DNA of 64,000 nucleotides from Seleniivibrio woodruffii (GTDB taxonomy: Bacteria; Chrysiogenota; Deferribacteres; Deferribacterales; Geovibrionaceae): the NCBI RefSeq assembly GCF_029267515.1, contig NZ_JAJUIS010000001.1:124001-188000 (forward strand), read 5' to 3'. The notes under the pieces were generated by a model. That model did no database searches and had not been told where the DNA came from. It was given only the letters and a program-made list of their open reading frames with translations. The stretch's first letter is position 1. Every line of letters begins with the position of its first letter. This document shows positions 1 to 64,000 of the stretch, in pieces. The position numbers and the translations under genes are program-made.

Positions 1-1386
1 CTGACCGCAGAGCTACCCCTTGCCAAATATATCGCTGGTATCGTCAGAATAGGACTCAACGCCCTACTTATCATATACGCAACCATCTTCCTTTCAGTGC
101 TTCTCGCATGGTTCGTAAGCCGGAGAACGGCATTCCACCTCAATAAGCTCTCCGAAAGAACCGCACATATACACGAAAATCTGGAAACTCAAAAATCGGA
201 GGGGTGGCCGAACTCCGTTTTCAGCGAAATAACAGGACTTTCAGAGAATTTCAGGAAAATGGAAGAGGAGCTTACCGGATATTTCAGACAACTGAGCATA
301 CAGAAGCAGGAACTTGAGGTTATTCTGGATGCACTGCCGGCAATCATCTTTCTTAAAGACACCAAAAACCATATCACATTCGCAAACAAAACAGCTCTCC
401 GCTTCATTTCGCTCGGAAGAGTGGAAAAAATTCATGTCAGCGACGTTTTCAGATTCGACCACGCAAGATTTTATGCTGATGACAAAAAAGTTATTGAAAC
501 AAGAAAACCAGTTCTTAAAATCATTCAGACCTACCCCTTCGAATCAGCCTCCATCACTGTTATTACAGACAAAATACCGCTCTTTAACGAGGACGGCAGC
601 GTTAAGGATATTCTTGTTATCTCAAGGGATATCACAGAAGAACTTAAAGCGCAGGAAGATAAGCAGAAAACTCTGGAAATACTTTATCAGCAGTCAAAAA
701 TGGCGGAAATGGGAGCTATGATAGGCGCAATTGCCCACCAGTGGAAACAGCCGCTGAACTCTATAGCCATTATGACCCAGCTCATAGAAGCAGACGCGGA
801 GGACAACACCCTTACACAGGAATCACTGCTTAAAAACACTTCAATGATAATGAACAGCATAAACTTTATGTCCCAGACGGTTAACGACTTCATAGGTTTT
901 TTCAAACAGAACAGAACGAAAGAGCATTTCTTCGCCTGCGAAACCGTACAGGAGGTTTACAGCCTTCTGGACAGACAGTTCACAAAAAACAATATTGAGG
1001 TGGTTTTCCACGATCACAGACATTTCGAGGTCTACGGCATAAAAAACGAATTTAAACAGGTATGCCTAAACATTCTGAACAACGCAAAAGAAGCGCTCGC
1101 AAACAGCCGTACAGAAAATAAACGCATAGACATTTTCTACGAATTTGACGACCTTATGAACAGGGTGATTATAGAGGATAATGCCGGCGGGATACCGGAA
1201 GACCTCCTGCCCGACAAACTCTTCGATATGTTCCAGAGCACAAAAGGGGAAAACGGCACGGGGCTTGGGCTTTACATCTGCAAATCCATAGTCGAACAGC
1301 ACATGGGCGGGCGCATTGCGGCAGAGAACACTCTCACCGGAGCCAGGTTCACAATCATGCTTCCGAACAATGAAATTACACCCTGA
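1..1386 (+). CDS. PAS-domain sensor histidine kinase, 5'-truncated by the window edge
   Basis: Membrane-bound two-component sensor kinase. The reading frame is open to base 1, so the N-terminal sensor region is missing; a GTG at 97 is an internal codon, not the start. The visible part begins with a membrane segment (about bases 50-115, rich in Leu, Ile and Ala). A HAMP-like linker, a PAS domain (about bases 310-640), a phosphoacceptor helix and an ATPase domain follow. The H-box reads AIAHQWKQPLN, with the phosphorylated His at bases 736-738; this variant is common in Campylobacterota and Deferribacterota kinases. The ATPase part shows the N-box NILNNAKEAL, the G1 box DNAGGIP and the G2 box GTGLGLYICKS. 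No response regulator is adjacent within the window. The kinase class is certain; the signal sensed is unknown. Confidence 0.9.
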   Translation: MTAELPLAKYIAGIVRIGLNALLIIYATIFLSVLLAWFVSRRTAFHLNKLSERTAHIHENLETQKSEGWPNSVFSEITGLSENFRKMEEELTGYFRQLSIQKQELEVILDALPAIIFLKDTKNHITFANKTALRFISLGRVEKIHVSDVFRFDHARFYADDKKVIETRKPVLKIIQTYPFESASITVITDKIPLFNEDGSVKDILVISRDITEELKAQEDKQKTLEILYQQSKMAEMGAMIGAIAHQWKQPLNSIAIMTQLIEADAEDNTLTQESLLKNTSMIMNSINFMSQTVNDFIGFFKQNRTKEHFFACETVQEVYSLLDRQFTKNNIEVVFHDHRHFEVYGIKNEFKQVCLNILNNAKEALANSRTENKRIDIFYEFDDLMNRVIIEDNAGGIPEDLLPDKLFDMFQSTKGENGTGLGLYICKSIVEQHMGGRIAAENTLTGARFTIMLPNNEITP

Positions 1387-1482
1387 CACATACCATTTCC
1401 GGCAGTTCATCCATATAAACGCGTAATTTTCCCATTGCGGGTGTATAGTTATACCATACATCCATAATGCCGGAGGGCACAC

Positions 1483-2952
1483 ATGCTCGAAAGTTTCGAA
1501 AAAACCGAAATAATATCAAAATCACAGTACACCGAAGAGCTTAATAAGCTCCGTACACAACTTATCGACGCCCAATACGAGTTTAAGAAATACAGACGCC
1601 CCATGATAGTCATTCTCACAGGATTGGACGGCGCGGGCAAAGGGGAACTCGTAAACTTTATGGCTGACATAATGGATACGCGGCTTATCGAAACTTCAAC
1701 CTTCTGGCAGGAAACCGACGAAGAGAGGGAAAGACCTTACTATTTCCGCTTCTGGAACGCTATGCCCACTGGCGGAAAGCTCGGCATTTACTTCAACGGA
1801 TGGTATGAAAAAACCATAAGGCGCGCTCTGGACAACAACGACGATCCGGTTGCTTTTGCAAAAGGACTTGAGGAAGCGGCGGATTTTGAAAAGATGCTGG
1901 CGCTGGACGGCACTGTAATCGTTAAGATATGGGCTCACATAACCAAAAAAGAACAGAAAAAACGCCACGAAAAGCTGATAAAAAAGGAAAAACACTCGGA
2001 AGAAATTACTAAACGTGCTCTCTGGTACTTCAGTAAATACGAAAAGATAACCGAATGTGCCGAAGCCGCTTATAAGGCGACGCACAACGAGTTTGCTCCA
2101 TGGGAAGTCATCGACTGCACAGACAGACGCACACGAGAGATACGTTTTCTCAGGATAATTCTGGACAGCATGAACAGAGCGCTCAAAAACACTCTCCCAA
2201 AGAGCAGCACCGAAAATCTTTCAAAGCTCACCTTTCCGAACGTTCTGGACAGCCTTAAACAGAGCAGGGAAACAGATCAGAATATATACAGAAAAGAACT
2301 GGATGAACTTGTAGAAAATATCAAACCTCTGGCATGGGAAGCATATCAGAAGGGGATAAGCACTATGATCGTTTTCGAAGGATGGGACGCTGCAGGAAAA
2401 GGCGGCTGCATAAGAAGACTTCTGCGGGCTTTAGACATGCGCCTTTCGAAAGTAACCTCCATAGCGGCGCCCACATCCGAAGAAATTTCGCGGCACTACC
2501 TCTGGCGTTTCTGGCGGCAGGTGCCCCGTGCCGGACACATAGCGATATTCGACAGATCATGGTACGGAAGGGTTCTTGTTGAAAGGCTTGAAAATATAAC
2601 GCCGCCTTCGGACTGGTTCCGCGGATATTCAGAAATAAACAGTTTTGAAAAACACCTCAGCGACAGAGGAGTCCATCTGCTTAAATTCTTTCTGCATATT
2701 ACAGATGAAGAACAGCTCGCAAGATTTAAAGAACGGCAGGAAATCCCTTGGAAACAGCATAAAATCACAGACGAGGACTGGCGCAACAGAGAAAAGAACG
2801 ACCAGTACAGAGACGCCTATAATGAAATGTTTTTCAAAACCAGCACAAAATACGCTCCATGGAACATAATTCCGGCGAACGATAAAAAAGGTGCAAGAAT
2901 GGAAGTTCTGCGGAATGTTCAGACCAGTCTGAAAAAAATACTGGGAAAATAA
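1483..2952 (+). CDS. pap: Polyphosphate:AMP phosphotransferase (two fused PPK2 domains)
   Basis: Cytosolic kinase expected to transfer phosphate from polyphosphate to AMP, giving ADP. At 489 residues it has the length of the tandem-domain PPK2 family. There are two P-loops: GLDGAGKG at residues 47-54 and GWDAAGKGG near residue 300. Each is followed by a PPK2-like arginine/aspartate lid region; the second half contains FDRSWYGRVLVERLE. In known tandem PPK2 enzymes the C-terminal copy is catalytic, and here it also keeps the fuller motif set. The ATG follows a CGGAGG ribosome site 6 bases upstream. The gene stands alone between a kinase gene and a protease gene on the same strand. The class II (AMP) assignment rests on family architecture. 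Confidence 0.88.
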   Translation: MLESFEKTEIISKSQYTEELNKLRTQLIDAQYEFKKYRRPMIVILTGLDGAGKGELVNFMADIMDTRLIETSTFWQETDEERERPYYFRFWNAMPTGGKLGIYFNGWYEKTIRRALDNNDDPVAFAKGLEEAADFEKMLALDGTVIVKIWAHITKKEQKKRHEKLIKKEKHSEEITKRALWYFSKYEKITECAEAAYKATHNEFAPWEVIDCTDRRTREIRFLRIILDSMNRALKNTLPKSSTENLSKLTFPNVLDSLKQSRETDQNIYRKELDELVENIKPLAWEAYQKGISTMIVFEGWDAAGKGGCIRRLLRALDMRLSKVTSIAAPTSEEISRHYLWRFWRQVPRAGHIAIFDRSWYGRVLVERLENITPPSDWFRGYSEINSFEKHLSDRGVHLLKFFLHITDEEQLARFKERQEIPWKQHKITDEDWRNREKNDQYRDAYNEMFFKTSTKYAPWNIIPANDKKGARMEVLRNVQTSLKKILGK

Positions 2953-2976
2953 CGCTTTTTAAACATATGTATATGC

Positions 2977-3003
2977 TTTTTTCAGACGAATTTTCTGAAA
3001 AAA
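2977..3003. terminator. AT-rich hairpin after the PPK2 gene
   Basis: TTTTTTCAGA at 2977-2986 pairs with TCTGAAAAAA at 2994-3003 around a 7-base loop. The stem begins with T and ends with A residues, so it could end transcription on either strand, but it has few G-C pairs. It lies 24 bases after the polyphosphate phosphotransferase stop codon. Confidence 0.35.
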
Positions 3004-3091
3004 CAGTAAAATCAGGCATAATTGTGAATTTTTACATGCAATACTGTTTTGTAATTATATATTGTTCTTATATACAAAACAGAGGTTGCCT

Positions 3092-5902
3092 GTGAACAGA
3101 TTAACACACAAACTCAGATATTTACTTGTTATCGCAGCTTTGGCGCTCCTCACCGTGTCGTGCGGCGGCGGAGAATCTGCCGTACAGAACGAAGAGAACA
3201 CCGGACAGGAAGCATCGTTAACTGAGAACAATACCGAAATAAACACCGGAACAGCCGATATCGAAGGCAGGCTGGATGCTCCGGAATGGGCGTATTCCTA
3301 TATTTCGCAGACAGCACCGGAAGAAACCGACAGTGAGCGCGGACTCAGAGTCAGCGGAGAGCTTGAAACCATTCTCAGCGGCACAACAGCAAGAAGCACG
3401 GGAACTGTTCCGGTAATCATAAGGCTGAAGGACGGCTTCGTTCCGGAAGGGCTCCTTAACTCCAAGCAAAAATCAACACAGCGCACAAGAATTGAGACCG
3501 TACAGAATAAATTCATAACCAAATTCCGTGGGAAGGCTAAAGCAGCAAACGCAAACCCCGCAAAGATTGAAGGACTCCCCCTTATTACAATGAACATAAG
3601 CAGCGGAGACGCTGCAAATCTTGCCGCAGACAGCTCCGTTTACTCTATCGAAGAGGACAGAGCAAACCGCGTCTCCCTCGCGGAAAGCTCTCCGCTTGTG
3701 GAAGCAACGGCGGCATGGAGTTCAGGCTATACAGGAAGCGGGGTTTATATAGCCATTCTTGACACAGGAGTGGATAAAAACCACCCTTTTCTTGCAGGCA
3801 GAGTCGCGTCTGAGGCTTGCTATTACGGCGGAAACGGCATGGGTGTTTCGCTCTGTCCCGGAAACGTAACAGCAAGCACCGCAGCGGGATCCGGCGTTGC
3901 CGCACCCTCCAGCGTTAAAGGGTATGACCACGGAACACACGTCGCAGGGATAGCAGCCGGAACAAATTCAAGCTATAAAGGTGTCGCTCCGGCAGCGCAG
4001 CTCATTTCCGTGCAGGTTTTTACAAATGTCGGCGGTCAGGCTCTTGCATACGACAGCGATATAATAAAAGGTTTACAGAGGGTTCTGGCTCTCAGCTCAA
4101 CATATAACATAGCATCGGTAAACATGAGCCTCGGCAGCGGAAAATATACTGCGGCGTGTGACACTGCCTCTATGAAAACAGCAATAGACAACCTGCGCTC
4201 CGCAGGCATAGCCACGGTGATTGCTGCCGGAAACGAAGCCTACACAAACGCGGTGTCATATCCCGGCTGTATCTCCACCGCCGTAACTGTCGGCTCCACA
4301 GCAGACGGTTCAATCGGCACCATTGCAGATACGGTATCGTCCTTCTCAAACAGTGCCTCCATGCTGGATCTTCTTGCACCGGGGCAGTATATCCTTTCAT
4401 CCGTGCCCGGCACTTCATACGGAAACAAATCAGGCACCTCTATGGCCGCACCACATGTGGCAGGGGCTTTCGCCGTTCTGAAAAGCGCATCCGGCGCATC
4501 TGACGCCGACGAGATCGAAAACGCTCTCAAGACCACCGGCAAACAGATTACCGATCCCAGAAACAGTATCGCCAAACCGCGCATACTGGTGAACAAGGCG
4601 ATATCCTCCCTTGGAACGGGAACCGTTACGGTTGATATAACGCCCTCCGGCACCGGAGCACAATGGCGCATAGGAACAGGAGCATGGAAAAACTCAGGCG
4701 AATCGGCAGAGGTCTACCTCGGCACCTATAAAATATCGTTCAGCAGCGTAAGCCATTCGGACATTTCAAAGGTCTGGATAACTCCTGAGACAGTCTCCGT
4801 ATCCTTTTCAGCGGACGGTGAAAACAAATCTGTTTCGGCCGCATACACAGAAAACACAAGGAACAGCACCCTGAGAGATTTTAATCTCGACAGCAAATCC
4901 GATCTTGTTCTGCGCAACATTTCCGACGGAAGTTTTGCAGTACATCTCATACAGGACAAAAAAATCACTTCTTCGGCTAAGATAACCACATCGGCAGGAG
5001 CTGTTGTAACCGCATCGGCAGCTCTCTGGGACGTTCCCGGAGCCAGCGACTCAAACGGAGATGGGAAGCCCGACCTGCTTATAAGACATAAAACAAACGG
5101 AACTACGGGGCTTTGGACAATGGATGGCCAGATACGAACGGCATCCGGATATATCGTTGCTTACGACGGGAAAAAATCAGTTATGTCATCAACAACATGG
5201 GCCGTGGCAGGATTCAGCGATATGAACGGTGACGGAAAATCCGACATAATTTTCAGAAACAAATCAGACGGTTCTTTCTATATAATGATGCTGGATAAAA
5301 ACGTAATCGTGAAAACAGGTTATGCAAAAAACGCATCAGGAACGACGTTAAAGCCAACATATTCGACATGGGCTGTTGCCGCTGTTGCAGATGTCAACGG
5401 AGACAAAAAATCGGATATAATACTGAGAAACGCCTCCGACGGTTCATTCTATATCTATCTTATGAACGGCAGTACCGTCACCGGTTACGGTTATGTTAAA
5501 AACGCAAGCGCCGCCACTGTATATATGAAACCATCCGTGTGGCTCACATCCGGTGCAGGCGACACCGACGGCGACGGCAGGGCCGATATCATTCTCAGGA
5601 ACAAGTCGGACGGTTCACTCTGTGTCATCACCATGAACTCGTTGACTGCTGTTTCGCAGGGGTATGTCAGATACGCATCCACAGGAAAAATCGTTTTACC
5701 GTCCTATTCCACATGGAATTTAAGCGACCTGATAGATGTCAACGGAGACGGCAAAACGGATATGGTGTTCAGAAACAAATCCAACGGTAATCTTTACGTT
5801 TATACTCTGTCGAATAAAACGGCTCTGTCTGAAGGCTATTTGAAGAACGCATCGGGTACAACGGCGGTTTCGTCCGTTGCCACATGGGCGTCAGTATATT
5901 GA
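3092..5902 (+). CDS. Subtilisin-family serine protease, lipoprotein, with C-terminal FG-GAP/VCBS-like repeats
   Basis: Probable secreted or surface-anchored S8 peptidase of 936 residues. The start is GTG 3092, preceded by AGAGG at 3081-3085; an upstream TTG at 3062 has no ribosome site. The N-terminus is a lipoprotein signal: positive residues, a hydrophobic stretch, then lipobox LTVSC followed by glycines. An inhibitor-like propeptide comes before the catalytic domain. The triad is Asp224 (ILDTGVD), His280 (HGTHVAG) and Ser450 (GTSMAAPH). The C-terminal 350 residues hold six repeats of about 55 residues, each with a calcium loop of the type D-x-N-G-D-x-x-x-D followed by I-x-R-N, as in beta-propeller-like FG-GAP/VCBS repeats. 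The substrate is unknown. Confidence 0.92.
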   Translation: MNRLTHKLRYLLVIAALALLTVSCGGGESAVQNEENTGQEASLTENNTEINTGTADIEGRLDAPEWAYSYISQTAPEETDSERGLRVSGELETILSGTTARSTGTVPVIIRLKDGFVPEGLLNSKQKSTQRTRIETVQNKFITKFRGKAKAANANPAKIEGLPLITMNISSGDAANLAADSSVYSIEEDRANRVSLAESSPLVEATAAWSSGYTGSGVYIAILDTGVDKNHPFLAGRVASEACYYGGNGMGVSLCPGNVTASTAAGSGVAAPSSVKGYDHGTHVAGIAAGTNSSYKGVAPAAQLISVQVFTNVGGQALAYDSDIIKGLQRVLALSSTYNIASVNMSLGSGKYTAACDTASMKTAIDNLRSAGIATVIAAGNEAYTNAVSYPGCISTAVTVGSTADGSIGTIADTVSSFSNSASMLDLLAPGQYILSSVPGTSYGNKSGTSMAAPHVAGAFAVLKSASGASDADEIENALKTTGKQITDPRNSIAKPRILVNKAISSLGTGTVTVDITPSGTGAQWRIGTGAWKNSGESAEVYLGTYKISFSSVSHSDISKVWITPETVSVSFSADGENKSVSAAYTENTRNSTLRDFNLDSKSDLVLRNISDGSFAVHLIQDKKITSSAKITTSAGAVVTASAALWDVPGASDSNGDGKPDLLIRHKTNGTTGLWTMDGQIRTASGYIVAYDGKKSVMSSTTWAVAGFSDMNGDGKSDIIFRNKSDGSFYIMMLDKNVIVKTGYAKNASGTTLKPTYSTWAVAAVADVNGDKKSDIILRNASDGSFYIYLMNGSTVTGYGYVKNASAATVYMKPSVWLTSGAGDTDGDGRADIILRNKSDGSLCVITMNSLTAVSQGYVRYASTGKIVLPSYSTWNLSDLIDVNGDGKTDMVFRNKSNGNLYVYTLSNKTALSEGYLKNASGTTAVSSVATWASVY

Positions 5903-5909
5903 AACAAAA

Positions 5910-5938
5910 CAGGCACGCTTCCACGTGCCTGAATTTTT
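5910..5938. terminator. Bidirectional intrinsic terminator between the subtilase gene and yajQ
   Basis: CAGGCACG (5910-5917) and CGTGCCTG (5924-5931) form a perfect 8-bp stem with a 6-base loop. A run of five T follows on the plus strand and TTTTGTTT on the minus strand. It sits between two convergent genes. Confidence 0.85.
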
Positions 5939-6428
5939 AGTTTTTCATATTTACGAACTGAAGCGGAACGTCAATATCGGAAGATTTCATAAGCTGGATA
6001 ACCGACTGAAGATCGTCTATCTTCTTTCCTTCCACGCGCACACGGTCGTCCATAATAGACGCGTTCACTTTCAGCTTGGAATCCTTTATTATTTTGACTA
6101 TCTTTTTGGCGTTGTCCTTTCCAAGCCCCTCTTCAACTTTAACCTCGAATTTCCTGTGCCCTTTGGAAGTATTCTCCGGTTCGCCGAATTTCAGCACACG
6201 GGAATCTATGTTCCTTTTTGAGCAGTGTTTTATCATCATTTCTTTGATAGCCTGAGCTTTCATGTCGTCGTGTGTGACGATTTTCACAGCCTTGTCTTTT
6301 TTGTTCAGCTCTATCTCTGTATCGGTACCTTTGAAATCGAACCTGCTGTCCACCTCTTTTTTAACAAGATTAACAGCATTGTCCATTTCCTGCATATCTA
6401 TTTCGTTCACAATATCAAATGAAGGCAT
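5937..6428 (-). CDS. yajQ: YajQ-family nucleotide/cyclic di-GMP-binding protein
   Basis: Small soluble protein of 163 residues with the full-length YajQ fold (two ferredoxin-like halves). It starts with MPSFDIVNE, continues with SRFDFKG near residue 28 and has the [16 protein letters not shown] strand near residue 117, all typical of the family. Members bind nucleotides; in Xanthomonas a homologue binds cyclic di-GMP and controls transcription, but that role cannot be assumed here. GGAGG lies just upstream of the ATG. It is divergent from the molybdopterin oxidoreductase gene across a 69-base gap that holds a TTGAT-N5-ATCAA palindrome. Confidence 0.93.
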
Positions 6429-6464
6429 TACACCCCTCCGTTTTTTCTTTTATACAAATAATCA

Positions 6465-6479
6465 TTGATTTTACATCAA
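6465..6479. promoter_or_regulatory. Palindrome TTGAT-N5-ATCAA, candidate operator
   Basis: TTGATTTTACATCAA lies in the divergent yajQ / molybdopterin oxidoreductase spacer, 19 bases before the oxidoreductase ATG. The same half-sites with the same 5-base spacing occur upstream of recA and of the DUF72 gene in this window. The half-site resembles that of FNR-type regulators, but the usual FNR spacer is four bases. Confidence 0.5.
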
Positions 6480-6497
6480 ATCAAGTGATAATTGCGT

Positions 6498-8162
6498 ATG
6501 AAATTTTTTTGCAGCAAAGACTGCCCCGACACATGCTCTGTCAAAGCTGAATTTAAGAACGGTAACTATCATTTCACAGGCATCGCGGAAGACTGGCAGA
6601 AAACGGGTTTTGTCTGCTCAAAATTCAAAGTTTTCGCTGAGCGCGAGATCAATTCCGGTGTGAAATCTTACAAGGTTATCAACGGCGAAAAGCATACTTT
6701 TGAAAGCGACGCTGACGCTGTTTCAGCTTTCGGGGACATTCTCGGAGAATACAGACATAAAAAGATACTCTATCTGAAAGGTTCCGGCTCCCTCGCCTAT
6801 AACATGGGCTACTGGGACAGGTTCATGAGCGGTTTCGATAACTGCGTGAAGGTTACCGGAGGCGTCTGCAACGGCACAGGCGGAGCAGCTCACGAGTCAG
6901 ACTTCGGGATTGAAATAAACCCGCCGGTTGAAAACATCGCAGGATGCAGGACGGCAATCCTTTTCGGCAAGAACGCCGCCACCGTCAGCCAGCACCTTTA
7001 CGCTTATCTGAAAGAGCTGAAAAAAAACGGACTCAAAATAATATACATTGACCCTATAAAAACGAAAACCGCCGATATAGCAGATAGATATATACAGATA
7101 CGCCCCATGTGCGACGGACTGCTTGCCGCGGCGCTCCTCACAGAACTGGAACTTGAAAACGGGCACGATACGGAACGGTTTATGAAACGTTCCGGCATTT
7201 CCGCCGACGATTTTAATTATATCAAAGATGCCATCATCTCCGGCAAAACGGCTTTCATTCAGGGCTACGGGATGCAGCGCAACCCCAACGGAATGAACAT
7301 CGTAAGGCTCATAAACCGCCTCGCTGTGAAATCCGGCAACACGGACACTCTGTATTACGGTCAGGGATCAAAACGTTTCTGGAAGGGTCTTGGAGCGAAA
7401 TTCAGCCATCACGTACATATCGATGAAGTCGCAAAAAAACTCGCCGACGGGGAATTCGACCTGTTCGTCAACGTTGCCGCCAATCCAGCCATGACATTTC
7501 CCGATGCTCCGAACTGGGTTAAAGGAATAAAAAATACACCTACGATTGTGGTTGACGTTCAGCCGACCCGCACATCAGAAAACTGTACACTCTTCATCCG
7601 CACAGGGGGGATCTTTGCCCAGCAGGATTTCATGGGCAGCTACTTTTTTCCACACTGGCACAAACGCGAAAGACTGACGGAAGAGCTGTCCGATATGGAT
7701 ATAGTTACATGCCTGAGCGGGAAGATGGGGTTTGACCTTGATGTAAAAGAACCGGAACCAGATACACCAGGTCAGAGAATTTATAAAGATGAGCGCATTG
7801 AACCGTTTATTCCGGAGGAGCAAGAAAAATTCAGTCTGCTGTCCCTTTCACATCCGGCATATCTGAACAGCCAGCACCTTCCGCACATTGCGGAAAAGCT
7901 GAAAACAGCATATATCAATCCGAAAGATGCTGAGGAACTCGGCATAAAAGACGGCAACGAAATCAGGATATCCACCTGCGCTGGGTACTACACTGCATAT
8001 GCAGAGATAACCGATACGGTATGCGAAAAAGTGATCATGAGCTATAAGGGTCTGCCCATGAAAGAAGGATGTGTAAACGACGCCACACCCCCAATGCTCA
8101 CCGACTCAGGCAACGATATGGTATATTACGGAATACCGGCGGACGTTGTTAAAGTCTGCTGA
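6498..8162 (+). CDS. Soluble molybdopterin-dependent oxidoreductase, short DMSO-reductase-family member
   Basis: Oxidoreductase of 554 residues using a bis-pyranopterin guanine dinucleotide cofactor. The N-terminus carries a 4Fe-4S motif, Cys-x3-Cys-x3-Cys within the first 12 residues plus a fourth Cys in GFVCSKF near residue 42. A Cys in GGVCNGTGG near residue 122 is at the place where the family's metal ligand is usually found. The C-terminal quarter has the dinucleotide-binding barrel (AYINPKDAEELGIKDG). There is no Tat signal, so it is probably cytoplasmic. It is shorter than formate dehydrogenase or nitrate reductase subunits (over 700 residues), and no redox partner gene is adjacent. 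ATG 6498 is preferred over TTG 6492; the ribosome site is weak. Substrate unknown. Confidence 0.82.
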   Translation: MKFFCSKDCPDTCSVKAEFKNGNYHFTGIAEDWQKTGFVCSKFKVFAEREINSGVKSYKVINGEKHTFESDADAVSAFGDILGEYRHKKILYLKGSGSLAYNMGYWDRFMSGFDNCVKVTGGVCNGTGGAAHESDFGIEINPPVENIAGCRTAILFGKNAATVSQHLYAYLKELKKNGLKIIYIDPIKTKTADIADRYIQIRPMCDGLLAAALLTELELENGHDTERFMKRSGISADDFNYIKDAIISGKTAFIQGYGMQRNPNGMNIVRLINRLAVKSGNTDTLYYGQGSKRFWKGLGAKFSHHVHIDEVAKKLADGEFDLFVNVAANPAMTFPDAPNWVKGIKNTPTIVVDVQPTRTSENCTLFIRTGGIFAQQDFMGSYFFPHWHKRERLTEELSDMDIVTCLSGKMGFDLDVKEPEPDTPGQRIYKDERIEPFIPEEQEKFSLLSLSHPAYLNSQHLPHIAEKLKTAYINPKDAEELGIKDGNEIRISTCAGYYTAYAEITDTVCEKVIMSYKGLPMKEGCVNDATPPMLTDSGNDMVYYGIPADVVKVC

Positions 8163-8694
8163 CCATCTCTTTAAGCATCTGTATCTCACGGTAAAAAGAT
8201 ATTCCGGCAACCCCTTTGTACCCTTTGCCTTTAAGCTGGGACACGTTTGAAGGGCTTATCCCGCCAAGGGCGTATACGTCCTTCCCCAGACCCGATACAT
8301 CCACAGCGCCCAGCGGTTTCACCTCATACTCCTTGACTGTATGAAATATCGGGCTGAGCATATAATATGCTGCCTTATTATTCTCTATTTCTGAGATGCA
8401 GTGTGCAGAATATCCCACAGCCAGCGACTCGTCTATCCCCTCTTTTATAGTGGCTGAGCCAATCTGAACCCCGTAATATCCCAGCAGAGCGGCGATATCC
8501 TCCCTTGCCGAAAGCACCAGTTTTGCCTGCGGCAGAGCTTCTCGCAGTTTTTTTGCCTCACTGTAGATAAGCTCCGACGGCTGGTTCTTTATCCTGAACC
8601 ACAGCATATCGGCAAACGGTGAACAGCCAACAGCGATACTCAGCCAGTCTGCTCCCATTGAATCATAGTCTATTATCTGCACTATCTCCATCAT
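8149..8694 (-). CDS. TenI/ThiE-like protein (thiamine phosphate synthase superfamily)
   Basis: A (beta/alpha)8-barrel protein of 181 residues, shorter than the ~210 of typical ThiE. It keeps the R-x-K segment (WFRIKN), the G-x-S-x-H element (GYSAH), SPIFHT, and the C-terminal ALGGISPSNV phosphate loop. The Asn-Asp pair that ThiE uses for metal and pyrophosphate (IINDR) is replaced by Ser-Ala (VLSARED). This points to a TenI-type thiazole tautomerase or a relative, not a true synthase. The start overlaps the glnE stop (ATGA), so translation is probably coupled. Its 3' end overlaps the convergent molybdopterin gene by 14 bases. Confidence 0.75.
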   Translation of the reverse strand: MMEIVQIIDYDSMGADWLSIAVGCSPFADMLWFRIKNQPSELIYSEAKKLREALPQAKLVLSAREDIAALLGYYGVQIGSATIKEGIDESLAVGYSAHCISEIENNKAAYYMLSPIFHTVKEYEVKPLGAVDVSGLGKDVYALGGISPSNVSQLKGKGYKGVAGISFYREIQMLKEMVSRL

Positions 8695-11537
8695 TCCTTC
8701 CCGAAGACCCTTTTAAACGCTGCTCTCACAGACCTGCGCAGGTTGTGGTACTCGTCCAGAAGCGCCTGACCGCCGGATCTGTAGCCGAAAAATTCCGCCA
8801 TTCTGTCCAAAAGTTTTTCATCTTTCGGAAGTCTCGACGTATCCGTATTGTCGTATATCCGCACAAGGTTCTCAAGGTGCCTGAAAAACAGGTAGCCCTT
8901 GTGGAAGCTGTAGAAATCCCTGCTGGACATTATATCCAGGTCTTTGAAAAAATGGAGCGCGTCGTGGGTGTTCGGCGTATGGAGCTGTTCGTATTTGCAG
9001 CCGTACATAAGCTGGAACATCTGTGCGGAAAACTCAATGTCCAGGAGCCCGCCGTAGCCGGCTTTGATGTCGTTCTTCTCGTATGGAAGCCCCTTTTCGT
9101 TTTCAATGCGCATCCTCATGTCAAAAATCTCTTTAACACCTTCGTCGGCTATCAGACATACATACAGCGACTGAGCCTTAATGCGCTCAAACTCGGCAGC
9201 AAGGGGCGAATTATAGTTTATCACGCTGGAACGCATGAGCGCCTGTTTCTCCCAGAGCATTGCACCTTTTTTCTGATAGTCTTCAAAACCCGTAAGGGTG
9301 GTAACCAGTGTTCCGCTTGAACCGCTGGGGCGCAGGCGCATATCTGTTTTGTAAAGATACCCGTTGTGGCTGTAAGCACTGAGAAACGTTATGCTGCGCT
9401 GTACCATTTTAGAGTAAAACTCCTGATTGGTAATTGATTTCTCTCCGTCCGTGGAGCCATAGCCGTCGTAAAGAAAAACAAGGTCAATATCTGAACCGAA
9501 GCTCATCTCTATGCTGCCCACCTTTCCCATGCCGACAAGCAGGTAGCCGCAGGGAGTCCCGTCCTCTTTCAAGGGGTGTCCGTATTTCTCCGCGAGCTGG
9601 TCGTATATATAGCTGAAAGCAAAATCCACCGTACCTTTGGCAAGCTCTGTGAGTGCGCGCATGGTATCGATGATGTTGGTCTGTTTGTTAAGGTAGGCAT
9701 ACCCTGCGTTGAACATAAAAATTTTATGGCGGATACGAGCAGCCTCCGGCATCAGGTCGGGCATATCGAAGTATTTCTCAGTATGTTCTATCAGATCTGC
9801 CTTAATTTTTTCCGCCGTGAAATCAATTGGTTTGGGATCATAAATATAGTCCAGCAGATCGCGGTTTTTCATTATCTGGTCGGTAAGGTATCTGCTGTAT
9901 GAAAAAATATTTATCAGCTTCTGTATGATGAACGGCGCTGTGGAAAACAGGTCGTGGAGCAGATATATCGTTGCGCTGCTGGCGAGCATCTTTTCAAAGT
10001 TATGCAGAACCTCCGCACTGCCTGATTTACCCTCAAGCTCGTTGATTATCATAACAAGAAGAGACTTGAGCACCTGCCGCTCGCTTTTCACACGAGGACG
10101 GTTCTTCTGTCCTGCCATTACCCGCCTTACTATCTCCACACATTCAAGCGGTTCGTTTATTTTAAGCTGTTTCAGAATGACTGCCGCCTCTTCGTCAGCA
10201 ATATCCTCCTCAAAGATAAGGAAAATGCCCTCGTCCGCACCGGAATCGGTGAACAGTTTTGAAAACTCGTCGTTCACCTGCTTCGTAACGGCGGCGTAGT
10301 GAGCTTCAAACTCCTCTTTAGAGCCGAAACCGCATCTTTCCAGATAAAGAGAAAATGTATCCGCCTGTTCAGGCACGATATGGGTCTGGCGTTCATTTTC
10401 AATCTGTGCCATGTGTTCCAGTTTTCGCAGGAAACAGTAGGATTCAGTCAGCATTTTTGACGTTTCCGCAGTCATAAGCCTGTTATCAGTGAGAATACGC
10501 AGGCTTTTAAGGGTATTGGGATTGAATATTGCATTATTCGAAGGATAATTTATTATCTGAAGCGTCTGTACAATAAATTCTATCTCCCGTATGCCTCCAT
10601 ATCCCAGTTTAACGTGTTTTACATTGCACCCTTTCAACTCAACCCGCTTATTTATCTTCTTTTTAATGTCCTGAAGGTCGTTCATAAGGTTAAAATCAAG
10701 GCTTCTGCGGAAAACGAACGGCTTCACCGCCTTTTTAAAAGCATCGCCAACCTCGATGTCACCCGCCACAGGAAGGGCTTTCAGAAGCATCATCCGCTCC
10801 CAGCTCTGCCCGTATGTTTCATAATATGTATCGTATGCGCGGACAGGCATTGCAAGGGCGCCTCTGTCGCCATCGGGGCGCAGGCGGAGGTCCACTCTGA
10901 AAACTATGCCGTCCTTTGTTCTTTCGCCGATGTATCTGGTGACGTGTTCCGCCACTCTGCTGAAATATGTATGGTTGTCAATCGGTTCCGCACCATCCGT
11001 ATTCCCTATATCGCATCCGTAAACGTATATCACATCTATATCCGAACTGAAATTCAGCTCCCAGCCGCCCAGTTTCCCAAGTCCTATCACGCAGAAGCCA
11101 ACCTCTTTGCCCTCTTCGTCTCTGGGTGTTCCGTGCTGTTTTTTAAGCAACGCACAGGCAAACTGATAAGCTGCCTCACAACATGCCGAAGCAAAAGCGG
11201 AAACATGTGCCGTAACATCCGCGCATGAAGCTCCCAGCCGCATGTCCTCCGCGGCAATACAGACGTATTCCTTCATCTTTTTTATCCTAAGATGCTCCAT
11301 AAACCCGTCTTCCGTCATGGAAAGGATGTCTGCTGAATTGATATCGTCAAGAATGGACTGTCTGTCGCGCACTGTACCTATTTTCCCCACAGCTTCTTTC
11401 ATCATATGAGGATTGTTCATCAGCCATATGCCGAGATATTCTGAATGTCTGGCGATGTATGCCAGCAGTTCCGCATTTTCAGTGGAAATTCCCTGTTCAA
11501 GTGCCGCCGTTCTGGTTTGTTCCTGTCTTGCTATCAT
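8691..11537 (-). CDS. glnE: Bifunctional glutamine synthetase adenylyltransferase/adenylyl-removing enzyme
   Basis: Controls glutamine synthetase by adding or removing AMP on a tyrosine in answer to PII protein and glutamine. Both nucleotidyltransferase domains are present with their metal motifs: SSDIDVIYVY in the N-terminal (removing) half, and GSDIDLVFLY in the C-terminal (adding) half. The start is ATG 11537, which overlaps the kinase stop as ATGA and has GGAGA just upstream. This gives 948 residues, matching the family (946 in E. coli); a start at 11570 would overlap the kinase by 37 bases. No glnA or glnB is in the window. Confidence 0.95.
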   Translation of the reverse strand: MIARQEQTRTAALEQGISTENAELLAYIARHSEYLGIWLMNNPHMMKEAVGKIGTVRDRQSILDDINSADILSMTEDGFMEHLRIKKMKEYVCIAAEDMRLGASCADVTAHVSAFASACCEAAYQFACALLKKQHGTPRDEEGKEVGFCVIGLGKLGGWELNFSSDIDVIYVYGCDIGNTDGAEPIDNHTYFSRVAEHVTRYIGERTKDGIVFRVDLRLRPDGDRGALAMPVRAYDTYYETYGQSWERMMLLKALPVAGDIEVGDAFKKAVKPFVFRRSLDFNLMNDLQDIKKKINKRVELKGCNVKHVKLGYGGIREIEFIVQTLQIINYPSNNAIFNPNTLKSLRILTDNRLMTAETSKMLTESYCFLRKLEHMAQIENERQTHIVPEQADTFSLYLERCGFGSKEEFEAHYAAVTKQVNDEFSKLFTDSGADEGIFLIFEEDIADEEAAVILKQLKINEPLECVEIVRRVMAGQKNRPRVKSERQVLKSLLVMIINELEGKSGSAEVLHNFEKMLASSATIYLLHDLFSTAPFIIQKLINIFSYSRYLTDQIMKNRDLLDYIYDPKPIDFTAEKIKADLIEHTEKYFDMPDLMPEAARIRHKIFMFNAGYAYLNKQTNIIDTMRALTELAKGTVDFAFSYIYDQLAEKYGHPLKEDGTPCGYLLVGMGKVGSIEMSFGSDIDLVFLYDGYGSTDGEKSITNQEFYSKMVQRSITFLSAYSHNGYLYKTDMRLRPSGSSGTLVTTLTGFEDYQKKGAMLWEKQALMRSSVINYNSPLAAEFERIKAQSLYVCLIADEGVKEIFDMRMRIENEKGLPYEKNDIKAGYGGLLDIEFSAQMFQLMYGCKYEQLHTPNTHDALHFFKDLDIMSSRDFYSFHKGYLFFRHLENLVRIYDNTDTSRLPKDEKLLDRMAEFFGYRSGGQALLDEYHNLRRSVRAAFKRVFGKE

Positions 11538-13480
11538 TTCGTCTCCGGTAAAAGTATTATAAATTCGCACCCTTCGCCCGGCGCGCTGTGAACCTCTATG
11601 AATCCTCCGCTGTCCATAACCACCTGCTTGACTGTGGCAAGTCCCAGTCCGGCTCCTTTGCGCTGTTTTGTCGTGTAGAACGGTTTGAACATGTTCTTCT
11701 GGTCGTTCTTGTCGATGCCGCGTCCGGTATCTTTGACCCGCAGTTCAAAGAACATTCCGTAATACATCTCGTGTTTGGATGTGGTCACAGTGATTACTCC
11801 CCGTTTATCCATGGCTTCCGCAGCGTTCTGGCAAAGGTTCACCATCATCTGAATGAACCTGCTCTCGGCAATCTTTATCATCATCCCTTCGGACGTATCC
11901 GAATAGAGTATGGAAACGTCTGGCGGCAGAAGATTGGAAGCCATATCAACCGCCATGGATGTAAGCTCTCTTCCGAATCTCGGTTCGGGTTTCTCTTCTG
12001 TGTCGCGGGCGCTCTGTAAAACTTTCTGGATATACATCCGTGCGCCGTCCACTATGCCGTTTATGCTTTCAAGATGCTGCTCGCGCTTCTCCGCATCGTC
12101 CGCTCGCTCTGCAAGCCCGAACTGAAGGGATATATTCTGCAGTATATTGCTGAAATCGTGCGCCATACCAGATGCCAGCGTGCCCACAGCCTCGCGCCTC
12201 TGCGCCAGGTAGAAGCTGTTCTGTATGTTCTTGTAGTCTGTTATATCGGTAAAAACGGAAAGAACAGCCTGCGTTCCGTCAGTTTCCATGAGAATGGCAC
12301 TGACTGAGACGTTCATTATCTCCCCGCTGCTTTTAACGATGCTGAACTCGCCGAAGTTCTCCACTTCGCCCTCATGTAGCGCTTCCAGTCTTGTGCGGAA
12401 TTTGTCCTTCTCCCGAACATAGTCAAGAATATTCTGGCTGTTGCCGTCCTGACACTCAAGCTCCCTGAACTTACTGTTCTGCTCAATGATATTTCCGTTT
12501 TTATCATGCACAACGATATATTCGGGAATAGTCTGGAAGAGACTCTCGTTCTTCTTGTTCAGCATGTTCAGGTGACGCGTTCTGTCGGCTATCTCATCGG
12601 ACAGCTTTTTGTTGACCCTGAACATCTCTGTTATTATAAGCATTATCAGCAACCCCAGCGGCACGAATACAATCACCATCGCATAATCGCCCGCCCATGG
12701 CAAAAAGCTGAAAACAAACTGTCTTTTATACTGCTCTGTTGTGTAAACAAGACAAAATTTCGTTCCGTGCACGCTAAAGCAGTAGAAACCCACCTGTCTG
12801 TTGTTATATTCGGCGGTATTCCCATGTTTAATCTTCGATTTCAGCCTGATGAGTTCCTGTGTTTCGGGGTCGTCTCCATAGGCTTTGATATCGTCAATTA
12901 TGAGCTCGCTCCTGCCGCCGCTGTTCAGTCCGTTCCAGTAGCCTTTCACCCCTTTTTCATCCATAACGGTGAAAATATCGTATACCGAACCGCTGAAAAC
13001 GCCATCTCTCATAACAGGATATATGAGAATCATATTTCTGTTTTTTTCGAAATTTGAAAGCCCTATATAGACCTCGCCCCTTTTCAGTTTTCTGACTATT
13101 TCATAGTTTTTGGGAGCGGGTACGGAACAGTCGTCCGCACCAAGCGATATGCTCTTTATTATTTCAAAACCGCTGTCGGTTATACCCGTACTGAAACATT
13201 CGCCAAGACTGTAGTGCTTGTCTATGAACGCTGAATATTTCTGTAGCCTGTCTGCCATCTCGTGGGGATCCGGCGATGCTGCAACGTCTTCAAGATTGTC
13301 CTCCCGCTCGTGGAGGATATGTTCTATAAAGCGTCCTATGAGCTTTGCATTATTCGAAGCCTCCGCGGAATATTTGTCCGCAAGGCTTTCGTCGGACTCA
13401 CGACCGGAAATAAGTATCACAACACTGCCTATGGCAACAATAAACAATAATATTATAAGTCTGTTAAAAAATCTGAACAT
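11534..13480 (-). CDS. Membrane sensor histidine kinase with extracytoplasmic sensor and PAS domain
   Basis: 648 residues. The N-terminal membrane helix (about residues 7-25) is followed by a long periplasmic region. A second helix (about 268-290), a PAS domain (about 315-430), the H-box SGMAHDFSNILQN and an ATPase domain with DTGRGIDKND and GAGLGLATVKQ come next. It is the first gene of a coupled trio; its stop overlaps the glnE start. This placement suggests, without proving, that the signal sensed relates to nitrogen or that the kinase simply shares the transcript. No response regulator lies beside it. The start ATG 13480 has AAGAAG upstream. Confidence 0.92.
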   Translation of the reverse strand: MFRFFNRLIILLFIVAIGSVVILISGRESDESLADKYSAEASNNAKLIGRFIEHILHEREDNLEDVAASPDPHEMADRLQKYSAFIDKHYSLGECFSTGITDSGFEIIKSISLGADDCSVPAPKNYEIVRKLKRGEVYIGLSNFEKNRNMILIYPVMRDGVFSGSVYDIFTVMDEKGVKGYWNGLNSGGRSELIIDDIKAYGDDPETQELIRLKSKIKHGNTAEYNNRQVGFYCFSVHGTKFCLVYTTEQYKRQFVFSFLPWAGDYAMVIVFVPLGLLIMLIITEMFRVNKKLSDEIADRTRHLNMLNKKNESLFQTIPEYIVVHDKNGNIIEQNSKFRELECQDGNSQNILDYVREKDKFRTRLEALHEGEVENFGEFSIVKSSGEIMNVSVSAILMETDGTQAVLSVFTDITDYKNIQNSFYLAQRREAVGTLASGMAHDFSNILQNISLQFGLAERADDAEKREQHLESINGIVDGARMYIQKVLQSARDTEEKPEPRFGRELTSMAVDMASNLLPPDVSILYSDTSEGMMIKIAESRFIQMMVNLCQNAAEAMDKRGVITVTTSKHEMYYGMFFELRVKDTGRGIDKNDQKNMFKPFYTTKQRKGAGLGLATVKQVVMDSGGFIEVHSAPGEGCEFIILLPETK

Positions 13481-13510
13481 ATATTCTTCTTATGTTTATT
13501 CAACAGATGC

Positions 13511-13538
13511 TTGACCTAAGCCTCTGTTATGCCATAAT
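13511..13538 (+). promoter_or_regulatory. Candidate sigma-70 promoter for the phosphohexomutase gene
   Basis: TTGACC (13511-13516), a 16-base spacer and CATAAT (13533-13538) lie 37 bases before ATG 13576. Confidence 0.5.
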
Positions 13539-13575
13539 TTTAAAAAGCAAATGCTAATTGTGCAAGAGGTATATC

Positions 13576-15411
13576 ATGTCAGATAATTTCAAAGGGCTTA
13601 ATGCGCCGGAATCTGTTGTCAAAAACGCAGACAAACTGCTTAAACCCACATCATACGATATCCGCGCCTACGTGGGGGAACCGGGGAATTTTTTTACGGA
13701 AAAGGCGGTTCTGACTCCGGAAGCAATGGAGACCATAGGTAAAATTCTCGGCTGTCAGGAATTCGTTCTGCGCTCAGGCACCCGAATGAGCCTTAAAGTC
13801 GGCGACACCGTTGTAATAGGATACGACAACGGTCCCACGTCCGCACCCCTTGCCGCCGCCATGGCGAAAGGAATAATCAGCCAGGGGGTAAACGTTTACG
13901 ACATCGGCACATCCTCCTCCGGTCAGGTATACCAGAACCAGAACCAGCTTGGAGCAAAAGCCCACGTCCAGATAACCCGCTCCCATGTCGAAGTCACCAC
14001 AAACGGAGCAAAATTCGGTATAGCCACACAGGGCATACACACATATCTGCTGGAACAGATGAATATCTTCCTGAAAGAGCAATACCCTGTAAGAAATCTG
14101 CCGGAAGCTGATTACGGCAAAATTTATGATAAAAAATCCGAAGGCAGAAAGGCATATTTCGATAAGATGAAAGCTATCTACTCCGGCTATTTCGAAAAAC
14201 GCGATAACTCCATGGTCGCTGTCAACCTTTTCGGAGGCACCGGACTTCAGTACAAAGATCTGTTTCTTGATATTCTCGGTAAAGACACGCTCATCCTCGG
14301 TGACGATATCGATGTAAACAGCGGACACCTGCTTGCAGACCCCACGAGAAAAGAGATGCTGGCGAAGGTTCCCCGCCTTCAGGACGCTCTGGACAAAGGA
14401 AAGCGCATCCATTCTTTCGACCTTGACGCAGACAGAGGTTCACTCACCGAAGGTTCCGAAGCCCTCACCGTTTCAGGCACAGGACACTATCTCGGCGACG
14501 CGCTGGCTTTTATGCTCGCCGACTATAAAATGAAGCTGGCTCTCCCCGCGCTTAAAGAGGCTCTGAAAGATAAAGGTGTTAACCCCACCAATCTTAAAGC
14601 CATCGAAAAAATTGCAAAGACATTCTACATAGATGCGCGATACACCGGAGCGGTGAAACAGTACGTCGAATCACTCGGCGGAACTACGGTTTTCCATCCA
14701 AAGGGTCACTCCCTCTGGAAAGAAACCATCACGGAAAACATGAAGCTGATGTCTTCGCTGGCAGGCTACACCACAATTGACGAATTTGTTCAGGCAACCG
14801 GCTATCGCGACCTGCAAATCGAAGCGAGCCTTCACTTCTTCTCAACTGATACCAAAGACGGCATCCCCAGAGACGATGCTGTGGAAAATATCTTCATCCT
14901 CGAACAGGTGATTGACGCCCTTGGGATAAATAAGCTGGCTGACTATTTTAAAACCGTACCCTCGCGGTTCGCAACTAAAGAAATACGCACAGTCTCCGAA
15001 TCCAATGAGCAGAAAGAAAAGATAACAGCCGAGGCAGTTTCTGCACTGCGCAATCTGTTCGCGGGCAAAGAGGGTTTTGACATAACAGAATTCGACGGTC
15101 AGATAAGGGTGGATTTTCCCGACGGGTTCATTATGTACGGCATGTCGAACACTTCGCCTAAACTCACCTTTATGGCGGAGGGAAGCACTGTTGAAATGCG
15201 AAACAGGGCGCTCGCTTTCGTCCTGGCACTGCATAACAGTCTCAAGAAAAAATACGGTGACAACGAAGCCATGGATCTGTCCGAAAACGACTTCTTCGTA
15301 AAAGACAGTTCATACGAAATGACCGAACCGGACAAAATGACAATGGATGATAAGCGAGCTGACAATTTTATTGTCTACAGTAAGATTGATAAAAGTATAA
15401 TGGATTATTAA
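13576..15411 (+). CDS. Phosphoglucomutase/phosphomannomutase family protein
   Basis: Alpha-D-phosphohexomutase superfamily enzyme of 611 residues, expected to move phosphate between C1 and C6 of hexoses. Its motifs are variant forms. The catalytic phosphoserine loop reads ITRSHVEVT where T-A-S-H-N-P is usual. The metal loop is DLDADRGS where D-G-D-G-D-R is usual. The last domain ends in MSNTSPKLTFMAEG, which matches the sugar-phosphate loop. ATG 13576 has AAGAGG 6 bases upstream; an in-frame TTG at 13558 does not. The family is larger than the standard ~460 residues. It may supply sugar phosphates for the glycan genes further on, but that is inference. Confidence 0.85.
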   Translation: MSDNFKGLNAPESVVKNADKLLKPTSYDIRAYVGEPGNFFTEKAVLTPEAMETIGKILGCQEFVLRSGTRMSLKVGDTVVIGYDNGPTSAPLAAAMAKGIISQGVNVYDIGTSSSGQVYQNQNQLGAKAHVQITRSHVEVTTNGAKFGIATQGIHTYLLEQMNIFLKEQYPVRNLPEADYGKIYDKKSEGRKAYFDKMKAIYSGYFEKRDNSMVAVNLFGGTGLQYKDLFLDILGKDTLILGDDIDVNSGHLLADPTRKEMLAKVPRLQDALDKGKRIHSFDLDADRGSLTEGSEALTVSGTGHYLGDALAFMLADYKMKLALPALKEALKDKGVNPTNLKAIEKIAKTFYIDARYTGAVKQYVESLGGTTVFHPKGHSLWKETITENMKLMSSLAGYTTIDEFVQATGYRDLQIEASLHFFSTDTKDGIPRDDAVENIFILEQVIDALGINKLADYFKTVPSRFATKEIRTVSESNEQKEKITAEAVSALRNLFAGKEGFDITEFDGQIRVDFPDGFIMYGMSNTSPKLTFMAEGSTVEMRNRALAFVLALHNSLKKKYGDNEAMDLSENDFFVKDSSYEMTEPDKMTMDDKRADNFIVYSKIDKSIMDY

Positions 15412-15427
15412 CGGAATACGCGGTCAC

Positions 15428-15460
15428 GATTGCCGGAAGCCTCAAGTTCTTCCGGCAATC
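15428..15460. terminator. 12-bp hairpin between convergent phosphohexomutase and lpxC
   Basis: GATTGCCGGAAG (15428-15439) pairs perfectly with CTTCCGGCAATC (15449-15460) around a 9-base loop. It reaches into the lpxC stop codon. Neither strand has a clear T-run after it, so termination may need a factor. Confidence 0.5.
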
Positions 15461-16364
15461 AGACCAGCCCCTGTGGTTTCAATTCAAGCTGTGTGAGACC
15501 CGGATGTCTGCCATCGGGTACTTCTATAATTGAATATGAGTCTTTTGACTCTGTGATAAGTCTTGCAAAAAGGTTATTTATCTGGTGACCGGATTTATAT
15601 GCGCGGATATGCCCGAAGATCCTGTATCCTGTCAGCGATATATCGCCTATAAGGTCGAGAACTTTGTGTCTTACGAACTCGTCTTTGAAACGGAGTCCTT
15701 CGGGATTCAGTATATCGTCGCCATCTATCACCACAGCGTTTTCAAGGCTTCCGCCCTTTGCCAGCCCCATCTGCCAGAGAGATTCGACCTCCTGCTTAAA
15801 TCCGAAGGTGCGTGCACCTGCTATCTCGGATGCAAAAGTGTTTTCATCCACCTGAAAGAAAGCTCTCTGCTGACCGATTGAACCGCTTTCGAAATCTATA
15901 TCAAAGGATACCTTGAAGAAACGTGAAGGGATTATCTCAATCCACTTTCCGTCCTTTTCCAGTCTGACTTTCTTATTAAATTTCAGATACTTACGGGGTT
16001 TACCCAGCTCTTTTATCCCTGCGCCGATTATCATAGGGATAAAGGGCTTCGCAGAACCGTCGAGGATAGGCACTTCAGGACCTGAAACCTCTATCATGGC
16101 GTTGTCCACGCCCATGCCGTAAAGAGCTGACATGATATGCTCTATGGTACTGACCGATTGCTCCCCGCACTTGATAGTTGTGGCGAGCATTGTTGACGTA
16201 ACGGTGTAGGGGCTGACGCGTGTGTATTCAGAAGCCGCATCGCTCCGTCTGAAACAGATGCCTGAATCTGCGAACGCAGGATGCACGGTCATGGTTATCT
16301 TCTGACCGGTGTGCAGCCCTATGCCATCGATTGTAAATCCTTTTTTAAGTGTCGTCTGTTTCAT
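15459..16364 (-). CDS. lpxC: UDP-3-O-acyl-N-acetylglucosamine deacetylase
   Basis: Zinc deacetylase for the committed step of lipid A synthesis, which marks the organism as Gram-negative with LPS. 301 residues is normal. The start MKQTTLKKGFTIDGIGLHTG is typical. The zinc site is visible as His in STIEHIMSAL and as His and Asp in VRHKVLDLIGD. It follows dnaB on the same strand after 126 bases that hold two short inverted repeats (16430-16446 and 16464-16483) but no convincing terminator. The upstream bases show no good ribosome site, which is unusual among the neighbours. Confidence 0.96.
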   Translation of the reverse strand: MKQTTLKKGFTIDGIGLHTGQKITMTVHPAFADSGICFRRSDAASEYTRVSPYTVTSTMLATTIKCGEQSVSTIEHIMSALYGMGVDNAMIEVSGPEVPILDGSAKPFIPMIIGAGIKELGKPRKYLKFNKKVRLEKDGKWIEIIPSRFFKVSFDIDFESGSIGQQRAFFQVDENTFASEIAGARTFGFKQEVESLWQMGLAKGGSLENAVVIDGDDILNPEGLRFKDEFVRHKVLDLIGDISLTGYRIFGHIRAYKSGHQINNLFARLITESKDSYSIIEVPDGRHPGLTQLELKPQGLV

Positions 16365-16490
16365 GAGGATTATTAAGCAATTGACATGCCAACGCTGAAA
16401 CCCGCTCCAGACAAGAAGTTGTTAAAGATTTGTATGAAAAATACAACAAATCGGCACGGTGTTCTGTATTCTTTTAGATACAGTTGACTG

Positions 16491-17810
16491 TCAACCCCGA
16501 TAAAGGTCTTTGAACAGCATGTATTCTTTGATGAACGACAGCTCGACCTCGGTTACGGGACCGTTTCTGTGCTTTGCAATGATAACCTCGGCAATGCCCA
16601 TTCTGTCGGACTGCTTATTATAGACCTCATCGCGGTACAGGAAGATAATCATATCCGCATCCTGCTCGATTGCGCCTGATTCACGAAGGTCGGATATCAT
16701 CGGTCTTTTGTCCGCCCTCTGCTCAACGCCTCGGTTAAGCTGTGAAAGAGCGATAACGGGAATGTTCAGTTCCTTTGCCAGAGCCTTGAGCGATCTTGAT
16801 ATCTCGGATATCTGCTGTTCGCGGTTGTCGCCCTTTGTCGCCCCCATAAGCTGAAGGTAATCCACAAAGATCAGATCAAGCCCGTGCTCGCGCTTTATCC
16901 TGCGGCATTTCGCACGCAGTTCCAGCGGTGTGATCGCCGGGGTGTCGTCTATAAAGAGTTTCATATCGCCCAGAACGCCAGCGGCGCTCGCCAGCTTCTG
17001 CCACTCCTCCATGGTGAACTTTCCACCCCTGAGTTTATTGGACTCAACACCTGCCTGCGCTGCAAGAAGACGCTGTGCGAGCTGGTGGGAGGACATTTCC
17101 AGCGAAAAGAAAACTACGCTGCGGTTGTCCATATATGCGGCATTCAGCGCCACGTTAAGGGAGAACGCAGTCTTTCCCATACCGGGACGACCCGCTACTA
17201 TGATAAGGTCAGAGTTCTGCAGACCGTTGGTGACGTTGTTCAGGTCTTTGAATCCGGTATTTACACCGGAAAGCTGGTCGCTCCTGTGAAAGAGGCTGTT
17301 CAGCATGTCCAGCGTTTCGTGCATCAGTTTGCTGAGAGGCTGAACACTGCTTTTGAGTTTGTGCTCCGCCAGAGAGAAGATACGTTTTTCCGCATTCTCA
17401 ACAACTTCTGAAACGTTTTCCGGCTGTTCATAGCTGAACTCGGTTATCTCCACCGCAACACCGATGAGCTGACGCAGGGTAGCTCTGTCACGCACTATGT
17501 CTGCATAATGCCCGACGTTTGCAGAGGTAGGGATTATGTCCACCAGCGAAGAGATATACTCCACTCCACCCGCTCTTTGCAGATCCTCATCGGAAAGAGA
17601 ACCGATAACCGTTACAACATCAACGGGTTTTCCCTGCTCCTGAAGCCACAGGATCTTTCTGAAAAGGTTCTGGTGGGCGGGGATATAAAAATCATCCGCC
17701 TGAATCTTGTCAACTACCTTATCCAGAGCCTTATCGTCAAGAAGTATCGAGGCGATTACCGCCTGTTCCGCCTCTTTGTTATGGGGCGGAACACGTCTCA
17801 TATCCGCCAT
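16491..17810 (-). CDS. dnaB: Replicative DNA helicase DnaB
   Basis: Hexameric helicase that opens the replication fork. 439 residues. The N-terminal primase-interaction domain begins RRVPPHNKEAEQAVIAS. The RecA-like motor has Walker A GRPGMGKTAF near residue 210 and Walker B DLIFVDYLQLM near residue 317. LSQLNRGVEQRADKRP and DLRESGAIEQDAD complete the family set. The start is one base after the rplI stop, so the two are co-transcribed. The pairing rplI-dnaB is common in bacteria. No intein is present. Confidence 0.97.
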   Translation of the reverse strand: MADMRRVPPHNKEAEQAVIASILLDDKALDKVVDKIQADDFYIPAHQNLFRKILWLQEQGKPVDVVTVIGSLSDEDLQRAGGVEYISSLVDIIPTSANVGHYADIVRDRATLRQLIGVAVEITEFSYEQPENVSEVVENAEKRIFSLAEHKLKSSVQPLSKLMHETLDMLNSLFHRSDQLSGVNTGFKDLNNVTNGLQNSDLIIVAGRPGMGKTAFSLNVALNAAYMDNRSVVFFSLEMSSHQLAQRLLAAQAGVESNKLRGGKFTMEEWQKLASAAGVLGDMKLFIDDTPAITPLELRAKCRRIKREHGLDLIFVDYLQLMGATKGDNREQQISEISRSLKALAKELNIPVIALSQLNRGVEQRADKRPMISDLRESGAIEQDADMIIFLYRDEVYNKQSDRMGIAEVIIAKHRNGPVTEVELSFIKEYMLFKDLYRG

Positions 17811-17811
17811 G

Positions 17812-18255
17812 TTATTCCGCTTTCACGTTAACTTTTACTTCGGCGTTTATGTCCATGTATATTTTAACCTTTATGCTGTATTCACCAGGCTCTTTTATAT
17901 GGTCTTTCATGGCGATGTCTTTTTTGTCAACCTCAACCCCGGCATCATGCAGAGCCTTCGCTATGTCTGCGGAGGTTATTGCGCCGTAAAGTTTTCCCGT
18001 ATCGCCGCCTTTTCCTGTTATAGTTATGCCGGTTTTATTGAGTGTCTCGGCAAACGCTTTCGCCTCGGCAATTTTATGTGCCTCGCGCTCTTTCGCCGCC
18101 TGCTTCTTGGCTTCCAGCGCTGCAAGGTTGGCTGGTGTTGCCTCTATGGCGAGTTTCTTTTTAAACAGAAAATTCTGCGCATATCCGTCCTTCGCTTCTT
18201 TTATCTCGTCTTTTTTCGCAACGCCTTTGACGTCCTGAAGAAATATTACTTTCAT
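17812..18255 (-). CDS. rplI: 50S ribosomal protein L9
   Basis: 147 residues with the L9 signature [16 protein letters not shown], then G-Y-A-x-N-F-L (DGYAQNFLF), a long charged helix, and a C-terminal rRNA-binding domain ([15 protein letters not shown]). The start is ATG 18255 with GGGAGAAAG upstream; the frame stays open to 18309, but those codons do not look like L9. Confidence 0.97.
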
Positions 18256-18321
18256 TGTTCTTTCTCCCGTTCTATGAGACGCTTCGGGTATCTGCCCTCG
18301 CAGTGGCAAAGCTATCTCAAT

Positions 18322-18792
18322 TTAATTGTCATCCGAATCCAGAATATCAATTATCTCATTGAAGGAATAACCCTTTCTGTAAAAATGAGCAATACATTTC
18401 TGTTTCAGTTCATATGGGGTCTTCCCCTTTTTCGTCTCCATGAACCGTCTGACCATCTCCGCAAGCTGTGCCTTAGTGTCTATGCTTCGCTCTCCGGCTA
18501 TCTCGTCCATATCCACAAGATCGGCATCAATACCCTTCTCACGCAGTTCCTCGACGATGCGGTATCTGCCGTAACCAGACCGCAGCCGCGAGGCTATCAG
18601 GTTTTTCCGGCACTTCTCGTCGTCGATATAGCCGTAGTCTTTCAGCTTTAAGATGGTCTCGTCCGCGGCTTCGTCCCCGAAATGCTCCGCTATCTTTGCG
18701 CGCATCTCGCTTTCGAAAAAATCACGCCGCGCAAGCACCCTGAGCGCATACTCGAAAGGGGTTTTGCTCCGTATCTTCCGTTTTGGGAACAG
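18322..18792 (-). CDS. recX: RecX-family regulator of RecA
   Basis: RecX binds and inhibits RecA filaments. The protein shows the three-helix repeats of the family (ALRVLARRDFFESEMRAKI; LKDYGYIDDEKC; GRYRIVEELREKGI). The first ATG/GTG/TTG in frame is GTG 18738. It has no ribosome site and would remove half of the first helix. The reading frame extends upstream as sensible RecX sequence to CTG 18792, which is preceded by GGAAGGAG at a spacing of 8 and lies 4 bases after the pilT stop. I therefore prefer CTG (156 residues). The location between recA-pilT and rplI supports the assignment. Confidence 0.82.
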   Translation of the reverse strand: MFPKRKIRSKTPFEYALRVLARRDFFESEMRAKIAEHFGDEAADETILKLKDYGYIDDEKCRKNLIASRLRSGYGRYRIVEELREKGIDADLVDMDEIAGERSIDTKAQLAEMVRRFMETKKGKTPYELKQKCIAHFYRKGYSFNEIIDILDSDDN

Positions 18793-18796
18793 CCTG

Positions 18797-19879
18797 TCAG
18801 CTCCTTCCGCCGGAAAAGCCCGCCAGCTTCAGCTTGAGGTCGTCTGGGCGTTTCGCCCATTTCAGCGCCTCTTCCTGCGTTATGAATCCGGCATCTATGT
18901 GGTCCATCAGGGACTGGTCAAATGACTGGGATTTATAAATGTCCCGACCCTGTTCAATGAAATCAGTTATCTCGTGTATTCTGTCCTTGTCGGAGATACA
19001 CTCCTTTATGGTTCCGGTGGACACCATTATCTCAACCGCAGGCACCCTGCCCGGCTTGTCGCTTCGTGGCACAAGCCTCTGGGAAATGACAGCATTGAGC
19101 ACGGATGCCAGTTGCAGCCGTACCTGCTCCTGTCTGTGGGGTTCGAAAACGGATATTATCCTGTTTATTGTCTCAGGAGCATCCAGCGTGTGCAGTGTGG
19201 ACATAACAAGGTGTCCGGTCTCCGCCGCATGGAGCGCCGTTTCGATGGTCTCAACATCCCGCATCTCGCCCACAAGTATCATATCCGGATCCTGCCGCAG
19301 CGCCCTTTTAAGCGCCTCGGAAAAGGAGTTCGTATCCGCACCCACCTCTCTCTGGGAGATGGCGGACAGTTTATCCGTGTGGAGAAACTCTATGGGATCC
19401 TCCACGGTGATTATATTTATCTTTTTGGTGCGGTTGACATAATCTATCATGGAAGCAAGTGTGGTAGACTTCCCGCTTCCCGTTATGCCTGTCACCAGAA
19501 CCAGCCCTCTGTGCTTGCCCGATATCTCTTTGATAACCTCCGGCAGCAGCAGACTGTCGATGTCCGGTATCTTTTCGGGGATGAGGCGCAGCACCAATCC
19601 AATCATCCCTCGCTGTATATACGCGTTCACACGGAAGCGCGCCACACCCCGCAGGGCATATGCGAAATCAGCCTCCTTGCGCTCCTTAAACTCGGATTTG
19701 AGCTGCGGGGGCATTATGCTGCCCGCCATCCTGACGGCATCCTCTGCCGTTACAGTCTCAAAGCCGTCCAGATTCTCCATCTCACCGTGCAGGCGCACAA
19801 CAGGCGGTCTGCCCACCTTGATGTGTATATCCGAAACGCCAAGCAAAGCCGCTTTTGTGAGAACCGCGTTTATATCCAT
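18797..19879 (-). CDS. pilT: Type IV pilus retraction ATPase PilT
   Basis: Hexameric ATPase that depolymerises type IV pili (twitching). 360 residues. Motifs: Walker A GITGSGKSTTLA near residue 133, the Asp box ITVEDPIEFLH, Walker B QDPDMILVGEMRD, and the His box TGHLVMSTLHTLDA. The start is one base downstream of the recA stop (TAGGATG), so it belongs to the recA transcript. This is an unusual but compact arrangement. Pilus structural genes are not in the window. Confidence 0.95.
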   Translation of the reverse strand: MDINAVLTKAALLGVSDIHIKVGRPPVVRLHGEMENLDGFETVTAEDAVRMAGSIMPPQLKSEFKERKEADFAYALRGVARFRVNAYIQRGMIGLVLRLIPEKIPDIDSLLLPEVIKEISGKHRGLVLVTGITGSGKSTTLASMIDYVNRTKKINIITVEDPIEFLHTDKLSAISQREVGADTNSFSEALKRALRQDPDMILVGEMRDVETIETALHAAETGHLVMSTLHTLDAPETINRIISVFEPHRQEQVRLQLASVLNAVISQRLVPRSDKPGRVPAVEIMVSTGTIKECISDKDRIHEITDFIEQGRDIYKSQSFDQSLMDHIDAGFITQEEALKWAKRPDDLKLKLAGFSGGRS

Positions 19880-19880
19880 C

Positions 19881-20903
19881 CTATTCCTCTTCGGGAACGG
19901 TTTTTCCTTTGTATTCGGTCACTGCATATTTTTCGCGTATTTTAGTCTCAAGCTCCGCTGCCTCTTCGGGGTGTTCTTTAAGCCACGTTCTTGAGTTCTC
20001 CTTGCCCTGACCTATCTTAGCGTCGCCATAGCTGAACCATGCGCCCGCCTTTCCGATGAATCCTGCGTCCACGCCCATGTCAATGAGCAGACCTTCGCGG
20101 GAAACACCTTCTCCGTACATGATATCGAACTCCGCCGTTTTGAAGGGGGGCGCAACCTTGTTCTTAACAACCTTGGCTATGCCGTGGTTACCCACAACCT
20201 CTTCCTTCTCTTTCAGAGCCTGAGATTTCTTTATCTCTATACGCATGGATGCGTAGAATTTCAGTGCGTTTCCGCCTGTTGTCGTTTCGGGGTTGCCGTA
20301 TACGACACCAATCTTCGAACGGGTCTGGTTGATGAATATCAGCGTGGTCTGAGATTTGTTTACGATGCTGGTGAGCTTTCTCAGCGCCTGGCTCATAAGC
20401 CTAGCCTGAAGACCCATGTGCGAATCGCCCATCTCGCCCTCTATCTCCGCGCGGGGGGTGAGAGCTGCAACGGAGTCCACAACAATGATATCTATTGCGC
20501 CGCTTCGCACCAGCGTCTCTGTTATCTCCAGTGCCGCCTCGCCGCTGTCGGGCTGGCTGACCAGCAGGTTGTCGGTGTCAACGCCGATGGCTTTTGCATA
20601 AACAGGATCAAGGGCGTGTTCCGCATCGACAAACGCAGCCGCACCACCCAATTTCTGCACTTCGGCTATGGCGTGAAGAGCGATGGTGGTCTTACCGCTG
20701 GATTCAGCTCCGTAAATCTCAATTATTCTGCCTTTGGGAAATCCGCCCACTCCCAGCGCAATGTCCAGCGACAGGATGCCTGTGGACACGACGGGGAGTT
20801 TTTCGTTGGGTCTGTCGCCAAGACGCATAACGGCGCCCTTGCCGAAATCCTTCTCAATCTTGCCCAGAGCAAGCTCCAGGGCTTTTTTCTTATCCTGATC
20901 CAT
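19881..20903 (-). CDS. recA: Recombinase RecA
   Basis: Strand-exchange and SOS co-protease protein, 340 residues. Typical start ([17 protein letters not shown]), Walker [14 protein letters not shown], Walker [11 protein letters not shown], and the L2 loop region [27 protein letters not shown] lies directly before ATG 20903. First gene of recA-pilT-recX-rplI-dnaB. Its upstream region has a sigma-70-like promoter and a 15-base palindrome. Confidence 0.98.
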
Positions 20904-20934
20904 CTCTCCTCCGATAGGTTTGGTTTAACAAATT

Positions 20935-20963
20935 ATATTACTATAAAATCCGTCTCATGAAAA
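20935..20963 (-). promoter_or_regulatory. Candidate sigma-70 promoter of the recA run
   Basis: On the minus strand TTTTCA (20963-20958), a 17-base spacer and TAATAT (20940-20935) stand 32 bases before the recA ATG. Confidence 0.6.
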
Positions 20964-20970
20964 CAGCCTT

Positions 20971-20985
20971 TTGATAACATATCAA
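20971..20985. promoter_or_regulatory. Palindrome TTGAT-N5-ATCAA upstream of the recA promoter
   Basis: TTGATAACATATCAA, extended by one pair on each side (TTTGAT...ATCAAA), ends 7 bases before the -35 element. It has the same half-sites and spacing as the sites at 6465 and 56290. No Escherichia- or Bacillus-type LexA box was seen here, so this is the best operator candidate for recA. Confidence 0.5.
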
Positions 20986-21061
20986 AGCGACATTTTCTGT
21001 CGTTTGCATCCAGAGGGAGAAAAAGAAATGAGGCGGAGGGGGCTATAAAATAAGTTTCAGA

Positions 21062-21730
21062 TTATATCCTTTTTCTACAGATATATACAGGAGACCTGTC
21101 AATAACCTGTCTTCTGATTTCAGAATCGCTAAGACAGTCTTTTGCGAAAAATTCCTCAATATGAAATCCGGCTCTTTTAAGCCTGTCCGTAAAATCCCGT
21201 CCGTACCATCTCACATGATCCGACTGACCAAACGCCTTCTCCCTTTCCTGCGGGTCGGTGATGGAAAAATCCTCATAGGTCTTTTCATTACCCAGCTTTA
21301 TAGGAACTGTCAGAACAGCTATCCCGCCGTTTTTCAGAACACGGAAAAATTCTTTCATCGCCTTTATATCGTCGGGAATATGCTCCAGCAGATGGTTTGC
21401 CATGACGATATCCATGGAGGAATCGGGAAACTTTATATCTGTGGCGTTCATATGAGTGCAAGCATTTTTGAATCTTTCCGGGTTTATATCCACAGGGAAA
21501 TATTTTATGCCGGACGACGCAAGTTTGTCGTAAAAACACTGTTCAGGGGCGAAATGAAGAAAACTCACATCCTCAGAAAGCCTGCACTCTCTGCTGACCA
21601 CATGCCAGATAAATCTGTGACGCTCAAGCGAACCGCACACAGGGCAAAGTACGCCCGTTCTGCCTCCATAAGACTTAAAAGGGGAACTGCCGTTTCCGCA
21701 TATGCTGCAGTAATTTTCTGTTTCGTTCAT
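21062..21730 (-). CDS. Class I SAM-dependent methyltransferase with N-terminal zinc ribbon
   Basis: 222 residues. Two CxxC pairs (YCSICG and LCPVCG) within the first 33 residues form a zinc ribbon. A Rossmann methyltransferase domain follows: a modified motif I (FLHFAPEQCFYDKL), the acidic residue in YFPVDINPERF, and MANHLLEHIPDD. This architecture is common next to glycosyltransferases, where it may methylate a sugar. It is the last gene of the minus-strand half of the glycan island, 37 bases after the preceding glycosyltransferase gene. Substrate unknown. Confidence 0.82.
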   Translation of the reverse strand: MNETENYCSICGNGSSPFKSYGGRTGVLCPVCGSLERHRFIWHVVSRECRLSEDVSFLHFAPEQCFYDKLASSGIKYFPVDINPERFKNACTHMNATDIKFPDSSMDIVMANHLLEHIPDDIKAMKEFFRVLKNGGIAVLTVPIKLGNEKTYEDFSITDPQEREKAFGQSDHVRWYGRDFTDRLKRAGFHIEEFFAKDCLSDSEIRRQVIDRSPVYICRKRI

Positions 21731-21767
21731 TTTTCAGATCCTTCGTTCGTGTTATTTCGCCGGAGTG

Positions 21768-22907
21768 TCAGCCGACCTGTTCCATTCTTATATACGGTAT
21801 CGTAAGATTATTTAAAAGAGCGGGATTGAGCGCCTGATGCTTACCGAAAACCATGACATCCGCATCCTGAACCGCAAGGAACTCTTCCGTGGTCATAAAA
21901 TTCAGTCCGTCCGCATCCTTAACGTTATCATCCACAACCGTCACAAGCCTGCCCGGCAGATGTCTCTGCAAAAACCGCACGACGGCTCTTCCCGATTCGC
22001 CGTAACCGAAAGAGGCTATTTTCATGGTATTTCCGAAATTGTCCAGAATCTCTTCAAGGTCTTCATAAAGCCTGCTCAGTCCAGAAAATCCCCGCGCCTC
22101 CAGATTTCCCAGATACTTTTCAAGACACCCGTAAAGTGCATCGTCCTTTCCGTAGAATATATGATTCACAGTACTGCGTGAGAAATGCACGAAAACCAGA
22201 GGGAATCCGCCGTCTATCAATATCCTGCCCTCATGAACGGTTCTGGGACATTCGTGAATGTTCCACGAGGCAACGTTGCAGCCCTTATGACGTAAAATCC
22301 TAACCCCTTCAAACATAACGGGCAGAGCGTCCAGATACTTCTGGTCATAAAACAATCCGGCATCGACATCTTTTCTGCATTCATAAAGACAGGAATCCGA
22401 AAGCCAGCTCATGGCTTCCAGCCCTTCAGAGCTTACCGCAATAAAGCCGCCGTTAAAAAAACCTTCCGTAAAATTAAGATAAAAATGCAGAGGGCTCTTT
22501 GCCGGGTTAAAACTCCTCCAATGCGGTGTCAGCAGCACTCCGCTGCCATTCAGCATATCGAAAAGAAAATCATAGGAGTCAAAAAAATACGTGTCTGCAT
22601 CAGCGTATATGACCTTCTCATACCCCTTCTCTTCAATCAGGTATGAAATGTATTCAGGCTTCATCGCCCACCTGAAAGCGCTCTTGTCAGACCCGTAATA
22701 TTTGCTGAACAGCTTCGCTGTGTTCCCGAATCCCATAAGGTCGTTTATGTTATGTATATGAACGCCTTCCGGCAGATCATATTCCATGTTTTCCTGAGAC
22801 GAAATAAATATATGAAGAGACGCATTGCCGTTTTCGCGCAATGAATCAAAGAGGGTGAGAGCCATAGGAATATAGTCGCCGGTCACAACTGTGCAGAAAG
22901 TATTCAT
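21768..22907 (-). CDS. GT-A glycosyltransferase with C-terminal Rossmann-like module (paralogue 2)
   Basis: 379 residues. The N-terminal ~270 residues look like a GT8-type transferase: FCTVVTGDYIPMAL at the start, a DADTYFF metal motif near residue 100, TPHWRSF, FFNGGFIAV and a late HFSRSTV. Residues 296-379 are the shared island module: FGYGESG loop, VVDDN strand end, VFGKHQALNPAL, and IRME near the end. It is a clear paralogue of the gene immediately upstream and overlaps it as ATGA, which indicates tandem duplication and coupled translation. Donor and acceptor sugars are unknown. Confidence 0.8.
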   Translation of the reverse strand: MNTFCTVVTGDYIPMALTLFDSLRENGNASLHIFISSQENMEYDLPEGVHIHNINDLMGFGNTAKLFSKYYGSDKSAFRWAMKPEYISYLIEEKGYEKVIYADADTYFFDSYDFLFDMLNGSGVLLTPHWRSFNPAKSPLHFYLNFTEGFFNGGFIAVSSEGLEAMSWLSDSCLYECRKDVDAGLFYDQKYLDALPVMFEGVRILRHKGCNVASWNIHECPRTVHEGRILIDGGFPLVFVHFSRSTVNHIFYGKDDALYGCLEKYLGNLEARGFSGLSRLYEDLEEILDNFGNTMKIASFGYGESGRAVVRFLQRHLPGRLVTVVDDNVKDADGLNFMTTEEFLAVQDADVMVFGKHQALNPALLNNLTIPYIRMEQVG

Positions 22908-24127
22908 CTTACGTTCTCCAGCCTGACGAAAGGCACGTTCAGTCCATCTATCAGCTCAGGATTTACATCCTGATATTTCCCGCAGATAACCACACCGACC
23001 TCATTCTGTTTCTCAGACAAGAACTCCTGCGTTGTAACCGCAGAAATACCGCAGTACGGCTTTTGCACCCTGTCGTCGATGAAATATCTCACCTGTCCGG
23101 GAAAATATTTTTTCGTATATTCATAACAGAGCATCCCCGCTCTGCCCATGCCGAAGATCGCAATATCCTTTCCGTTCAGCAGATGCTGAATATCTCTTAT
23201 ACTCTCAAGCTCCTCAAGCAGCCTGCCTCTTTCGCCTGAAAGTTTTGAAATATAGGAAACAAGCCCCTCTGCGCCCGCCAACAAAAGTTTTTTGACAGGG
23301 AAATCCCTTTCATCGAGATTTTTTATGTATTTCAGCAGATAACCCTGCAAAAGCGGGTCGTCTCCACGAAAAATACCTTTTACCGCATTTGTTGAAAAAT
23401 GAACGAAAACAACTGGAAATTCACCGCATATCAGTACGTTTCCGTCTGATATACTCCTCGGACATTCGTGTATGTTCCATATCGCAACGTTGCAACCTTT
23501 GTGCCGGACAATGCCTACGCCTTCAAACATAACAGGCAGAGCGTCCAGATACTTCTGATCGACAAAAAGACCTCTGGCACTATCTTTCGTACACTCATAT
23601 GCACAAACTCCGGACAGCCACATCATAGCATCAGTACCTTTTTCTGAAACGCCTATAAAACCGCCGTTAAAAAAACCATCCGTAAAGTTAAGGTGAAAAT
23701 GAGCACTGCTCTTTTCCGGCGAAAAAGACCGCCAATGGGGAGTTAAAAGCACTCTGTGCGAATCGAGCATATCGAAAAGAAAGCTGTAAGAACTGAAATA
23801 ATAAGTATCTGGGTCTGTAAAAAGAACCTTCTTAAACCCCTTCTTCTCTATAAGGTACATGATAAATTCAGGCTTCATGCTCCAACGAAAAGCATCAGAA
23901 TCGCTATCGTAATACTTTTCGTATATCTTTCCCGAATTGCCGTAAGGCAGAAGGTCATCCACATAGCTTAATGTAACACCTTCCGGCATTTCCGGTTCAT
24001 CCTCTCTGAATGAGGAAACAAGAATATGAAGCGCCGCGTCGCCATGCGCCCGTATGGAATCGTGCAGAGCCAGAGCCATGGGCAGGTAGTCCGGAGTCAC
24101 AATTGTGCAGAAAGTATGCTCAGGCAT
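22904..24127 (-). CDS. GT-A glycosyltransferase with C-terminal Rossmann-like module (paralogue 1)
   Basis: 407 residues, same architecture as its downstream neighbour. Transferase region: FCTIVTPDYLPMAL, DPDTYYF metal motif, TPHWRSFSPEKS, FFNGGFIGV and KGCNVAIWNIHECP. Residues 321-407 are the shared module: FGMGRAG, FIDDR, CGKYQDVNPEL and VRLE. Ribosome site AAGGAG lies 7 bases before ATG 24127, and 13 bases separate it from the upstream fusion gene. Family and module are seen directly; the sugar is unknown. Confidence 0.8.
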   Translation of the reverse strand: MPEHTFCTIVTPDYLPMALALHDSIRAHGDAALHILVSSFREDEPEMPEGVTLSYVDDLLPYGNSGKIYEKYYDSDSDAFRWSMKPEFIMYLIEKKGFKKVLFTDPDTYYFSSYSFLFDMLDSHRVLLTPHWRSFSPEKSSAHFHLNFTDGFFNGGFIGVSEKGTDAMMWLSGVCAYECTKDSARGLFVDQKYLDALPVMFEGVGIVRHKGCNVAIWNIHECPRSISDGNVLICGEFPVVFVHFSTNAVKGIFRGDDPLLQGYLLKYIKNLDERDFPVKKLLLAGAEGLVSYISKLSGERGRLLEELESIRDIQHLLNGKDIAIFGMGRAGMLCYEYTKKYFPGQVRYFIDDRVQKPYCGISAVTTQEFLSEKQNEVGVVICGKYQDVNPELIDGLNVPFVRLENVR

Positions 24128-24140
24128 CCGAATCTCCTTA

Positions 24141-26405
24141 CTATACTATAAGCTCAAGCCTTATCAGCGGTATTTTCAGTTCGGTTTCCAGAGCCGGATT
24201 AAGCCGCTGGAACCTGCCGCATACAAGCGCATCCGTTTCAAATTCACCTCCGAGCAGATCGGCGGAAGAGATGACCGGAACACCGTTGTGGCTGCCTGTC
24301 CTGTTATCATCCACAACAAAACACAGCCTTTCCGGATAGTATGAGGTAAGAAACTCAATCGTTTTCATCCCTGAAACACCCAGACCGAAAACCGCAAGAC
24401 GTCTGTGCTGAGCAAGTTGCCCGATGGCTTCGAGCCTGAGTTTCATATATCTGTTTTCCGCTTCATAACGGGACATTTTCGGGAGTTGAACGTGATATCT
24501 TTCGCGGTAAAAGAGGGCGTCCCCACGGGATATTTTTCCGCTCTCCCTGTTGAGATAATCTTTCAGAACTGCGTGCAGTCCTCCGATATCCTTTCCGGTT
24601 TTCAGAGCTTCGAAAAGCTCAAGGCTGAAATCCCTTACAAAGCCGTCAACATCGCTTCTGTCCGTATTAACGGATCTTTTCATACTGCTGTCTATGAAAT
24701 CGTCGTCTCCGGTTTTCATCTCCATACCCGTATATTCCTCCACGCGCTCAAGAACACCCTTGCGGTCTGAAAGCAGATCGTCATAATTTACTCTCAGACA
24801 GCCGAAATCTTCCGAATATATTTCTGAATATATGTTGTTTAAGCACCAGATAAGGAGGGATTTACCGATATTGAAACCCATCACCTTTGAAAGCGACTGC
24901 GCCGCTTCGAAGGGATGTCTTATCATCCTGATGATTCTGACATCGATGGACATCTCGTCCAGCGCCCTGAGGTATAAAGGCAGAACAGCACATATTCTTG
25001 GGTCTTTCAACGCAAAATAAGGTGCCCGACCATACTCCTCTGTGATGATGGCTTTAAGCTCCTCAACGTTCTTCGTCTGCATAACGCTGTCAAGATAGTC
25101 CTGCGGTTTTGCGATATCATCCCAATAGGTTCCCGCCTCTGCCATGACCTTATCGTTAAAGGCTATAAGCCTCTCATCTTCAAAATAGCCTTTCTTATTA
25201 TTTTCAGACGGCGCAAGAAGTTTCCTTCCGAGCGTAACGCCCGCTTTTTCCAGAAGTCCAGTCATTGCCGACGTTCCGCATCTGTTTGAACCGACAACAA
25301 TCATGCACTGACGATATTTCTCTTTCGACATAATTCTGAGTTTATCAGGTTTCATAACATACCTATAGTTTTCTCCGAGTATTCCTCTGACCTTTTCCAG
25401 TCTCCGCAAAACAGTGTCCGCAGGAACTTTCGGAAATATTTCACACGAGCCGGAATAACCTCTTTCAAGATATATGAACATTGAGCAGGAATAAAACGGA
25501 TATGCGGCAAGCACATCAACGGTGTCCATAAAATCTTCCTCCGTTTCCGCAGGAAAGCCAGCAATCGCATGAAAATGCGTGGGAATACCGTATTTATTAA
25601 GAATCCGTATCATATTCAGCAGCCCCTGTTTAGTGTAGCCGCGCTGCATAAGCTCAAGTATGCGGTCGCTGCCGGACTGAAAACCGACAGCCAGACTGGC
25701 AATCCTGCCGGAACTGCAAAGTTTTTCAAACTTTTCCGGCTCTTTTATGAAGTATTTAACGTTAAGTTCGCCGATATTGATTTTGAAATTTCCTGATACT
25801 TTGAACACTTCATCAAACATATCAAACACTGTCAGACCGATATCAAGCCCGTATGCACCGACGTCGTCCCCAAGAAAAAGGATACGCTGATACCCAAGCG
25901 CAACTCCGCGCCTTACCTCTTCAAGTATCTCCTCAAGGGGTTTGCTTATCAGGTCGCCCACAACGGTCTTGTCACCGCAATAGGAACAGTTATCCAAACA
26001 CCCGCGGGAGGTCATAACCGCGAACTGTTTTCTGTTGCCGTCAGGATGGTTCTGCTCGCCGACGTCCTTATATCTAACTTTTTCCGCGAAATGTGCATCA
26101 AGAATACTCATATTTTCAAGGGGGATTATCCTGTCGCTTTTAACACCCAAACCGATGAGACTGTCTTTTGCTGTTTTTGCAAGCCCCTCAAGGACAAAAA
26201 GATTTTTCGAAAGGAACCCCTTTATTTTTTCCAGCCCGACATCCTCTCTGTATGTGTTGAAAGCACAGCAGTAATATATTATATTCTCAGCGTCATCAGG
26301 ATTATCTGTAATATCAAACCCGTTTAAAATGAAATATTCGCGCAGTTTTTCCGTGTCCAGCCGTCTTCTGAAACAAACGCCTTCGAAATGGAGATATACG
26401 CTCAT
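24141..26405 (-). CDS. Radical SAM (MiaB-like) - sulfotransferase - Rossmann-like module fusion
   Basis: 754 residues in three parts. Residues 1-350 resemble methylthiotransferases: an N-terminal MTTase-like domain (YYCCAFNTYRED), then the radical SAM cluster Cys-x3-Cys-x2-Cys in SRGCLDNCSYCGD, and HFHAIAGFPAETEEDF. The third auxiliary cysteine expected in MiaB is missing (FVLEGLAKT), and there is no TRAM domain. Residues ~365-600 are a sulfotransferase: P-loop VVGSNRCGTSAM for the PAPS 5'-phosphosulfate, and RMIRHPFEAAQSL for its 3'-phosphate. Residues 669-754 are the shared island module: FGLGVSG, VVDDN, CGRFQRLNPAL and IRLE. It overlaps the upstream gene as ATGA. A tRNA-modification role is unlikely. 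Combined action on a glycan or peptide is inferred. Confidence 0.78.
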   Translation of the reverse strand: MSVYLHFEGVCFRRRLDTEKLREYFILNGFDITDNPDDAENIIYYCCAFNTYREDVGLEKIKGFLSKNLFVLEGLAKTAKDSLIGLGVKSDRIIPLENMSILDAHFAEKVRYKDVGEQNHPDGNRKQFAVMTSRGCLDNCSYCGDKTVVGDLISKPLEEILEEVRRGVALGYQRILFLGDDVGAYGLDIGLTVFDMFDEVFKVSGNFKINIGELNVKYFIKEPEKFEKLCSSGRIASLAVGFQSGSDRILELMQRGYTKQGLLNMIRILNKYGIPTHFHAIAGFPAETEEDFMDTVDVLAAYPFYSCSMFIYLERGYSGSCEIFPKVPADTVLRRLEKVRGILGENYRYVMKPDKLRIMSKEKYRQCMIVVGSNRCGTSAMTGLLEKAGVTLGRKLLAPSENNKKGYFEDERLIAFNDKVMAEAGTYWDDIAKPQDYLDSVMQTKNVEELKAIITEEYGRAPYFALKDPRICAVLPLYLRALDEMSIDVRIIRMIRHPFEAAQSLSKVMGFNIGKSLLIWCLNNIYSEIYSEDFGCLRVNYDDLLSDRKGVLERVEEYTGMEMKTGDDDFIDSSMKRSVNTDRSDVDGFVRDFSLELFEALKTGKDIGGLHAVLKDYLNRESGKISRGDALFYRERYHVQLPKMSRYEAENRYMKLRLEAIGQLAQHRRLAVFGLGVSGMKTIEFLTSYYPERLCFVVDDNRTGSHNGVPVISSADLLGGEFETDALVCGRFQRLNPALETELKIPLIRLELIV

Positions 26406-27064
26406 TTTCTTTCCCCAAGCAGATTTTTATGGGTTTCATTGAACCTGCCGAGACAGTTCTTCTCCGACAGCGGTCTGTTCTTAATTTCAGTATAATATTC
26501 GAGCATATGGGGCTGCCGCATTTTTTTGCTTATACGCCCGAAAAGGTTTCTCACCATATCGCCGCTTACGGTTTTGAAGTGGGTCAGTCCGTCGAATAAA
26601 GGATATATATGCCCGTCCTCATCTTTCAGAGGTGATAAATTTTCCGTATAAAAAAACTTCTTCTCCGTTTCGGAGAGCTTAATAAAATTCACCATACAGG
26701 AGAGCTGAAGAGCTGAAGCCGATTCCTCCGCGTCGCCGAAATCCGCCAGAGTATCCATAACGGAGACCAGCCAGCGAAGATTCATCTCTTTGCAGATGTG
26801 CCCGCTGTGTTCTCTTGCTATGTGCAGAAATAGTGCCGAATTGACGTCCGTATCCATATTGCGGCGCAGAAAAACTATCATCCTTGCAGTTTCATAGGCA
26901 AGAGCCGATCTGCCTGTAAAATCTTTTCTTATTATTTCGAAATGCTCCGAAAGGTCTTTGCTGTAATGTTTTCCAATTTCCGCAGCGGCAGAGACACGTT
27001 CGCTTTTCAGCCTTGCTATGTCATTATTCAGGTCGGATACAGACTTGTATATGACGTATTCCAT
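26402..27064 (-). CDS. Uncharacterised glycan-island protein
   Basis: 220 residues, not recognised. It looks mostly helical and soluble, with no signal peptide or membrane segment and no catalytic motif I can name. A longer start at 27154 would overlap the methyltransferase by 131 bases. ATG 27064, with AGGA 9 bases upstream, is preferred and leaves a 41-base overlap. The stop overlaps the start of the radical SAM-sulfotransferase gene (ATGA). Position between a methyltransferase and that fusion suggests a partner protein for the same pathway. Confidence 0.7.
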   Translation of the reverse strand: MEYVIYKSVSDLNNDIARLKSERVSAAAEIGKHYSKDLSEHFEIIRKDFTGRSALAYETARMIVFLRRNMDTDVNSALFLHIAREHSGHICKEMNLRWLVSVMDTLADFGDAEESASALQLSCMVNFIKLSETEKKFFYTENLSPLKDEDGHIYPLFDGLTHFKTVSGDMVRNLFGRISKKMRQPHMLEYYTEIKNRPLSEKNCLGRFNETHKNLLGERK

Positions 27065-27614
27065 AATATATTTCCTGAAAAATGTATTTGTGTACAGACT
27101 TCCATGTGATGATCCCGCAGCCGTTGCCGTATTCGTCAAAAATGACCTCCGCATCCGGAAAATACTCTGTTATCAGTCCGAGCCACCACTTTGTGTTCCT
27201 CACAGTGCAATGTGCGTTTCGACCGTCCGGCAAAATTTCCCCCGCAGGTCTCGTTGAGATATGAAAAAATACATTCCGGCTAAGCGCCGCCAGTTCTCCA
27301 ACCACCTTGCGGCAGTCATCTTCAACAACATGCTCCATAACATCCGTACATGTGATAAAGTCATATTTATCAAGCGGAATAAAATTTATACCGTCTATAG
27401 CCGGGTCGTACCTGTGAGCATCCGCATTTGAATATTCGCTCATCATATCTGCAAGCCTGCTCTGTCCGCACCCGTAATCCAATATGTTTTTCGGTGCAAT
27501 ATCCTCCATAAGAAGGCGTATCATATTGATGAACCTTGCTGAATTCTGTCCGTAGGTTTTCGTTTTATGGATGTGTCTGTACATGGAATTGAGATAATCG
27601 TTTACAACGGGCAT
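27024..27614 (-). CDS. Class I SAM-dependent methyltransferase
   Basis: 196 residues. Motif I reads ILDYGCGQSRLADMM near residue 40, followed by YDFITCTDVMEHV and FFHISTRPAGEILPDGRNAH, all typical of small-molecule or sugar methyltransferases. ATG 27614 has GAGGTG upstream and starts 2 bases after the preceding stop codon; a GTG at 27620 overlaps that stop but has no ribosome site. Its 3' end overlaps the next gene by 41 bases. Probable glycan O- or N-methylation, by context. Confidence 0.82.
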   Translation of the reverse strand: MPVVNDYLNSMYRHIHKTKTYGQNSARFINMIRLLMEDIAPKNILDYGCGQSRLADMMSEYSNADAHRYDPAIDGINFIPLDKYDFITCTDVMEHVVEDDCRKVVGELAALSRNVFFHISTRPAGEILPDGRNAHCTVRNTKWWLGLITEYFPDAEVIFDEYGNGCGIITWKSVHKYIFQEIYYGIRHIQVCIRPE

Positions 27615-27616
27615 GT

Positions 27617-30571
27617 TCACCTCAGTATGCAGTCGAATTGTCCTTTGGCATCCTTATATTCCGCCGGTCTTCTGTAAACATCAAGAAGCCTGCGGTATAT
27701 CTTTTTTCTCCAGCAGAGTTCCGGATTATCAATCTCATATCCGAGCTGGTTTATCAGATAATCCAACCCTGTTGCGGTTCTGTAAAAATATTTTTTAAGT
27801 TCATCATCATCCCTGAAACAATCACCGTAAAGCGCCCTATATATCTCAAAATTGTCGTCAGGGAGTTTTTCAATGTGCAGCAGCGTTTTAACCAGCTCCG
27901 CATCCCTTTGGAAATACTCTAAAGACAACGCTTCGCTGAAAGTCTTTTCCCTGTGAGCCCAAAGGTAGACACGGCAGATATTATGCATGGCGACGTTACT
28001 TTTATTAACAGTTTCAACATCGTCATAAATCAATATATCTGAAGAGTATTTGGCATCCTCAGCAAAATCGTATATTCTGACCTGCGATTCCGGCAGTGCG
28101 GAAATCAACTCCTGTTCGGCGTCAAGCGCATCACGGCTGATATTCAGCACCGCCGCAGGGTGCGCTTTAAAAAATTCTCCGGCAATGCTTCTGAAAGATG
28201 AGTCTTTTTTCAGATATACCGATATCCCCATATTGTCCGTTCTCTCTGACTTTCTGAAGAAATCGCCGCAGGTCACTTCACTGTAATTATATTTCAGGTG
28301 CACCACACTTTTGATAACGAGGTCGGAGTACTTATCAACTGATTTGCCGTCGGACAGACAAACCGCGCTCTTCACATTTCCGCCCGGCTCAACGCGGAAC
28401 ATCCGCGATGCGCTGTTACCGTCAAGATATATGTCCAGCAGGAAATTTGCAACGAACGGGTCGTCCTCCGTGAAGAGGGAAACGCCGTCGACGAACCTGC
28501 CGCGGATGTCCGCTTCATAATCTTTCAGGTAATGGGGAATTATGAAAACAAATCTGCACAGCTGCGTCTTTTTCATGGTTTCTTCAACAAGACGCGGGAG
28601 AAAATCAGGAATATTCTCCGACAAAAGCACACATCCCACAGTCATTTTACCGACAGGAAGCGTTTTGCGCATTTCGTCTGCCCTCGTTTTCAGGCTGTTC
28701 CAGACAGGATTTGCAGAATCAGCCTGAAGATTGAACCGCTCTTCGTCGTTCTCCGACAGCTTAAAGCGCATCCGTAAATTCTCTCTGCCAATTTTTTTTG
28801 TAAGAGCTATCAGAAAACCGGCAGTTTCAGAATAGGCTGTCAAATCCGAAATATCGGTCACTGCGCCGATATTATTGTTGTAATAGAGATATTCAGACAT
28901 TGATTCGCCGCTGGGATTGGGAAAAGTGTTCATGTAAACGTCTATCACATGGCAGTATATCTGCGGGTCAACCCAAGATGTGAAAAAGAAGCGGTTTTCC
29001 AGTCCGTATTCCTTCGCTTTGGCAACTATCTTGGCAGATTCGCCGTGCCCGCACGCAAGATAAATTGTGTCGGGATTTTTAAGCATTATCTCCGCCGTCT
29101 TCTCTATGCAGCCGTCGCCTTCCAGCTTTATCAGGCGACCGATACTCCCCAGAATCACCTTCCCCTGCGGGTAGTTTCCTCTGATGATGTCCGCCTGTAT
29201 CTTCGCAGCTCTGATATCCGCTTCCATGAAAAGCATATGCTGACGGAGTCTGAATCTTTCATATTCAAGCTGATTCTCCTGCATAAGCCCCTGTGGAATA
29301 TGGGTAATTCTCCTATCCATTCCGTCGATGTCAAATTCGAAATTGCCGTGGCACCAGTATATCTGCAAAGGCGCAGTTCTTGACGCCAGCAAAAGGTTAT
29401 ACTGTTCCCTGTTGTTCATGGAAACCAGGATGTCTATACCGTCAGCAACTATCCTTTCCCTGAGTTTTACAGCCTTATTGAAATGGCTGTAATAGTGTCC
29501 GCTGCCGCTGTCGGTTATGATGCGGTGATTGCTGACGTATTTTACGCCAAGCTCTTCTATTATCCTTATCATTTCAGGGTCGGAGGGACTTTTTTCTATG
29601 GTTTCAAGGTCATAGACAAACAGTTCGTGGTCTGTCTGCTTTCTCAGTTCATACAGAAGCGAGTACAGAAGTTTGAACGGTGCGTTCTTTACCACTCTGT
29701 CCGGAACGAATGCTATCCTCTTTTTTCCGGAACAGTCCTTCATCTTTTCCACAGGTTTCAGCCCGTATTCAGGGATGACTTTTTCGCGGATATATGCAGA
29801 CAGAGGGATCTCAACGTCCGCGTTAAACTGTCTCATACCCTCCTGAGTGTTCATCAGATTCAGAAAGACGTGTGACAGCGGGAAGTGCATGAAAAAGACG
29901 AGCTCGGTTTTGTTTTTCGCTATGGCTTTGCGGAAAAGATCCAGCCAGACGTCCCTCAGACGTAGAAACTCCATGTCGACACCGAAACATACCCACAGGA
30001 TATTCGACACCCATAGGAAATTGGCTTTCTGAACCATAATCTCCTTCTGCCAGAAGCTCCCTCTGAAAACATTTTCGATAAGGATGTCCACCGTTTCGGT
30101 CAGTGTAAAAAGAGATTTTATGATATTCAGATACATTCTGAGCTGGTCGTTATTCTGTACAAAGCTGTTCGTGTTCAGGTCGGTTATTCTGCAAAGAAGA
30201 TTTTCCTTCGCCGTCTTTCCGTTGCCGCGCAGAACATCGTGCACAAAGATCATCAGCGCGTAGTTCAATTTTGCGTTGTGACTGTTGACATCCTTTATGT
30301 CGCTGTATCTTTTCTGCAGTTCTTTGCTGAGAGGCGCATCCATTCTGCTTTTTTCGATCTTTACGCAGCAGCGCAGCAGATGGGTTGCCAGTCTTATATA
30401 TTCGAAGTTGAATTTGTTTTCGGACATATCTTTCATGATCTGCCGTTCTTTCAGAAGAAAAAGAACCTCGTCGGCATGACCGGACTGAATAAAGCTGTCA
30501 AAACTGTTGTTTATGTCCGTCATCAGTGCCTGAAATTCATTACGGCGGCACATATCAAGATATTTAGACAT
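27617..30571 (-). CDS. Large glycosyltransferase, GT41/OGT-like GT-B core
   Basis: 984 residues, first gene of the minus-strand glycan operon. A helical N-terminal ~270 residues could take the place of the TPR region of O-GlcNAc transferases. The central part resembles the GT41-type GT-B fold: KKRIAFVPDRVVKNAP, QIYWCHGNFEFDIDGMD, VILGSIGRLIKLEGDG, RFFFTSWVDPQIYCHVIDVY, and FPNPSGESMSEYLYY. The C-terminal ~350 residues match nothing I know. The start is ATG 30571 (AGGTG upstream); a GTG at 30580 is the alternative. If OGT-like, the acceptor could be a Ser/Thr of a protein such as flagellin or a pilin, which is inference. Confident as a glycosyltransferase-like protein, less so as GT41. Confidence 0.62.
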   Translation of the reverse strand: MSKYLDMCRRNEFQALMTDINNSFDSFIQSGHADEVLFLLKERQIMKDMSENKFNFEYIRLATHLLRCCVKIEKSRMDAPLSKELQKRYSDIKDVNSHNAKLNYALMIFVHDVLRGNGKTAKENLLCRITDLNTNSFVQNNDQLRMYLNIIKSLFTLTETVDILIENVFRGSFWQKEIMVQKANFLWVSNILWVCFGVDMEFLRLRDVWLDLFRKAIAKNKTELVFFMHFPLSHVFLNLMNTQEGMRQFNADVEIPLSAYIREKVIPEYGLKPVEKMKDCSGKKRIAFVPDRVVKNAPFKLLYSLLYELRKQTDHELFVYDLETIEKSPSDPEMIRIIEELGVKYVSNHRIITDSGSGHYYSHFNKAVKLRERIVADGIDILVSMNNREQYNLLLASRTAPLQIYWCHGNFEFDIDGMDRRITHIPQGLMQENQLEYERFRLRQHMLFMEADIRAAKIQADIIRGNYPQGKVILGSIGRLIKLEGDGCIEKTAEIMLKNPDTIYLACGHGESAKIVAKAKEYGLENRFFFTSWVDPQIYCHVIDVYMNTFPNPSGESMSEYLYYNNNIGAVTDISDLTAYSETAGFLIALTKKIGRENLRMRFKLSENDEERFNLQADSANPVWNSLKTRADEMRKTLPVGKMTVGCVLLSENIPDFLPRLVEETMKKTQLCRFVFIIPHYLKDYEADIRGRFVDGVSLFTEDDPFVANFLLDIYLDGNSASRMFRVEPGGNVKSAVCLSDGKSVDKYSDLVIKSVVHLKYNYSEVTCGDFFRKSERTDNMGISVYLKKDSSFRSIAGEFFKAHPAAVLNISRDALDAEQELISALPESQVRIYDFAEDAKYSSDILIYDDVETVNKSNVAMHNICRVYLWAHREKTFSEALSLEYFQRDAELVKTLLHIEKLPDDNFEIYRALYGDCFRDDDELKKYFYRTATGLDYLINQLGYEIDNPELCWRKKIYRRLLDVYRRPAEYKDAKGQFDCILR

Positions 30572-30656
30572 AAAACGCACCTGCTGTGATTGATTATTCT
30601 TTTTAAAGTAAACTATCTATATTGATTTTGTCAATATTACATGTCGGATATTGCTC

Positions 30657-30686
30657 TTGACAATAAACAAAACCGTAAAGTAATAT
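30657..30686 (+). promoter_or_regulatory. Candidate sigma-70 promoter for the GT4-GT2 pair
   Basis: TTGACA (30657-30662), an 18-base spacer and TAATAT (30681-30686) lie 26 bases before GTG 30713. The divergent operon may use a TTGACA at 30634-30629 on the minus strand, but its -10 is poor. Confidence 0.6.
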
Positions 30687-30712
30687 TTAACAATCATCAA
30701 GGCGGATTTATC

Positions 30713-32224
30713 GTGAAACTTGCTTTGTTTCTACCTCAGATTGGGGCATATTCTGAAACTTTCATACAAAACCATATCCTCTTTCTCGCTCCCGAAAACA
30801 CAGTAGTGATAACGTCAAAAATCGGTGACAGATGGCATCTGCCGGACACTCCGGTGCTGGAGATAAAACAGACGGGGCTATGGGCAAAATATTCACAGGA
30901 GGATGAAGACAGGCTGTGCGGGTTTCTTCATAGGCACGGGGTAACACACCTTCTTATTGAATTTCCCAATACGTTCACAGCCATAGCCGAACTGAACCTG
31001 CGAAGGCTGAAACTCCCCCTGACCCTGCATTTCCACGGATACGACGCATCCCAGATGCTGAACAATGAAAACGTAGTCGGATTTTATAACTGGACAGCTT
31101 CCGTATGCGGCGGCTTCATAGCCGTTTCGGAAGTTATGAAAAACAGACTGGCGGCGCACGGTATTCAGGAAGACAAAATATATGTAAACTATTACGGAGT
31201 GAACAAAGAGAAACTGAAACCTCTCGCGCCACGGAATGACGGACGGTGCAGGTTTCTGTTCATCGGAAGATTCGTTTCAAAAAAAGCTCCGCTGATACTC
31301 CTTGAAGCGTTCAGAATCGCTTATCAGCAGGAGAAGAACATCGAACTGGTGATGATAGGCGATACCACCGAATACCACGCAAAGGATAACCTGCTGGAAA
31401 GATCCAAAGCCTTCGTAAAAGAGAACGGACTGGACGGGGTTGTCAGGTTCACAGGCTCGATTCCCCATGAAAAGGTCATGGACGAACTTTCGATGGCTGA
31501 CGTATATATTCAGCACTCCATAAAGTGTCCCGAAACCGGAGACAGTGAGGGACTGCCGAACTCTATTCTTGAAGCGTCCCTCAGCGGACTTCCCGTCATA
31601 GCGACCATCCACGAGGGTATTCCTGAAGCCGTAATCCACGGAGAGAACGGATTTCTTGTTCAGGAAGGGGACGCGCAGGGTATGGCGGAACATATTATCA
31701 GCCTCGCCCGATCTCCCGAAACCCGCACAAAAATGGGGCTGCGCAGTCTGGAACTGAACAGCATAAAATTCGACATCCGCACATCTATAGCCAAGCTCAG
31801 AAATATTCTGCTCTCAGCAGAGATGAATATCACTGACGAAGCCGCCGCACATGCAATTGCGGAACATGAAAAAAGAAATCCGGAATATTCCAATTCCGCG
31901 AGAATAAAGAAGATAATCGACGAAAATCAGGACAGCATTTTCGTTCTTCTTGGAGCCGGATACGGTCTCACCCTTCACTGGGATTTCATTGTACGCTCAG
32001 GATTGAAAGACAGAATCAGCTTCATCGTTGACGACAACGTAAAAACCTTTATGGGGCAGGACACAATCCCGTTTGGCAAACTTATATCCGACAACAAAGG
32101 CAAAAAAATAGTTTTTCTGCTGACAGTCGCCAGTAAAGAAAATTTTGAACTCCTCAGAAAAAAGGTCGATAATGAAGTCAGTGTAACTTCAAAAGTTTTT
32201 GCACTTTCACCGTATCTGATATGA
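30713..32224 (+). CDS. GT4-family glycosyltransferase with C-terminal Rossmann-like module
   Basis: 503 residues, GT-B fold. It begins MKLALFLPQIGAYSETFIQNH, has HFHGYDAS, the donor-site strand LFIGRFVSKKAPLILLEAF, and the E-x7-E motif within DSEGLPNSILEASLSG. About 90 residues at the C-terminus form a divergent copy of the island module: LLGAGYG and FIVDDN are clear, the C-G-K-x-Q part is not. GTG 30713, with AAGGCGG 7 bases upstream, is chosen; an ATG at 30641 has no ribosome site and precedes the normal GT4 start. Followed after 7 bases by the GT2 gene. Confidence 0.85.
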   Translation: MKLALFLPQIGAYSETFIQNHILFLAPENTVVITSKIGDRWHLPDTPVLEIKQTGLWAKYSQEDEDRLCGFLHRHGVTHLLIEFPNTFTAIAELNLRRLKLPLTLHFHGYDASQMLNNENVVGFYNWTASVCGGFIAVSEVMKNRLAAHGIQEDKIYVNYYGVNKEKLKPLAPRNDGRCRFLFIGRFVSKKAPLILLEAFRIAYQQEKNIELVMIGDTTEYHAKDNLLERSKAFVKENGLDGVVRFTGSIPHEKVMDELSMADVYIQHSIKCPETGDSEGLPNSILEASLSGLPVIATIHEGIPEAVIHGENGFLVQEGDAQGMAEHIISLARSPETRTKMGLRSLELNSIKFDIRTSIAKLRNILLSAEMNITDEAAAHAIAEHEKRNPEYSNSARIKKIIDENQDSIFVLLGAGYGLTLHWDFIVRSGLKDRISFIVDDNVKTFMGQDTIPFGKLISDNKGKKIVFLLTVASKENFELLRKKVDNEVSVTSKVFALSPYLI

Positions 32225-32231
32225 GATAACA

Positions 32232-33671
32232 ATGAACGATAAACCACTGCTGAAAATATCCGTAATAACCCCGACATTTAACCGGAGAGGTCTGTTAAAA
32301 CGAGCAGTTGAATCCGTGCTGTCACAGACCTACCCGAATTTTGAACATATCATAGTGAACGACGGGGGCGAAAGCGCCAAAGACATTATAGAAGGCTTTG
32401 CCGACAGCAGGCTGAAATATTACGACAGCAAAAAGAATCTGGGCAGATCAGGTTCCCGTAACTTTGCTCTGGAGCGCGCCACAGGCGATATAATCTGCTA
32501 TCTCGACGACGACGACCTTTACCTTGAAAACCACTTCGCAACAGTCGCCGATTTCTTCAGCAAAAACAGTGAGGCGGCAGCATGTTATACTGCACAGTAT
32601 TACTGTGTTGAAAACGAATACGGAGAGGTGCTTCACAAAAGGCACATGTCACCAGCCCCCAGACCGCTGACGGATCTGTATTACAACAACTTCATAAACA
32701 TGAATATCCTTGCCCACCGTAAAACGGCGCTTGAAACGGCAGGTATGTTCAACAACAGGTTAAAGGCATATGTCGATTGGGACTTCGTTCTTCAGTTGTC
32801 AAAACATTTCGATATACCGCATGTTCCGGTTTTCACCCACGAACACAGGCACAGGATAACTCCCGACAACATCAGCCACCCGCAGGTGCAGATAAAAAAT
32901 ATAGTGCGGATGACGAATATAATTTACAAGCTCCACCCCACGGACGATGCCGATATAATAAAGAAGAGAGAATCATATATCAGCGACAGGCGCAGGCTGA
33001 AGGCAAAAGTACGTTACCTGCGGAACAGAATAAAAAATTTCACACCGGATTATCTTGTCGTGTGCGGTTCAAAATCCGCCATGTCCTATAACAACGCCAT
33101 AATAGTCAACGTCGGCAGGAAAATTGATTTCATACTGGACAACGACCTGTACAAGACGCAGCAGACCTTCCTTAACATTCCGGTCATAAACGACATTATG
33201 CTCAATGAGCTTATGAACAGCCACAGTAACGGCAGATACAGCTTTATGATAAACGAAAGCAATACGCTGGACATAGAGCGCACCGCAGGAAATCTCAGTC
33301 AACTGCACAAAGAGCATAACGTGCAGATACTCAGAGTTGCCCACAACATATCGAGAAAAACCCCGAAAGAGGTTATTCACAGCATCAGACAGATATCCGC
33401 CGCCGGACAGGTTGCGCTTTTCGGCATAGGGCTTTCAGGACGAAAGGTAATGGAGTTTATGAAAAGAGCCCTGCCGGAAAAAGAATATTTCATAATAGAC
33501 GACTGCGGGCAAAAGGAGTTTGAAGGGATAAAAATAGTCAATACAACGGATTTCCTTTCAAACTGCGCAAGCAGCACCGATTTTGTCATATGCGGCAAAA
33601 GGCAGAACCTGAACGGCAGATTGGAAAACAACCCCGACGTTCAGATATTAAGACTTAATTTTATCGAATAA
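32232..33671 (+). CDS. GT2-family glycosyltransferase with one or two C-terminal Rossmann-like modules
   Basis: 479 residues. The GT2 domain is textbook: SVITPTFNRRGLLKRAVESV, NDGG, GRSGSRNFAL, and the metal motif YLDDDDLYLE. After it, residues ~273-375 look like a degenerate module copy (VVCGSKSAMS and FILDND). Residues 393-479 are a well-kept copy: FGIGLSG, FIIDD, CGKRQNLNGRL and LRLN. It lies 7 bases after the GT4 gene, probably on the same transcript. The convergent methyltransferase ends 2 bases after its stop. Confidence 0.86.
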   Translation: MNDKPLLKISVITPTFNRRGLLKRAVESVLSQTYPNFEHIIVNDGGESAKDIIEGFADSRLKYYDSKKNLGRSGSRNFALERATGDIICYLDDDDLYLENHFATVADFFSKNSEAAACYTAQYYCVENEYGEVLHKRHMSPAPRPLTDLYYNNFINMNILAHRKTALETAGMFNNRLKAYVDWDFVLQLSKHFDIPHVPVFTHEHRHRITPDNISHPQVQIKNIVRMTNIIYKLHPTDDADIIKKRESYISDRRRLKAKVRYLRNRIKNFTPDYLVVCGSKSAMSYNNAIIVNVGRKIDFILDNDLYKTQQTFLNIPVINDIMLNELMNSHSNGRYSFMINESNTLDIERTAGNLSQLHKEHNVQILRVAHNISRKTPKEVIHSIRQISAAGQVALFGIGLSGRKVMEFMKRALPEKEYFIIDDCGQKEFEGIKIVNTTDFLSNCASSTDFVICGKRQNLNGRLENNPDVQILRLNFIE

Positions 33672-33673
33672 CA

Positions 33674-34357
33674 TCAGCTTATTGAATCTTTATATACCGC
33701 ATCGAAAAGTCCCTTCTGGGATTGATGCACAGTAAGCTCCCCCTGTCTTTTTTCAGGCAGAAGTCTCGCAACGGTCAAACCGCCCCACATGGATTTCGGT
33801 TTGGCAGTATCAAACGCTTCATAGTGGTACACGCCCGGCACAAAATCCACCTCTACCATATCCACATACGGGCAGTCTTTCCATTCGGCGCCCACAATCC
33901 CCTTTCTGCACGACGGATTAAAGGAGTCGTGACATACCAGAAAAAGCTCAGATTCGGGAACGTAGTATTTAAGAATGTTATTGATATCTGTTCTGACCCC
34001 GTTCTCGCTGTGGTCGCCGTCAATGAGGATAAAATCCAGACGCTTCCCCTGCTTTTTCATATCCGCCAGAAATTCAGGGATGAGCTTCTTCGAATCTCCG
34101 ACAATAAAGGAGACGTTCCAGTATAAGGCTTCAAGGGCTTTTTTCGGCTCGTCGCTGATATCCACCGAATAAACGTGCTTCGAAAACTCTGAAAGAACCT
34201 GAAGGCTCCCGCCTTTGTAAGTACCTATTTCCAGAGCATTTTCAGGCGATATCTTTTTCACGAGGGCATGGAAGGCAATTTTCTCTATGCGCGTCATCTG
34301 CCAGTGGCAGCCATATTCATCGCAGACAAAAGTCGGTGAGTTCGGATCGGATTTCAT
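33674..34357 (-). CDS. CmcI-like class I SAM-dependent methyltransferase
   Basis: 227 residues of the Methyltransf_24 / cephalosporin hydroxylase-like group, often used on glycosyl hydroxyls. Motif I is ALEIGTYKGGS, followed by VYSVDIS and the metal-binding type segment FILIDGDHSENGVRTDI. AAGGAG lies 5 bases before ATG 34357. It is a single-gene transcript with its own extended -10 promoter and faces into the GT2 gene. Confidence 0.82.
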   Translation of the reverse strand: MKSDPNSPTFVCDEYGCHWQMTRIEKIAFHALVKKISPENALEIGTYKGGSLQVLSEFSKHVYSVDISDEPKKALEALYWNVSFIVGDSKKLIPEFLADMKKQGKRLDFILIDGDHSENGVRTDINNILKYYVPESELFLVCHDSFNPSCRKGIVGAEWKDCPYVDMVEVDFVPGVYHYEAFDTAKPKSMWGGLTVARLLPEKRQGELTVHQSQKGLFDAVYKDSIS

Positions 34358-34383
34358 TAAAAGCTCCTTTTTTCGATATTAAC

Positions 34384-34413
34384 ATCATACCACGCGGAGG
34401 CAGTATTTGTATA
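34384..34413 (-). promoter_or_regulatory. Candidate promoter of the CmcI-like methyltransferase gene
   Basis: Minus strand: TATACA (34413-34408), an 18-base spacer, and TGG-TATGAT (-10 at 34389-34384, extended -10 type). It is back-to-back with the plus-strand promoter at 34419. Confidence 0.5.
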
Positions 34414-34418
34414 ATAGA

Positions 34419-34447
34419 TTGAACATCGTATAACCTTATGGTAATAT
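34419..34447 (+). promoter_or_regulatory. Candidate sigma-70 promoter of the galE-cysD-cysNC operon
   Basis: TTGAAC (34419-34424), a 17-base spacer and TAATAT (34442-34447). The start site expected near 34454 gives a leader of about 35 bases before the small ORF at 34489. Confidence 0.65.
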
Positions 34448-34488
34448 TTAACATAAACTAACTTATTATATACAGGGACAGATGCTGC

Positions 34489-34575
34489 ATGAAAAGAACT
34501 TCTGCTGACTTGTTTCTACCCGGAAATGAGAGGATATACCGCAACTATGCCCGCCTGATAAGCAGCAGAATATGA
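34489..34575 (+). CDS. Possible 28-residue leader ORF coupled to the GT8 gene
   Basis: An ATG at 34489, with AGGGA 10 bases upstream, opens a 28-codon frame (MKRTSADLFLPGNERIYRNY, then ARLISSRI). It ends at TGA 34573-34575, overlapping the GT8 ATG as ATGA. The GT8 gene has no ribosome site of its own, so translation of this short frame would explain how it is read. The peptide matches nothing known; it may be a leader, a small protein, or chance. Confidence 0.4.
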   Translation: MKRTSADLFLPGNERIYRNYARLISSRI

Positions 34576-35387
34576 GCGATACCCTTAACGTCGTTTTCAC
34601 CATAGACAGAAACTACATCATCCATTTTTCAACTGCGCTGCTCTCCCTTCTTGAAAACAACAGAGATACGGATTTCAGGATTTTTCTGATATACGACGGC
34701 ACTAAATCCGATCTGGAGGATGTCTGCCGCTTTTTCCGTGAAAAATATAACACCGAAATCAATATCCTGAGCATAGACCCGGATATCTTCTCGGATTTCC
34801 GCATCACCCACCACATCAGACAGGCAACCTATTTCCGTCTGTGCATGGCGGAGATACTTCCGCAGGATATCGACACCCTGCTCTATCTGGACTGCGATCT
34901 TATCGTGGACGGCTCCGTATCCGAACTGAGCCGGACAGTCATGGACGATGAATACCTGCGCGGAGTGGAACACCTTTTCCCGCTGAAAAACAAGGAGCAT
35001 CTCTCCCGATTCGGCATAGACCCCGAATCGGATTATTTCAACGCGGGTGTCATGCTTGTAAACCTGAAAAAATGGCGTGAAGAGGGGCTTACGAAAAAGC
35101 TGATGACATTCGCCCTCGAACGCAGACACGATATCCTCTGGTGGGATCAGGACGTTCTGAACATACTGCTCCACGAAAAATGGAAAAAACTTCATCCGAA
35201 ATTTAATTTTATATGGGAAATAATGGAATCAAACTCAGCAGACAAAGAGATAAGGGAAGCGCAGGAAAAACCTGTGATAGTTCACTATACCCGCTCAGTA
35301 AAGCCTTGGCACAGCAACAGCTACCACCCTTACAGACACCTGTACCATAAATACAGGGCGATGATTCCGTTTGGAGATGAGATATGA
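34572..35387 (+). CDS. GT8-family glycosyltransferase
   Basis: 271 residues, LgtC/GspA type, using a nucleotide-sugar donor with retention. Motifs: NVVFTIDRNYIIH start, the DxD metal motif in LLYLDCDLIVDG near residue 100, FNAGVMLVNLKKW, WWDQDVLN, and the closing HYTRSVKPWH. LPS core galactosyl- and glucosyltransferases have this form. It is the first full gene of an operon continuing with galE, which supplies UDP-galactose; that makes a galactosyltransferase plausible. It lacks the C-terminal island module. Confidence 0.88.
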   Translation: MSDTLNVVFTIDRNYIIHFSTALLSLLENNRDTDFRIFLIYDGTKSDLEDVCRFFREKYNTEINILSIDPDIFSDFRITHHIRQATYFRLCMAEILPQDIDTLLYLDCDLIVDGSVSELSRTVMDDEYLRGVEHLFPLKNKEHLSRFGIDPESDYFNAGVMLVNLKKWREEGLTKKLMTFALERRHDILWWDQDVLNILLHEKWKKLHPKFNFIWEIMESNSADKEIREAQEKPVIVHYTRSVKPWHSNSYHPYRHLYHKYRAMIPFGDEI

Positions 35388-36352
35388 GCACGATACTTAT
35401 TGTCGGCGGAGCCGGCTATATAGGCAGCCATGCCGTTAAGGAACTGAACAGACAGGGACACGACACAATAGTTCTGGACAGCCTTGTATACGGACACAGA
35501 GAATCTGTTAAATCCGGAAAATTCGTACACGGCGATATGGCGGACACTGCCCTTCTGGACAGGATATTCAATGAAAACAGGATAGACGCGGTGATGCACT
35601 TCGCCGCCTTTGCCTATGTCGGGGAATCGGTCACCGACCCGGAAAAATATTATGTCAACAACGTTGCAAACACTCTCAACCTGTTGTCGGCAATGCGCAG
35701 ACACGGATGCGATAAATTCATCTTCTCGTCCACATGCGCAACCTACGGAGTGCCGACAGAGATGCCCATAACGGAAGACCATCCGCAGGCACCCATCAAC
35801 CCCTACGGCATGACAAAGCTCTTCGTTGAGAGTATCTTAAAGGATTTCAGCACCGCATACGGGCTTAAATATATGATATTCCGCTATTTCAACGCGGCGG
35901 GCGCCGATGCGGACGGAGATATCGGCGAAGACCACGACCCGGAGACCCACCTGATCCCGCTGGTTCTGAGAGCGGCGAAAACAGGCGGCTCAATAAAAAT
36001 ATTCGGCACCGATTACGATACGCCGGACGGCACCTGCGTGAGAGACTACATACACGTCACAGACCTTGCCGCAGCCCATATACTGGGGCTGGATAGGCTC
36101 ATGAAAGGCGGCGAAAACGGCATATTCAATCTGGGCACAGGCACCGGATATTCCGTCAGAGAGGTTATAAGCTGCGCAGAAAAGGTGACTGGCTGCAAAA
36201 TATCCGCTGCGGAGGAAGGGCGGCGCGCAGGGGACCCTCCTGTGCTGGTGGCAGACCCAAAAAAGGTCTTTAACGAGCTTGGATGGCGACCTTCATTCGT
36301 TACGCTGGAAGATATTATACACACGGCATGGAACTGGCACAGAAACAGGTAA
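35384..36352 (+). CDS. galE: UDP-glucose 4-epimerase
   Basis: Interconverts UDP-glucose and UDP-galactose (or the N-acetyl forms). 322 residues, short-chain dehydrogenase fold. NAD loop VGGAGYIGSH near the N-terminus, FSSTCATYG with the catalytic Ser/Thr, Y-x3-K in NPYGMTKLF, and RYFNAAGADADG. GTCVRDYIHV is the usual GalE segment. It overlaps the GT8 stop as ATGA. Substrate choice (Glc or GlcNAc) cannot be told. Confidence 0.93.
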   Translation: MSTILIVGGAGYIGSHAVKELNRQGHDTIVLDSLVYGHRESVKSGKFVHGDMADTALLDRIFNENRIDAVMHFAAFAYVGESVTDPEKYYVNNVANTLNLLSAMRRHGCDKFIFSSTCATYGVPTEMPITEDHPQAPINPYGMTKLFVESILKDFSTAYGLKYMIFRYFNAAGADADGDIGEDHDPETHLIPLVLRAAKTGGSIKIFGTDYDTPDGTCVRDYIHVTDLAAAHILGLDRLMKGGENGIFNLGTGTGYSVREVISCAEKVTGCKISAAEEGRRAGDPPVLVADPKKVFNELGWRPSFVTLEDIIHTAWNWHRNR

Positions 36353-36417
36353 TTAATGTTATCAATTTTAGCCAGTTTTAACCGATATTAGATTGAAAAC
36401 CACATAAGGAAAAATCG

Positions 36418-37521
36418 TTGAGCGAATACAAAATTGAAGACATATCATACACACTGACCGAATACTGTCCGGGACCCTGCCGCTACTGCTCCATCTGGAA
36501 ACAGGAGGACAGGCGGGCGGAGGAGCTTACCGATGCGGAACTGGACGGTATCTTCTCGTCGAAGCACCTCGACCTTAAAAAAGTGCACCTCACAGGCGGC
36601 GAACCCCACATGAGCGACACCTATTTCCGCGTGGTGGACAGCATATACCGTTTCCACGACAGCGTGGTAATCGATTCGCCCATAACCGGCTGGTTTCCCG
36701 ACAGACACGAGGAGATAGCTAAATACGTTCTTAAAAAGCATCCGCTCTACCGTCTTGACATCTCTCTCGACGGTGACGAGGAGACCAACGCAAAGATACG
36801 CCTGCGCAAGAACGGATTTAAAACTTCCCTTGAAACGCTTGAACGGCTTAAAAAATTAAAAGGCATGGTTCTGCGCTTCCAGTTCACCATATACAAAGAG
36901 AACCTCCATCTCATCGAGTGGATATACAATTTCGCAAAAGAGATGGGCGTCGGACTTTACATAGGCTACGGCAGGTTCAGCAGCGAACGCTATAAGAACA
37001 CTCAGGACAATCTGGAAAAATGCGCGCTGAACAAAAACAGTTTCATCTGGACAGACGACGAGCTGAAACAGATTGACGAACAGCTCATAAAAATAGGCTA
37101 CGACAAAGGGCGCTACCGCAGCAAATACATACTGCAAAAGGCTGTGTACGAAGGACAGAGGATAGATTTCAACTGTTACATGGGAAGGCGCAGCATTGAT
37201 GTTGACCCTTACGGAAACGTATTTCCCTGTCTTCTGTGGCTGAACTACCTGAAACTGGGGAACATACGCAAGGCAGGCAGCTTCGACAAAGTGCTCGAAA
37301 GCGCACAGGCGGACGACGTGCTCACCATGATACGCTCCAAACAGTGCCACGAGGACTGCCTTTACACCTGTGCAAACAAAATGACCCTTATAAATCCTGA
37401 GATACCTGCCGTCGGTATGATGCAGTATCCTGGAAAATACGGATATATTTTCAGCGAAACGGACGTCATTCCCGTCCGCCCGTGGTGGTATGACGAATAC
37501 GTTCAAAGGGGCATAATTTGA
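36418..37521 (+). CDS. Radical SAM protein with SPASM-like C-terminus
   Basis: 367 residues. The 4Fe-4S SAM site is Cys-x3-Cys-x2-Cys in EYCPGPCRYCSIW near residue 19, followed by LTGGEPHMS and the IDSP strand. The C-terminal third has several cysteines (NCYMGRRSIDVDPYGNVFPC and later QCHEDCLYTC) that resemble a SPASM auxiliary cluster. Start is TTG 36418 with AAGGA 7 bases upstream. It overlaps the next gene, a DUF354-like protein, and lies inside the glycan/sulfation operon, so a sugar or peptide modification is likely. Reaction unknown. Confidence 0.82.
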   Translation: MSEYKIEDISYTLTEYCPGPCRYCSIWKQEDRRAEELTDAELDGIFSSKHLDLKKVHLTGGEPHMSDTYFRVVDSIYRFHDSVVIDSPITGWFPDRHEEIAKYVLKKHPLYRLDISLDGDEETNAKIRLRKNGFKTSLETLERLKKLKGMVLRFQFTIYKENLHLIEWIYNFAKEMGVGLYIGYGRFSSERYKNTQDNLEKCALNKNSFIWTDDELKQIDEQLIKIGYDKGRYRSKYILQKAVYEGQRIDFNCYMGRRSIDVDPYGNVFPCLLWLNYLKLGNIRKAGSFDKVLESAQADDVLTMIRSKQCHEDCLYTCANKMTLINPEIPAVGMMQYPGKYGYIFSETDVIPVRPWWYDEYVQRGII

Positions 37522-38576
37522 TCTGGTTCGACCTTGTAACGCCAAAGTCAGTGATGTTCTTCCGCCCTTTCATCGACGGGATAAAGGCACGCGGCAAAAC
37601 AGTTCTTGTTACAGCCCGCGAGGGGCAGGGCTACAAAGAGGTTGTCGACCTGCTTAACCTCTATAAAATCGATTTTGTGAACCGCGGCTATTTTGGCGGT
37701 GCAAACCTCGGCGACAAGCTGAAAGCATCCATCCACCGCCAGCTTGCTCTGATGGAATACATAGAAAAGTGCAGCATAACGAAGCTGATATGTCTTTGCA
37801 GTGTGGACGCAAACCGCGTTGCGTTCGGTCTCGGCATCCCGATAGTTAACTTCTACGATATCCCACTTTCAGACCATACGGCGAATTTCCGTAAAGCTCT
37901 GCCGCAGGCGAGGCTGACACTCCCGCTTTCAACCAAGGCTTTCAGACCCTATATGGTCCCCCAGAGCATCTTTGAACGTTTTTCTCTTGAATCTGAACAG
38001 ATATTTTCATACAACTTTCTCGACGTTGTGGCGTGGCTCAACGATTTTGAGCCGGACATAGACTTTTTCAACGATTTCCTTAAAACCAGAGAGCTTGACG
38101 TTTCCAAAAAAACGATAGTCGTGCGCGAGGAAGAGTTTAAAGCGTCATATGTCGGCAAAAAATATCCGGTGCTTTACGAAGGGCTTGAACTGATAAAGCA
38201 GAATATGGACGTAAACATCGTCCTTATACCCAGATACGAGGCGCAGCCGCTGAAAAAGCTGTTCCCCTTTGCAACGGTCATTGAGGAGAAAATGGTCATT
38301 CAGCACCTTCTCGCCTTTGCCGACCTTTTCATCGGCGGCGGCGGGACGCTGAACTCCGAGGCGTGTTACTTCGGCACACCCGTAATATCCACCCGCTCTT
38401 TCATCTCCCATTACGACAAGCTGCTCATCGACGCGGGGCTTATGGAAAAGGCGGACACTCCGGAAGAACTGCTTGAAAAAACGCAGCAGATAATTTCCGT
38501 CCGGCGCGACCCGCGACCACTGTTTGACACAATGTCGTTCGACATCGACAGCATAATTGAGGAGATATTAAGATAA
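37518..38576 (+). CDS. DUF354-like protein, GT-B fold
   Basis: 352 residues. MIWFDLVTPKSVMFFRPFI is the usual DUF354 start. LCSVDANRVAFGLGIPIVNF and the late GGGGTLNSEACYFGTPVIST match the UDP-GlcNAc-epimerase/MurG-like GT-B core. The family is found in archaeal and bacterial surface-glycan loci; its activity is not established. The TTG start at 37518 overlaps the preceding TGA stop, and the TAA stop abuts the next ATG. Confidence 0.78.
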   Translation: MIWFDLVTPKSVMFFRPFIDGIKARGKTVLVTAREGQGYKEVVDLLNLYKIDFVNRGYFGGANLGDKLKASIHRQLALMEYIEKCSITKLICLCSVDANRVAFGLGIPIVNFYDIPLSDHTANFRKALPQARLTLPLSTKAFRPYMVPQSIFERFSLESEQIFSYNFLDVVAWLNDFEPDIDFFNDFLKTRELDVSKKTIVVREEEFKASYVGKKYPVLYEGLELIKQNMDVNIVLIPRYEAQPLKKLFPFATVIEEKMVIQHLLAFADLFIGGGGTLNSEACYFGTPVISTRSFISHYDKLLIDAGLMEKADTPEELLEKTQQIISVRRDPRPLFDTMSFDIDSIIEEILR

Positions 38577-38789
38577 ATGTTTAACGAAAACAATATCCGC
38601 TCTGTAATGAAAGCTGTGTCATGGCGCTTTTTCGGAACCTTAACAACTATAATCATAGTTTATGTTATGTTCAAGAGACTGGACGTTGCCGTGTTTACAG
38701 GTCTTCTGGAAACGGTATCGAAAATAGCCCTCTATTTTGTGCACGAGCGCATCTGGAACAGGATACCAATAGGCAAGAGCAATGTATGA
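38577..38789 (+). CDS. DUF2061 small membrane protein
   Basis: 70 residues. [25 protein letters not shown] and the closing [14 protein letters not shown] are DUF2061 signatures, with one to two membrane helices. Proteins of this family often sit beside sulfate-activation genes, and here the next gene is cysD (8-base overlap). Function is not known; a role with sulfate handling is inferred from neighbours only. Confidence 0.85.
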
Positions 38790-39678
38790 TCACTCATATC
38801 TGGACAGGCTGGAAGCGGAGAGCATCCATATAATCAGAGAGGCGGCGGCGGAAGCCTCAAAGCCTGTCATGCTCTACTCCATAGGAAAGGACTCCTCTGT
38901 TATGCTCCGCCTCGCAATGAAAGCGTTTCATCCCGCAAAACTCCCCTTCCCCGTCATGCACGTTGACACCGGCTGGAAGTTCCGTGAGATGATAACCTTC
39001 CGCGACGAGACTGCAAAACGTCTCGGACTCGACCTGATAGTTTATAAAAATCCCGAAGGCGCCGAAAAAGGCATAGACCCCTTTGTCCACGGCAGCAAGC
39101 TCCATACAGACATAATGAAAACAGACGCGCTGAAACAGGCGCTGAATTTGTACGGTTTCGATATGATTTTCGGCGGCGCAAGGCGCGACGAGGAAAAATC
39201 CAGAGCAAAAGAGCGCATCTTCTCTTTCAGGGATAAGAACCACAGATGGGATCCGAAAAACCAGCGCCCCGAACTCTGGAGCCACTACAATACAAAGCTG
39301 AACACAGGCGAGAGTATGCGCGTTTTCCCACTTTCAAACTGGACTGAACTCGACGTCTGGTTTTATATCCTGCGTGAAAAGATACCCGTTGTCCCGCTTT
39401 ATCTGGCAAAGGAGAGACCGGTTGCCGACGTAGGCGGTGTTCTCATAATGGCGGACGACAACAGGATGCCCCCTCAGTATGAAATCACCATGCAGTCCGT
39501 GCGGTTCCGCACACTGGGCTGTTATCCGCTCACAGGCGCTGTACCTTCTGTGGCATCCACCCTTGAGCAGGTCATAGAAGAGATGATGGTATCCACACTC
39601 TCCGAGCGTCAGGGACGGATAATAGATTTTGACCAGTCCGGCGCCATGGAAAAAAAGAAGACGGAAGGCTATTTCTGA
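38782..39678 (+). CDS. cysD: Sulfate adenylyltransferase small subunit
   Basis: ATP sulfurylase subunit of the PP-loop superfamily that makes APS from ATP and sulfate together with CysN. 298 residues. PP-loop [14 protein letters not shown] near residue 32, [23 protein letters not shown], and [14 protein letters not shown]. Its stop overlaps the next start (TGATG). No cysH, cysI or cysJ is adjacent, which favours PAPS for sulfation over sulfate reduction. Confidence 0.95.
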
Positions 39679-41546
39679 TGAGCAGGCTTGAAGAATACAT
39701 GGCTAAAGACTCCGCAAAACAGCTTCTGCGCTTTATCACATGCGGAAGTATCGACGACGGCAAAAGCACGCTCATCGGCAGACTTCTACACGAATGCCGC
39801 GCCGTTTACGACGACCAGATGGCTGCGGTCATAAGAGACAGCAGAACTTCAGGCACCACAGGTGACGAACCGGATCTCGCTCTCATTGTTGACGGACTGC
39901 TCGCAGAGCGTGAGCAGGGAATCACCATCGACGTTGCCCACAGATACTTTTCCACCGCAAAGCGTAAATTCATCATTCTGGACACACCGGGACACGAACA
40001 GTATACACGGAACATGGCTACAGGTGCATCAAACGCCGACCTGGCCGTGATTCTTATAGACGCGCTCAAGGGTATCAGCCCGCAGACAATACGCCACTCA
40101 TATATCGTGAAACTGATGGGTATCAGAAACGCCGTTGTCTGCGTCAATAAAATGGATGCGCAGGGCTACAGTGAAGCGGTTTTCAATAAAATTGCCGATG
40201 ATTATGCAAAGTTAGCTGAAAAAATAGGACTTTCATACAACATAATCCCCGTTTCGGCTCTTAAAGGGGACAACGTAACATCAAAAAGCGATAAAATGCC
40301 GTGGTACGACGGTCAATGCCTCATAGAGATGCTGGAAAGTGCCGTACAGGAGCCACCTTCCAGTCACGGCAACCTCAGGCTTCCTGTCCAGTATGTTCTC
40401 AGACCTGATAACAGCTTCCGCGGGTTCTGCGGACGCATCGAATCCGGCAGCATCTCCGTCGGAGACAGAGTTACAGTGCTGCCATCCGGCATATCAACCC
40501 GTGTCAAATCCGTGTCGATAGGCGACAGACAGGTGGAATCTGCATCAGCGCCGCTCTCCGTCACATTCACAACGGCGGACGAGGTGGACATAAGCCGCGG
40601 GGACATGATAGTCCATGACAAAACGTCAGTTATGTTCGGCAGCGGCTTCACCGCAAACCTGATATGGATGGATACCGAACACCTGAAACTCAATTCGCGA
40701 TATATTCTTAAATGCGCCACAGGCACCATAGGCGCACATATCAATAAAATTTTCAGCAGGATGAACATATCAACACTGAAAGAAGAACCCGCGTCATCAC
40801 TCGGCATGAACGACATAGCCTCGGTAGGCTTTTCACTTGACGCCTCAAAACCGTTCGACACCTATGAAATGTGCCGTGCCACAGGCAGCTTTATCCTTAT
40901 AGACAGAATGACGGGAATGACAGCGGCAGCGGGAATGATAACCGCGGCGGAAAATCCAAAAAACGTCATATGGCACACTCATTCCGTCACCCGTGAACAG
41001 AGAACCGGACTGAAAAATCACCGCCCCGCCGTTCTCTGGCTGACAGGTCTGAGCGGTTCCGGAAAATCCACCATAGCAAACGCTCTGGAACAAAGCCTGA
41101 ACCATTCGGGGATACATACCTATCTGCTGGACGGCGACAACGTGCGCCATGGACTCTGCAAAGATCTGGGATTTTCCCCTCAGGACAGAGAAGAGAACAT
41201 CAGACGCATAGGCGAAACGGCGAAACTTTTCGCGGATGCCGGAATACTGACAATTACTGCTTTTATATCGCCTTTCGCGGAAGGCAGGGACAAAGTGAGG
41301 GCGATAATGCCCGAAGGTGAATTCATAGAAGTGTTCATCGACGCACCTATAAACGTCTGCGAACAGCGTGACCCGAAAAATATGTATAAAAAAGCAAGAA
41401 AGGGCGAAATAAAAGAGTTTACAGGCATAAACTCACCCTATGAGACACCGGAATCACCTGAAATACATATACGCACTGATATCATGAGCATTGAGGAATC
41501 AGTTGAAAAAATCCTAAGCTATCTCAGAACAAAGCTGATAATCTAG
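39678..41546 (+). CDS. cysNC: Bifunctional sulfate adenylyltransferase GTPase subunit / APS kinase
   Basis: 622 residues. The N-terminal two thirds are the CysN GTPase: P-loop GSIDDGKS at residues 23-30, [16 protein letters not shown]. From about residue 440 it is APS kinase: P-loop GLSGSGKS near residue 456, [16 protein letters not shown], and [12 protein letters not shown]. With CysD it turns sulfate into PAPS, the donor used by the sulfotransferase domain encoded at 24141-26405. The TAG stop shares the CTAG palindrome with the cinA stop on the other strand. It ends the operon that begins near 34442. Confidence 0.95.
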
Positions 41547-42769
41547 GGCTGATATTTTTTCAGCAGGTTCGTAAGCTCCATCAGCGCGGTTTTCATAGAG
41601 CGTATGCGTATCGCTTCGCGGTCGCCTACAAACAGATATTTCTTAGTTACAACCTCTTTGCCAACGCACCATCCTATGCAGACCGTGCCGACCGGTTTTT
41701 CATCGCTGCCGCCGTCGGGACCCGCAACGCCTGTTACGGAAACGGAGCAGGTTGTGCGAAGCTGATTAGCAACCCCAACAGCCATTGCCCGCGCGCACTC
41801 TTCGCTGACAGCACCGTGATTGATAATTATATTTTCAGGAACGCGCAGAACGCGCATCTTAACGTCATTGCTGTAGGATATCACCCCGCCCATGAAAACG
41901 TCGCTTGAGCCTGCGATATCAGTTATCTCTTTGCCTATCATCCCGCCTGTGCAGCTTTCCGCAACTGAAAGAGTCATTTTCTTCTCGCGCAGGGTACGCA
42001 GCAGAACGGTTGCGATATTATCCGAACCGTATCCGATGAAGTTATCTGAAAATCTTCCTCTGACGCGCTCCGCATACTCCATAAGCATGGTCTCGTCAAA
42101 TCCCCTCAGCTTCACCAGTATCTCGCCCTTGGCAACGTTGATTATACACTCCATACCTTCGGGAAAACCGAACTCCCGCAGAACGTCGTCCACCTCCGAT
42201 TCCGGAAGTGAACCTATGCGGATATCCACGCTGTACCGTTCGCGCATCTCGAAACGTCCGCGCAGAAAGGGCATAACGTGTTCCTCGAACATAAGATACA
42301 TTTCATACGGAACGCCCGGCATACTTATTATGATATGCCCGCTCTTCTCCATACCGAAACCAAGGGCAGTGCCTCTGCCGTTGGGAAAGAGCAGACAGCC
42401 GGCAGGCAGCATGGCCTGACGCAGGTGGCTCTCCTTAACGTTAACTCCGCGCTCTTTCAGTCTGTTAAGCATATGCGTTTTCGCAGTTTCGTTCATCTCC
42501 GTTGAAACACCGACAGCCTCTGCGACCGTTTCCGCCGTAAGGTCGTCAAAGGTCGGTCCCAGACCGCCCGTTGTGAATACGCAGTCGTATTCTTCAAGTG
42601 CCTGACGGAATATTGAAACTATCATCTCCCTGTTGTCGGGGATAAGTCTGACCTGTTCAACGGAAAACCCCGCCTTTGTGAGCCTTGAGCCCAGCCACGC
42701 GGAATTTGTATCAACGATGCTCCCCTCCAGAAGCTCGCTGCCAACGGCAAAAATCGCACATCTGACCAT
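41543..42769 (-). CDS. cinA: CinA family protein (nicotinamide mononucleotide amidase / ADP-ribose pyrophosphatase type)
   Basis: 408 residues with both usual parts. The N-terminal MoCF-like domain shows [27 protein letters not shown] and [13 protein letters not shown]. The C-terminal deamidase domain shows [13 protein letters not shown] and [20 protein letters not shown]. CinA proteins recycle pyridine nucleotides. Last gene of the minus-strand his-pgpA-cinA run; AGGTG precedes ATG 42769, 7 bases after the pgpA stop. The name 'competence/damage-inducible' is historic and not evidence of competence. Confidence 0.95.
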
Positions 42770-42776
42770 AGATCAC

Positions 42777-43244
42777 CTATATATGAGAAAAGAAAAACGT
42801 ATATCCGAGATAAAAAATTCCCAGTATTATTATGGAGTAGACCGCCGCAAGCAGGTCGTCCGCCATAACGCCCAGTCCGCCGTCAATTTTTTCGAGTTTT
42901 TTGATTGGATAGGGCTTCCATATGTCAAATATCCTGAACAGCACGAAACCCAGCGGTACTGTGAAAACGTTTGCGGGGATAAACAGGAATATCATGTAAT
43001 AGGCTGCTATTTCGTCTATAACAACCTCGGAAGCATCCTTTTTCCCTGTAATCTTCTCATATCTGTCCGCCGCCCAGACGCCGCCCAGAAGGAGAAGCAC
43101 AAATATGACCGCCTTTACCGGATATGAGAACTGCTCAGAAGCTATCACAGGCAGTATCGCAAAGAGTGTACCGAAAGTGCCGGGAGCTTTGGGAGCACGT
43201 CCCGAACCGAAACCCAGCGCGAGAATTATAGCAAATCTGTTCAT
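42777..43244 (-). CDS. pgpA: Phosphatidylglycerophosphatase A
   Basis: 155-residue membrane phosphatase making phosphatidylglycerol. Signature GSGRAPKAPGTFGT near residue 15, DKYE-like RYEKITGKKDASEVVIDEIAAY, and IKKLEKIDGGLGVMADDLLAA. Two to three hydrophobic helices. ATG 43244, preceded by AGGA at 6 bases, overlaps the hisA stop (TGATG); a GTG one codon upstream is less likely. Its place among his genes is an operon habit with no evident metabolic link. Confidence 0.93.
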   Translation of the reverse strand: MNRFAIILALGFGSGRAPKAPGTFGTLFAILPVIASEQFSYPVKAVIFVLLLLGGVWAADRYEKITGKKDASEVVIDEIAAYYMIFLFIPANVFTVPLGFVLFRIFDIWKPYPIKKLEKIDGGLGVMADDLLAAVYSIIILGIFYLGYTFFFSHI

Positions 43245-43963
43245 CACTGTTCCTGTAGTTGAAGGGCTTCTTTCAGGTCAATTTTGCCTTCATAAAAGGC
43301 TTTGCCCGTAATGGCGCCCAGAATACCGTTTTTGCCCTGAAGAGCCTTTATATCATTGATATCTTTGAGACCGCCGGAGGCTATCACCGGATATTTTATG
43401 CTCTCAGCCAACGCCAATGTCGCCTCAATATTTATTCCCGTGAGCATCCCGTCCCTTGATATGTCCGTATAGATAACACTTTCGGCAGAGAAACCTTCAT
43501 AGCTGTTTATAAGCTCTGCGGCTGTGACAGTGCTCTTCTCATACCAGCCCTCGGTGGCGACAAAGCCGTCCTTCGCGTCCACTCCGAGGATTATTCTGTC
43601 GGGATATTCACCCATCGCCTCTTTGACGAAATCGGGGTTTTTAACAACGACGGTTCCGAGAATACCGTATCTGACGCCTATCTCAAAATAGGCTTTCAGT
43701 TTTTTCATATCGCGGATGCCGCCGCCCACCTCTATGTCCATTCCGGCTGTGGCAACCATCTTTTCTATAAGGGCAAAGTTGGTGGTCTCGCCCTTTTTCG
43801 CGCCGTCGAGGTCAACTATATGCAGTCTTTTCACGCCCATATCGGCAAACATCTTCGCCGCTTCCAGCGGGTTGTCGTAATATACGGTAAAATCGTCCAT
43901 GTCCCCCTGTTTAAGGCGCACAGCCTTGGCGTTTAAGAGGTCTATGGCGGGTATTATCAGCAT
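43244..43963 (-). CDS. hisA: ProFAR isomerase (1-(5-phosphoribosyl)-5-[(5-phosphoribosylamino)methylideneamino]imidazole-4-carboxamide isomerase)
   Basis: Histidine pathway isomerase, 239 residues, TIM barrel. MLIIPAIDLLNAKAVRLKQG at the start, catalytic Asp8 in PAIDL, VGGGIRD phosphate loop, and VIYTDISRDGML with the second Asp; ASGGLKD closes the second phosphate site. ATG 43963 lies inside the end of hisH with GGAG 7 bases upstream; a GTG two codons before is less suitable. Confidence 0.95.
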   Translation of the reverse strand: MLIIPAIDLLNAKAVRLKQGDMDDFTVYYDNPLEAAKMFADMGVKRLHIVDLDGAKKGETTNFALIEKMVATAGMDIEVGGGIRDMKKLKAYFEIGVRYGILGTVVVKNPDFVKEAMGEYPDRIILGVDAKDGFVATEGWYEKSTVTAAELINSYEGFSAESVIYTDISRDGMLTGINIEATLALAESIKYPVIASGGLKDINDIKALQGKNGILGAITGKAFYEGKIDLKEALQLQEQ

Positions 43964-44577
43964 TTCCACTCTCCGAAGTTTTTAAGCAGGTGCAGACCGA
44001 GTTTCTGGCTCTTTTCAGGGTGAAACTGGGTTGCTGCCATATTGTCGCGTATGACCATGGCGGAAAAATCTATACCGTATTCGCAGGAAAGGGCTTCAAC
44101 GCCCTTCTCCTCAGCCTTGACGCAGTAGGAGTGTACGAAGTAAAAATAGTCCCCCGTATTGATGCCGTCAAGCAGCGGATGGTTCATCTTTTTTGTTATG
44201 CTGTTCCAGCCTATCTGGGGTATCTTCATGCCTTCTGAAATTATCTCGTCAGGAAATTTTTTAACCGTTCCTTTGAAATATCCGAGCCCTTCGTGTTCGC
44301 CGAACTCAAGGCTCTTTTCGAAAAGCAGCTGCATCCCGACGCAGATTCCGAGGAAGGGCTTTCCGGTTTTAATGAACTGTGCCGCCGCCTCTTTCAGCCC
44401 GCTGTCAACAAGCCCCGTGCGGCAGTCCGCAAAGGCGCCAACACCCGGCAGAACTGCTCTGTCCGCTCTGACCACCTCTTCGGGGTCGGATGTTATCCGC
44501 GCATCGAAACCGAGAGACTGCAATGCCTTTTCAACACTGCGCAGGTTTCCCATACCGTAGTCTATCACTGCGATCAT
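43957..44577 (-). CDS. hisH: Imidazole glycerol phosphate synthase, glutamine amidotransferase subunit
   Basis: 206 residues, class I amidotransferase that feeds ammonia to HisF. Triad: Cys in FLGICVGMQLLFE, His and Glu in ATQFHPEKSQ. Starts MIAVIDYGMGNLRSV. hisF is not in the window, so the pathway is split across loci. It follows hisB by 32 bases and overlaps hisA. Confidence 0.96.
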   Translation of the reverse strand: MIAVIDYGMGNLRSVEKALQSLGFDARITSDPEEVVRADRAVLPGVGAFADCRTGLVDSGLKEAAAQFIKTGKPFLGICVGMQLLFEKSLEFGEHEGLGYFKGTVKKFPDEIISEGMKIPQIGWNSITKKMNHPLLDGINTGDYFYFVHSYCVKAEEKGVEALSCEYGIDFSAMVIRDNMAATQFHPEKSQKLGLHLLKNFGEWKC

Positions 44578-44609
44578 TTATATGTACTCCGTTGGATATT
44601 GAAAAGATG

Positions 44610-45194
44610 TCAGAGACTGCCCTTCGTGGACATTATCTGATCTGATTCTATGCGCACCGCCTCTTTAATGGAGCGCGCAAAGCATTTGAACATCCCTTCA
44701 ATGATGTGGTGAGTGTTTCTTCCGTATCTTTTAATAATGTGCAGGTTTATGCCCGCTCTGTCGGCAAACGCCTTGAAGAATTCCTCCGTAAGTTCCGTGT
44801 CGAAGTCTCCCACTTTCTCAGCGGGAATATCCGCATCGAAGTTAAGGTAGGTTCTGCCGGAAAAATCCACGGCGCACTCGATAAGAGTTTCATCCATGGG
44901 CAGAAGGAAAAATCCGTATCTGCGGATGCCCTTTTTATCGCCCAGCGCCTCGCGGAAAGCATCGCCCATGACAATGCCTATGTCCTCTGCCGTGTGGTGT
45001 CCGTCGATGTGCAGGTCGCCTTTCGCCGTGAGTTCCATGTCGAAACCGCCGTGCCGTGTAAAAAGCTCAAGCATATGGTTAAGAAAACCTATCCCCGTGT
45101 CGATGACGTACTTTCCGCAGCCGTCCACGTTAAGAACAATGGATATTTCCGTTTCCGTTGTCTTTCTTGTGATGCTTGATTTTCTTTCAGCCAC
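44610..45194 (-). CDS. hisB: Imidazoleglycerol-phosphate dehydratase
   Basis: 194-residue monofunctional dehydratase with manganese-binding histidines. Motifs: DTGIGFLNHMLELFTRHGGFD, HIDGHHTAEDIGIVMG, and NTHHIIEGMFKCFAR. First gene of the run. GTG 45194 has GAGGAG 6 bases upstream. The 115-base divergent spacer to the globin-like gene has AT-rich promoter-like sequence but no element I can place firmly. Confidence 0.96.
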   Translation of the reverse strand: MAERKSSITRKTTETEISIVLNVDGCGKYVIDTGIGFLNHMLELFTRHGGFDMELTAKGDLHIDGHHTAEDIGIVMGDAFREALGDKKGIRRYGFFLLPMDETLIECAVDFSGRTYLNFDADIPAEKVGDFDTELTEEFFKAFADRAGINLHIIKRYGRNTHHIIEGMFKCFARSIKEAVRIESDQIMSTKGSL

Positions 45195-45309
45195 CGCAAA
45201 CTCCTCGAACTTTTATTTTACTTTACTGTCCTGATATATTATCCTAACATGACGTAAAAATAAATATCTATTGCAGATGTTTTCCCTTTTATGAGAGACA
45301 GCATATAAA

Positions 45310-46200
45310 ATGAGATACCGTAAATCACTCACCAAAAATTATGATCTGAATGAAAACGACGTAGATAATCTTCTCTTTATCAAACCCCTGATTTCTAAGT
45401 ATAAAGATGAATTTATAGAAGATTTCATGGACAGGATGAAGACACACGCCATCAGCGAAAAGCAGGTAGCCGCCATGGAGGCAAACACTGCGAAACTCGC
45501 CATGTGGTTCGACATGCTTTTCGACGGCAGCGCCGACAACGCTTATTTCGCATTCGTGGGCAAGCTGGGGCTGTCGCTTAACAAATACAAATTTGACCCT
45601 GAGTTCATCTCATCCATGATGAGTTTCGTGCGCCTCTGGCTCCACGAAAAGATATTCAGCCTCATGGAGGACGATGTGCGCAGAAAGAGCATCCTGCTCT
45701 CCATGCACAAGATGCTGGATATCAACAACGAACTTATAATCAGCTCATATTATGAAAAGCTGGTCAGCTCATACAACCCCGTCCACAGCTACCGCAACAA
45801 AGTGGTTGATATAAGCGAAAAGTTCTCTTTCGCCGTTCACGCGCTCATGGTGGTTGTTCTGATAGGACTTACGCTCACCGCCGGATACGCATTTATAGAC
45901 GAAACGGTTCACCTGTTCGGCGAACAGCCGGACCATGCGCTGATAACCGCTCTCGGTTCTCTCCTTATAATCTGGGTGCTGGTGGAGCTTCTCCACACAG
46001 AAGTACAGATGCTGAAAGGCGGCAAGTTTAAAAACTCGATATTTATAAGCGTTGCTCTGATCGCTTTCATCAGGGATCTTATGATAATAACTCTCAAACA
46101 TGAGACAACAAACATGCTCCAGCATGGATTCATTCTTGCGGCGATAACTGTTCTCGGAATCGTATACTGGCTCATCGTTCGCACTGAAAATAATAATTAA
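45310..46200 (+). CDS. Globin-like (protoglobin-type) N-terminus fused to a PsiE-like membrane domain
   Basis: 296 residues. Residues 1-165 resemble the globin domain of globin-coupled sensors and protoglobins: DFMDRMKTHAISE, WFDMLFDG, then FVGKLGLSLNKYKFDPEF. In heme-binding members this last segment reads G-x-x-H-x-x-x-G; here the proximal His position is Gly, so heme binding is doubtful. Four membrane helices follow (about 175-196, 209-229, 242-261, 271-289), with the LLHTEVQMLKGGKFK and RDLMIITL pattern of PsiE. secA starts 12 bases downstream, so the two are probably co-transcribed. The ribosome site is weak. Function unknown. Confidence 0.72.
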   Translation: MRYRKSLTKNYDLNENDVDNLLFIKPLISKYKDEFIEDFMDRMKTHAISEKQVAAMEANTAKLAMWFDMLFDGSADNAYFAFVGKLGLSLNKYKFDPEFISSMMSFVRLWLHEKIFSLMEDDVRRKSILLSMHKMLDINNELIISSYYEKLVSSYNPVHSYRNKVVDISEKFSFAVHALMVVVLIGLTLTAGYAFIDETVHLFGEQPDHALITALGSLLIIWVLVELLHTEVQMLKGGKFKNSIFISVALIAFIRDLMIITLKHETTNMLQHGFILAAITVLGIVYWLIVRTENNN

Positions 46201-46212
46201 CCGGGGTTTTTA

Positions 46213-48813
46213 ATGTTCAAATCAGTTTTGCAGAAAATATTCGGCTCATATGCCGAACGCTATATCAAGACCATGCAGCCCATGGTTTCGGCTGTGGCAG
46301 CTCTTGAGCCTAAGATGCAGGAGCTTTCCTTTGACCAGCTCGCGGAAGCGGCAGCCATGTTGAAAGAGAAGCTGGCAAACGGAGCCACGGAAGACGATAT
46401 CATGAACCAGACCTTCGCACTCGTGCGCGAGGCGGGACGCAGAACACTGAACATGCGCCACTTCGACGTTCAGCTTATGGGCGGATACGCACTGCACAAG
46501 GGCAAAATAGCCGAAATGAAAACCGGTGAAGGCAAAACCCTTGTGGCAACTCTTGCCATGTCCCTTAACGCAATGGGCGGAAAAGGAGCGCACCTCGTAA
46601 CGGTCAACGACTACCTCGCAAGACGCGATGCGCAGTGGATGAGCCCCATATATCTGGCGCTGGGTCTTTCCGTGGGCATCATAAACCACGAACGCTCATT
46701 CCTTGTGGAATGGGACGACAAAGAGGCGTTCACAACGAAACTCGCCGAAGTTACACGCCCGGAAGCATACGCAGCGGACATCACATACGGAACAAACAAC
46801 GAGTTCGGTTTCGACTATCTGCGCGACAACATGAAGCCGCCCCATGAACCCACTGCACAGCGCGAAATGAACTTCGCCATTGTGGATGAGGTGGACTCCA
46901 TCCTTATCGACGAGGCGAGAACGCCCCTCATCATCTCCGGTCCCACAGAGAGAAGCACCGAAAAATACTACAACGTGGATATGGTTGTGCGCCAGCTCAG
47001 CGCAGAAGCTCACTATAAAGTTGACGAGAAGAACCGCTCAGTTCAGATGAACGACGAAGGCATCAACTTTGTCGAAAAGGAACTCGGCATTGATAACCTT
47101 TACGACATCAAATATGTCGACGTTCTCCACAACGTAAACAACTCACTTAAAGCCCATGCCATTTTCAAAAAAGACGTGGACTACGTTGTTAAAGACGGTC
47201 AGGTCATCATTGTCGATGAATTTACAGGACGACTCCAGCCCGGCAGACGCTATTCCGACGGGATGCACCAGGCTCTGGAAGCCAAAGAGGGCGTACAGAT
47301 TGAGAGCGAAAACCAGACGCTGGCATCCATCACATACCAGAACTATTTCCGCATGTATAAGAAACTTGCAGGCATGACGGGTACCGCTCTCACAGAAGCA
47401 AACGAGTTCATGTCAATCTATAACCTCGGCGTTGCCGTTATCCCCACAAACATGAGGATGATACGCAAGGACTACACAGATGTCATCTTCCGCACTGCTA
47501 AGGAAAAATATATCGCCATAGTGGACGAGATTGAAGAGATGCACAAAACGGGCAGACCTGTTCTTGTGGGTACCAGTTCAATCGAAAAATCCGAACTGAT
47601 AAGCGACCTGCTCGACCGTAAAAAGATAAAGCACGAGGTTCTGAACGCAAAGAACCACGAACGTGAAGCTGAGATTGTTAAGGACGCAGGTCTTAAAGGA
47701 GCCGTTACAATCGCAACAAACATGGCAGGACGCGGTACCGACATTAAGCTCGGCGACGGAGTGCGCGAACTTGGCGGTCTGCACATCATAGGTACCGACA
47801 GACACGAATCAAGACGTATCGACAACCAGTTGAGAGGTCGTGCCGGACGTCAGGGTGACCCCGGTTCGTCCCGCTTCTTTGTCTCTCTTGAAGACGACCT
47901 TATGCGCATCTTCGGTTCGGAAAAGATCGCTTCCATCATGCAGAAACTCGGCATGAAAGAGGGCGAATCCATCGAACACCCCATCATTACCCGCTCTATT
48001 GAGGGCGCTCAGAAAAAAGTTGAGGCGTTCCACTTCGAAATAAGAAAGCACCTGCTGGACTATGACAACGTCATGAACCAGCAGAGAAACGTTATATACA
48101 CACTGCGCCGTGATATCATCTCCGGCGGCGCCTCCGATGAGATAGTCGCTGAAACCATTGACAACGTCATCGACGCTATGGTTGAGGCGCATGTCAACGC
48201 GGCTGAAAAACCTGATTATGAGGCATTTGAAAAAGAAATTTCCGAAGTTTTCGATATAGAGTTTTCATTTGCAGAAGACAGAAGGCAGCTCCACAGTGAA
48301 GTAGACCGCCTGAAAACCCTTGTAAACGCAAGGCTTGAACAGAAAAAACAGGAGTTCGGCGGGTTCTTCGCAGACGTTGCAAGGTTCCTGTATACTTCAA
48401 TTCTCGATTCAAAATGGAAAGAGAATCTTCTCCACATGGATCATCTGCGTGATTCTGTTGGTCTGCGCGGATACGGACAGAAAGACCCGCTGAACGAATA
48501 TAAGCGCGAAGCCTACAACCTTTTCATAACTATGATGAACAAGGTAAACAGCGAGGTTATCCGTGTACTCTTCCATGTTGAAATGAATAAACAGTCCGAC
48601 ATTGAAGAGGCTGAACAGAAACAGGAGAGGGTTCAGACCAAAGAGGAACAGCGGGATATATTCGCCGAAAAACCCCAGCAGCAGGAAGATAAACGCACAC
48701 CCATTAAAAGAGAGTTTCCCAAAGTCGGGCGCAACGACCTCTGCCCCTGCGGCAGCGGAAAGAAATATAAAAAATGCCACGGCGCGAACGAGCCGGATGC
48801 AAACGAAGACTAA
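46213..48813 (+). CDS. secA: Protein translocase ATPase SecA
   Basis: Motor that drives preproteins through SecYEG. 866 residues. Walker [12 protein letters not shown] near residue 100, [20 protein letters not shown], the second helicase part [14 protein letters not shown], and [20 protein letters not shown]. It ends in the zinc-binding SecB/ribosome-contact tail [15 protein letters not shown] single complete copy. A terminator follows 28 bases after the stop. Confidence 0.98.
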
Positions 48814-48840
48814 GCGAAACAGCCTTAAAAGGTATATAAT

Positions 48841-48870
48841 AGGGGAGCTGAAAAACTCCCCTTTTCTTTT
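48841..48870 (+). terminator. Intrinsic terminator after secA
   Basis: AGGGGAG (48841-48847) pairs with CTCCCCT (48856-48862) and is followed by TTTCTTTTT. A perfect TATAAT at 48835-48840 just before it may be the -10 of the next gene, although no good -35 is seen; transcripts starting there would lack half of this stem. Confidence 0.75.
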
Positions 48871-48881
48871 TGAGGCGCTTT

Positions 48882-49427
48882 ATGAAAGAATTTCCTTTAT
48901 CAAAAGCCTACAGATTCATCGAACCTGGTCCCGTAATTCTCCTTTCAACTTTCAACGGACAGAAGAACAACGTAATGACCCTCAGCTATACCATGGTCAT
49001 AGACGACAGCACACCGCTTATAGCTGTCAGTATGGGTACATGGGATTTCAGCTTTGACATTCTGCTGTCGGAACGGGAATGTGTGGTTTCAATACCATCA
49101 GACAATATGCTGGAAAAGACTGTGGATATAGGCAACTGCACCGGCGCGGATACGGATAAATTTGCGAAATTCGGTCTGACGGCAGTGAAAGCTGCAAGGG
49201 TGAAAGCACCGCTTATAAAGGAGTCTCCTGTAAATCTTGAATGTGTGATAGAGGATGATTCACTACTGGGCAGATACAACCTGATCATTCTCAGGGTTGT
49301 TAAGGCATGGTGTTCTCAGGAGCATTTCAGAAAGATCCACCACAACGGCGACGGCACGTTCACAGTTGACAGCGAAACGTTCGATATGAAAAGCCGCATG
49401 ACCCGCTGGCCTGAATATATAAGCTAG
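48882..49427 (+). CDS. Flavin reductase-like (flavoredoxin) domain protein
   Basis: 181 residues, FMN-binding split barrel. KAYRFIEPGPVILLSTFN, NVMTLSYTMVIDD, and CVVSIPSDNMLEKTVDIGNC match flavoredoxin-type flavin reductases, which pass electrons to partners in anaerobes. ATG 48882 with GAGG 7 bases upstream is preferred to TTG 48870. Its start lies only 11 bases after the secA terminator. An imperfect GCCCA/TGGGC hairpin follows its stop. Confidence 0.86.
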   Translation: MKEFPLSKAYRFIEPGPVILLSTFNGQKNNVMTLSYTMVIDDSTPLIAVSMGTWDFSFDILLSERECVVSIPSDNMLEKTVDIGNCTGADTDKFAKFGLTAVKAARVKAPLIKESPVNLECVIEDDSLLGRYNLIILRVVKAWCSQEHFRKIHHNGDGTFTVDSETFDMKSRMTRWPEYIS

Positions 49428-49544
49428 CAACGCCCAGAAATGCGCAGACTATGGGCATTAAATTTTTGTGGTCAGATGCGAGTTATGCAAGGGTGGCAAG
49501 GTTAGACGAGCAAAATGTCACATTATATTGCAGCAGAAAGTAAA

Positions 49545-49574
49545 AGAGCGGTAAAGACCTCGCTCTACCGCTCT
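49545..49574 (-). terminator. Intrinsic terminator after rpsU
   Basis: AGAGCGGTA (49545-49553) and TACCGCTCT (49566-49574) form a 9-bp stem; on the minus strand TTTTACTTTC follows. It ends the long minus-strand proteostasis run. Confidence 0.75.
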
Positions 49575-49615
49575 CTTCATTAAGACAGCCGCTTTGTACA
49601 AGCAACCATACATTC

Positions 49616-49834
49616 TTAATAGTATTTGTACTTGTCGTTGAGTTTACGCTGAAGTTTCTGCTGTTTGCGTTTAGCTTTGAGCAGTTTTTTTCTGCGAACC
49701 TCTGTGGGTTTCTCATAATAGGTATGAGTTTTAATCTCCCTAATGAGACCCTCGCGCTCTATCTTCTTTTTCAGAAGTTTAAGAGCGTAGTCGACGTTAT
49801 CGCCGTCAACCTTTACAATAGCGTTAATTGCCAC
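49616..49834 (-). CDS. rpsU: 30S ribosomal protein S21
   Basis: Small basic ribosomal protein of 72 residues. NVDYALKLLKKKIEREG and EIKTHTYYEKPTEVRRKK are S21 signatures. Two GTG codons compete. The one at 49843 is too near AAGGA to be read well, and the one at 49834, with a 10-base spacing, is preferred. It follows lon by 25 bases. Confidence 0.93.
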   Translation of the reverse strand: MAINAIVKVDGDNVDYALKLLKKKIEREGLIREIKTHTYYEKPTEVRRKKLLKAKRKQQKLQRKLNDKYKYY

Positions 49835-49859
49835 TGTAATCACATCCTTTTCTATAAAT

Positions 49860-52169
49860 TTAAATTAGCACTATATCGAGCACCTGATCGATATGCTCCA
49901 CCAGATGAACACGAAGCATACTTCTAACATCCGACGGTATATCTGTCAAGTCCTTATCGTTGGCTTTCGGTAAAATAACTTCTTTTAAGCCCGCTCTGTG
50001 TGCGGCAAGCACCTTTTCCTTTACTCCGCCGATGGCGAGCACGCGTCCGCGCAGGGTTATCTCTCCTGTCATCGCGATGTCGCAGCGCACCTGACGTTCA
50101 GACAGCGCGGACAGGATAGCCGTTGTCATGGTAATACCTGCGCTGGGTCCGTCCTTTGGCACTGCGCCTTCGGGGACGTGAATGTGCAGGTCAAAGTCGG
50201 AAAAACGTTTAGCGGGTATCTGAAGCCGCGTGGCACAGCTTTTCGCGACGGTAAACGCCGTCTGTGCGGATTCCTTCATAACGTCGCCCAGCTTGCCCGT
50301 AAGCTGCAGTTTCCCGCTGCCTCTGTATATCGCAACCTCTATCTGCAAAATATCTCCGCCGTACGGAGTCCATGCCAGTCCTGTTGCAACACCGATTTCT
50401 ATCGGGGCCGGTATCGCTTCGAAACGGAATTTCATCTTGCCAAGGAATTTATCAAGATTTTTATCGTTTACCTTAACGGTTTTAAGGTCGGGATTTTCAA
50501 CTATCTTCTTCGCCGCCTTACGGATTATGGAGGCTATCTCACGCTCAAGGTTTCTGACACCCGCCTCTTTCGTATATCCGCGGATAATGCCGTATACGGC
50601 GCTGTCGGCAATTCTGACCCGTTCGCTGTCAAGATTATGCTCTTTAAGCTGTTTCGGTATCAGGAATTTAGCCGCAATGCCGAATTTTTCCTTTTCGGTG
50701 TAACCTGTGACGGGGATTACCTCCATCCTGTCCAGAAGTGGTCTGGGGATACCGTCAAGGCTGTTGGCGGTGGTGATGAACAGTACCTTTGAAAGGTCGA
50801 ACTCCACCTCAAGGTAGTGGTCAACGAACGTTGTGTTCTGTTCAGGGTCGAGCACTTCGAGCAGAGCGGATGAAGGGTCGCCCCTGAAATCCGCACCCAG
50901 CTTGTCAATCTCGTCCAGCAGGAACACGGGGTTCATGCTCTTTGCCTTTTTGATGCTCTGTATTATCTTGCCCGGCAGCGAGCCGATGTATGTTTTTCTG
51001 TGTCCGCGTATCTCAGCCTCATCACGCACACCGCCAAGTGACATGCGAACGAACTCCCTGCCCATAGCTTCGGCTATGGAGCGCGCCAGAGAAGTCTTGC
51101 CCACTCCCGGAGGTCCTGTGAAGCAGAGTATCGCGCCCTTGATATCCGGCGCTATTTTTTTGACTGCGAGGTATTCAAGGATACGTTCTTTGGGCTTCTC
51201 AAGCCCGAAGTGGTCGCGGTTAAGTATCTCTTCCGCATTTTTCAACTCCAGCTTGTCCTCGGTGTAGTTTCCCCAGGGCATAGAGAGTATCCAGTCCAGA
51301 TAGTTCCTTACAACGGTTGCCTCGGCACTCATGGGGGACATGAGTTTCAGCTTCTTAAACTCTTTCTTCGTCTTCTCTTTAACTATTTCGCTGAGTTTTG
51401 CAGTGTTTATCTTCTCTTCAAGCTCGTCAATATCCGCTTTGAAGTCATCATCCTTCCCCAGCTCCTCGTTGATAGCCTTAACCTGCTCGCCCAGATAGTA
51501 CTCTTTCTGGGCTTTGGACATCTGGTTTTTCACCTTCTGCCTGATGCGGTTGTCCATCTTGACAAGCTCAATGTACGTCTGCACAAGCTCAATAACTTTT
51601 TCAACACGCTCCTGTGCATTGTCTATCTCAAGAACTGTCTGCTGTTCTGTGTTCTTAACAGGCATATAAGAAGCAACAGAATACGCCAGTCTGTTTATAT
51701 CGTCGATCTCCGTAACGGTATTAAGTATATTATCGTTTATCTTTTTAGAAAATTCGGCATAGCTGCGGAAGCTCTCCGCCAGCATCTTAAAAAGTACAGG
51801 CTCTTCCGTGCTGTCAATTTCGCCGTCGGGTATTATGCTGACGTTTGCAAAAAGGCAGTCGCCCTCGTCCGCCATGGACAGTATCCGTCCGCGCTGCACA
51901 CCCTCCATAAGGAGCTTAACGGTACCGTCGGGCAGCTTTAGCACCTGTAATATTTTTGCGGACACGCCTGTGGTATAGAGGTCTTCAAAAGACGGATCAT
52001 TCACCTCCTCGTCCTTCTGCAGAACGAAAAAGACGTGACCTCGGGTCTTTTCAGCAAGTTCGACGGCATTCACAGACTTATCGCGTCCGACGAACACCGG
52101 AGTTATCATATAGGGGAAAACCACCATATCCCTGAGGGGTATAAGCGGATATTGCTCTATTCTCTCCAT
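49860..52169 (-). CDS. lon: ATP-dependent protease Lon
   Basis: 769 residues, full-length LonA. N-terminal substrate domain (YPLIPLRDMVVFPYM), AAA+ domain with Walker A GPPGVGKTSLARS near residue 350, FLLDEIDKLG, and a C-terminal protease domain with the catalytic Ser in PKDGPSAGITM near residue 675 and the Lys in the later GGVKEKVLAA. Cytosolic quality control. It follows clpX on the same strand after 216 bases with a terminator and a repeat-like segment. Confidence 0.97.
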   Translation of the reverse strand: MERIEQYPLIPLRDMVVFPYMITPVFVGRDKSVNAVELAEKTRGHVFFVLQKDEEVNDPSFEDLYTTGVSAKILQVLKLPDGTVKLLMEGVQRGRILSMADEGDCLFANVSIIPDGEIDSTEEPVLFKMLAESFRSYAEFSKKINDNILNTVTEIDDINRLAYSVASYMPVKNTEQQTVLEIDNAQERVEKVIELVQTYIELVKMDNRIRQKVKNQMSKAQKEYYLGEQVKAINEELGKDDDFKADIDELEEKINTAKLSEIVKEKTKKEFKKLKLMSPMSAEATVVRNYLDWILSMPWGNYTEDKLELKNAEEILNRDHFGLEKPKERILEYLAVKKIAPDIKGAILCFTGPPGVGKTSLARSIAEAMGREFVRMSLGGVRDEAEIRGHRKTYIGSLPGKIIQSIKKAKSMNPVFLLDEIDKLGADFRGDPSSALLEVLDPEQNTTFVDHYLEVEFDLSKVLFITTANSLDGIPRPLLDRMEVIPVTGYTEKEKFGIAAKFLIPKQLKEHNLDSERVRIADSAVYGIIRGYTKEAGVRNLEREIASIIRKAAKKIVENPDLKTVKVNDKNLDKFLGKMKFRFEAIPAPIEIGVATGLAWTPYGGDILQIEVAIYRGSGKLQLTGKLGDVMKESAQTAFTVAKSCATRLQIPAKRFSDFDLHIHVPEGAVPKDGPSAGITMTTAILSALSERQVRCDIAMTGEITLRGRVLAIGGVKEKVLAAHRAGLKEVILPKANDKDLTDIPSDVRSMLRVHLVEHIDQVLDIVLI

Positions 52170-52204
52170 TTATCACCTGTAAATTTAAATCAGACTGCCG
52201 CGTC

Positions 52205-52275
52205 AGCTTACAGCTTCCTCGCAGAGACAGATTCCTTTAGTCTTCGCGGGGAACAACGTGACGAAGCGATCTCAA
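52205..52275. repeat. Degenerate dispersed-repeat-like inverted element between clpX and lon
   Basis: A CCTCGCAGAGACAG arm and a GTCTTCGCGGGG arm can pair imperfectly, and ACGTGACGAAGCGATCTC follows. The order and wording recall a short inverted repeat seen dispersed in many bacterial genomes (arms close to GTCATTGCGAGG, tail close to GACGAAGCAATCTC). It is a single copy in this window and non-coding. The likeness is from memory and was not searched. Confidence 0.4.
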
Positions 52276-52300
52276 ATCGTTGTAAATTTCGGCACAAATA

Positions 52301-52330
52301 AAGCAAAGCTCCCCTGAGGGAGCGTTGCTT
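52301..52330 (-). terminator. Intrinsic terminator after clpX
   Basis: AAGCAAAGCTCCC (52301-52313) and GGGAGCGTTGCTT (52318-52330) pair around CTGA with one mismatch; on the minus strand TTTATTTG follows. It lies 56 bases past the clpX stop. Confidence 0.75.
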
Positions 52331-52385
52331 TTATGTATAATAAGTTGATTTTTACAAAAAGGGCAAGGGTTACTTGCAGGATATG

Positions 52386-53627
52386 TTAAGCTGTCTCTTT
52401 TTTGTTTTCATACATCAGGATGGGTTTTGCATTCTCGTTGATAACATCCTCGTTTATGATGCACTCGACGATTTCGCTGTCGGAGGGCACGGTGTACATA
52501 ATGTCCATCATAGCCTCTTCGAGTATGGAACGCAGACCTCTGGCTCCCGTCTTTCTGTTCAGCGCTTTTTTGGCAACTGCTTTCAGAGCGGAGTTTGTGA
52601 AGGTCAGTTTAACGTCGTCAAAAGAGAACATCTGAATGTACTGCTTAATGAGTGCGTTCCTGGGTTCCTGCAGTATTCGCACAAGAGCCTCTTCGTCCAG
52701 ATCTTCAAGGGCTGCTGCAATGGGAAGTCTGCCCACAAATTCGGGGATGAGACCGAATTTGACAAGATCGTCGGGGCGAAGCTGCTTGAGCAGTTCGAAC
52801 CTTGTATAGTCCTTTGTTCCGACGGATTTTGTTGTAAATCCGAGGGATTTTTCGCCGATACGCTTTTTGATGACACTGTCGAGAAATTCGAAAGCGCCCC
52901 CCACTATGAACAGGATATTTGAGGTATCAACCTGAATATAGTCCTGTTGGGGATGCTTGCGTCCGCCCTGCGGCGGTACGTTGGCGATGGTGCCTTCGAT
53001 TATTTTAAGAAGTGCCTGCTGAACACCTTCGCCGCTGACATCTCTTGTGATGCTGGGGCTGTCGGTCTTCTTGGCTATCTTGTCTATCTCGTCGATGAAT
53101 ATGATGCCGTTCTGTGCTCTGTTAACGTCGTAATCGGCGTTTTGAAGGAGCTTGAGAACGACGTTCTCAACATCCTCACCGACGTATCCGGCTTCCGTAA
53201 GAGTGGTTGCGTCTGCAATGGCGAAGGGTACGTTAAGCACTCTTGCCAGAGTCCTTGCCAGAAGGGTCTTGCCCGTTCCGGTGGGTCCCAGAAGGAGTAT
53301 GTTGCTCTTTTCAAGCTCAACTTCGCTCTTTTTGCCGTGGAGAACTCTTTTGTAGTGGTTGTGAACGGCAACGCTCAGCACTTTCTTAGCTTCCTGCTGA
53401 CCGATAACATACTCGTCCAGCTTCTCTTTAATCTCCGCAGGAGTGAGAAGTTTAAGAGCGGTATCCTCTTTGATGCCGTCTTCAAGGTCTTCTTTAAGGA
53501 TTTCGTTGCAAAGTTCTATGCATTCGTTGCAGATGAATACGTTGGGACCTGCAATCAGTTTTTTTACTTCGTCCTGAGTTTTTCCGCAGAATGAACAGGA
53601 GAGTGTTTCTTTTTTTGATTTCGCCAT
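52386..53627 (-). CDS. clpX: ATP-dependent Clp protease unfoldase ClpX
   Basis: 413 residues. N-terminal zinc domain with CSFCGK and ICNECIELC, Walker [13 protein letters not shown] near residue 119, and [10 protein letters not shown]. It unfolds substrates for ClpP. The IGF-type ClpP-contact loop is visible as [13 protein letters not shown] 53627 with AGAGG 7 bases upstream is preferred to GTG 53633. Confidence 0.97.
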
Positions 53628-53650
53628 GAACACACCTCTTTATGGGTATA

Positions 53651-53678
53651 CCGAAAACAGGCGTCCTGCCGTTTTCGG
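53651..53678. other. Hairpin upstream of clpX
   Basis: CCGAAAAC, a bulged A, GGC, a GTCCT loop, GCC and GTTTTCGG form a strong stem 23 bases before the clpX ATG. Likely in the clpX mRNA leader. Together with imperfect GCACAGGC/GCCTATGC just upstream, it makes this 237-base spacer highly structured. Confidence 0.5.
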
Positions 53679-53751
53679 TCAACGCTTAGCACAGGCAAAG
53701 CCTATGCACGCTTACTTTTAGCCTGTTTTATACTGTAAACCGTATAAAATA

Positions 53752-53777
53752 CACTAAAAGAGGCACATCCTGTGCCT
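53752..53777 (-). terminator. Hairpin with T-run between clpP and clpX
   Basis: AGGCACA (53761-53767) and TGTGCCT (53771-53777) form a 7-bp stem with a 3-base loop; on the minus strand CTTTTAG follows. A further GCGCA/TGCGC stem lies at 53812-53825. Partial or full termination after clpP is plausible. Confidence 0.5.
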
Positions 53778-53870
53778 TGCGGTCAGCCGTAACAGCTTTA
53801 GTCATTTTCGGGCGCAGTTGTGCGCGCAGGATTGTTTATCTACACAAACATATGCATAAGTGTAAATATT

Positions 53871-54458
53871 TCAACCCCTCCTGGTGAATACATCGTCTAT
53901 AAGACCGTACTCTTTAGCCTCCGCAGCCGACATAAAGTTGTCTCTGTCGGAATCTTTTGTAATCTGCTCAACGGTTTTACCTGATGCAGAAGCAAGAATT
54001 CCGTTTAAGACCTCTTTCACGCGGAGAATTTCTTTCGCGTGAATTTCGATGTCTGTCGCCTGCCCCTGCGCACCGCCGAGAACCTGGTGTATCATGATGC
54101 GTGCATGGGGAAGAGCAAATCTTTTACCCTTTGCACCTGCCGCAAGGAGAACGGCGCCCATGCTGGATGCCTGTCCGATGCAGATTGTGGATACGTCGGG
54201 TTTGATGTAGCTCATTGTATCAAGTATGGCGAGTCCGTCAGTAACGACCCCGCCGGGGCTGTTGATGTAAAGGAAGATGTCTTTATCTGGATCTTCCGCT
54301 TCAAGAAACAGCATCTGGGCAATGATGGAGTTTGCGACACCGCTCTCCACCTGTGAGCCCAGAAATATTATCCTGTCTTTCAGCAGACGGGAGTAAATGT
54401 CGTAAGACCTTTCTCCTCTTCCTGTCTGCTCAATGACATAAGGGATATAATAGCTCAT
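53871..54458 (-). CDS. clpP: ATP-dependent Clp protease proteolytic subunit
   Basis: 195-residue serine peptidase that forms the double-heptamer chamber used by ClpX. Catalytic Ser in [10 protein letters not shown], His in [11 protein letters not shown], Asp in the [10 protein letters not shown] region. [20 protein letters not shown] is a common N-terminus. It begins one base after the tig stop. Confidence 0.97.
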
Positions 54459-54459
54459 A

Positions 54460-55809
54460 TTACGCTTCCTTGGCAGCCTTTGACGCCTCAGCTATTTTAG
54501 CGTCTCTCTCCGCCTTGCTGATAACTTTTTCGGCGATTTTGTTATTAGCTGTAAGATAATCGTAGACCATGTTGGTGAAAACAGTGTTTCTGAAAGAAGC
54601 TATGCCGCCGTACTGCTCAAGCTCTTTTTTGAAATCATCAACAGATCTCTCAAATTTTTCCGCGTATTCCGCGATTGCCTTATCAACATCCTCATCTGTG
54701 GGGTTGATATTGTTCTTTTCGGAAATTTTGTTGATAACAAGAGCGCTTTTAATCTGTTTTTCAGCAGTTTCCATGTGCTGTTCGGCAAGTTTCTTCTTAT
54801 TAAGTCCGAACTGCTCAGGGTTCATGCCGTACATGCTGTACTGGCGAAGCGTCTGCTCAGCAAGTTTTTCCGCCTGTTCTACAACCATGACAGCCGGAAT
54901 CTCGAAAGGGTTCTCTGAAATTATTTTATCAAGCATTGTGTTGTAAAGAGCGTCTTTTGAAAGGTCTGCCGCTTCGGCGTTGAGGTCTTCCTCGATAGCT
55001 TTCAGAAGTGCTTCCGCTGTTTCATATTTTTCGCCGATGCTCTTTGCGAAAGCGTCGTCGAGTACGGGAGCTTTTTTCGCTTTTATTTCATGCAGTGTGA
55101 TTGTGAAAACCACAGGCTGACCTGCGAGGGATTTTTCATGGTATTCGGAGGGGAAAGTGACTGTGATGTCTTTAACATCGCCGACTTTCATGCCGACTAT
55201 CTGCTCTTCAAAACCGGGGATGAAGGTGTTTGAACCTATTTCAAGTGAATATGCTTTTGCACAGGCGGAGGGGATAACCTCGCCGTTGAGCTTGCCTTCA
55301 AAATCTATAACAGCCATGTTGCCGTTAACAACTTCTCCGCCTTCAACGGTTTCGAACTGAGCCTGACGTTTCAGAAGGTTTTCAACAACAGTGTCAATGT
55401 CCTCTTTTTCAACGCTGTTGATTTCTTTTGTAAACTCGAAACCTGTGTAGCTGACAACATCAAACACGGGAAAAACGTCAACATATACTTTGAAAGTGAT
55501 GGGTGAATCGTCGTCCTCAAACTTAACGTCTTTAACTTCGGGCTGACCCATTGCTCTGATGCCGTTTTCTTCGATAGCGTTTTTTACGCCTTCATTTATA
55601 ACGTGTTCAAGGGCATAAACGCGGATAGCGTGCCCTTTTTCTTTCATAACAACGTCTTTGGGGGCTTTCCCTTCACGGAAGCCGGCAACTTTGACGGTTT
55701 TTGCAACTTTATTAAATTCGTTTTCAAAGGTATCTTTAAAGACCTGTGCAGGAATCTCCACACTGAGTTCTTTCTGTGACTTTTCTTTGTCCGCAACAGT
55801 AACTTTCAT
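54460..55809 (-). CDS. tig: Trigger factor
   Basis: Ribosome-bound chaperone, 449 residues. Ribosome-binding loop [14 protein letters not shown] near residue 42, then the FKBP-type PPIase domain ([15 protein letters not shown]... [14 protein letters not shown]), and a helical C-terminus. ATG 55809 with AAGGAGA upstream is the right start; the frame stays open upstream but there runs through tRNA-Gly. It heads tig-clpP-clpX. Confidence 0.96.
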
Positions 55810-55861
55810 TGTTTTCTCCTTGGAATATATCAAAGAATATAATTGACTAATTTGGATTTTT

Positions 55862-55935
55862 AAGCGGGTGACCGGGCTCGAACCGGCAACCTCAACCTTG
55901 GGAAGGTCGTGCTCCACCAGTTGAGCTACACCCGC
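55862..55935 (-). tRNA. tRNA-Gly (TCC)
   Basis: Minus-strand cloverleaf. Acceptor GCGGGTG/CACCCGC, anticodon loop TTCCCAA, T-loop TTCGAGC. CCA is not encoded. The tig ATG is 52 bases downstream. Confidence 0.97.
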
Positions 55936-55948
55936 GGAAGGTATGATA

Positions 55949-56029
55949 TGCGAGTGAAGGGACTCGAACCCCCACGCCTAGGACACTAGATCCTAAGTCT
56001 AGCGCGTCTACCAATTCCGCCACACTCGC
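55949..56029 (-). tRNA. tRNA-Leu (TAG)
   Basis: Class II tRNA. Acceptor GCGAGTG/CACTCGC, anticodon loop CTTAGGA flanked by CTAGA/TCTAG, a variable arm, and T-loop TTCGAGT. Discriminator A; CCA not encoded. Confidence 0.96.
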
Positions 56030-56049
56030 CCAGACCAGTATATAAAAAA

Positions 56050-56123
56050 GGTGGCTGACGGGGATCGAACCCGCGACAACAGGAATCACAATCCTGTACT
56101 CTACCGACTGAGCTACAGCCACC
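56050..56123 (-). tRNA. tRNA-His (GTG)
   Basis: Acceptor with the encoded extra 5' G paired to C73 (GGTGGCTG/CAGCCACC), anticodon loop TTGTGAT, T-loop TTCGATC. Confidence 0.97.
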
Positions 56124-56133
56124 ACAAGACAAG

Positions 56134-56207
<74 letters not shown>

Positions 56208-56229
56208 GTATCGGTCTTACGAATCACGA

Positions 56230-56258
56230 AACTTATCAAAAGACCTTCATTAAGTCAA
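56230..56258 (-). promoter_or_regulatory. Promoter of the tRNA-tig run
   Basis: Minus strand TTGACT (56258-56253), a 17-base spacer and TAAGTT (56235-56230), 23 bases before mature tRNA-Arg. Confidence 0.7.
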
Positions 56259-56289
56259 TAGCTAATTTAACCCGTTTATACATTACTCC

Positions 56290-56304
56290 TTGATTTGAAA
56301 TCAA
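56290..56304. promoter_or_regulatory. Palindrome TTGAT-N5-ATCAA over the DUF72 -35 element
   Basis: TTGATTTGAAATCAA covers the -35 hexamer of the candidate promoter TTGATT - 17 bases - TATTAC (-10 at 56313-56318). In this position a bound protein would block transcription. Same half-sites and spacing as at 6465 and 20971. Confidence 0.5.
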
Positions 56305-56337
56305 AAACATCATATTACAATTCTACACGAGGTTAAG

Positions 56338-57120
56338 ATGATTACATACAACGATACTCCTGTTTACATCGGCACTGCGGGGTACAAATTTGACGACTGG
56401 CTTGGCACTTTCTATCCGAACCAGTTCCCCAATGAAGAGATGCTGAAGTTTTACAGCCGTGATAAGGGAATTGATTTCCTTGAGCTGACATTCACTTTCT
56501 ATAACGACCCCACTGAGGAGATTACCGCCAACATAGCGGAAAACGGCTCCGATGAACTCGCAATATCAGTGCGTCTGGGCAAACGCTTTCTGAAAGAACC
56601 CCCCGTAAAGGAAGACGCAAGCGAATTTAAAAACGGTCTCTCTCCTATATATAATAGAGTGAAGGCGTACTTTGCTGATTTTTATAACGGTTTCACACCA
56701 TCAAGGGCAAACTTTGAGCATATACTGCGTCTGCGCGACACCTTCTCAGACAGACCATTCTTTGTTGAGCTCGCAAACCGCGGTTGGGCAAGACAGAAAT
56801 ATCAGGAAGAATTTAAAGAAAACGGCATTGGCGTCGTTAACGCTGATTTCCCGTCAAGTGCAGGGCTGGCACCCTATTCCGTTAAGGCTTACAACAATAT
56901 GTCATACTTCCGCCTGTACGGAAAAAGTCCAGAATGGGAAGGACCTCAGAACCGCGACCTGAACTACCGATATAATCTGAAACAGCTTGATAAATTCAAA
57001 AAAGATATAGACATAGTAGCGTCCGTTTCAAGCTCGGTGTTCGTATCCTTCTGCAACTCCGCAATGGGCAGTGCCGCCGCAAACGCAATAGATCTGAGAA
57101 AAATGCTCACAGAGGGCTGA
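56338..57120 (+). CDS. DUF72 family protein
   Basis: 260 residues, TIM-barrel fold of the YecE/DUF72 family; function not established. YIGTAGYKFDDWLGTFYP at the start, FLELTFTFYNDP, and YFRLYGKSPEWEG are family features. GAGG precedes the ATG. It is followed after one base by the aminotransferase gene, which suggests co-transcription. Confidence 0.88.
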   Translation: MITYNDTPVYIGTAGYKFDDWLGTFYPNQFPNEEMLKFYSRDKGIDFLELTFTFYNDPTEEITANIAENGSDELAISVRLGKRFLKEPPVKEDASEFKNGLSPIYNRVKAYFADFYNGFTPSRANFEHILRLRDTFSDRPFFVELANRGWARQKYQEEFKENGIGVVNADFPSSAGLAPYSVKAYNNMSYFRLYGKSPEWEGPQNRDLNYRYNLKQLDKFKKDIDIVASVSSSVFVSFCNSAMGSAAANAIDLRKMLTEG

Positions 57121-57121
57121 T

Positions 57122-58402
57122 ATGGGCAGAATATTTGAAAAATATGCACAGAAATTCCCCAAATCAAAAGAGTTGTATGAAAAGAGCCGTACTCTTTTCC
57201 CTAACGGCGTCTGCCACGACATAAGAAACTATCCTCCCTTCCCGGTGGTTACGGACCGCTGCGAAGGCATACACATGCACGACGTTGACGGAAACATTAT
57301 AATCGACCTCTGGATGGGGCACTATGCAAACATCCTCGGACACGGCACCGAAGCCCAGAGAAAGGGAATCGAACGCGCCTTGACCGCAGGCGTTCACCAC
57401 GGGACACTCAACAGATATCAGATTGAATATGCAGAGATGGTTCAGCAGGCGGTTCCCGAACTTGAATCAATGCGACTGTGCACATCAGGCACCGAAGCCA
57501 CCATGTACGTCACCCGTGTTGCACGTGCCTTCACCGGCAGACACATCATCGTTAAAGCAGAGGGCGGATGGCACGGCGGTAACTCCGTATTATCAACCGG
57601 CGTCGTTCCTCCGTTCGTAAAGGATAAAAACGCACCCGAAGGGCAGAAAACCGTCACTGTGCCTTACAACAACGTTGAAAAGACAGCGGAAATACTCCGC
57701 TCATACAATGACGAGATAGCCGCAATAATCATAGAGCCCATGATGGGTTCCGGCGGCGGTATAACTGCAAGTCCCGCATATCTGAAACTTCTGCGCGACT
57801 TCTGCGACCTGACAGGAACTCTTCTCATCTTTGATGAAGTTATCACAGGTTTCAGATTCCGCTACGGCAGCATATGGAATATTCTCGGTGTTAAACCTGA
57901 CCTTTTCACATTCGGCAAAGCGGCGGCAGGCGGCATACACATAGGTATTTACGGCGGACGCAAAGATGTTATGGACACCATAACCGTACAGAAACTGTTC
58001 GTCGGCGGAGGAACCTATTCCGCAAATCCGGTGGCTATGTGCGTAGGTATAGAAACTCTGAAGGAACTGCAAAAGCAGGATTATGAAAAACTTAATGCCG
58101 CAGGAGATGCTTTCCGCGCGAAACTGGTCTCCATGACGGCTAAACTCAGCTATCCGTCATATGTCACAGGCTTCGGCTCTTTCTTCTGCGTACATTTTAC
58201 CGACGAAAGATTTGACGTGATTACTCCTCAGATCGTAATGGCAAACAGCGACAAGGACCGCGAAAACCTTTTCAAAGCCGCCATGCTTATAAATAATGTG
58301 TTCACAATGCACTCAGGCGGTGCATTTTCATTTATGCATACGGACGAAGTGACGAATAATAAACTTACAGAGGCGTACAGGAAATCGTTTGAAATGATAT
58401 AA
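57122..58402 (+). CDS. Class III aminotransferase, glutamate-1-semialdehyde aminomutase-like
   Basis: 426-residue PLP enzyme. CTSGTEATMYVTRVARAFTG, EPMMGSGGGI, LLIFDEVITGFR, and the PLP Lys near residue 266 in TFGKAAAGG. It resembles HemL in length and the N-terminal SRTLFPNGVCHDIR region, but the segment after the Lys (IHIGIYGG) differs from HemL's P-V-G-A-Y/F-G-G. It may therefore be a GSA-like aminotransferase of other substrate, not heme synthesis. Neighbours give no clear pathway. Confidence 0.83.
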   Translation: MGRIFEKYAQKFPKSKELYEKSRTLFPNGVCHDIRNYPPFPVVTDRCEGIHMHDVDGNIIIDLWMGHYANILGHGTEAQRKGIERALTAGVHHGTLNRYQIEYAEMVQQAVPELESMRLCTSGTEATMYVTRVARAFTGRHIIVKAEGGWHGGNSVLSTGVVPPFVKDKNAPEGQKTVTVPYNNVEKTAEILRSYNDEIAAIIIEPMMGSGGGITASPAYLKLLRDFCDLTGTLLIFDEVITGFRFRYGSIWNILGVKPDLFTFGKAAAGGIHIGIYGGRKDVMDTITVQKLFVGGGTYSANPVAMCVGIETLKELQKQDYEKLNAAGDAFRAKLVSMTAKLSYPSYVTGFGSFFCVHFTDERFDVITPQIVMANSDKDRENLFKAAMLINNVFTMHSGGAFSFMHTDEVTNNKLTEAYRKSFEMI

Positions 58403-58419
58403 GCCTCTTCGGGGGTCAA

Positions 58420-58734
58420 TTGGCTTACATACGGAAAAAAGCCGCCGCCATAAAGTATGACGACAAAACAGATAAGGTGCCCAGACTAATTGCGAAGGGC
58501 AAAGGACTTGTGGCGGACAATATCATTGCGAAGGCGAAAGAACACGGAGTATATATCAAAGAGGATAAAGACCTTGTGGAAGCATTATCCACACTGGATC
58601 TGTTTGACGATATACCTGTCGAACTGTACAAAGTCGTTGCCGCGCTGCTGGCGGAGCTGTACCGCATCAACGGAAGAATAAAAGAACAGAAAGCTCAGGC
58701 GCAGGCACCCGTCACTCCTCCAGATGTTCCTTGA
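58420..58734 (+). CDS. FlhB-like cytoplasmic-domain protein
   Basis: 104 residues equal to the C-terminal cytoplasmic part of FlhB (type III export gate): RLIAKGKGLVADNIIAKAKE, GVYIKEDKDLVEALSTLD, and DIPVELYKVVAALLAELY. The Asn-Pro-Thr-His autocleavage site of FlhB is absent, as in stand-alone FlhB-like proteins. Start is TTG 58420. Its last 23 bases overlap the convergent response regulator gene. No other flagellar gene is nearby. Confidence 0.85.
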   Translation: MAYIRKKAAAIKYDDKTDKVPRLIAKGKGLVADNIIAKAKEHGVYIKEDKDLVEALSTLDLFDDIPVELYKVVAALLAELYRINGRIKEQKAQAQAPVTPPDVP

Positions 58735-59065
58735 TCCGGCGTAGAAGTATCTCTATCTTTTTATCTTTTGTAAAGTATTCCTCGGCATACAAAGACGCGA
58801 AGTTTCTTTTATATTCTTCATATGCGGTGAGCAGAAAAACGACCTGTCCGTCCTTGACCGCTTTGATATCCTTTAAAACCTCAAGCCCAGACCTGTCCGG
58901 CATGTTAACGTCGAGAAGCACAAGGTCATATTCTCCCGCACGGAATTTTTCCAGCCCGCTTGTTCCGTCTTCCGCTGTGTCAACACTGAATCCCTTTTCT
59001 GAAAGCAGATTCTGATAATGCTCCCGGATGTGTTCTTCGTCGTCGATAATAAGTATTTTTTTCAT
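58712..59065 (-). CDS. Single-domain response regulator
   Basis: 117-residue receiver domain with no output domain. IIDDEEHIREHY acidic pair, phosphoacceptor Asp in LVLLDVNMPDRSG, conserved Thr in LLTAYEEY, Lys in YFTKDKK. It overlaps the kinase stop as ATGA, so the pair is a cognate system. It may act by protein contact or as a phosphorelay intermediate. Confidence 0.93.
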   Translation of the reverse strand: MKKILIIDDEEHIREHYQNLLSEKGFSVDTAEDGTSGLEKFRAGEYDLVLLDVNMPDRSGLEVLKDIKAVKDGQVVFLLTAYEEYKRNFASLYAEEYFTKDKKIEILLRRIKEHLEE

Positions 59066-60525
59066 TCCTGTTCCCTCTTAGGCAGAAGAAGCGTAAAAAC
59101 AGCTCCTCTCTGAGCATCGGAAACATAAATGTCTCCGTCGTGCGCCCGCATAATCTTTTTACACAATGCCAGTCCTAAACCGGTTCCTTCCTTTTTATTG
59201 GTGAAAAACGGCTCAAATATCTTTTCCCTAAGCTCCGCCGCAACCCCGTGCCCTGTGTCGGCGACGCTGACGGTAACGTAATTTTTACTCTCGGACGCTG
59301 TGATAATAAGGTCTCCGCCTTTTTTCATCTCCTGAACGGCGTTTGTAACGAGGTTCATAAGCACCTGCTGCAAAAGTCCCCTGTCTGCATCAACATACAT
59401 CCCGTTTCCGATATTTACAACGATATTTATCTGTTCAAACGAGAGGCAGTTTTTCAGAAACTGAATCACCTCTTCCGTAAACTGCACCAGATTAATCTTT
59501 TCATATTCAAGCTCAACCCGCTTTGTATATGAAAGGATGTCCCCGACTATCTTTTCCAGCCTGTTCACTTCAGACTGCACGATGCTTATCCAGTGGTGCT
59601 GGTCTTCTGAGAGACCGCCCGCCTGCTCAACACGCTTCGCAAATCCTCCGATGGCTATCAGAGGGTTTTTAAGCTCATGAGCAACTGTGGCGGAAAGGCT
59701 GCCTATCTGAAGCAGGTTGTCGTTGTTGGAAGATATGCGCTTCGCTTCGTCCAGCTCCGACCTTACCAGTTCAAGCTGTTTCACAGCTCTGAAATACTCA
59801 ATTGACAGTGAGCAGATGTTACCGAAAAGCCTGAGCGCATCTTTGTCCGCTCTGGAATATGTCGGCTTGCAAACCATAAGAACACCGATCGGCTTACCGC
59901 CAATGCCCAGCGACGAAACCAGAACTTCATCGCAGAAGTATCTTTTCAGCGGATCGTATTCATCGGATGAATTAAGGTCAATGGTATCGGTCTTGTCGAA
60001 AAACATAATGTCTGAGAGCCTGTTTTTAGTTTCAAAGCCCACTTTCAGGTTGCGGAACAGAGTAACGTCTATTTTCATGTCACTGTTGCAGAATATTCCG
60101 CCGCGCAGTTCAAGTAAGGCCTCGTTAAGAAACATTATTCCGGCTCTTCCGAACTGTCCGTTTATTATAACAGACGAAATAAGCTGGTGCAGAACTTCGT
60201 CCAGATTTTTTCTGTTCGTTATCGTTTCAAGTATTTTCGCCCCGGCGACAACCCTTGAAAGAGCTGCCCCGAAAGGTGCAAAACTGTATATGTTTATTAT
60301 CTTTTTAAGCATTTCCGTCTGAGCTTCAGACGGGAATATCTGCTTGTTCGTGAAAACGGACGCAGCACAGCCGCCGGAAACAAGGCTGTATTCCGTCATT
60401 TCGGAAGAGGTGTTTCCAGTGTGAAGAATGGTTCCTTCCGTGTCTCTCACCAGAAGACCTTTAATCTCGGTTTGCAGGACGGATTCGAGTAAACCAAGAA
60501 GGTCTTGAGTCGCTGAACGCCCCAT
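59062..60525 (-). CDS. GAF-domain sensor histidine kinase
   Basis: 487-residue soluble kinase with no membrane segment. The N-terminal ~90 residues are a PAS-like region, followed by a GAF-like region (about 110-260). H-box SATVAHELKNPLIAIGGF, N-box NLVTNAVQEM, G boxes DTGHGVAAE and GTGLGLALCKK. It is paired with the downstream single-domain regulator. GGAG precedes ATG 60525. Ligand unknown. Confidence 0.9.
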   Translation of the reverse strand: MGRSATQDLLGLLESVLQTEIKGLLVRDTEGTILHTGNTSSEMTEYSLVSGGCAASVFTNKQIFPSEAQTEMLKKIINIYSFAPFGAALSRVVAGAKILETITNRKNLDEVLHQLISSVIINGQFGRAGIMFLNEALLELRGGIFCNSDMKIDVTLFRNLKVGFETKNRLSDIMFFDKTDTIDLNSSDEYDPLKRYFCDEVLVSSLGIGGKPIGVLMVCKPTYSRADKDALRLFGNICSLSIEYFRAVKQLELVRSELDEAKRISSNNDNLLQIGSLSATVAHELKNPLIAIGGFAKRVEQAGGLSEDQHHWISIVQSEVNRLEKIVGDILSYTKRVELEYEKINLVQFTEEVIQFLKNCLSFEQINIVVNIGNGMYVDADRGLLQQVLMNLVTNAVQEMKKGGDLIITASESKNYVTVSVADTGHGVAAELREKIFEPFFTNKKEGTGLGLALCKKIMRAHDGDIYVSDAQRGAVFTLLLPKREQE

Positions 60526-60540
60526 TGGCTGCTCCGATAG

Positions 60541-60582
60541 TTGAAAATAAAACAGGGGAACGTCTTTTCAGACGCTCCCCTT
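60541..60582 (-). terminator. Intrinsic terminator after ppdK
   Basis: AGGGGA-A-CGTC (60554-60564) and GACG-C-TCCCCT (60571-60581) form a stem with one A-C mismatch; on the minus strand GTTTTATTTTC follows. Confidence 0.85.
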
Positions 60583-60590
60583 GCGATTTG

Positions 60591-63215
60591 TTATTGTTTC
60601 AGTGCTGCATGAGCTGCCGCAAGCCTTGCCACGGGAACGCGGAAGGGGGAACAGCTTACGTAGTTGAGTCCCGCTTTCTGACAGAATGCTATCGACTCAG
60701 GGTCGCCGCCGTGTTCGCCGCAGATGCCTGTTTTAAGATCTGCCCTGATACTGCGTCCTTTGCTTACGCCCATTTCAACAAGCTGACCGACGCCGCTGAC
60801 ATCAATGGAGACAAAGGGGTCTTCTTTATATATCCCTTTCTCAACGTAGATGGGCAGGAATTTGCCCGCGTCATCACGGCTTACCCCCAGAGTTGTCTGG
60901 GTGAGGTCGTTTGTTCCGAACGAGAAGAACTGTGCGTGTTCTGCTATCTCGTTCGCTGTGAGCGCCGCTCTGGGAAGCTCTATCATCGTACCGACGAGGT
61001 AATCCAGCTTAACGCCGTATTTTGCTATTACCTCCGCGGCAACTTCGTTTGTCATATCTTTCAGTATCTCAAGCTCTTTGTATGAACCCACGAGAGGAAT
61101 CATAACTTCCGGTTTAACAACCTTGCCCTGTTTAACAAGCTCACATGCCGCCTCGAAGATGGCATAGACCTGCATTTCATAAATTTCGGGGAAGGTGAGA
61201 CCCAGACGGCATCCTCTGTGACCAAGCATCGGGTTGAACTCGAAAAGCTCAGTCGCCTTAGCTTTAAGGTGGTCTGCGGAAATACCGGAGGCCTTGGAAA
61301 CGCGCTCAATCTCCTCATCTGTGTGGGGGATGAACTCGTGAAGAGGCGGATCCAGCAGACGGATTGTTACAGGCAGCCCTTCCATTGCGGTGAACAGTCC
61401 GAGGAAGTCCTCTTTCTGATAGGGTTTAACCTTCGCAAGTGCCTTTCTGCGTCCCTCTTCGTTGTCAGCAAGTATCATCTCGCGCACGGCATCGATACGG
61501 TCGCCGTCAAAGAACATGTGTTCCGTACGGCAAAGACCGATCCCCTCCGCTCCGAAATCCCTTGCCACTCTTGAATCATGGGGGGTATCAGCGTTTGCGC
61601 GCACGCCGAGGGTTCTGAATGAGTCTGCCCATGTCAGTATCTCTGCGAACTCGCCTGAAAGTTCGGGTTCTATAAGTTTCGCCGCGCCGAGTATAACCTC
61701 GCCTGTGGAACCGTTTATGGTTATGATGTCACCCTCTTTAACGGTGGCGCCGCCGGCGGTGAAGAATTTCTGTACATCGTTGATGCGTACCGCGCCGCAG
61801 CCTGCGACACAGCATTTTCCCATGCCTCTGGCAACAACAGCCGCGTGGCTTGTCATACCGCCTGTGGCAGTAAGGATACCCTGTGCGGCGTGCATACCGC
61901 CGATATCTTCGGGTGACGTTTCAGCACGCACAAGGATAACTTTTTCGCCCTGTGCCGCCCAGCTTTCAGCCTCTTCCGCAGTGAAAACGACCTTTCCAAC
62001 AGCCGCGCCGGGAGAAGCGGGAAGACCTTTTGCGATAACGTCGTATTTAACGCTGGTATCTATCATGGGGTGCAGAAGCTGGTCAACCTGCTCCGGAGCA
62101 ACACGGAGTACAGCCGTTTTTTTGTCGATAAGTCCTTCCGCAACCATGTCGAAAGCGATCTTAACAGCCGCTCTTGCGGTTCTTTTGCCTGTTCTTGTCT
62201 GGAGCATGTAAAGAGTTCCCTTTTCAATGGTGAACTCAATATCCTGAACGTCTTTGTAGTGGTTTTCCAGTTTTTTATAAACTTCTTCAAGCTGTGCAAA
62301 GACTTCCGGCATAGCTGTTTTCAGTTTCGCTATGGGTTCCGGGGTTCTGATACCCGCAACAACGTCCTCGCCCTGTGCGTTCACAAGGTATTCGCCGAAG
62401 AACTCTTTGTCGCCTGTGGAGGGGTTACGGGTGAACGCAACACCTGTTCCGCAATCGTCGCCCATGTTTCCGAAAACCATGGACTGCACGTTTACTGCAG
62501 TTCCCCAGTCGTCGGACATTTTGTTTATTTTTCTGTAGGTTTTCGCTCTCTGATTGTTCCATGAGTCAAAAACCGCATCGATAGCATATCTGAGCTGCTC
62601 TTTGGGATCCTGTGGAAATTCCTTTCCGATCTCCTCAACAACAAGAGCCTTATACTTTTTAACAAGTTCTTTGAGATCTTCTGCGCTGAGTTCCGTATCC
62701 TCTTTAACACCTCTGGTGTTCTTCATATCCTTGAGAATATGTTCAAACTGGTGGTGTCCTATGCCGAGAACAACGTCGGAGAACATCTGGATAAATCTTC
62801 TGTAGCTGTCGTAGGCAAATCTGGCATTGCCGGAGGACTTCTCAAGTCCCTTCACAGATTCGTCTGTCAGACCGAGGTTAAGAACCGTGTCCATCATGCC
62901 GGGCATGGACACTCTTGCGCCGGAACGCACGGAAACAAGGAGAGGATTGTTTATATCCCCGAATTTTTTGCCCATAGCAGTTTCAAGCTCCGCAAGAGCA
63001 GAAAGAACCTGATCCCAGAGTCCTGCGGGATAGCTTTTGCTGTCTTTGTAAAACTGCACACACGCTTCTGTAGTGATGGTAAAACCGGGAGGAACAGGTA
63101 TGCCTATGCTGGTCATTTCTGCCAGCCCCGCCCCCTTTCCGCCGAGAAGGTTTTTGTTCTTGCCGTCTCCTTCCGTGCGACCTTTACCGAAAAAGTAAAC
63201 CCATTTGGTGCTCAT
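60591..63215 (-). CDS. ppdK: Pyruvate, phosphate dikinase
   Basis: 874-residue enzyme interconverting pyruvate + ATP + phosphate with PEP + AMP + pyrophosphate. ATP-grasp N-terminal part (LLGGKGAGLAEMTSIGIPVP), phospho-His457 in ATGGMTSHAAVVARG, and a C-terminal PEP-binding barrel ending GICGEHGGDPESIAF with the catalytic Cys. Useful for gluconeogenesis from acetate or glycolysis with pyrophosphate. It lies 16 bases after glyS, an operon link without an evident metabolic reason. Confidence 0.97.
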   Translation of the reverse strand: MSTKWVYFFGKGRTEGDGKNKNLLGGKGAGLAEMTSIGIPVPPGFTITTEACVQFYKDSKSYPAGLWDQVLSALAELETAMGKKFGDINNPLLVSVRSGARVSMPGMMDTVLNLGLTDESVKGLEKSSGNARFAYDSYRRFIQMFSDVVLGIGHHQFEHILKDMKNTRGVKEDTELSAEDLKELVKKYKALVVEEIGKEFPQDPKEQLRYAIDAVFDSWNNQRAKTYRKINKMSDDWGTAVNVQSMVFGNMGDDCGTGVAFTRNPSTGDKEFFGEYLVNAQGEDVVAGIRTPEPIAKLKTAMPEVFAQLEEVYKKLENHYKDVQDIEFTIEKGTLYMLQTRTGKRTARAAVKIAFDMVAEGLIDKKTAVLRVAPEQVDQLLHPMIDTSVKYDVIAKGLPASPGAAVGKVVFTAEEAESWAAQGEKVILVRAETSPEDIGGMHAAQGILTATGGMTSHAAVVARGMGKCCVAGCGAVRINDVQKFFTAGGATVKEGDIITINGSTGEVILGAAKLIEPELSGEFAEILTWADSFRTLGVRANADTPHDSRVARDFGAEGIGLCRTEHMFFDGDRIDAVREMILADNEEGRRKALAKVKPYQKEDFLGLFTAMEGLPVTIRLLDPPLHEFIPHTDEEIERVSKASGISADHLKAKATELFEFNPMLGHRGCRLGLTFPEIYEMQVYAIFEAACELVKQGKVVKPEVMIPLVGSYKELEILKDMTNEVAAEVIAKYGVKLDYLVGTMIELPRAALTANEIAEHAQFFSFGTNDLTQTTLGVSRDDAGKFLPIYVEKGIYKEDPFVSIDVSGVGQLVEMGVSKGRSIRADLKTGICGEHGGDPESIAFCQKAGLNYVSCSPFRVPVARLAAAHAALKQ

Positions 63216-63231
63216 TGCGATAAACCCCCTG

Positions 63232-64000
63232 TTATATGATTTTTGTCAGATCGCCCAGCAGATTGAACAGACCTATCAAACGGTTCAGCAAACTTAATCT
63301 GTTCTCTTTCACTTTCTCGTCCTTCGCCATTACCATAACGTTTTCGAAAAAGCGGTCAACAGGACCGCTGAAAGTCAGAAGCTGGGTCATCGCCTCAGTG
63401 AAGTTCTCTTCACACACCTCTCTATTAATACCGGCGGACTTGGTGTCTATCAGCCCTGCCAGTTCCCTCTCGAAATCTGACTCAAAAAGTGCCGGATCAT
63501 ACTCTGTTCCGGTATGTTCGCTCTTTTTGAGGATATTATTGATGCGTTTGTATCCTGCGGCAATGCTTGCAAACTCCGCTGTCTCTCTGTATTGCGCAAG
63601 AGCCTTTGCCGCTTTCTCTATTTTGATTATATCACCCGAAATGCCTGCTGCACAGTCAACACAGTCCGCTGTCAGCCCCTCGGAAGTGAGCATCTGACGG
63701 AAACGCTGAATTATGAAGTCGTTAACGGCATCCACAGTTTTCTGTTTATCGAATTTTATAAAATCCGTAAGAATTTCCGCACTTTTTTCCACCATAACAG
63801 CAATATCGGTGCGAAGTCCTTTCTGGCGGATGATGTTCAGTATGCCGATGGCATTTCTGCGGAGCGCGTAGGGATCCTGATTTCCCGTTGGGATAAGCTC
63901 AACTGCGAAACAGCCCACGATTGTGTCCAGTTTGTCCGCCATTGAAACAAAAGCACCCGCCTCTGTGACAGGCAGGTCGTCCCCTGCGAATCTGGGCATA
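63232..64000 (-). CDS. glyS: Glycyl-tRNA synthetase beta subunit, C-terminal part
   Basis: The frame is open to the right edge, so the N-terminal part is missing. PRFAGDDLPVTEAGAFVSMADKLDTI, NQDPYALRRNAIGI, and the C-terminal helical region with FFENVMVMAKDEKVKENRLSLL match the GlyS body and its anticodon-binding tail. Such a synthetase implies the alpha2beta2 GlyQ/GlyS form, with glyQ expected just upstream. Confidence 0.95.
   Translation of the reverse strand, partial: MPRFAGDDLPVTEAGAFVSMADKLDTIVGCFAVELIPTGNQDPYALRRNAIGILNIIRQKGLRTDIAVMVEKSAEILTDFIKFDKQKTVDAVNDFIIQRFRQMLTSEGLTADCVDCAAGISGDIIKIEKAAKALAQYRETAEFASIAAGYKRINNILKKSEHTGTEYDPALFESDFERELAGLIDTKSAGINREVCEENFTEAMTQLLTFSGPVDRFFENVMVMAKDEKVKENRLSLLNRLIGLFNLLGDLTKII

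Follow-up and report, generated by a model that had tools for sequence, protein, structure and literature searches.

The question raised by this locus is whether radical chemistry and sulfate transfer, encoded in one polypeptide chain, act together on one substrate. In the window, that is, the whole stretch of 64,000 nucleotides that was analysed, ORF analysis gives an intact frame of 754 codons on the minus strand, running from an ATG at 26405 to a stop at 24141, and no open frame on the plus strand over 24141-26405. The sequence-only reading had described a single 754-residue frame holding a methylthiotransferase-like radical SAM region, a PAPS sulfotransferase and a module shared with neighbouring genes, and its coordinates proved exact. 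The domains it named were matched, as Radical_SAM, MiaB/RimO-type (below the cut-off) and Sulfotransfer_3 (at the edge of the cut-off), when the whole protein was scanned with Pfam and NCBIfam profiles and the genome was searched in six frames for PF13469. The parts of the protein and the neighbouring features are given in Table 1.

Table 1. Positions of the fusion gene, its parts and the neighbouring features in the window.
Feature	Position	Strand	Evidence
754-aa fusion protein: radical SAM + PAPS sulfotransferase + island module	24141..26405	-	single ORF; G003/L031 orthologue with 95% identity across residues 1-754
Residues 1-124, UPF0004-type N-terminal part of MTTase fold	26034..26405	-	C11 and C47 present; Gly74 in place of the third cysteine; UPF0004 13.5 bits
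Residues 125-345, radical SAM core, CxxxCxxC at 136-143	25371..26033	-	PF04055 E 1.3e-21; AF2 model and MiaB fold match
Residues 366-575, PAPS sulfotransferase	24681..25310	-	5'-PSB G..RxGTS, KDPR and 3'-PB R...S kept; Foldseek best = TPST1/2 with PAP
Residues 576-660, helical linker	24426..24680	-	AF2 helices, partly low pLDDT; Ka/Ks 0.23
Residues 661-754, PglD_N-like Rossmann-type module	24144..24425	-	profile match 4m98 E 4e-4; pLDDT mostly >90
Module copy, C-terminus of glycosyltransferase-like 22904-24127	22907..23227	-	sequence match
Module copy, C-terminus of glycosyltransferase-like 21768-22907	21771..22076	-	sequence match
Module copy, C-terminus of GT2 glycosyltransferase 32232-33671	33351..33668	+	sequence match
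250-aa protein, no Pfam match	26402..27154	-	stop overlaps the ATG of the fusion by 4 bases (operon-like)
987-aa protein, weakly GT41-like, first gene of minus-strand run	27617..30580	-	ORF and Pfam
CysD, sulfate adenylyltransferase subunit 2	38782..39678	+	PF01507 E 1.6e-58
CysNC, sulfate adenylyltransferase subunit 1 + APS kinase (makes PAPS)	39678..41546	+	APS_kinase E 2e-69, GTP_EFTU E 3e-44

A fused frame of this kind could be produced by a sequencing error that merges two genes. A distinct species of the same genus (G003), sequenced in another assembly, encodes the same 754-aa protein with 95% identity and in an identical gene order. Ka/Ks between the two species rises from 0.07 in residues 1-124 through 0.10 in the radical core to 0.12 in both the sulfotransferase and the module; the linker has the highest value within the protein, 0.23. 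All parts of the fusion protein evolve under purifying selection. The intact ORF in the second species and the selection throughout rule out the merging of two genes, the probability of which is negligible, and the fusion is genuine. The radical half as a whole has a Ka/Ks of 0.09, and the low values in both catalytic halves indicate that both are maintained.

The fusion is rare. Among 60 relatives, no full-length copy was found beyond that of G003. A scan of genome_contigs with peptide patterns taken from the query, which distant fusions would escape, gave a sole full-length match in the Deferribacteraceae MAG UBA6793, probably the same genome as G003. Searches for full-length copies in 72,556 plasmid records, 50,697 phage records and viral contigs found none, and no description of a radical SAM-sulfotransferase fusion was found in the open-access literature, in keeping with the statement that no characterised enzyme with this domain order was known.

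In the N-terminal half, Radical_SAM (PF04055) matches residues 132-298 with 78 bits against a cut-off of 29.5, and the CxxxCxxC motif is intact (C136/C140/C143). With this motif and the core, the protein is by its sequence a member of the radical SAM superfamily, and cluster binding and SAM cleavage are predicted. The AF2 model of residues 1-360 (pLDDT 89) has MiaB as its best PDB fold (Foldseek E 5e-25, TM 0.80); residues 1-345 resemble MiaB, MtaB and RimO in fold, and other motifs conserved throughout the methylthiotransferase (MTTase) fold are kept besides CxxxCxxC. The score for the MiaB/RimO profile TIGR00089 is 151.8 bits against a cut-off of 251, and the similarity is below every MTTase family cut-off. 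The UPF0004 score is 13.5 bits (cut-off 27), compared with 37-46 bits in free-standing relatives that end without a TRAM domain.

Methylthiotransferases have three auxiliary-cluster cysteines, arranged as CysX35-36CysX32-33Cys (PMC5352715). In the fusion protein, C11 and C47 are kept at the X35 spacing and the third position (the C74 column, VxGC) is Gly, so that the auxiliary cysteine reported as lost is indeed missing. The third cysteine is present in 119 of 121 MTTase-fold ORFs, and only the fusion and its orthologue lack it. A further cysteine, C46, adjoins C47 and might act as a substitute auxiliary ligand; a CC pair near this position is also found in canonical enzymes that retain the third cysteine. 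The absence of TRAM, likewise claimed from the sequence, was confirmed by length, since the sulfotransferase (366) begins only about 20 residues after the radical SAM core ends (about 345), compared with 271-311 residues past CxxxCxxC in canonical MTTases. Length was the measure here, and Pfam is uninformative because a canonical MTTase control (L008) also has no Pfam TRAM match.

The 45 canonical MiaB/MtaB/RimO enzymes come together as one group (support 100/99) when 54 sequences are placed in a tree, and the fusion and the TRAM-less proteins fall outside it; several branches, including that of the fusion, are long, which calls for long-branch caution, and the relations among the outsiders are unsettled. 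The free-standing relatives that end where TRAM should begin occur in two genomes of the same family (G008 and G010) and in five other genomes; wider searches added few of them (L175-L177), most matches being MTTases of canonical length. Four of the seven are located in sugar clusters (L083, L087, L158, L159). Their neighbours in G008 and G010 are FkbM-type methyltransferases, glycosyltransferases and a DUF115/Maf-like protein (labelled Maf by eye, with a weak MptE-like match), those in G237 and G193 are nucleotide-sugar and transketolase genes, and those of L175-L177 read by eye as a methyltransferase, an ATP-grasp-like gene and an NRPS condensation-like gene. In G010, the gene directly before the TRAM-less one encodes another radical SAM protein (465 aa; L087:8131-9528), whose N-terminus looks B12-binding-type and which was not seen at the corresponding place in the G008 island.

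The TRAM-less proteins (L003, L005, L092, L107, L175-L177) have the same size as the radical half of the fusion, a similar cluster setting and a position off the canonical branch. They differ in being free-standing and in keeping all three auxiliary cysteines, as the closest relatives do, whereas the fusion is joined to a sulfotransferase and has lost the third. Neither TRAM-less MTTases nor methylthio sugars made by such enzymes were found in the open-access literature. With MiaB/MtaB/RimO (TIGR00089; PF00919 + PF04055 + TRAM), the fusion has in common the UPF0004-type and radical SAM fold, CxxxCxxC and two of the three auxiliary cysteines at X35; it differs in the missing TRAM and third cysteine, the scores below the cut-offs, the position outside the canonical group and the attached sulfotransferase. 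A more distant fold match is AprD4 (PDB 6fd2; Foldseek E 2.5e-12, TM 0.69), a radical SAM diol dehydratase whose substrate is an aminosugar, which at 12-14% identity is a lead only.

The radical half could still be a methylthiotransferase, acting on a sugar, in which C11, C47 and C46 (or an outside ligand) hold a sulfur-delivering cluster, so that the protein would add a methylthio group as well as sulfate. The retention of the whole fold, the canonical spacing of C11 and C47 with C46 beside them, and the sugar-cluster relatives with all three cysteines are consistent with this reading. It is nevertheless unlikely, in view of the Gly at the third position in both orthologues, the CC pair in canonical enzymes that have the third cysteine, and the UPF0004 score well under that of the TRAM-less relatives. 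By the tests run (third cysteine, TRAM, cut-offs and tree position), the protein should not be called a methylthiotransferase, although it has the same fold. The term methylthiotransferase-like thus holds for the fold and fails for the chemistry, where the auxiliary cluster site is incomplete.

The lost auxiliary ligand and TRAM, together with the long branch in the tree, could also mean that the radical half has no catalytic role, being a scaffold or remnant, and that the protein is effectively a sulfotransferase. This is quite improbable, because the Ka/Ks of 0.07-0.10 along this half represents a constraint no weaker than that on the sulfotransferase, and because CxxxCxxC and the other fold-wide motifs are kept.

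In the middle part, Sulfotransfer_3 (PF13469) matches residues 369-563 with 25.7 bits in the whole-protein hmmscan and 29.0 bits in the six-frame genome search, where the curated cut-off is 27. The 5'-PSB loop, KDPR and the Arg/Ser of the 3'-PB are kept at all the family-invariant alignment columns, and both PAPS-binding segments described from the sequence are therefore present, in agreement with the fold match to PAPS sulfotransferases. In the Foldseek search with the AF2 model, ranks 1-21 are all sulfotransferases; the top matches are tyrosylprotein sulfotransferases with PAP (TPST1/2), and others near the top are the olefin-synthase and curacin sulfotransferase domains and mycobacterial STF9. 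Assignment of the P-loop to a kinase-like family, which the sequence-only reading had named as the alternative, is ruled out, as no kinase scores better than E 2e-3. A PDB sequence search with the sulfotransferase part gave no match at E up to 5, and the comparison of folds took its place. The structure prediction proposed for the parts thus gave a MiaB fold for residues 1-360, a sulfotransferase fold for the middle part and a module that is mostly well modelled.

The nearest relatives of this part are GMHRSGTS-type sulfotransferases, many of which share a reading frame, up to about 2,000 residues long, with a glycosyltransferase or methyltransferase. The bacterial proteins of this type (PF13469; L139, L141, L144) have the same PAPS and KDPR motifs and show modular fusion in surface-polysaccharide proteins, but the partners of those examined are GT2 or methyltransferases and none is radical SAM. 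As far as these sequences indicate, modular fusion is common in this sulfotransferase clade, and the joining of radical SAM to a sulfotransferase is its newest layer only. Curacin and olefin synthases (PDB 4gbm, 4gox) likewise have a PAPS sulfotransferase domain inside a multidomain enzyme, but in a polyketide synthase setting and without radical SAM. The sulfation in these synthases sets up a subsequent step. Apart from the fusion, a sulfotransferase with a single domain and a length of about 340 aa (L120, G000:C13:119836-120324), which adjoins a methionine-synthase-like (metH-like) gene and is conserved in G001 and G003, could be another PAPS user.

Since the sulfotransferase clade is fused to many partners, such as GT2 and methyltransferases, these partners appear interchangeable. 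The two halves may accordingly be independent enzymes, fused just for common dosage or location and acting on different substrates of the same pathway; the conservation of the architecture in both species carrying the fusion speaks against this, and we regard it as possible but somewhat doubtful.

The surroundings of the fusion gene consist of glycosyltransferases, methyltransferases and a GalE-type epimerase, and the minus-strand run has the order 987-aa protein, methyltransferase, 250-aa protein, fusion, two glycosyltransferase-like proteins and methyltransferase. Counted from its first ATG, the 250-aa gene overlaps the methyltransferase gene by 131 bases, and its true start is probably an internal Met about 30 codons on. 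The C-terminal 94 residues of the fusion match the C-termini of three glycosyltransferase-like proteins, and the four copies of this module in the genome all lie inside the island, within 12 kb, so that it is a shared module, as had been described. Its profile matches the pilin-glycosylation protein 4m98, and it resembles the N-terminal domain of PglD/NeuD (PF17836); however, the score against Pfam PglD_N is 14.1 bits, below the cut-off of 23.4, weak matches were obtained for 7 of 11 module copies, the best with E 0.0038, and no acetyltransferase domain comes after it. The restriction of the module to the island would be consistent with a role in docking or sorting within a single pathway.

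The genes for PAPS supply, CysD and CysNC, sit between the last island gene and cinA, here as well as in G003 and G004. In G002, the island abuts cinA directly, without a CysD-CysNC insertion there, and no PF13469 sulfotransferase was found; G002 and G004 both carry PAPS genes without such a sulfotransferase. In the present genome, a draft of 35 contigs, no CysH-type PAPS reductase was found and the sole strong PF01507 match is CysD; therefore, sulfation is a likelier use of PAPS than assimilation. In G003, a CysH-like pair is present at a separate location in the genome. APS kinase and Sulfotransfer_3 co-occur in seven of the nine sulfotransferase genomes (two-by-two counts 7/2/3/39 over 51 genomes of the phylum), with a Fisher p of 3e-5 when genomes are counted and 0.001 when genera are. 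Several sulfotransferases come after CysDNC in G011, and one of them is part of a 692-aa multidomain protein. The island of G004 at the same site encodes, next to CysDNC, a 705-aa protein with HIGKTAGMT and FLRNPYS motifs (L188:5522-7639), which is sulfotransferase-like by eye only and has no Pfam match.

The best reading of these results, held with moderate confidence, is that the fusion probably has two activities and tailors a sulfated surface glycan. It is based on the PAPS motifs and fold, CysD-CysNC at the island edge, the constrained radical half, the sugar-gene setting and the island-only module. Sulfate would be converted to PAPS by the adjoining CysD and CysNC, and the middle domain would use PAPS to place a sulfuryl group on a hydroxyl of the island-made glycan (or a glycolipid or glycoprotein). 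The N-terminal domain would use one [4Fe-4S] cluster and SAM to form a 5'-deoxyadenosyl radical and may alter a carbon on the same sugar or chain as is sulfated. Because the auxiliary cluster is minus one ligand, MiaB-type methylthiolation is improbable, and the radical step may be a dehydration, epimerisation, oxidation or related reaction. The C-terminal module, common to three island glycosyltransferases, probably docks the enzymes to a shared partner or assembly. A coupled modification of the same substrate, as the sequence-only reading had suggested, is plausible from the fusion and the PAPS genes at the island edge. More tentatively, the MTTase fold may have been diverted from the methylthiolation of tRNA and protein to give a sugar-acting radical family of glycan islands. 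In the present genus, its member would have given up the auxiliary cluster and become fused to a PAPS sulfotransferase, so that both chemistries would act on one glycan.

These results point to an undescribed branch of the MiaB/RimO fold in sugar or natural-product clusters that would not act on tRNA or ribosomes. The fusion protein is a natural variant minus one auxiliary-cluster ligand, which is useful for asking what that cluster is for. The presence of sulfated surface glycans in some Deferribacteraceae is also suggested, with the fusion, CysD, CysNC and the island as a testable gene set.

Two further observations concern the island. The frame at 36418-37521 encodes a radical SAM/SPASM protein, which is conserved beside a DUF354 gene in G002, G003 and G004. 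Synonymous divergence from G003 within the island (21768-33671) is 0.20 for the fusion, 0.22 for the 987-aa protein and only 0.03 for the 250-aa gene, and 0.57 for the glycosyltransferase at 21768-22907; elsewhere it is 0.78 for dnaB, 0.33 for recA and 0.59 for CysNC, the flanks at 16491-20903 having been compared. Divergence is thus lower in much of the island than in these other genes, and recent exchange appears to have made a mosaic of the island.
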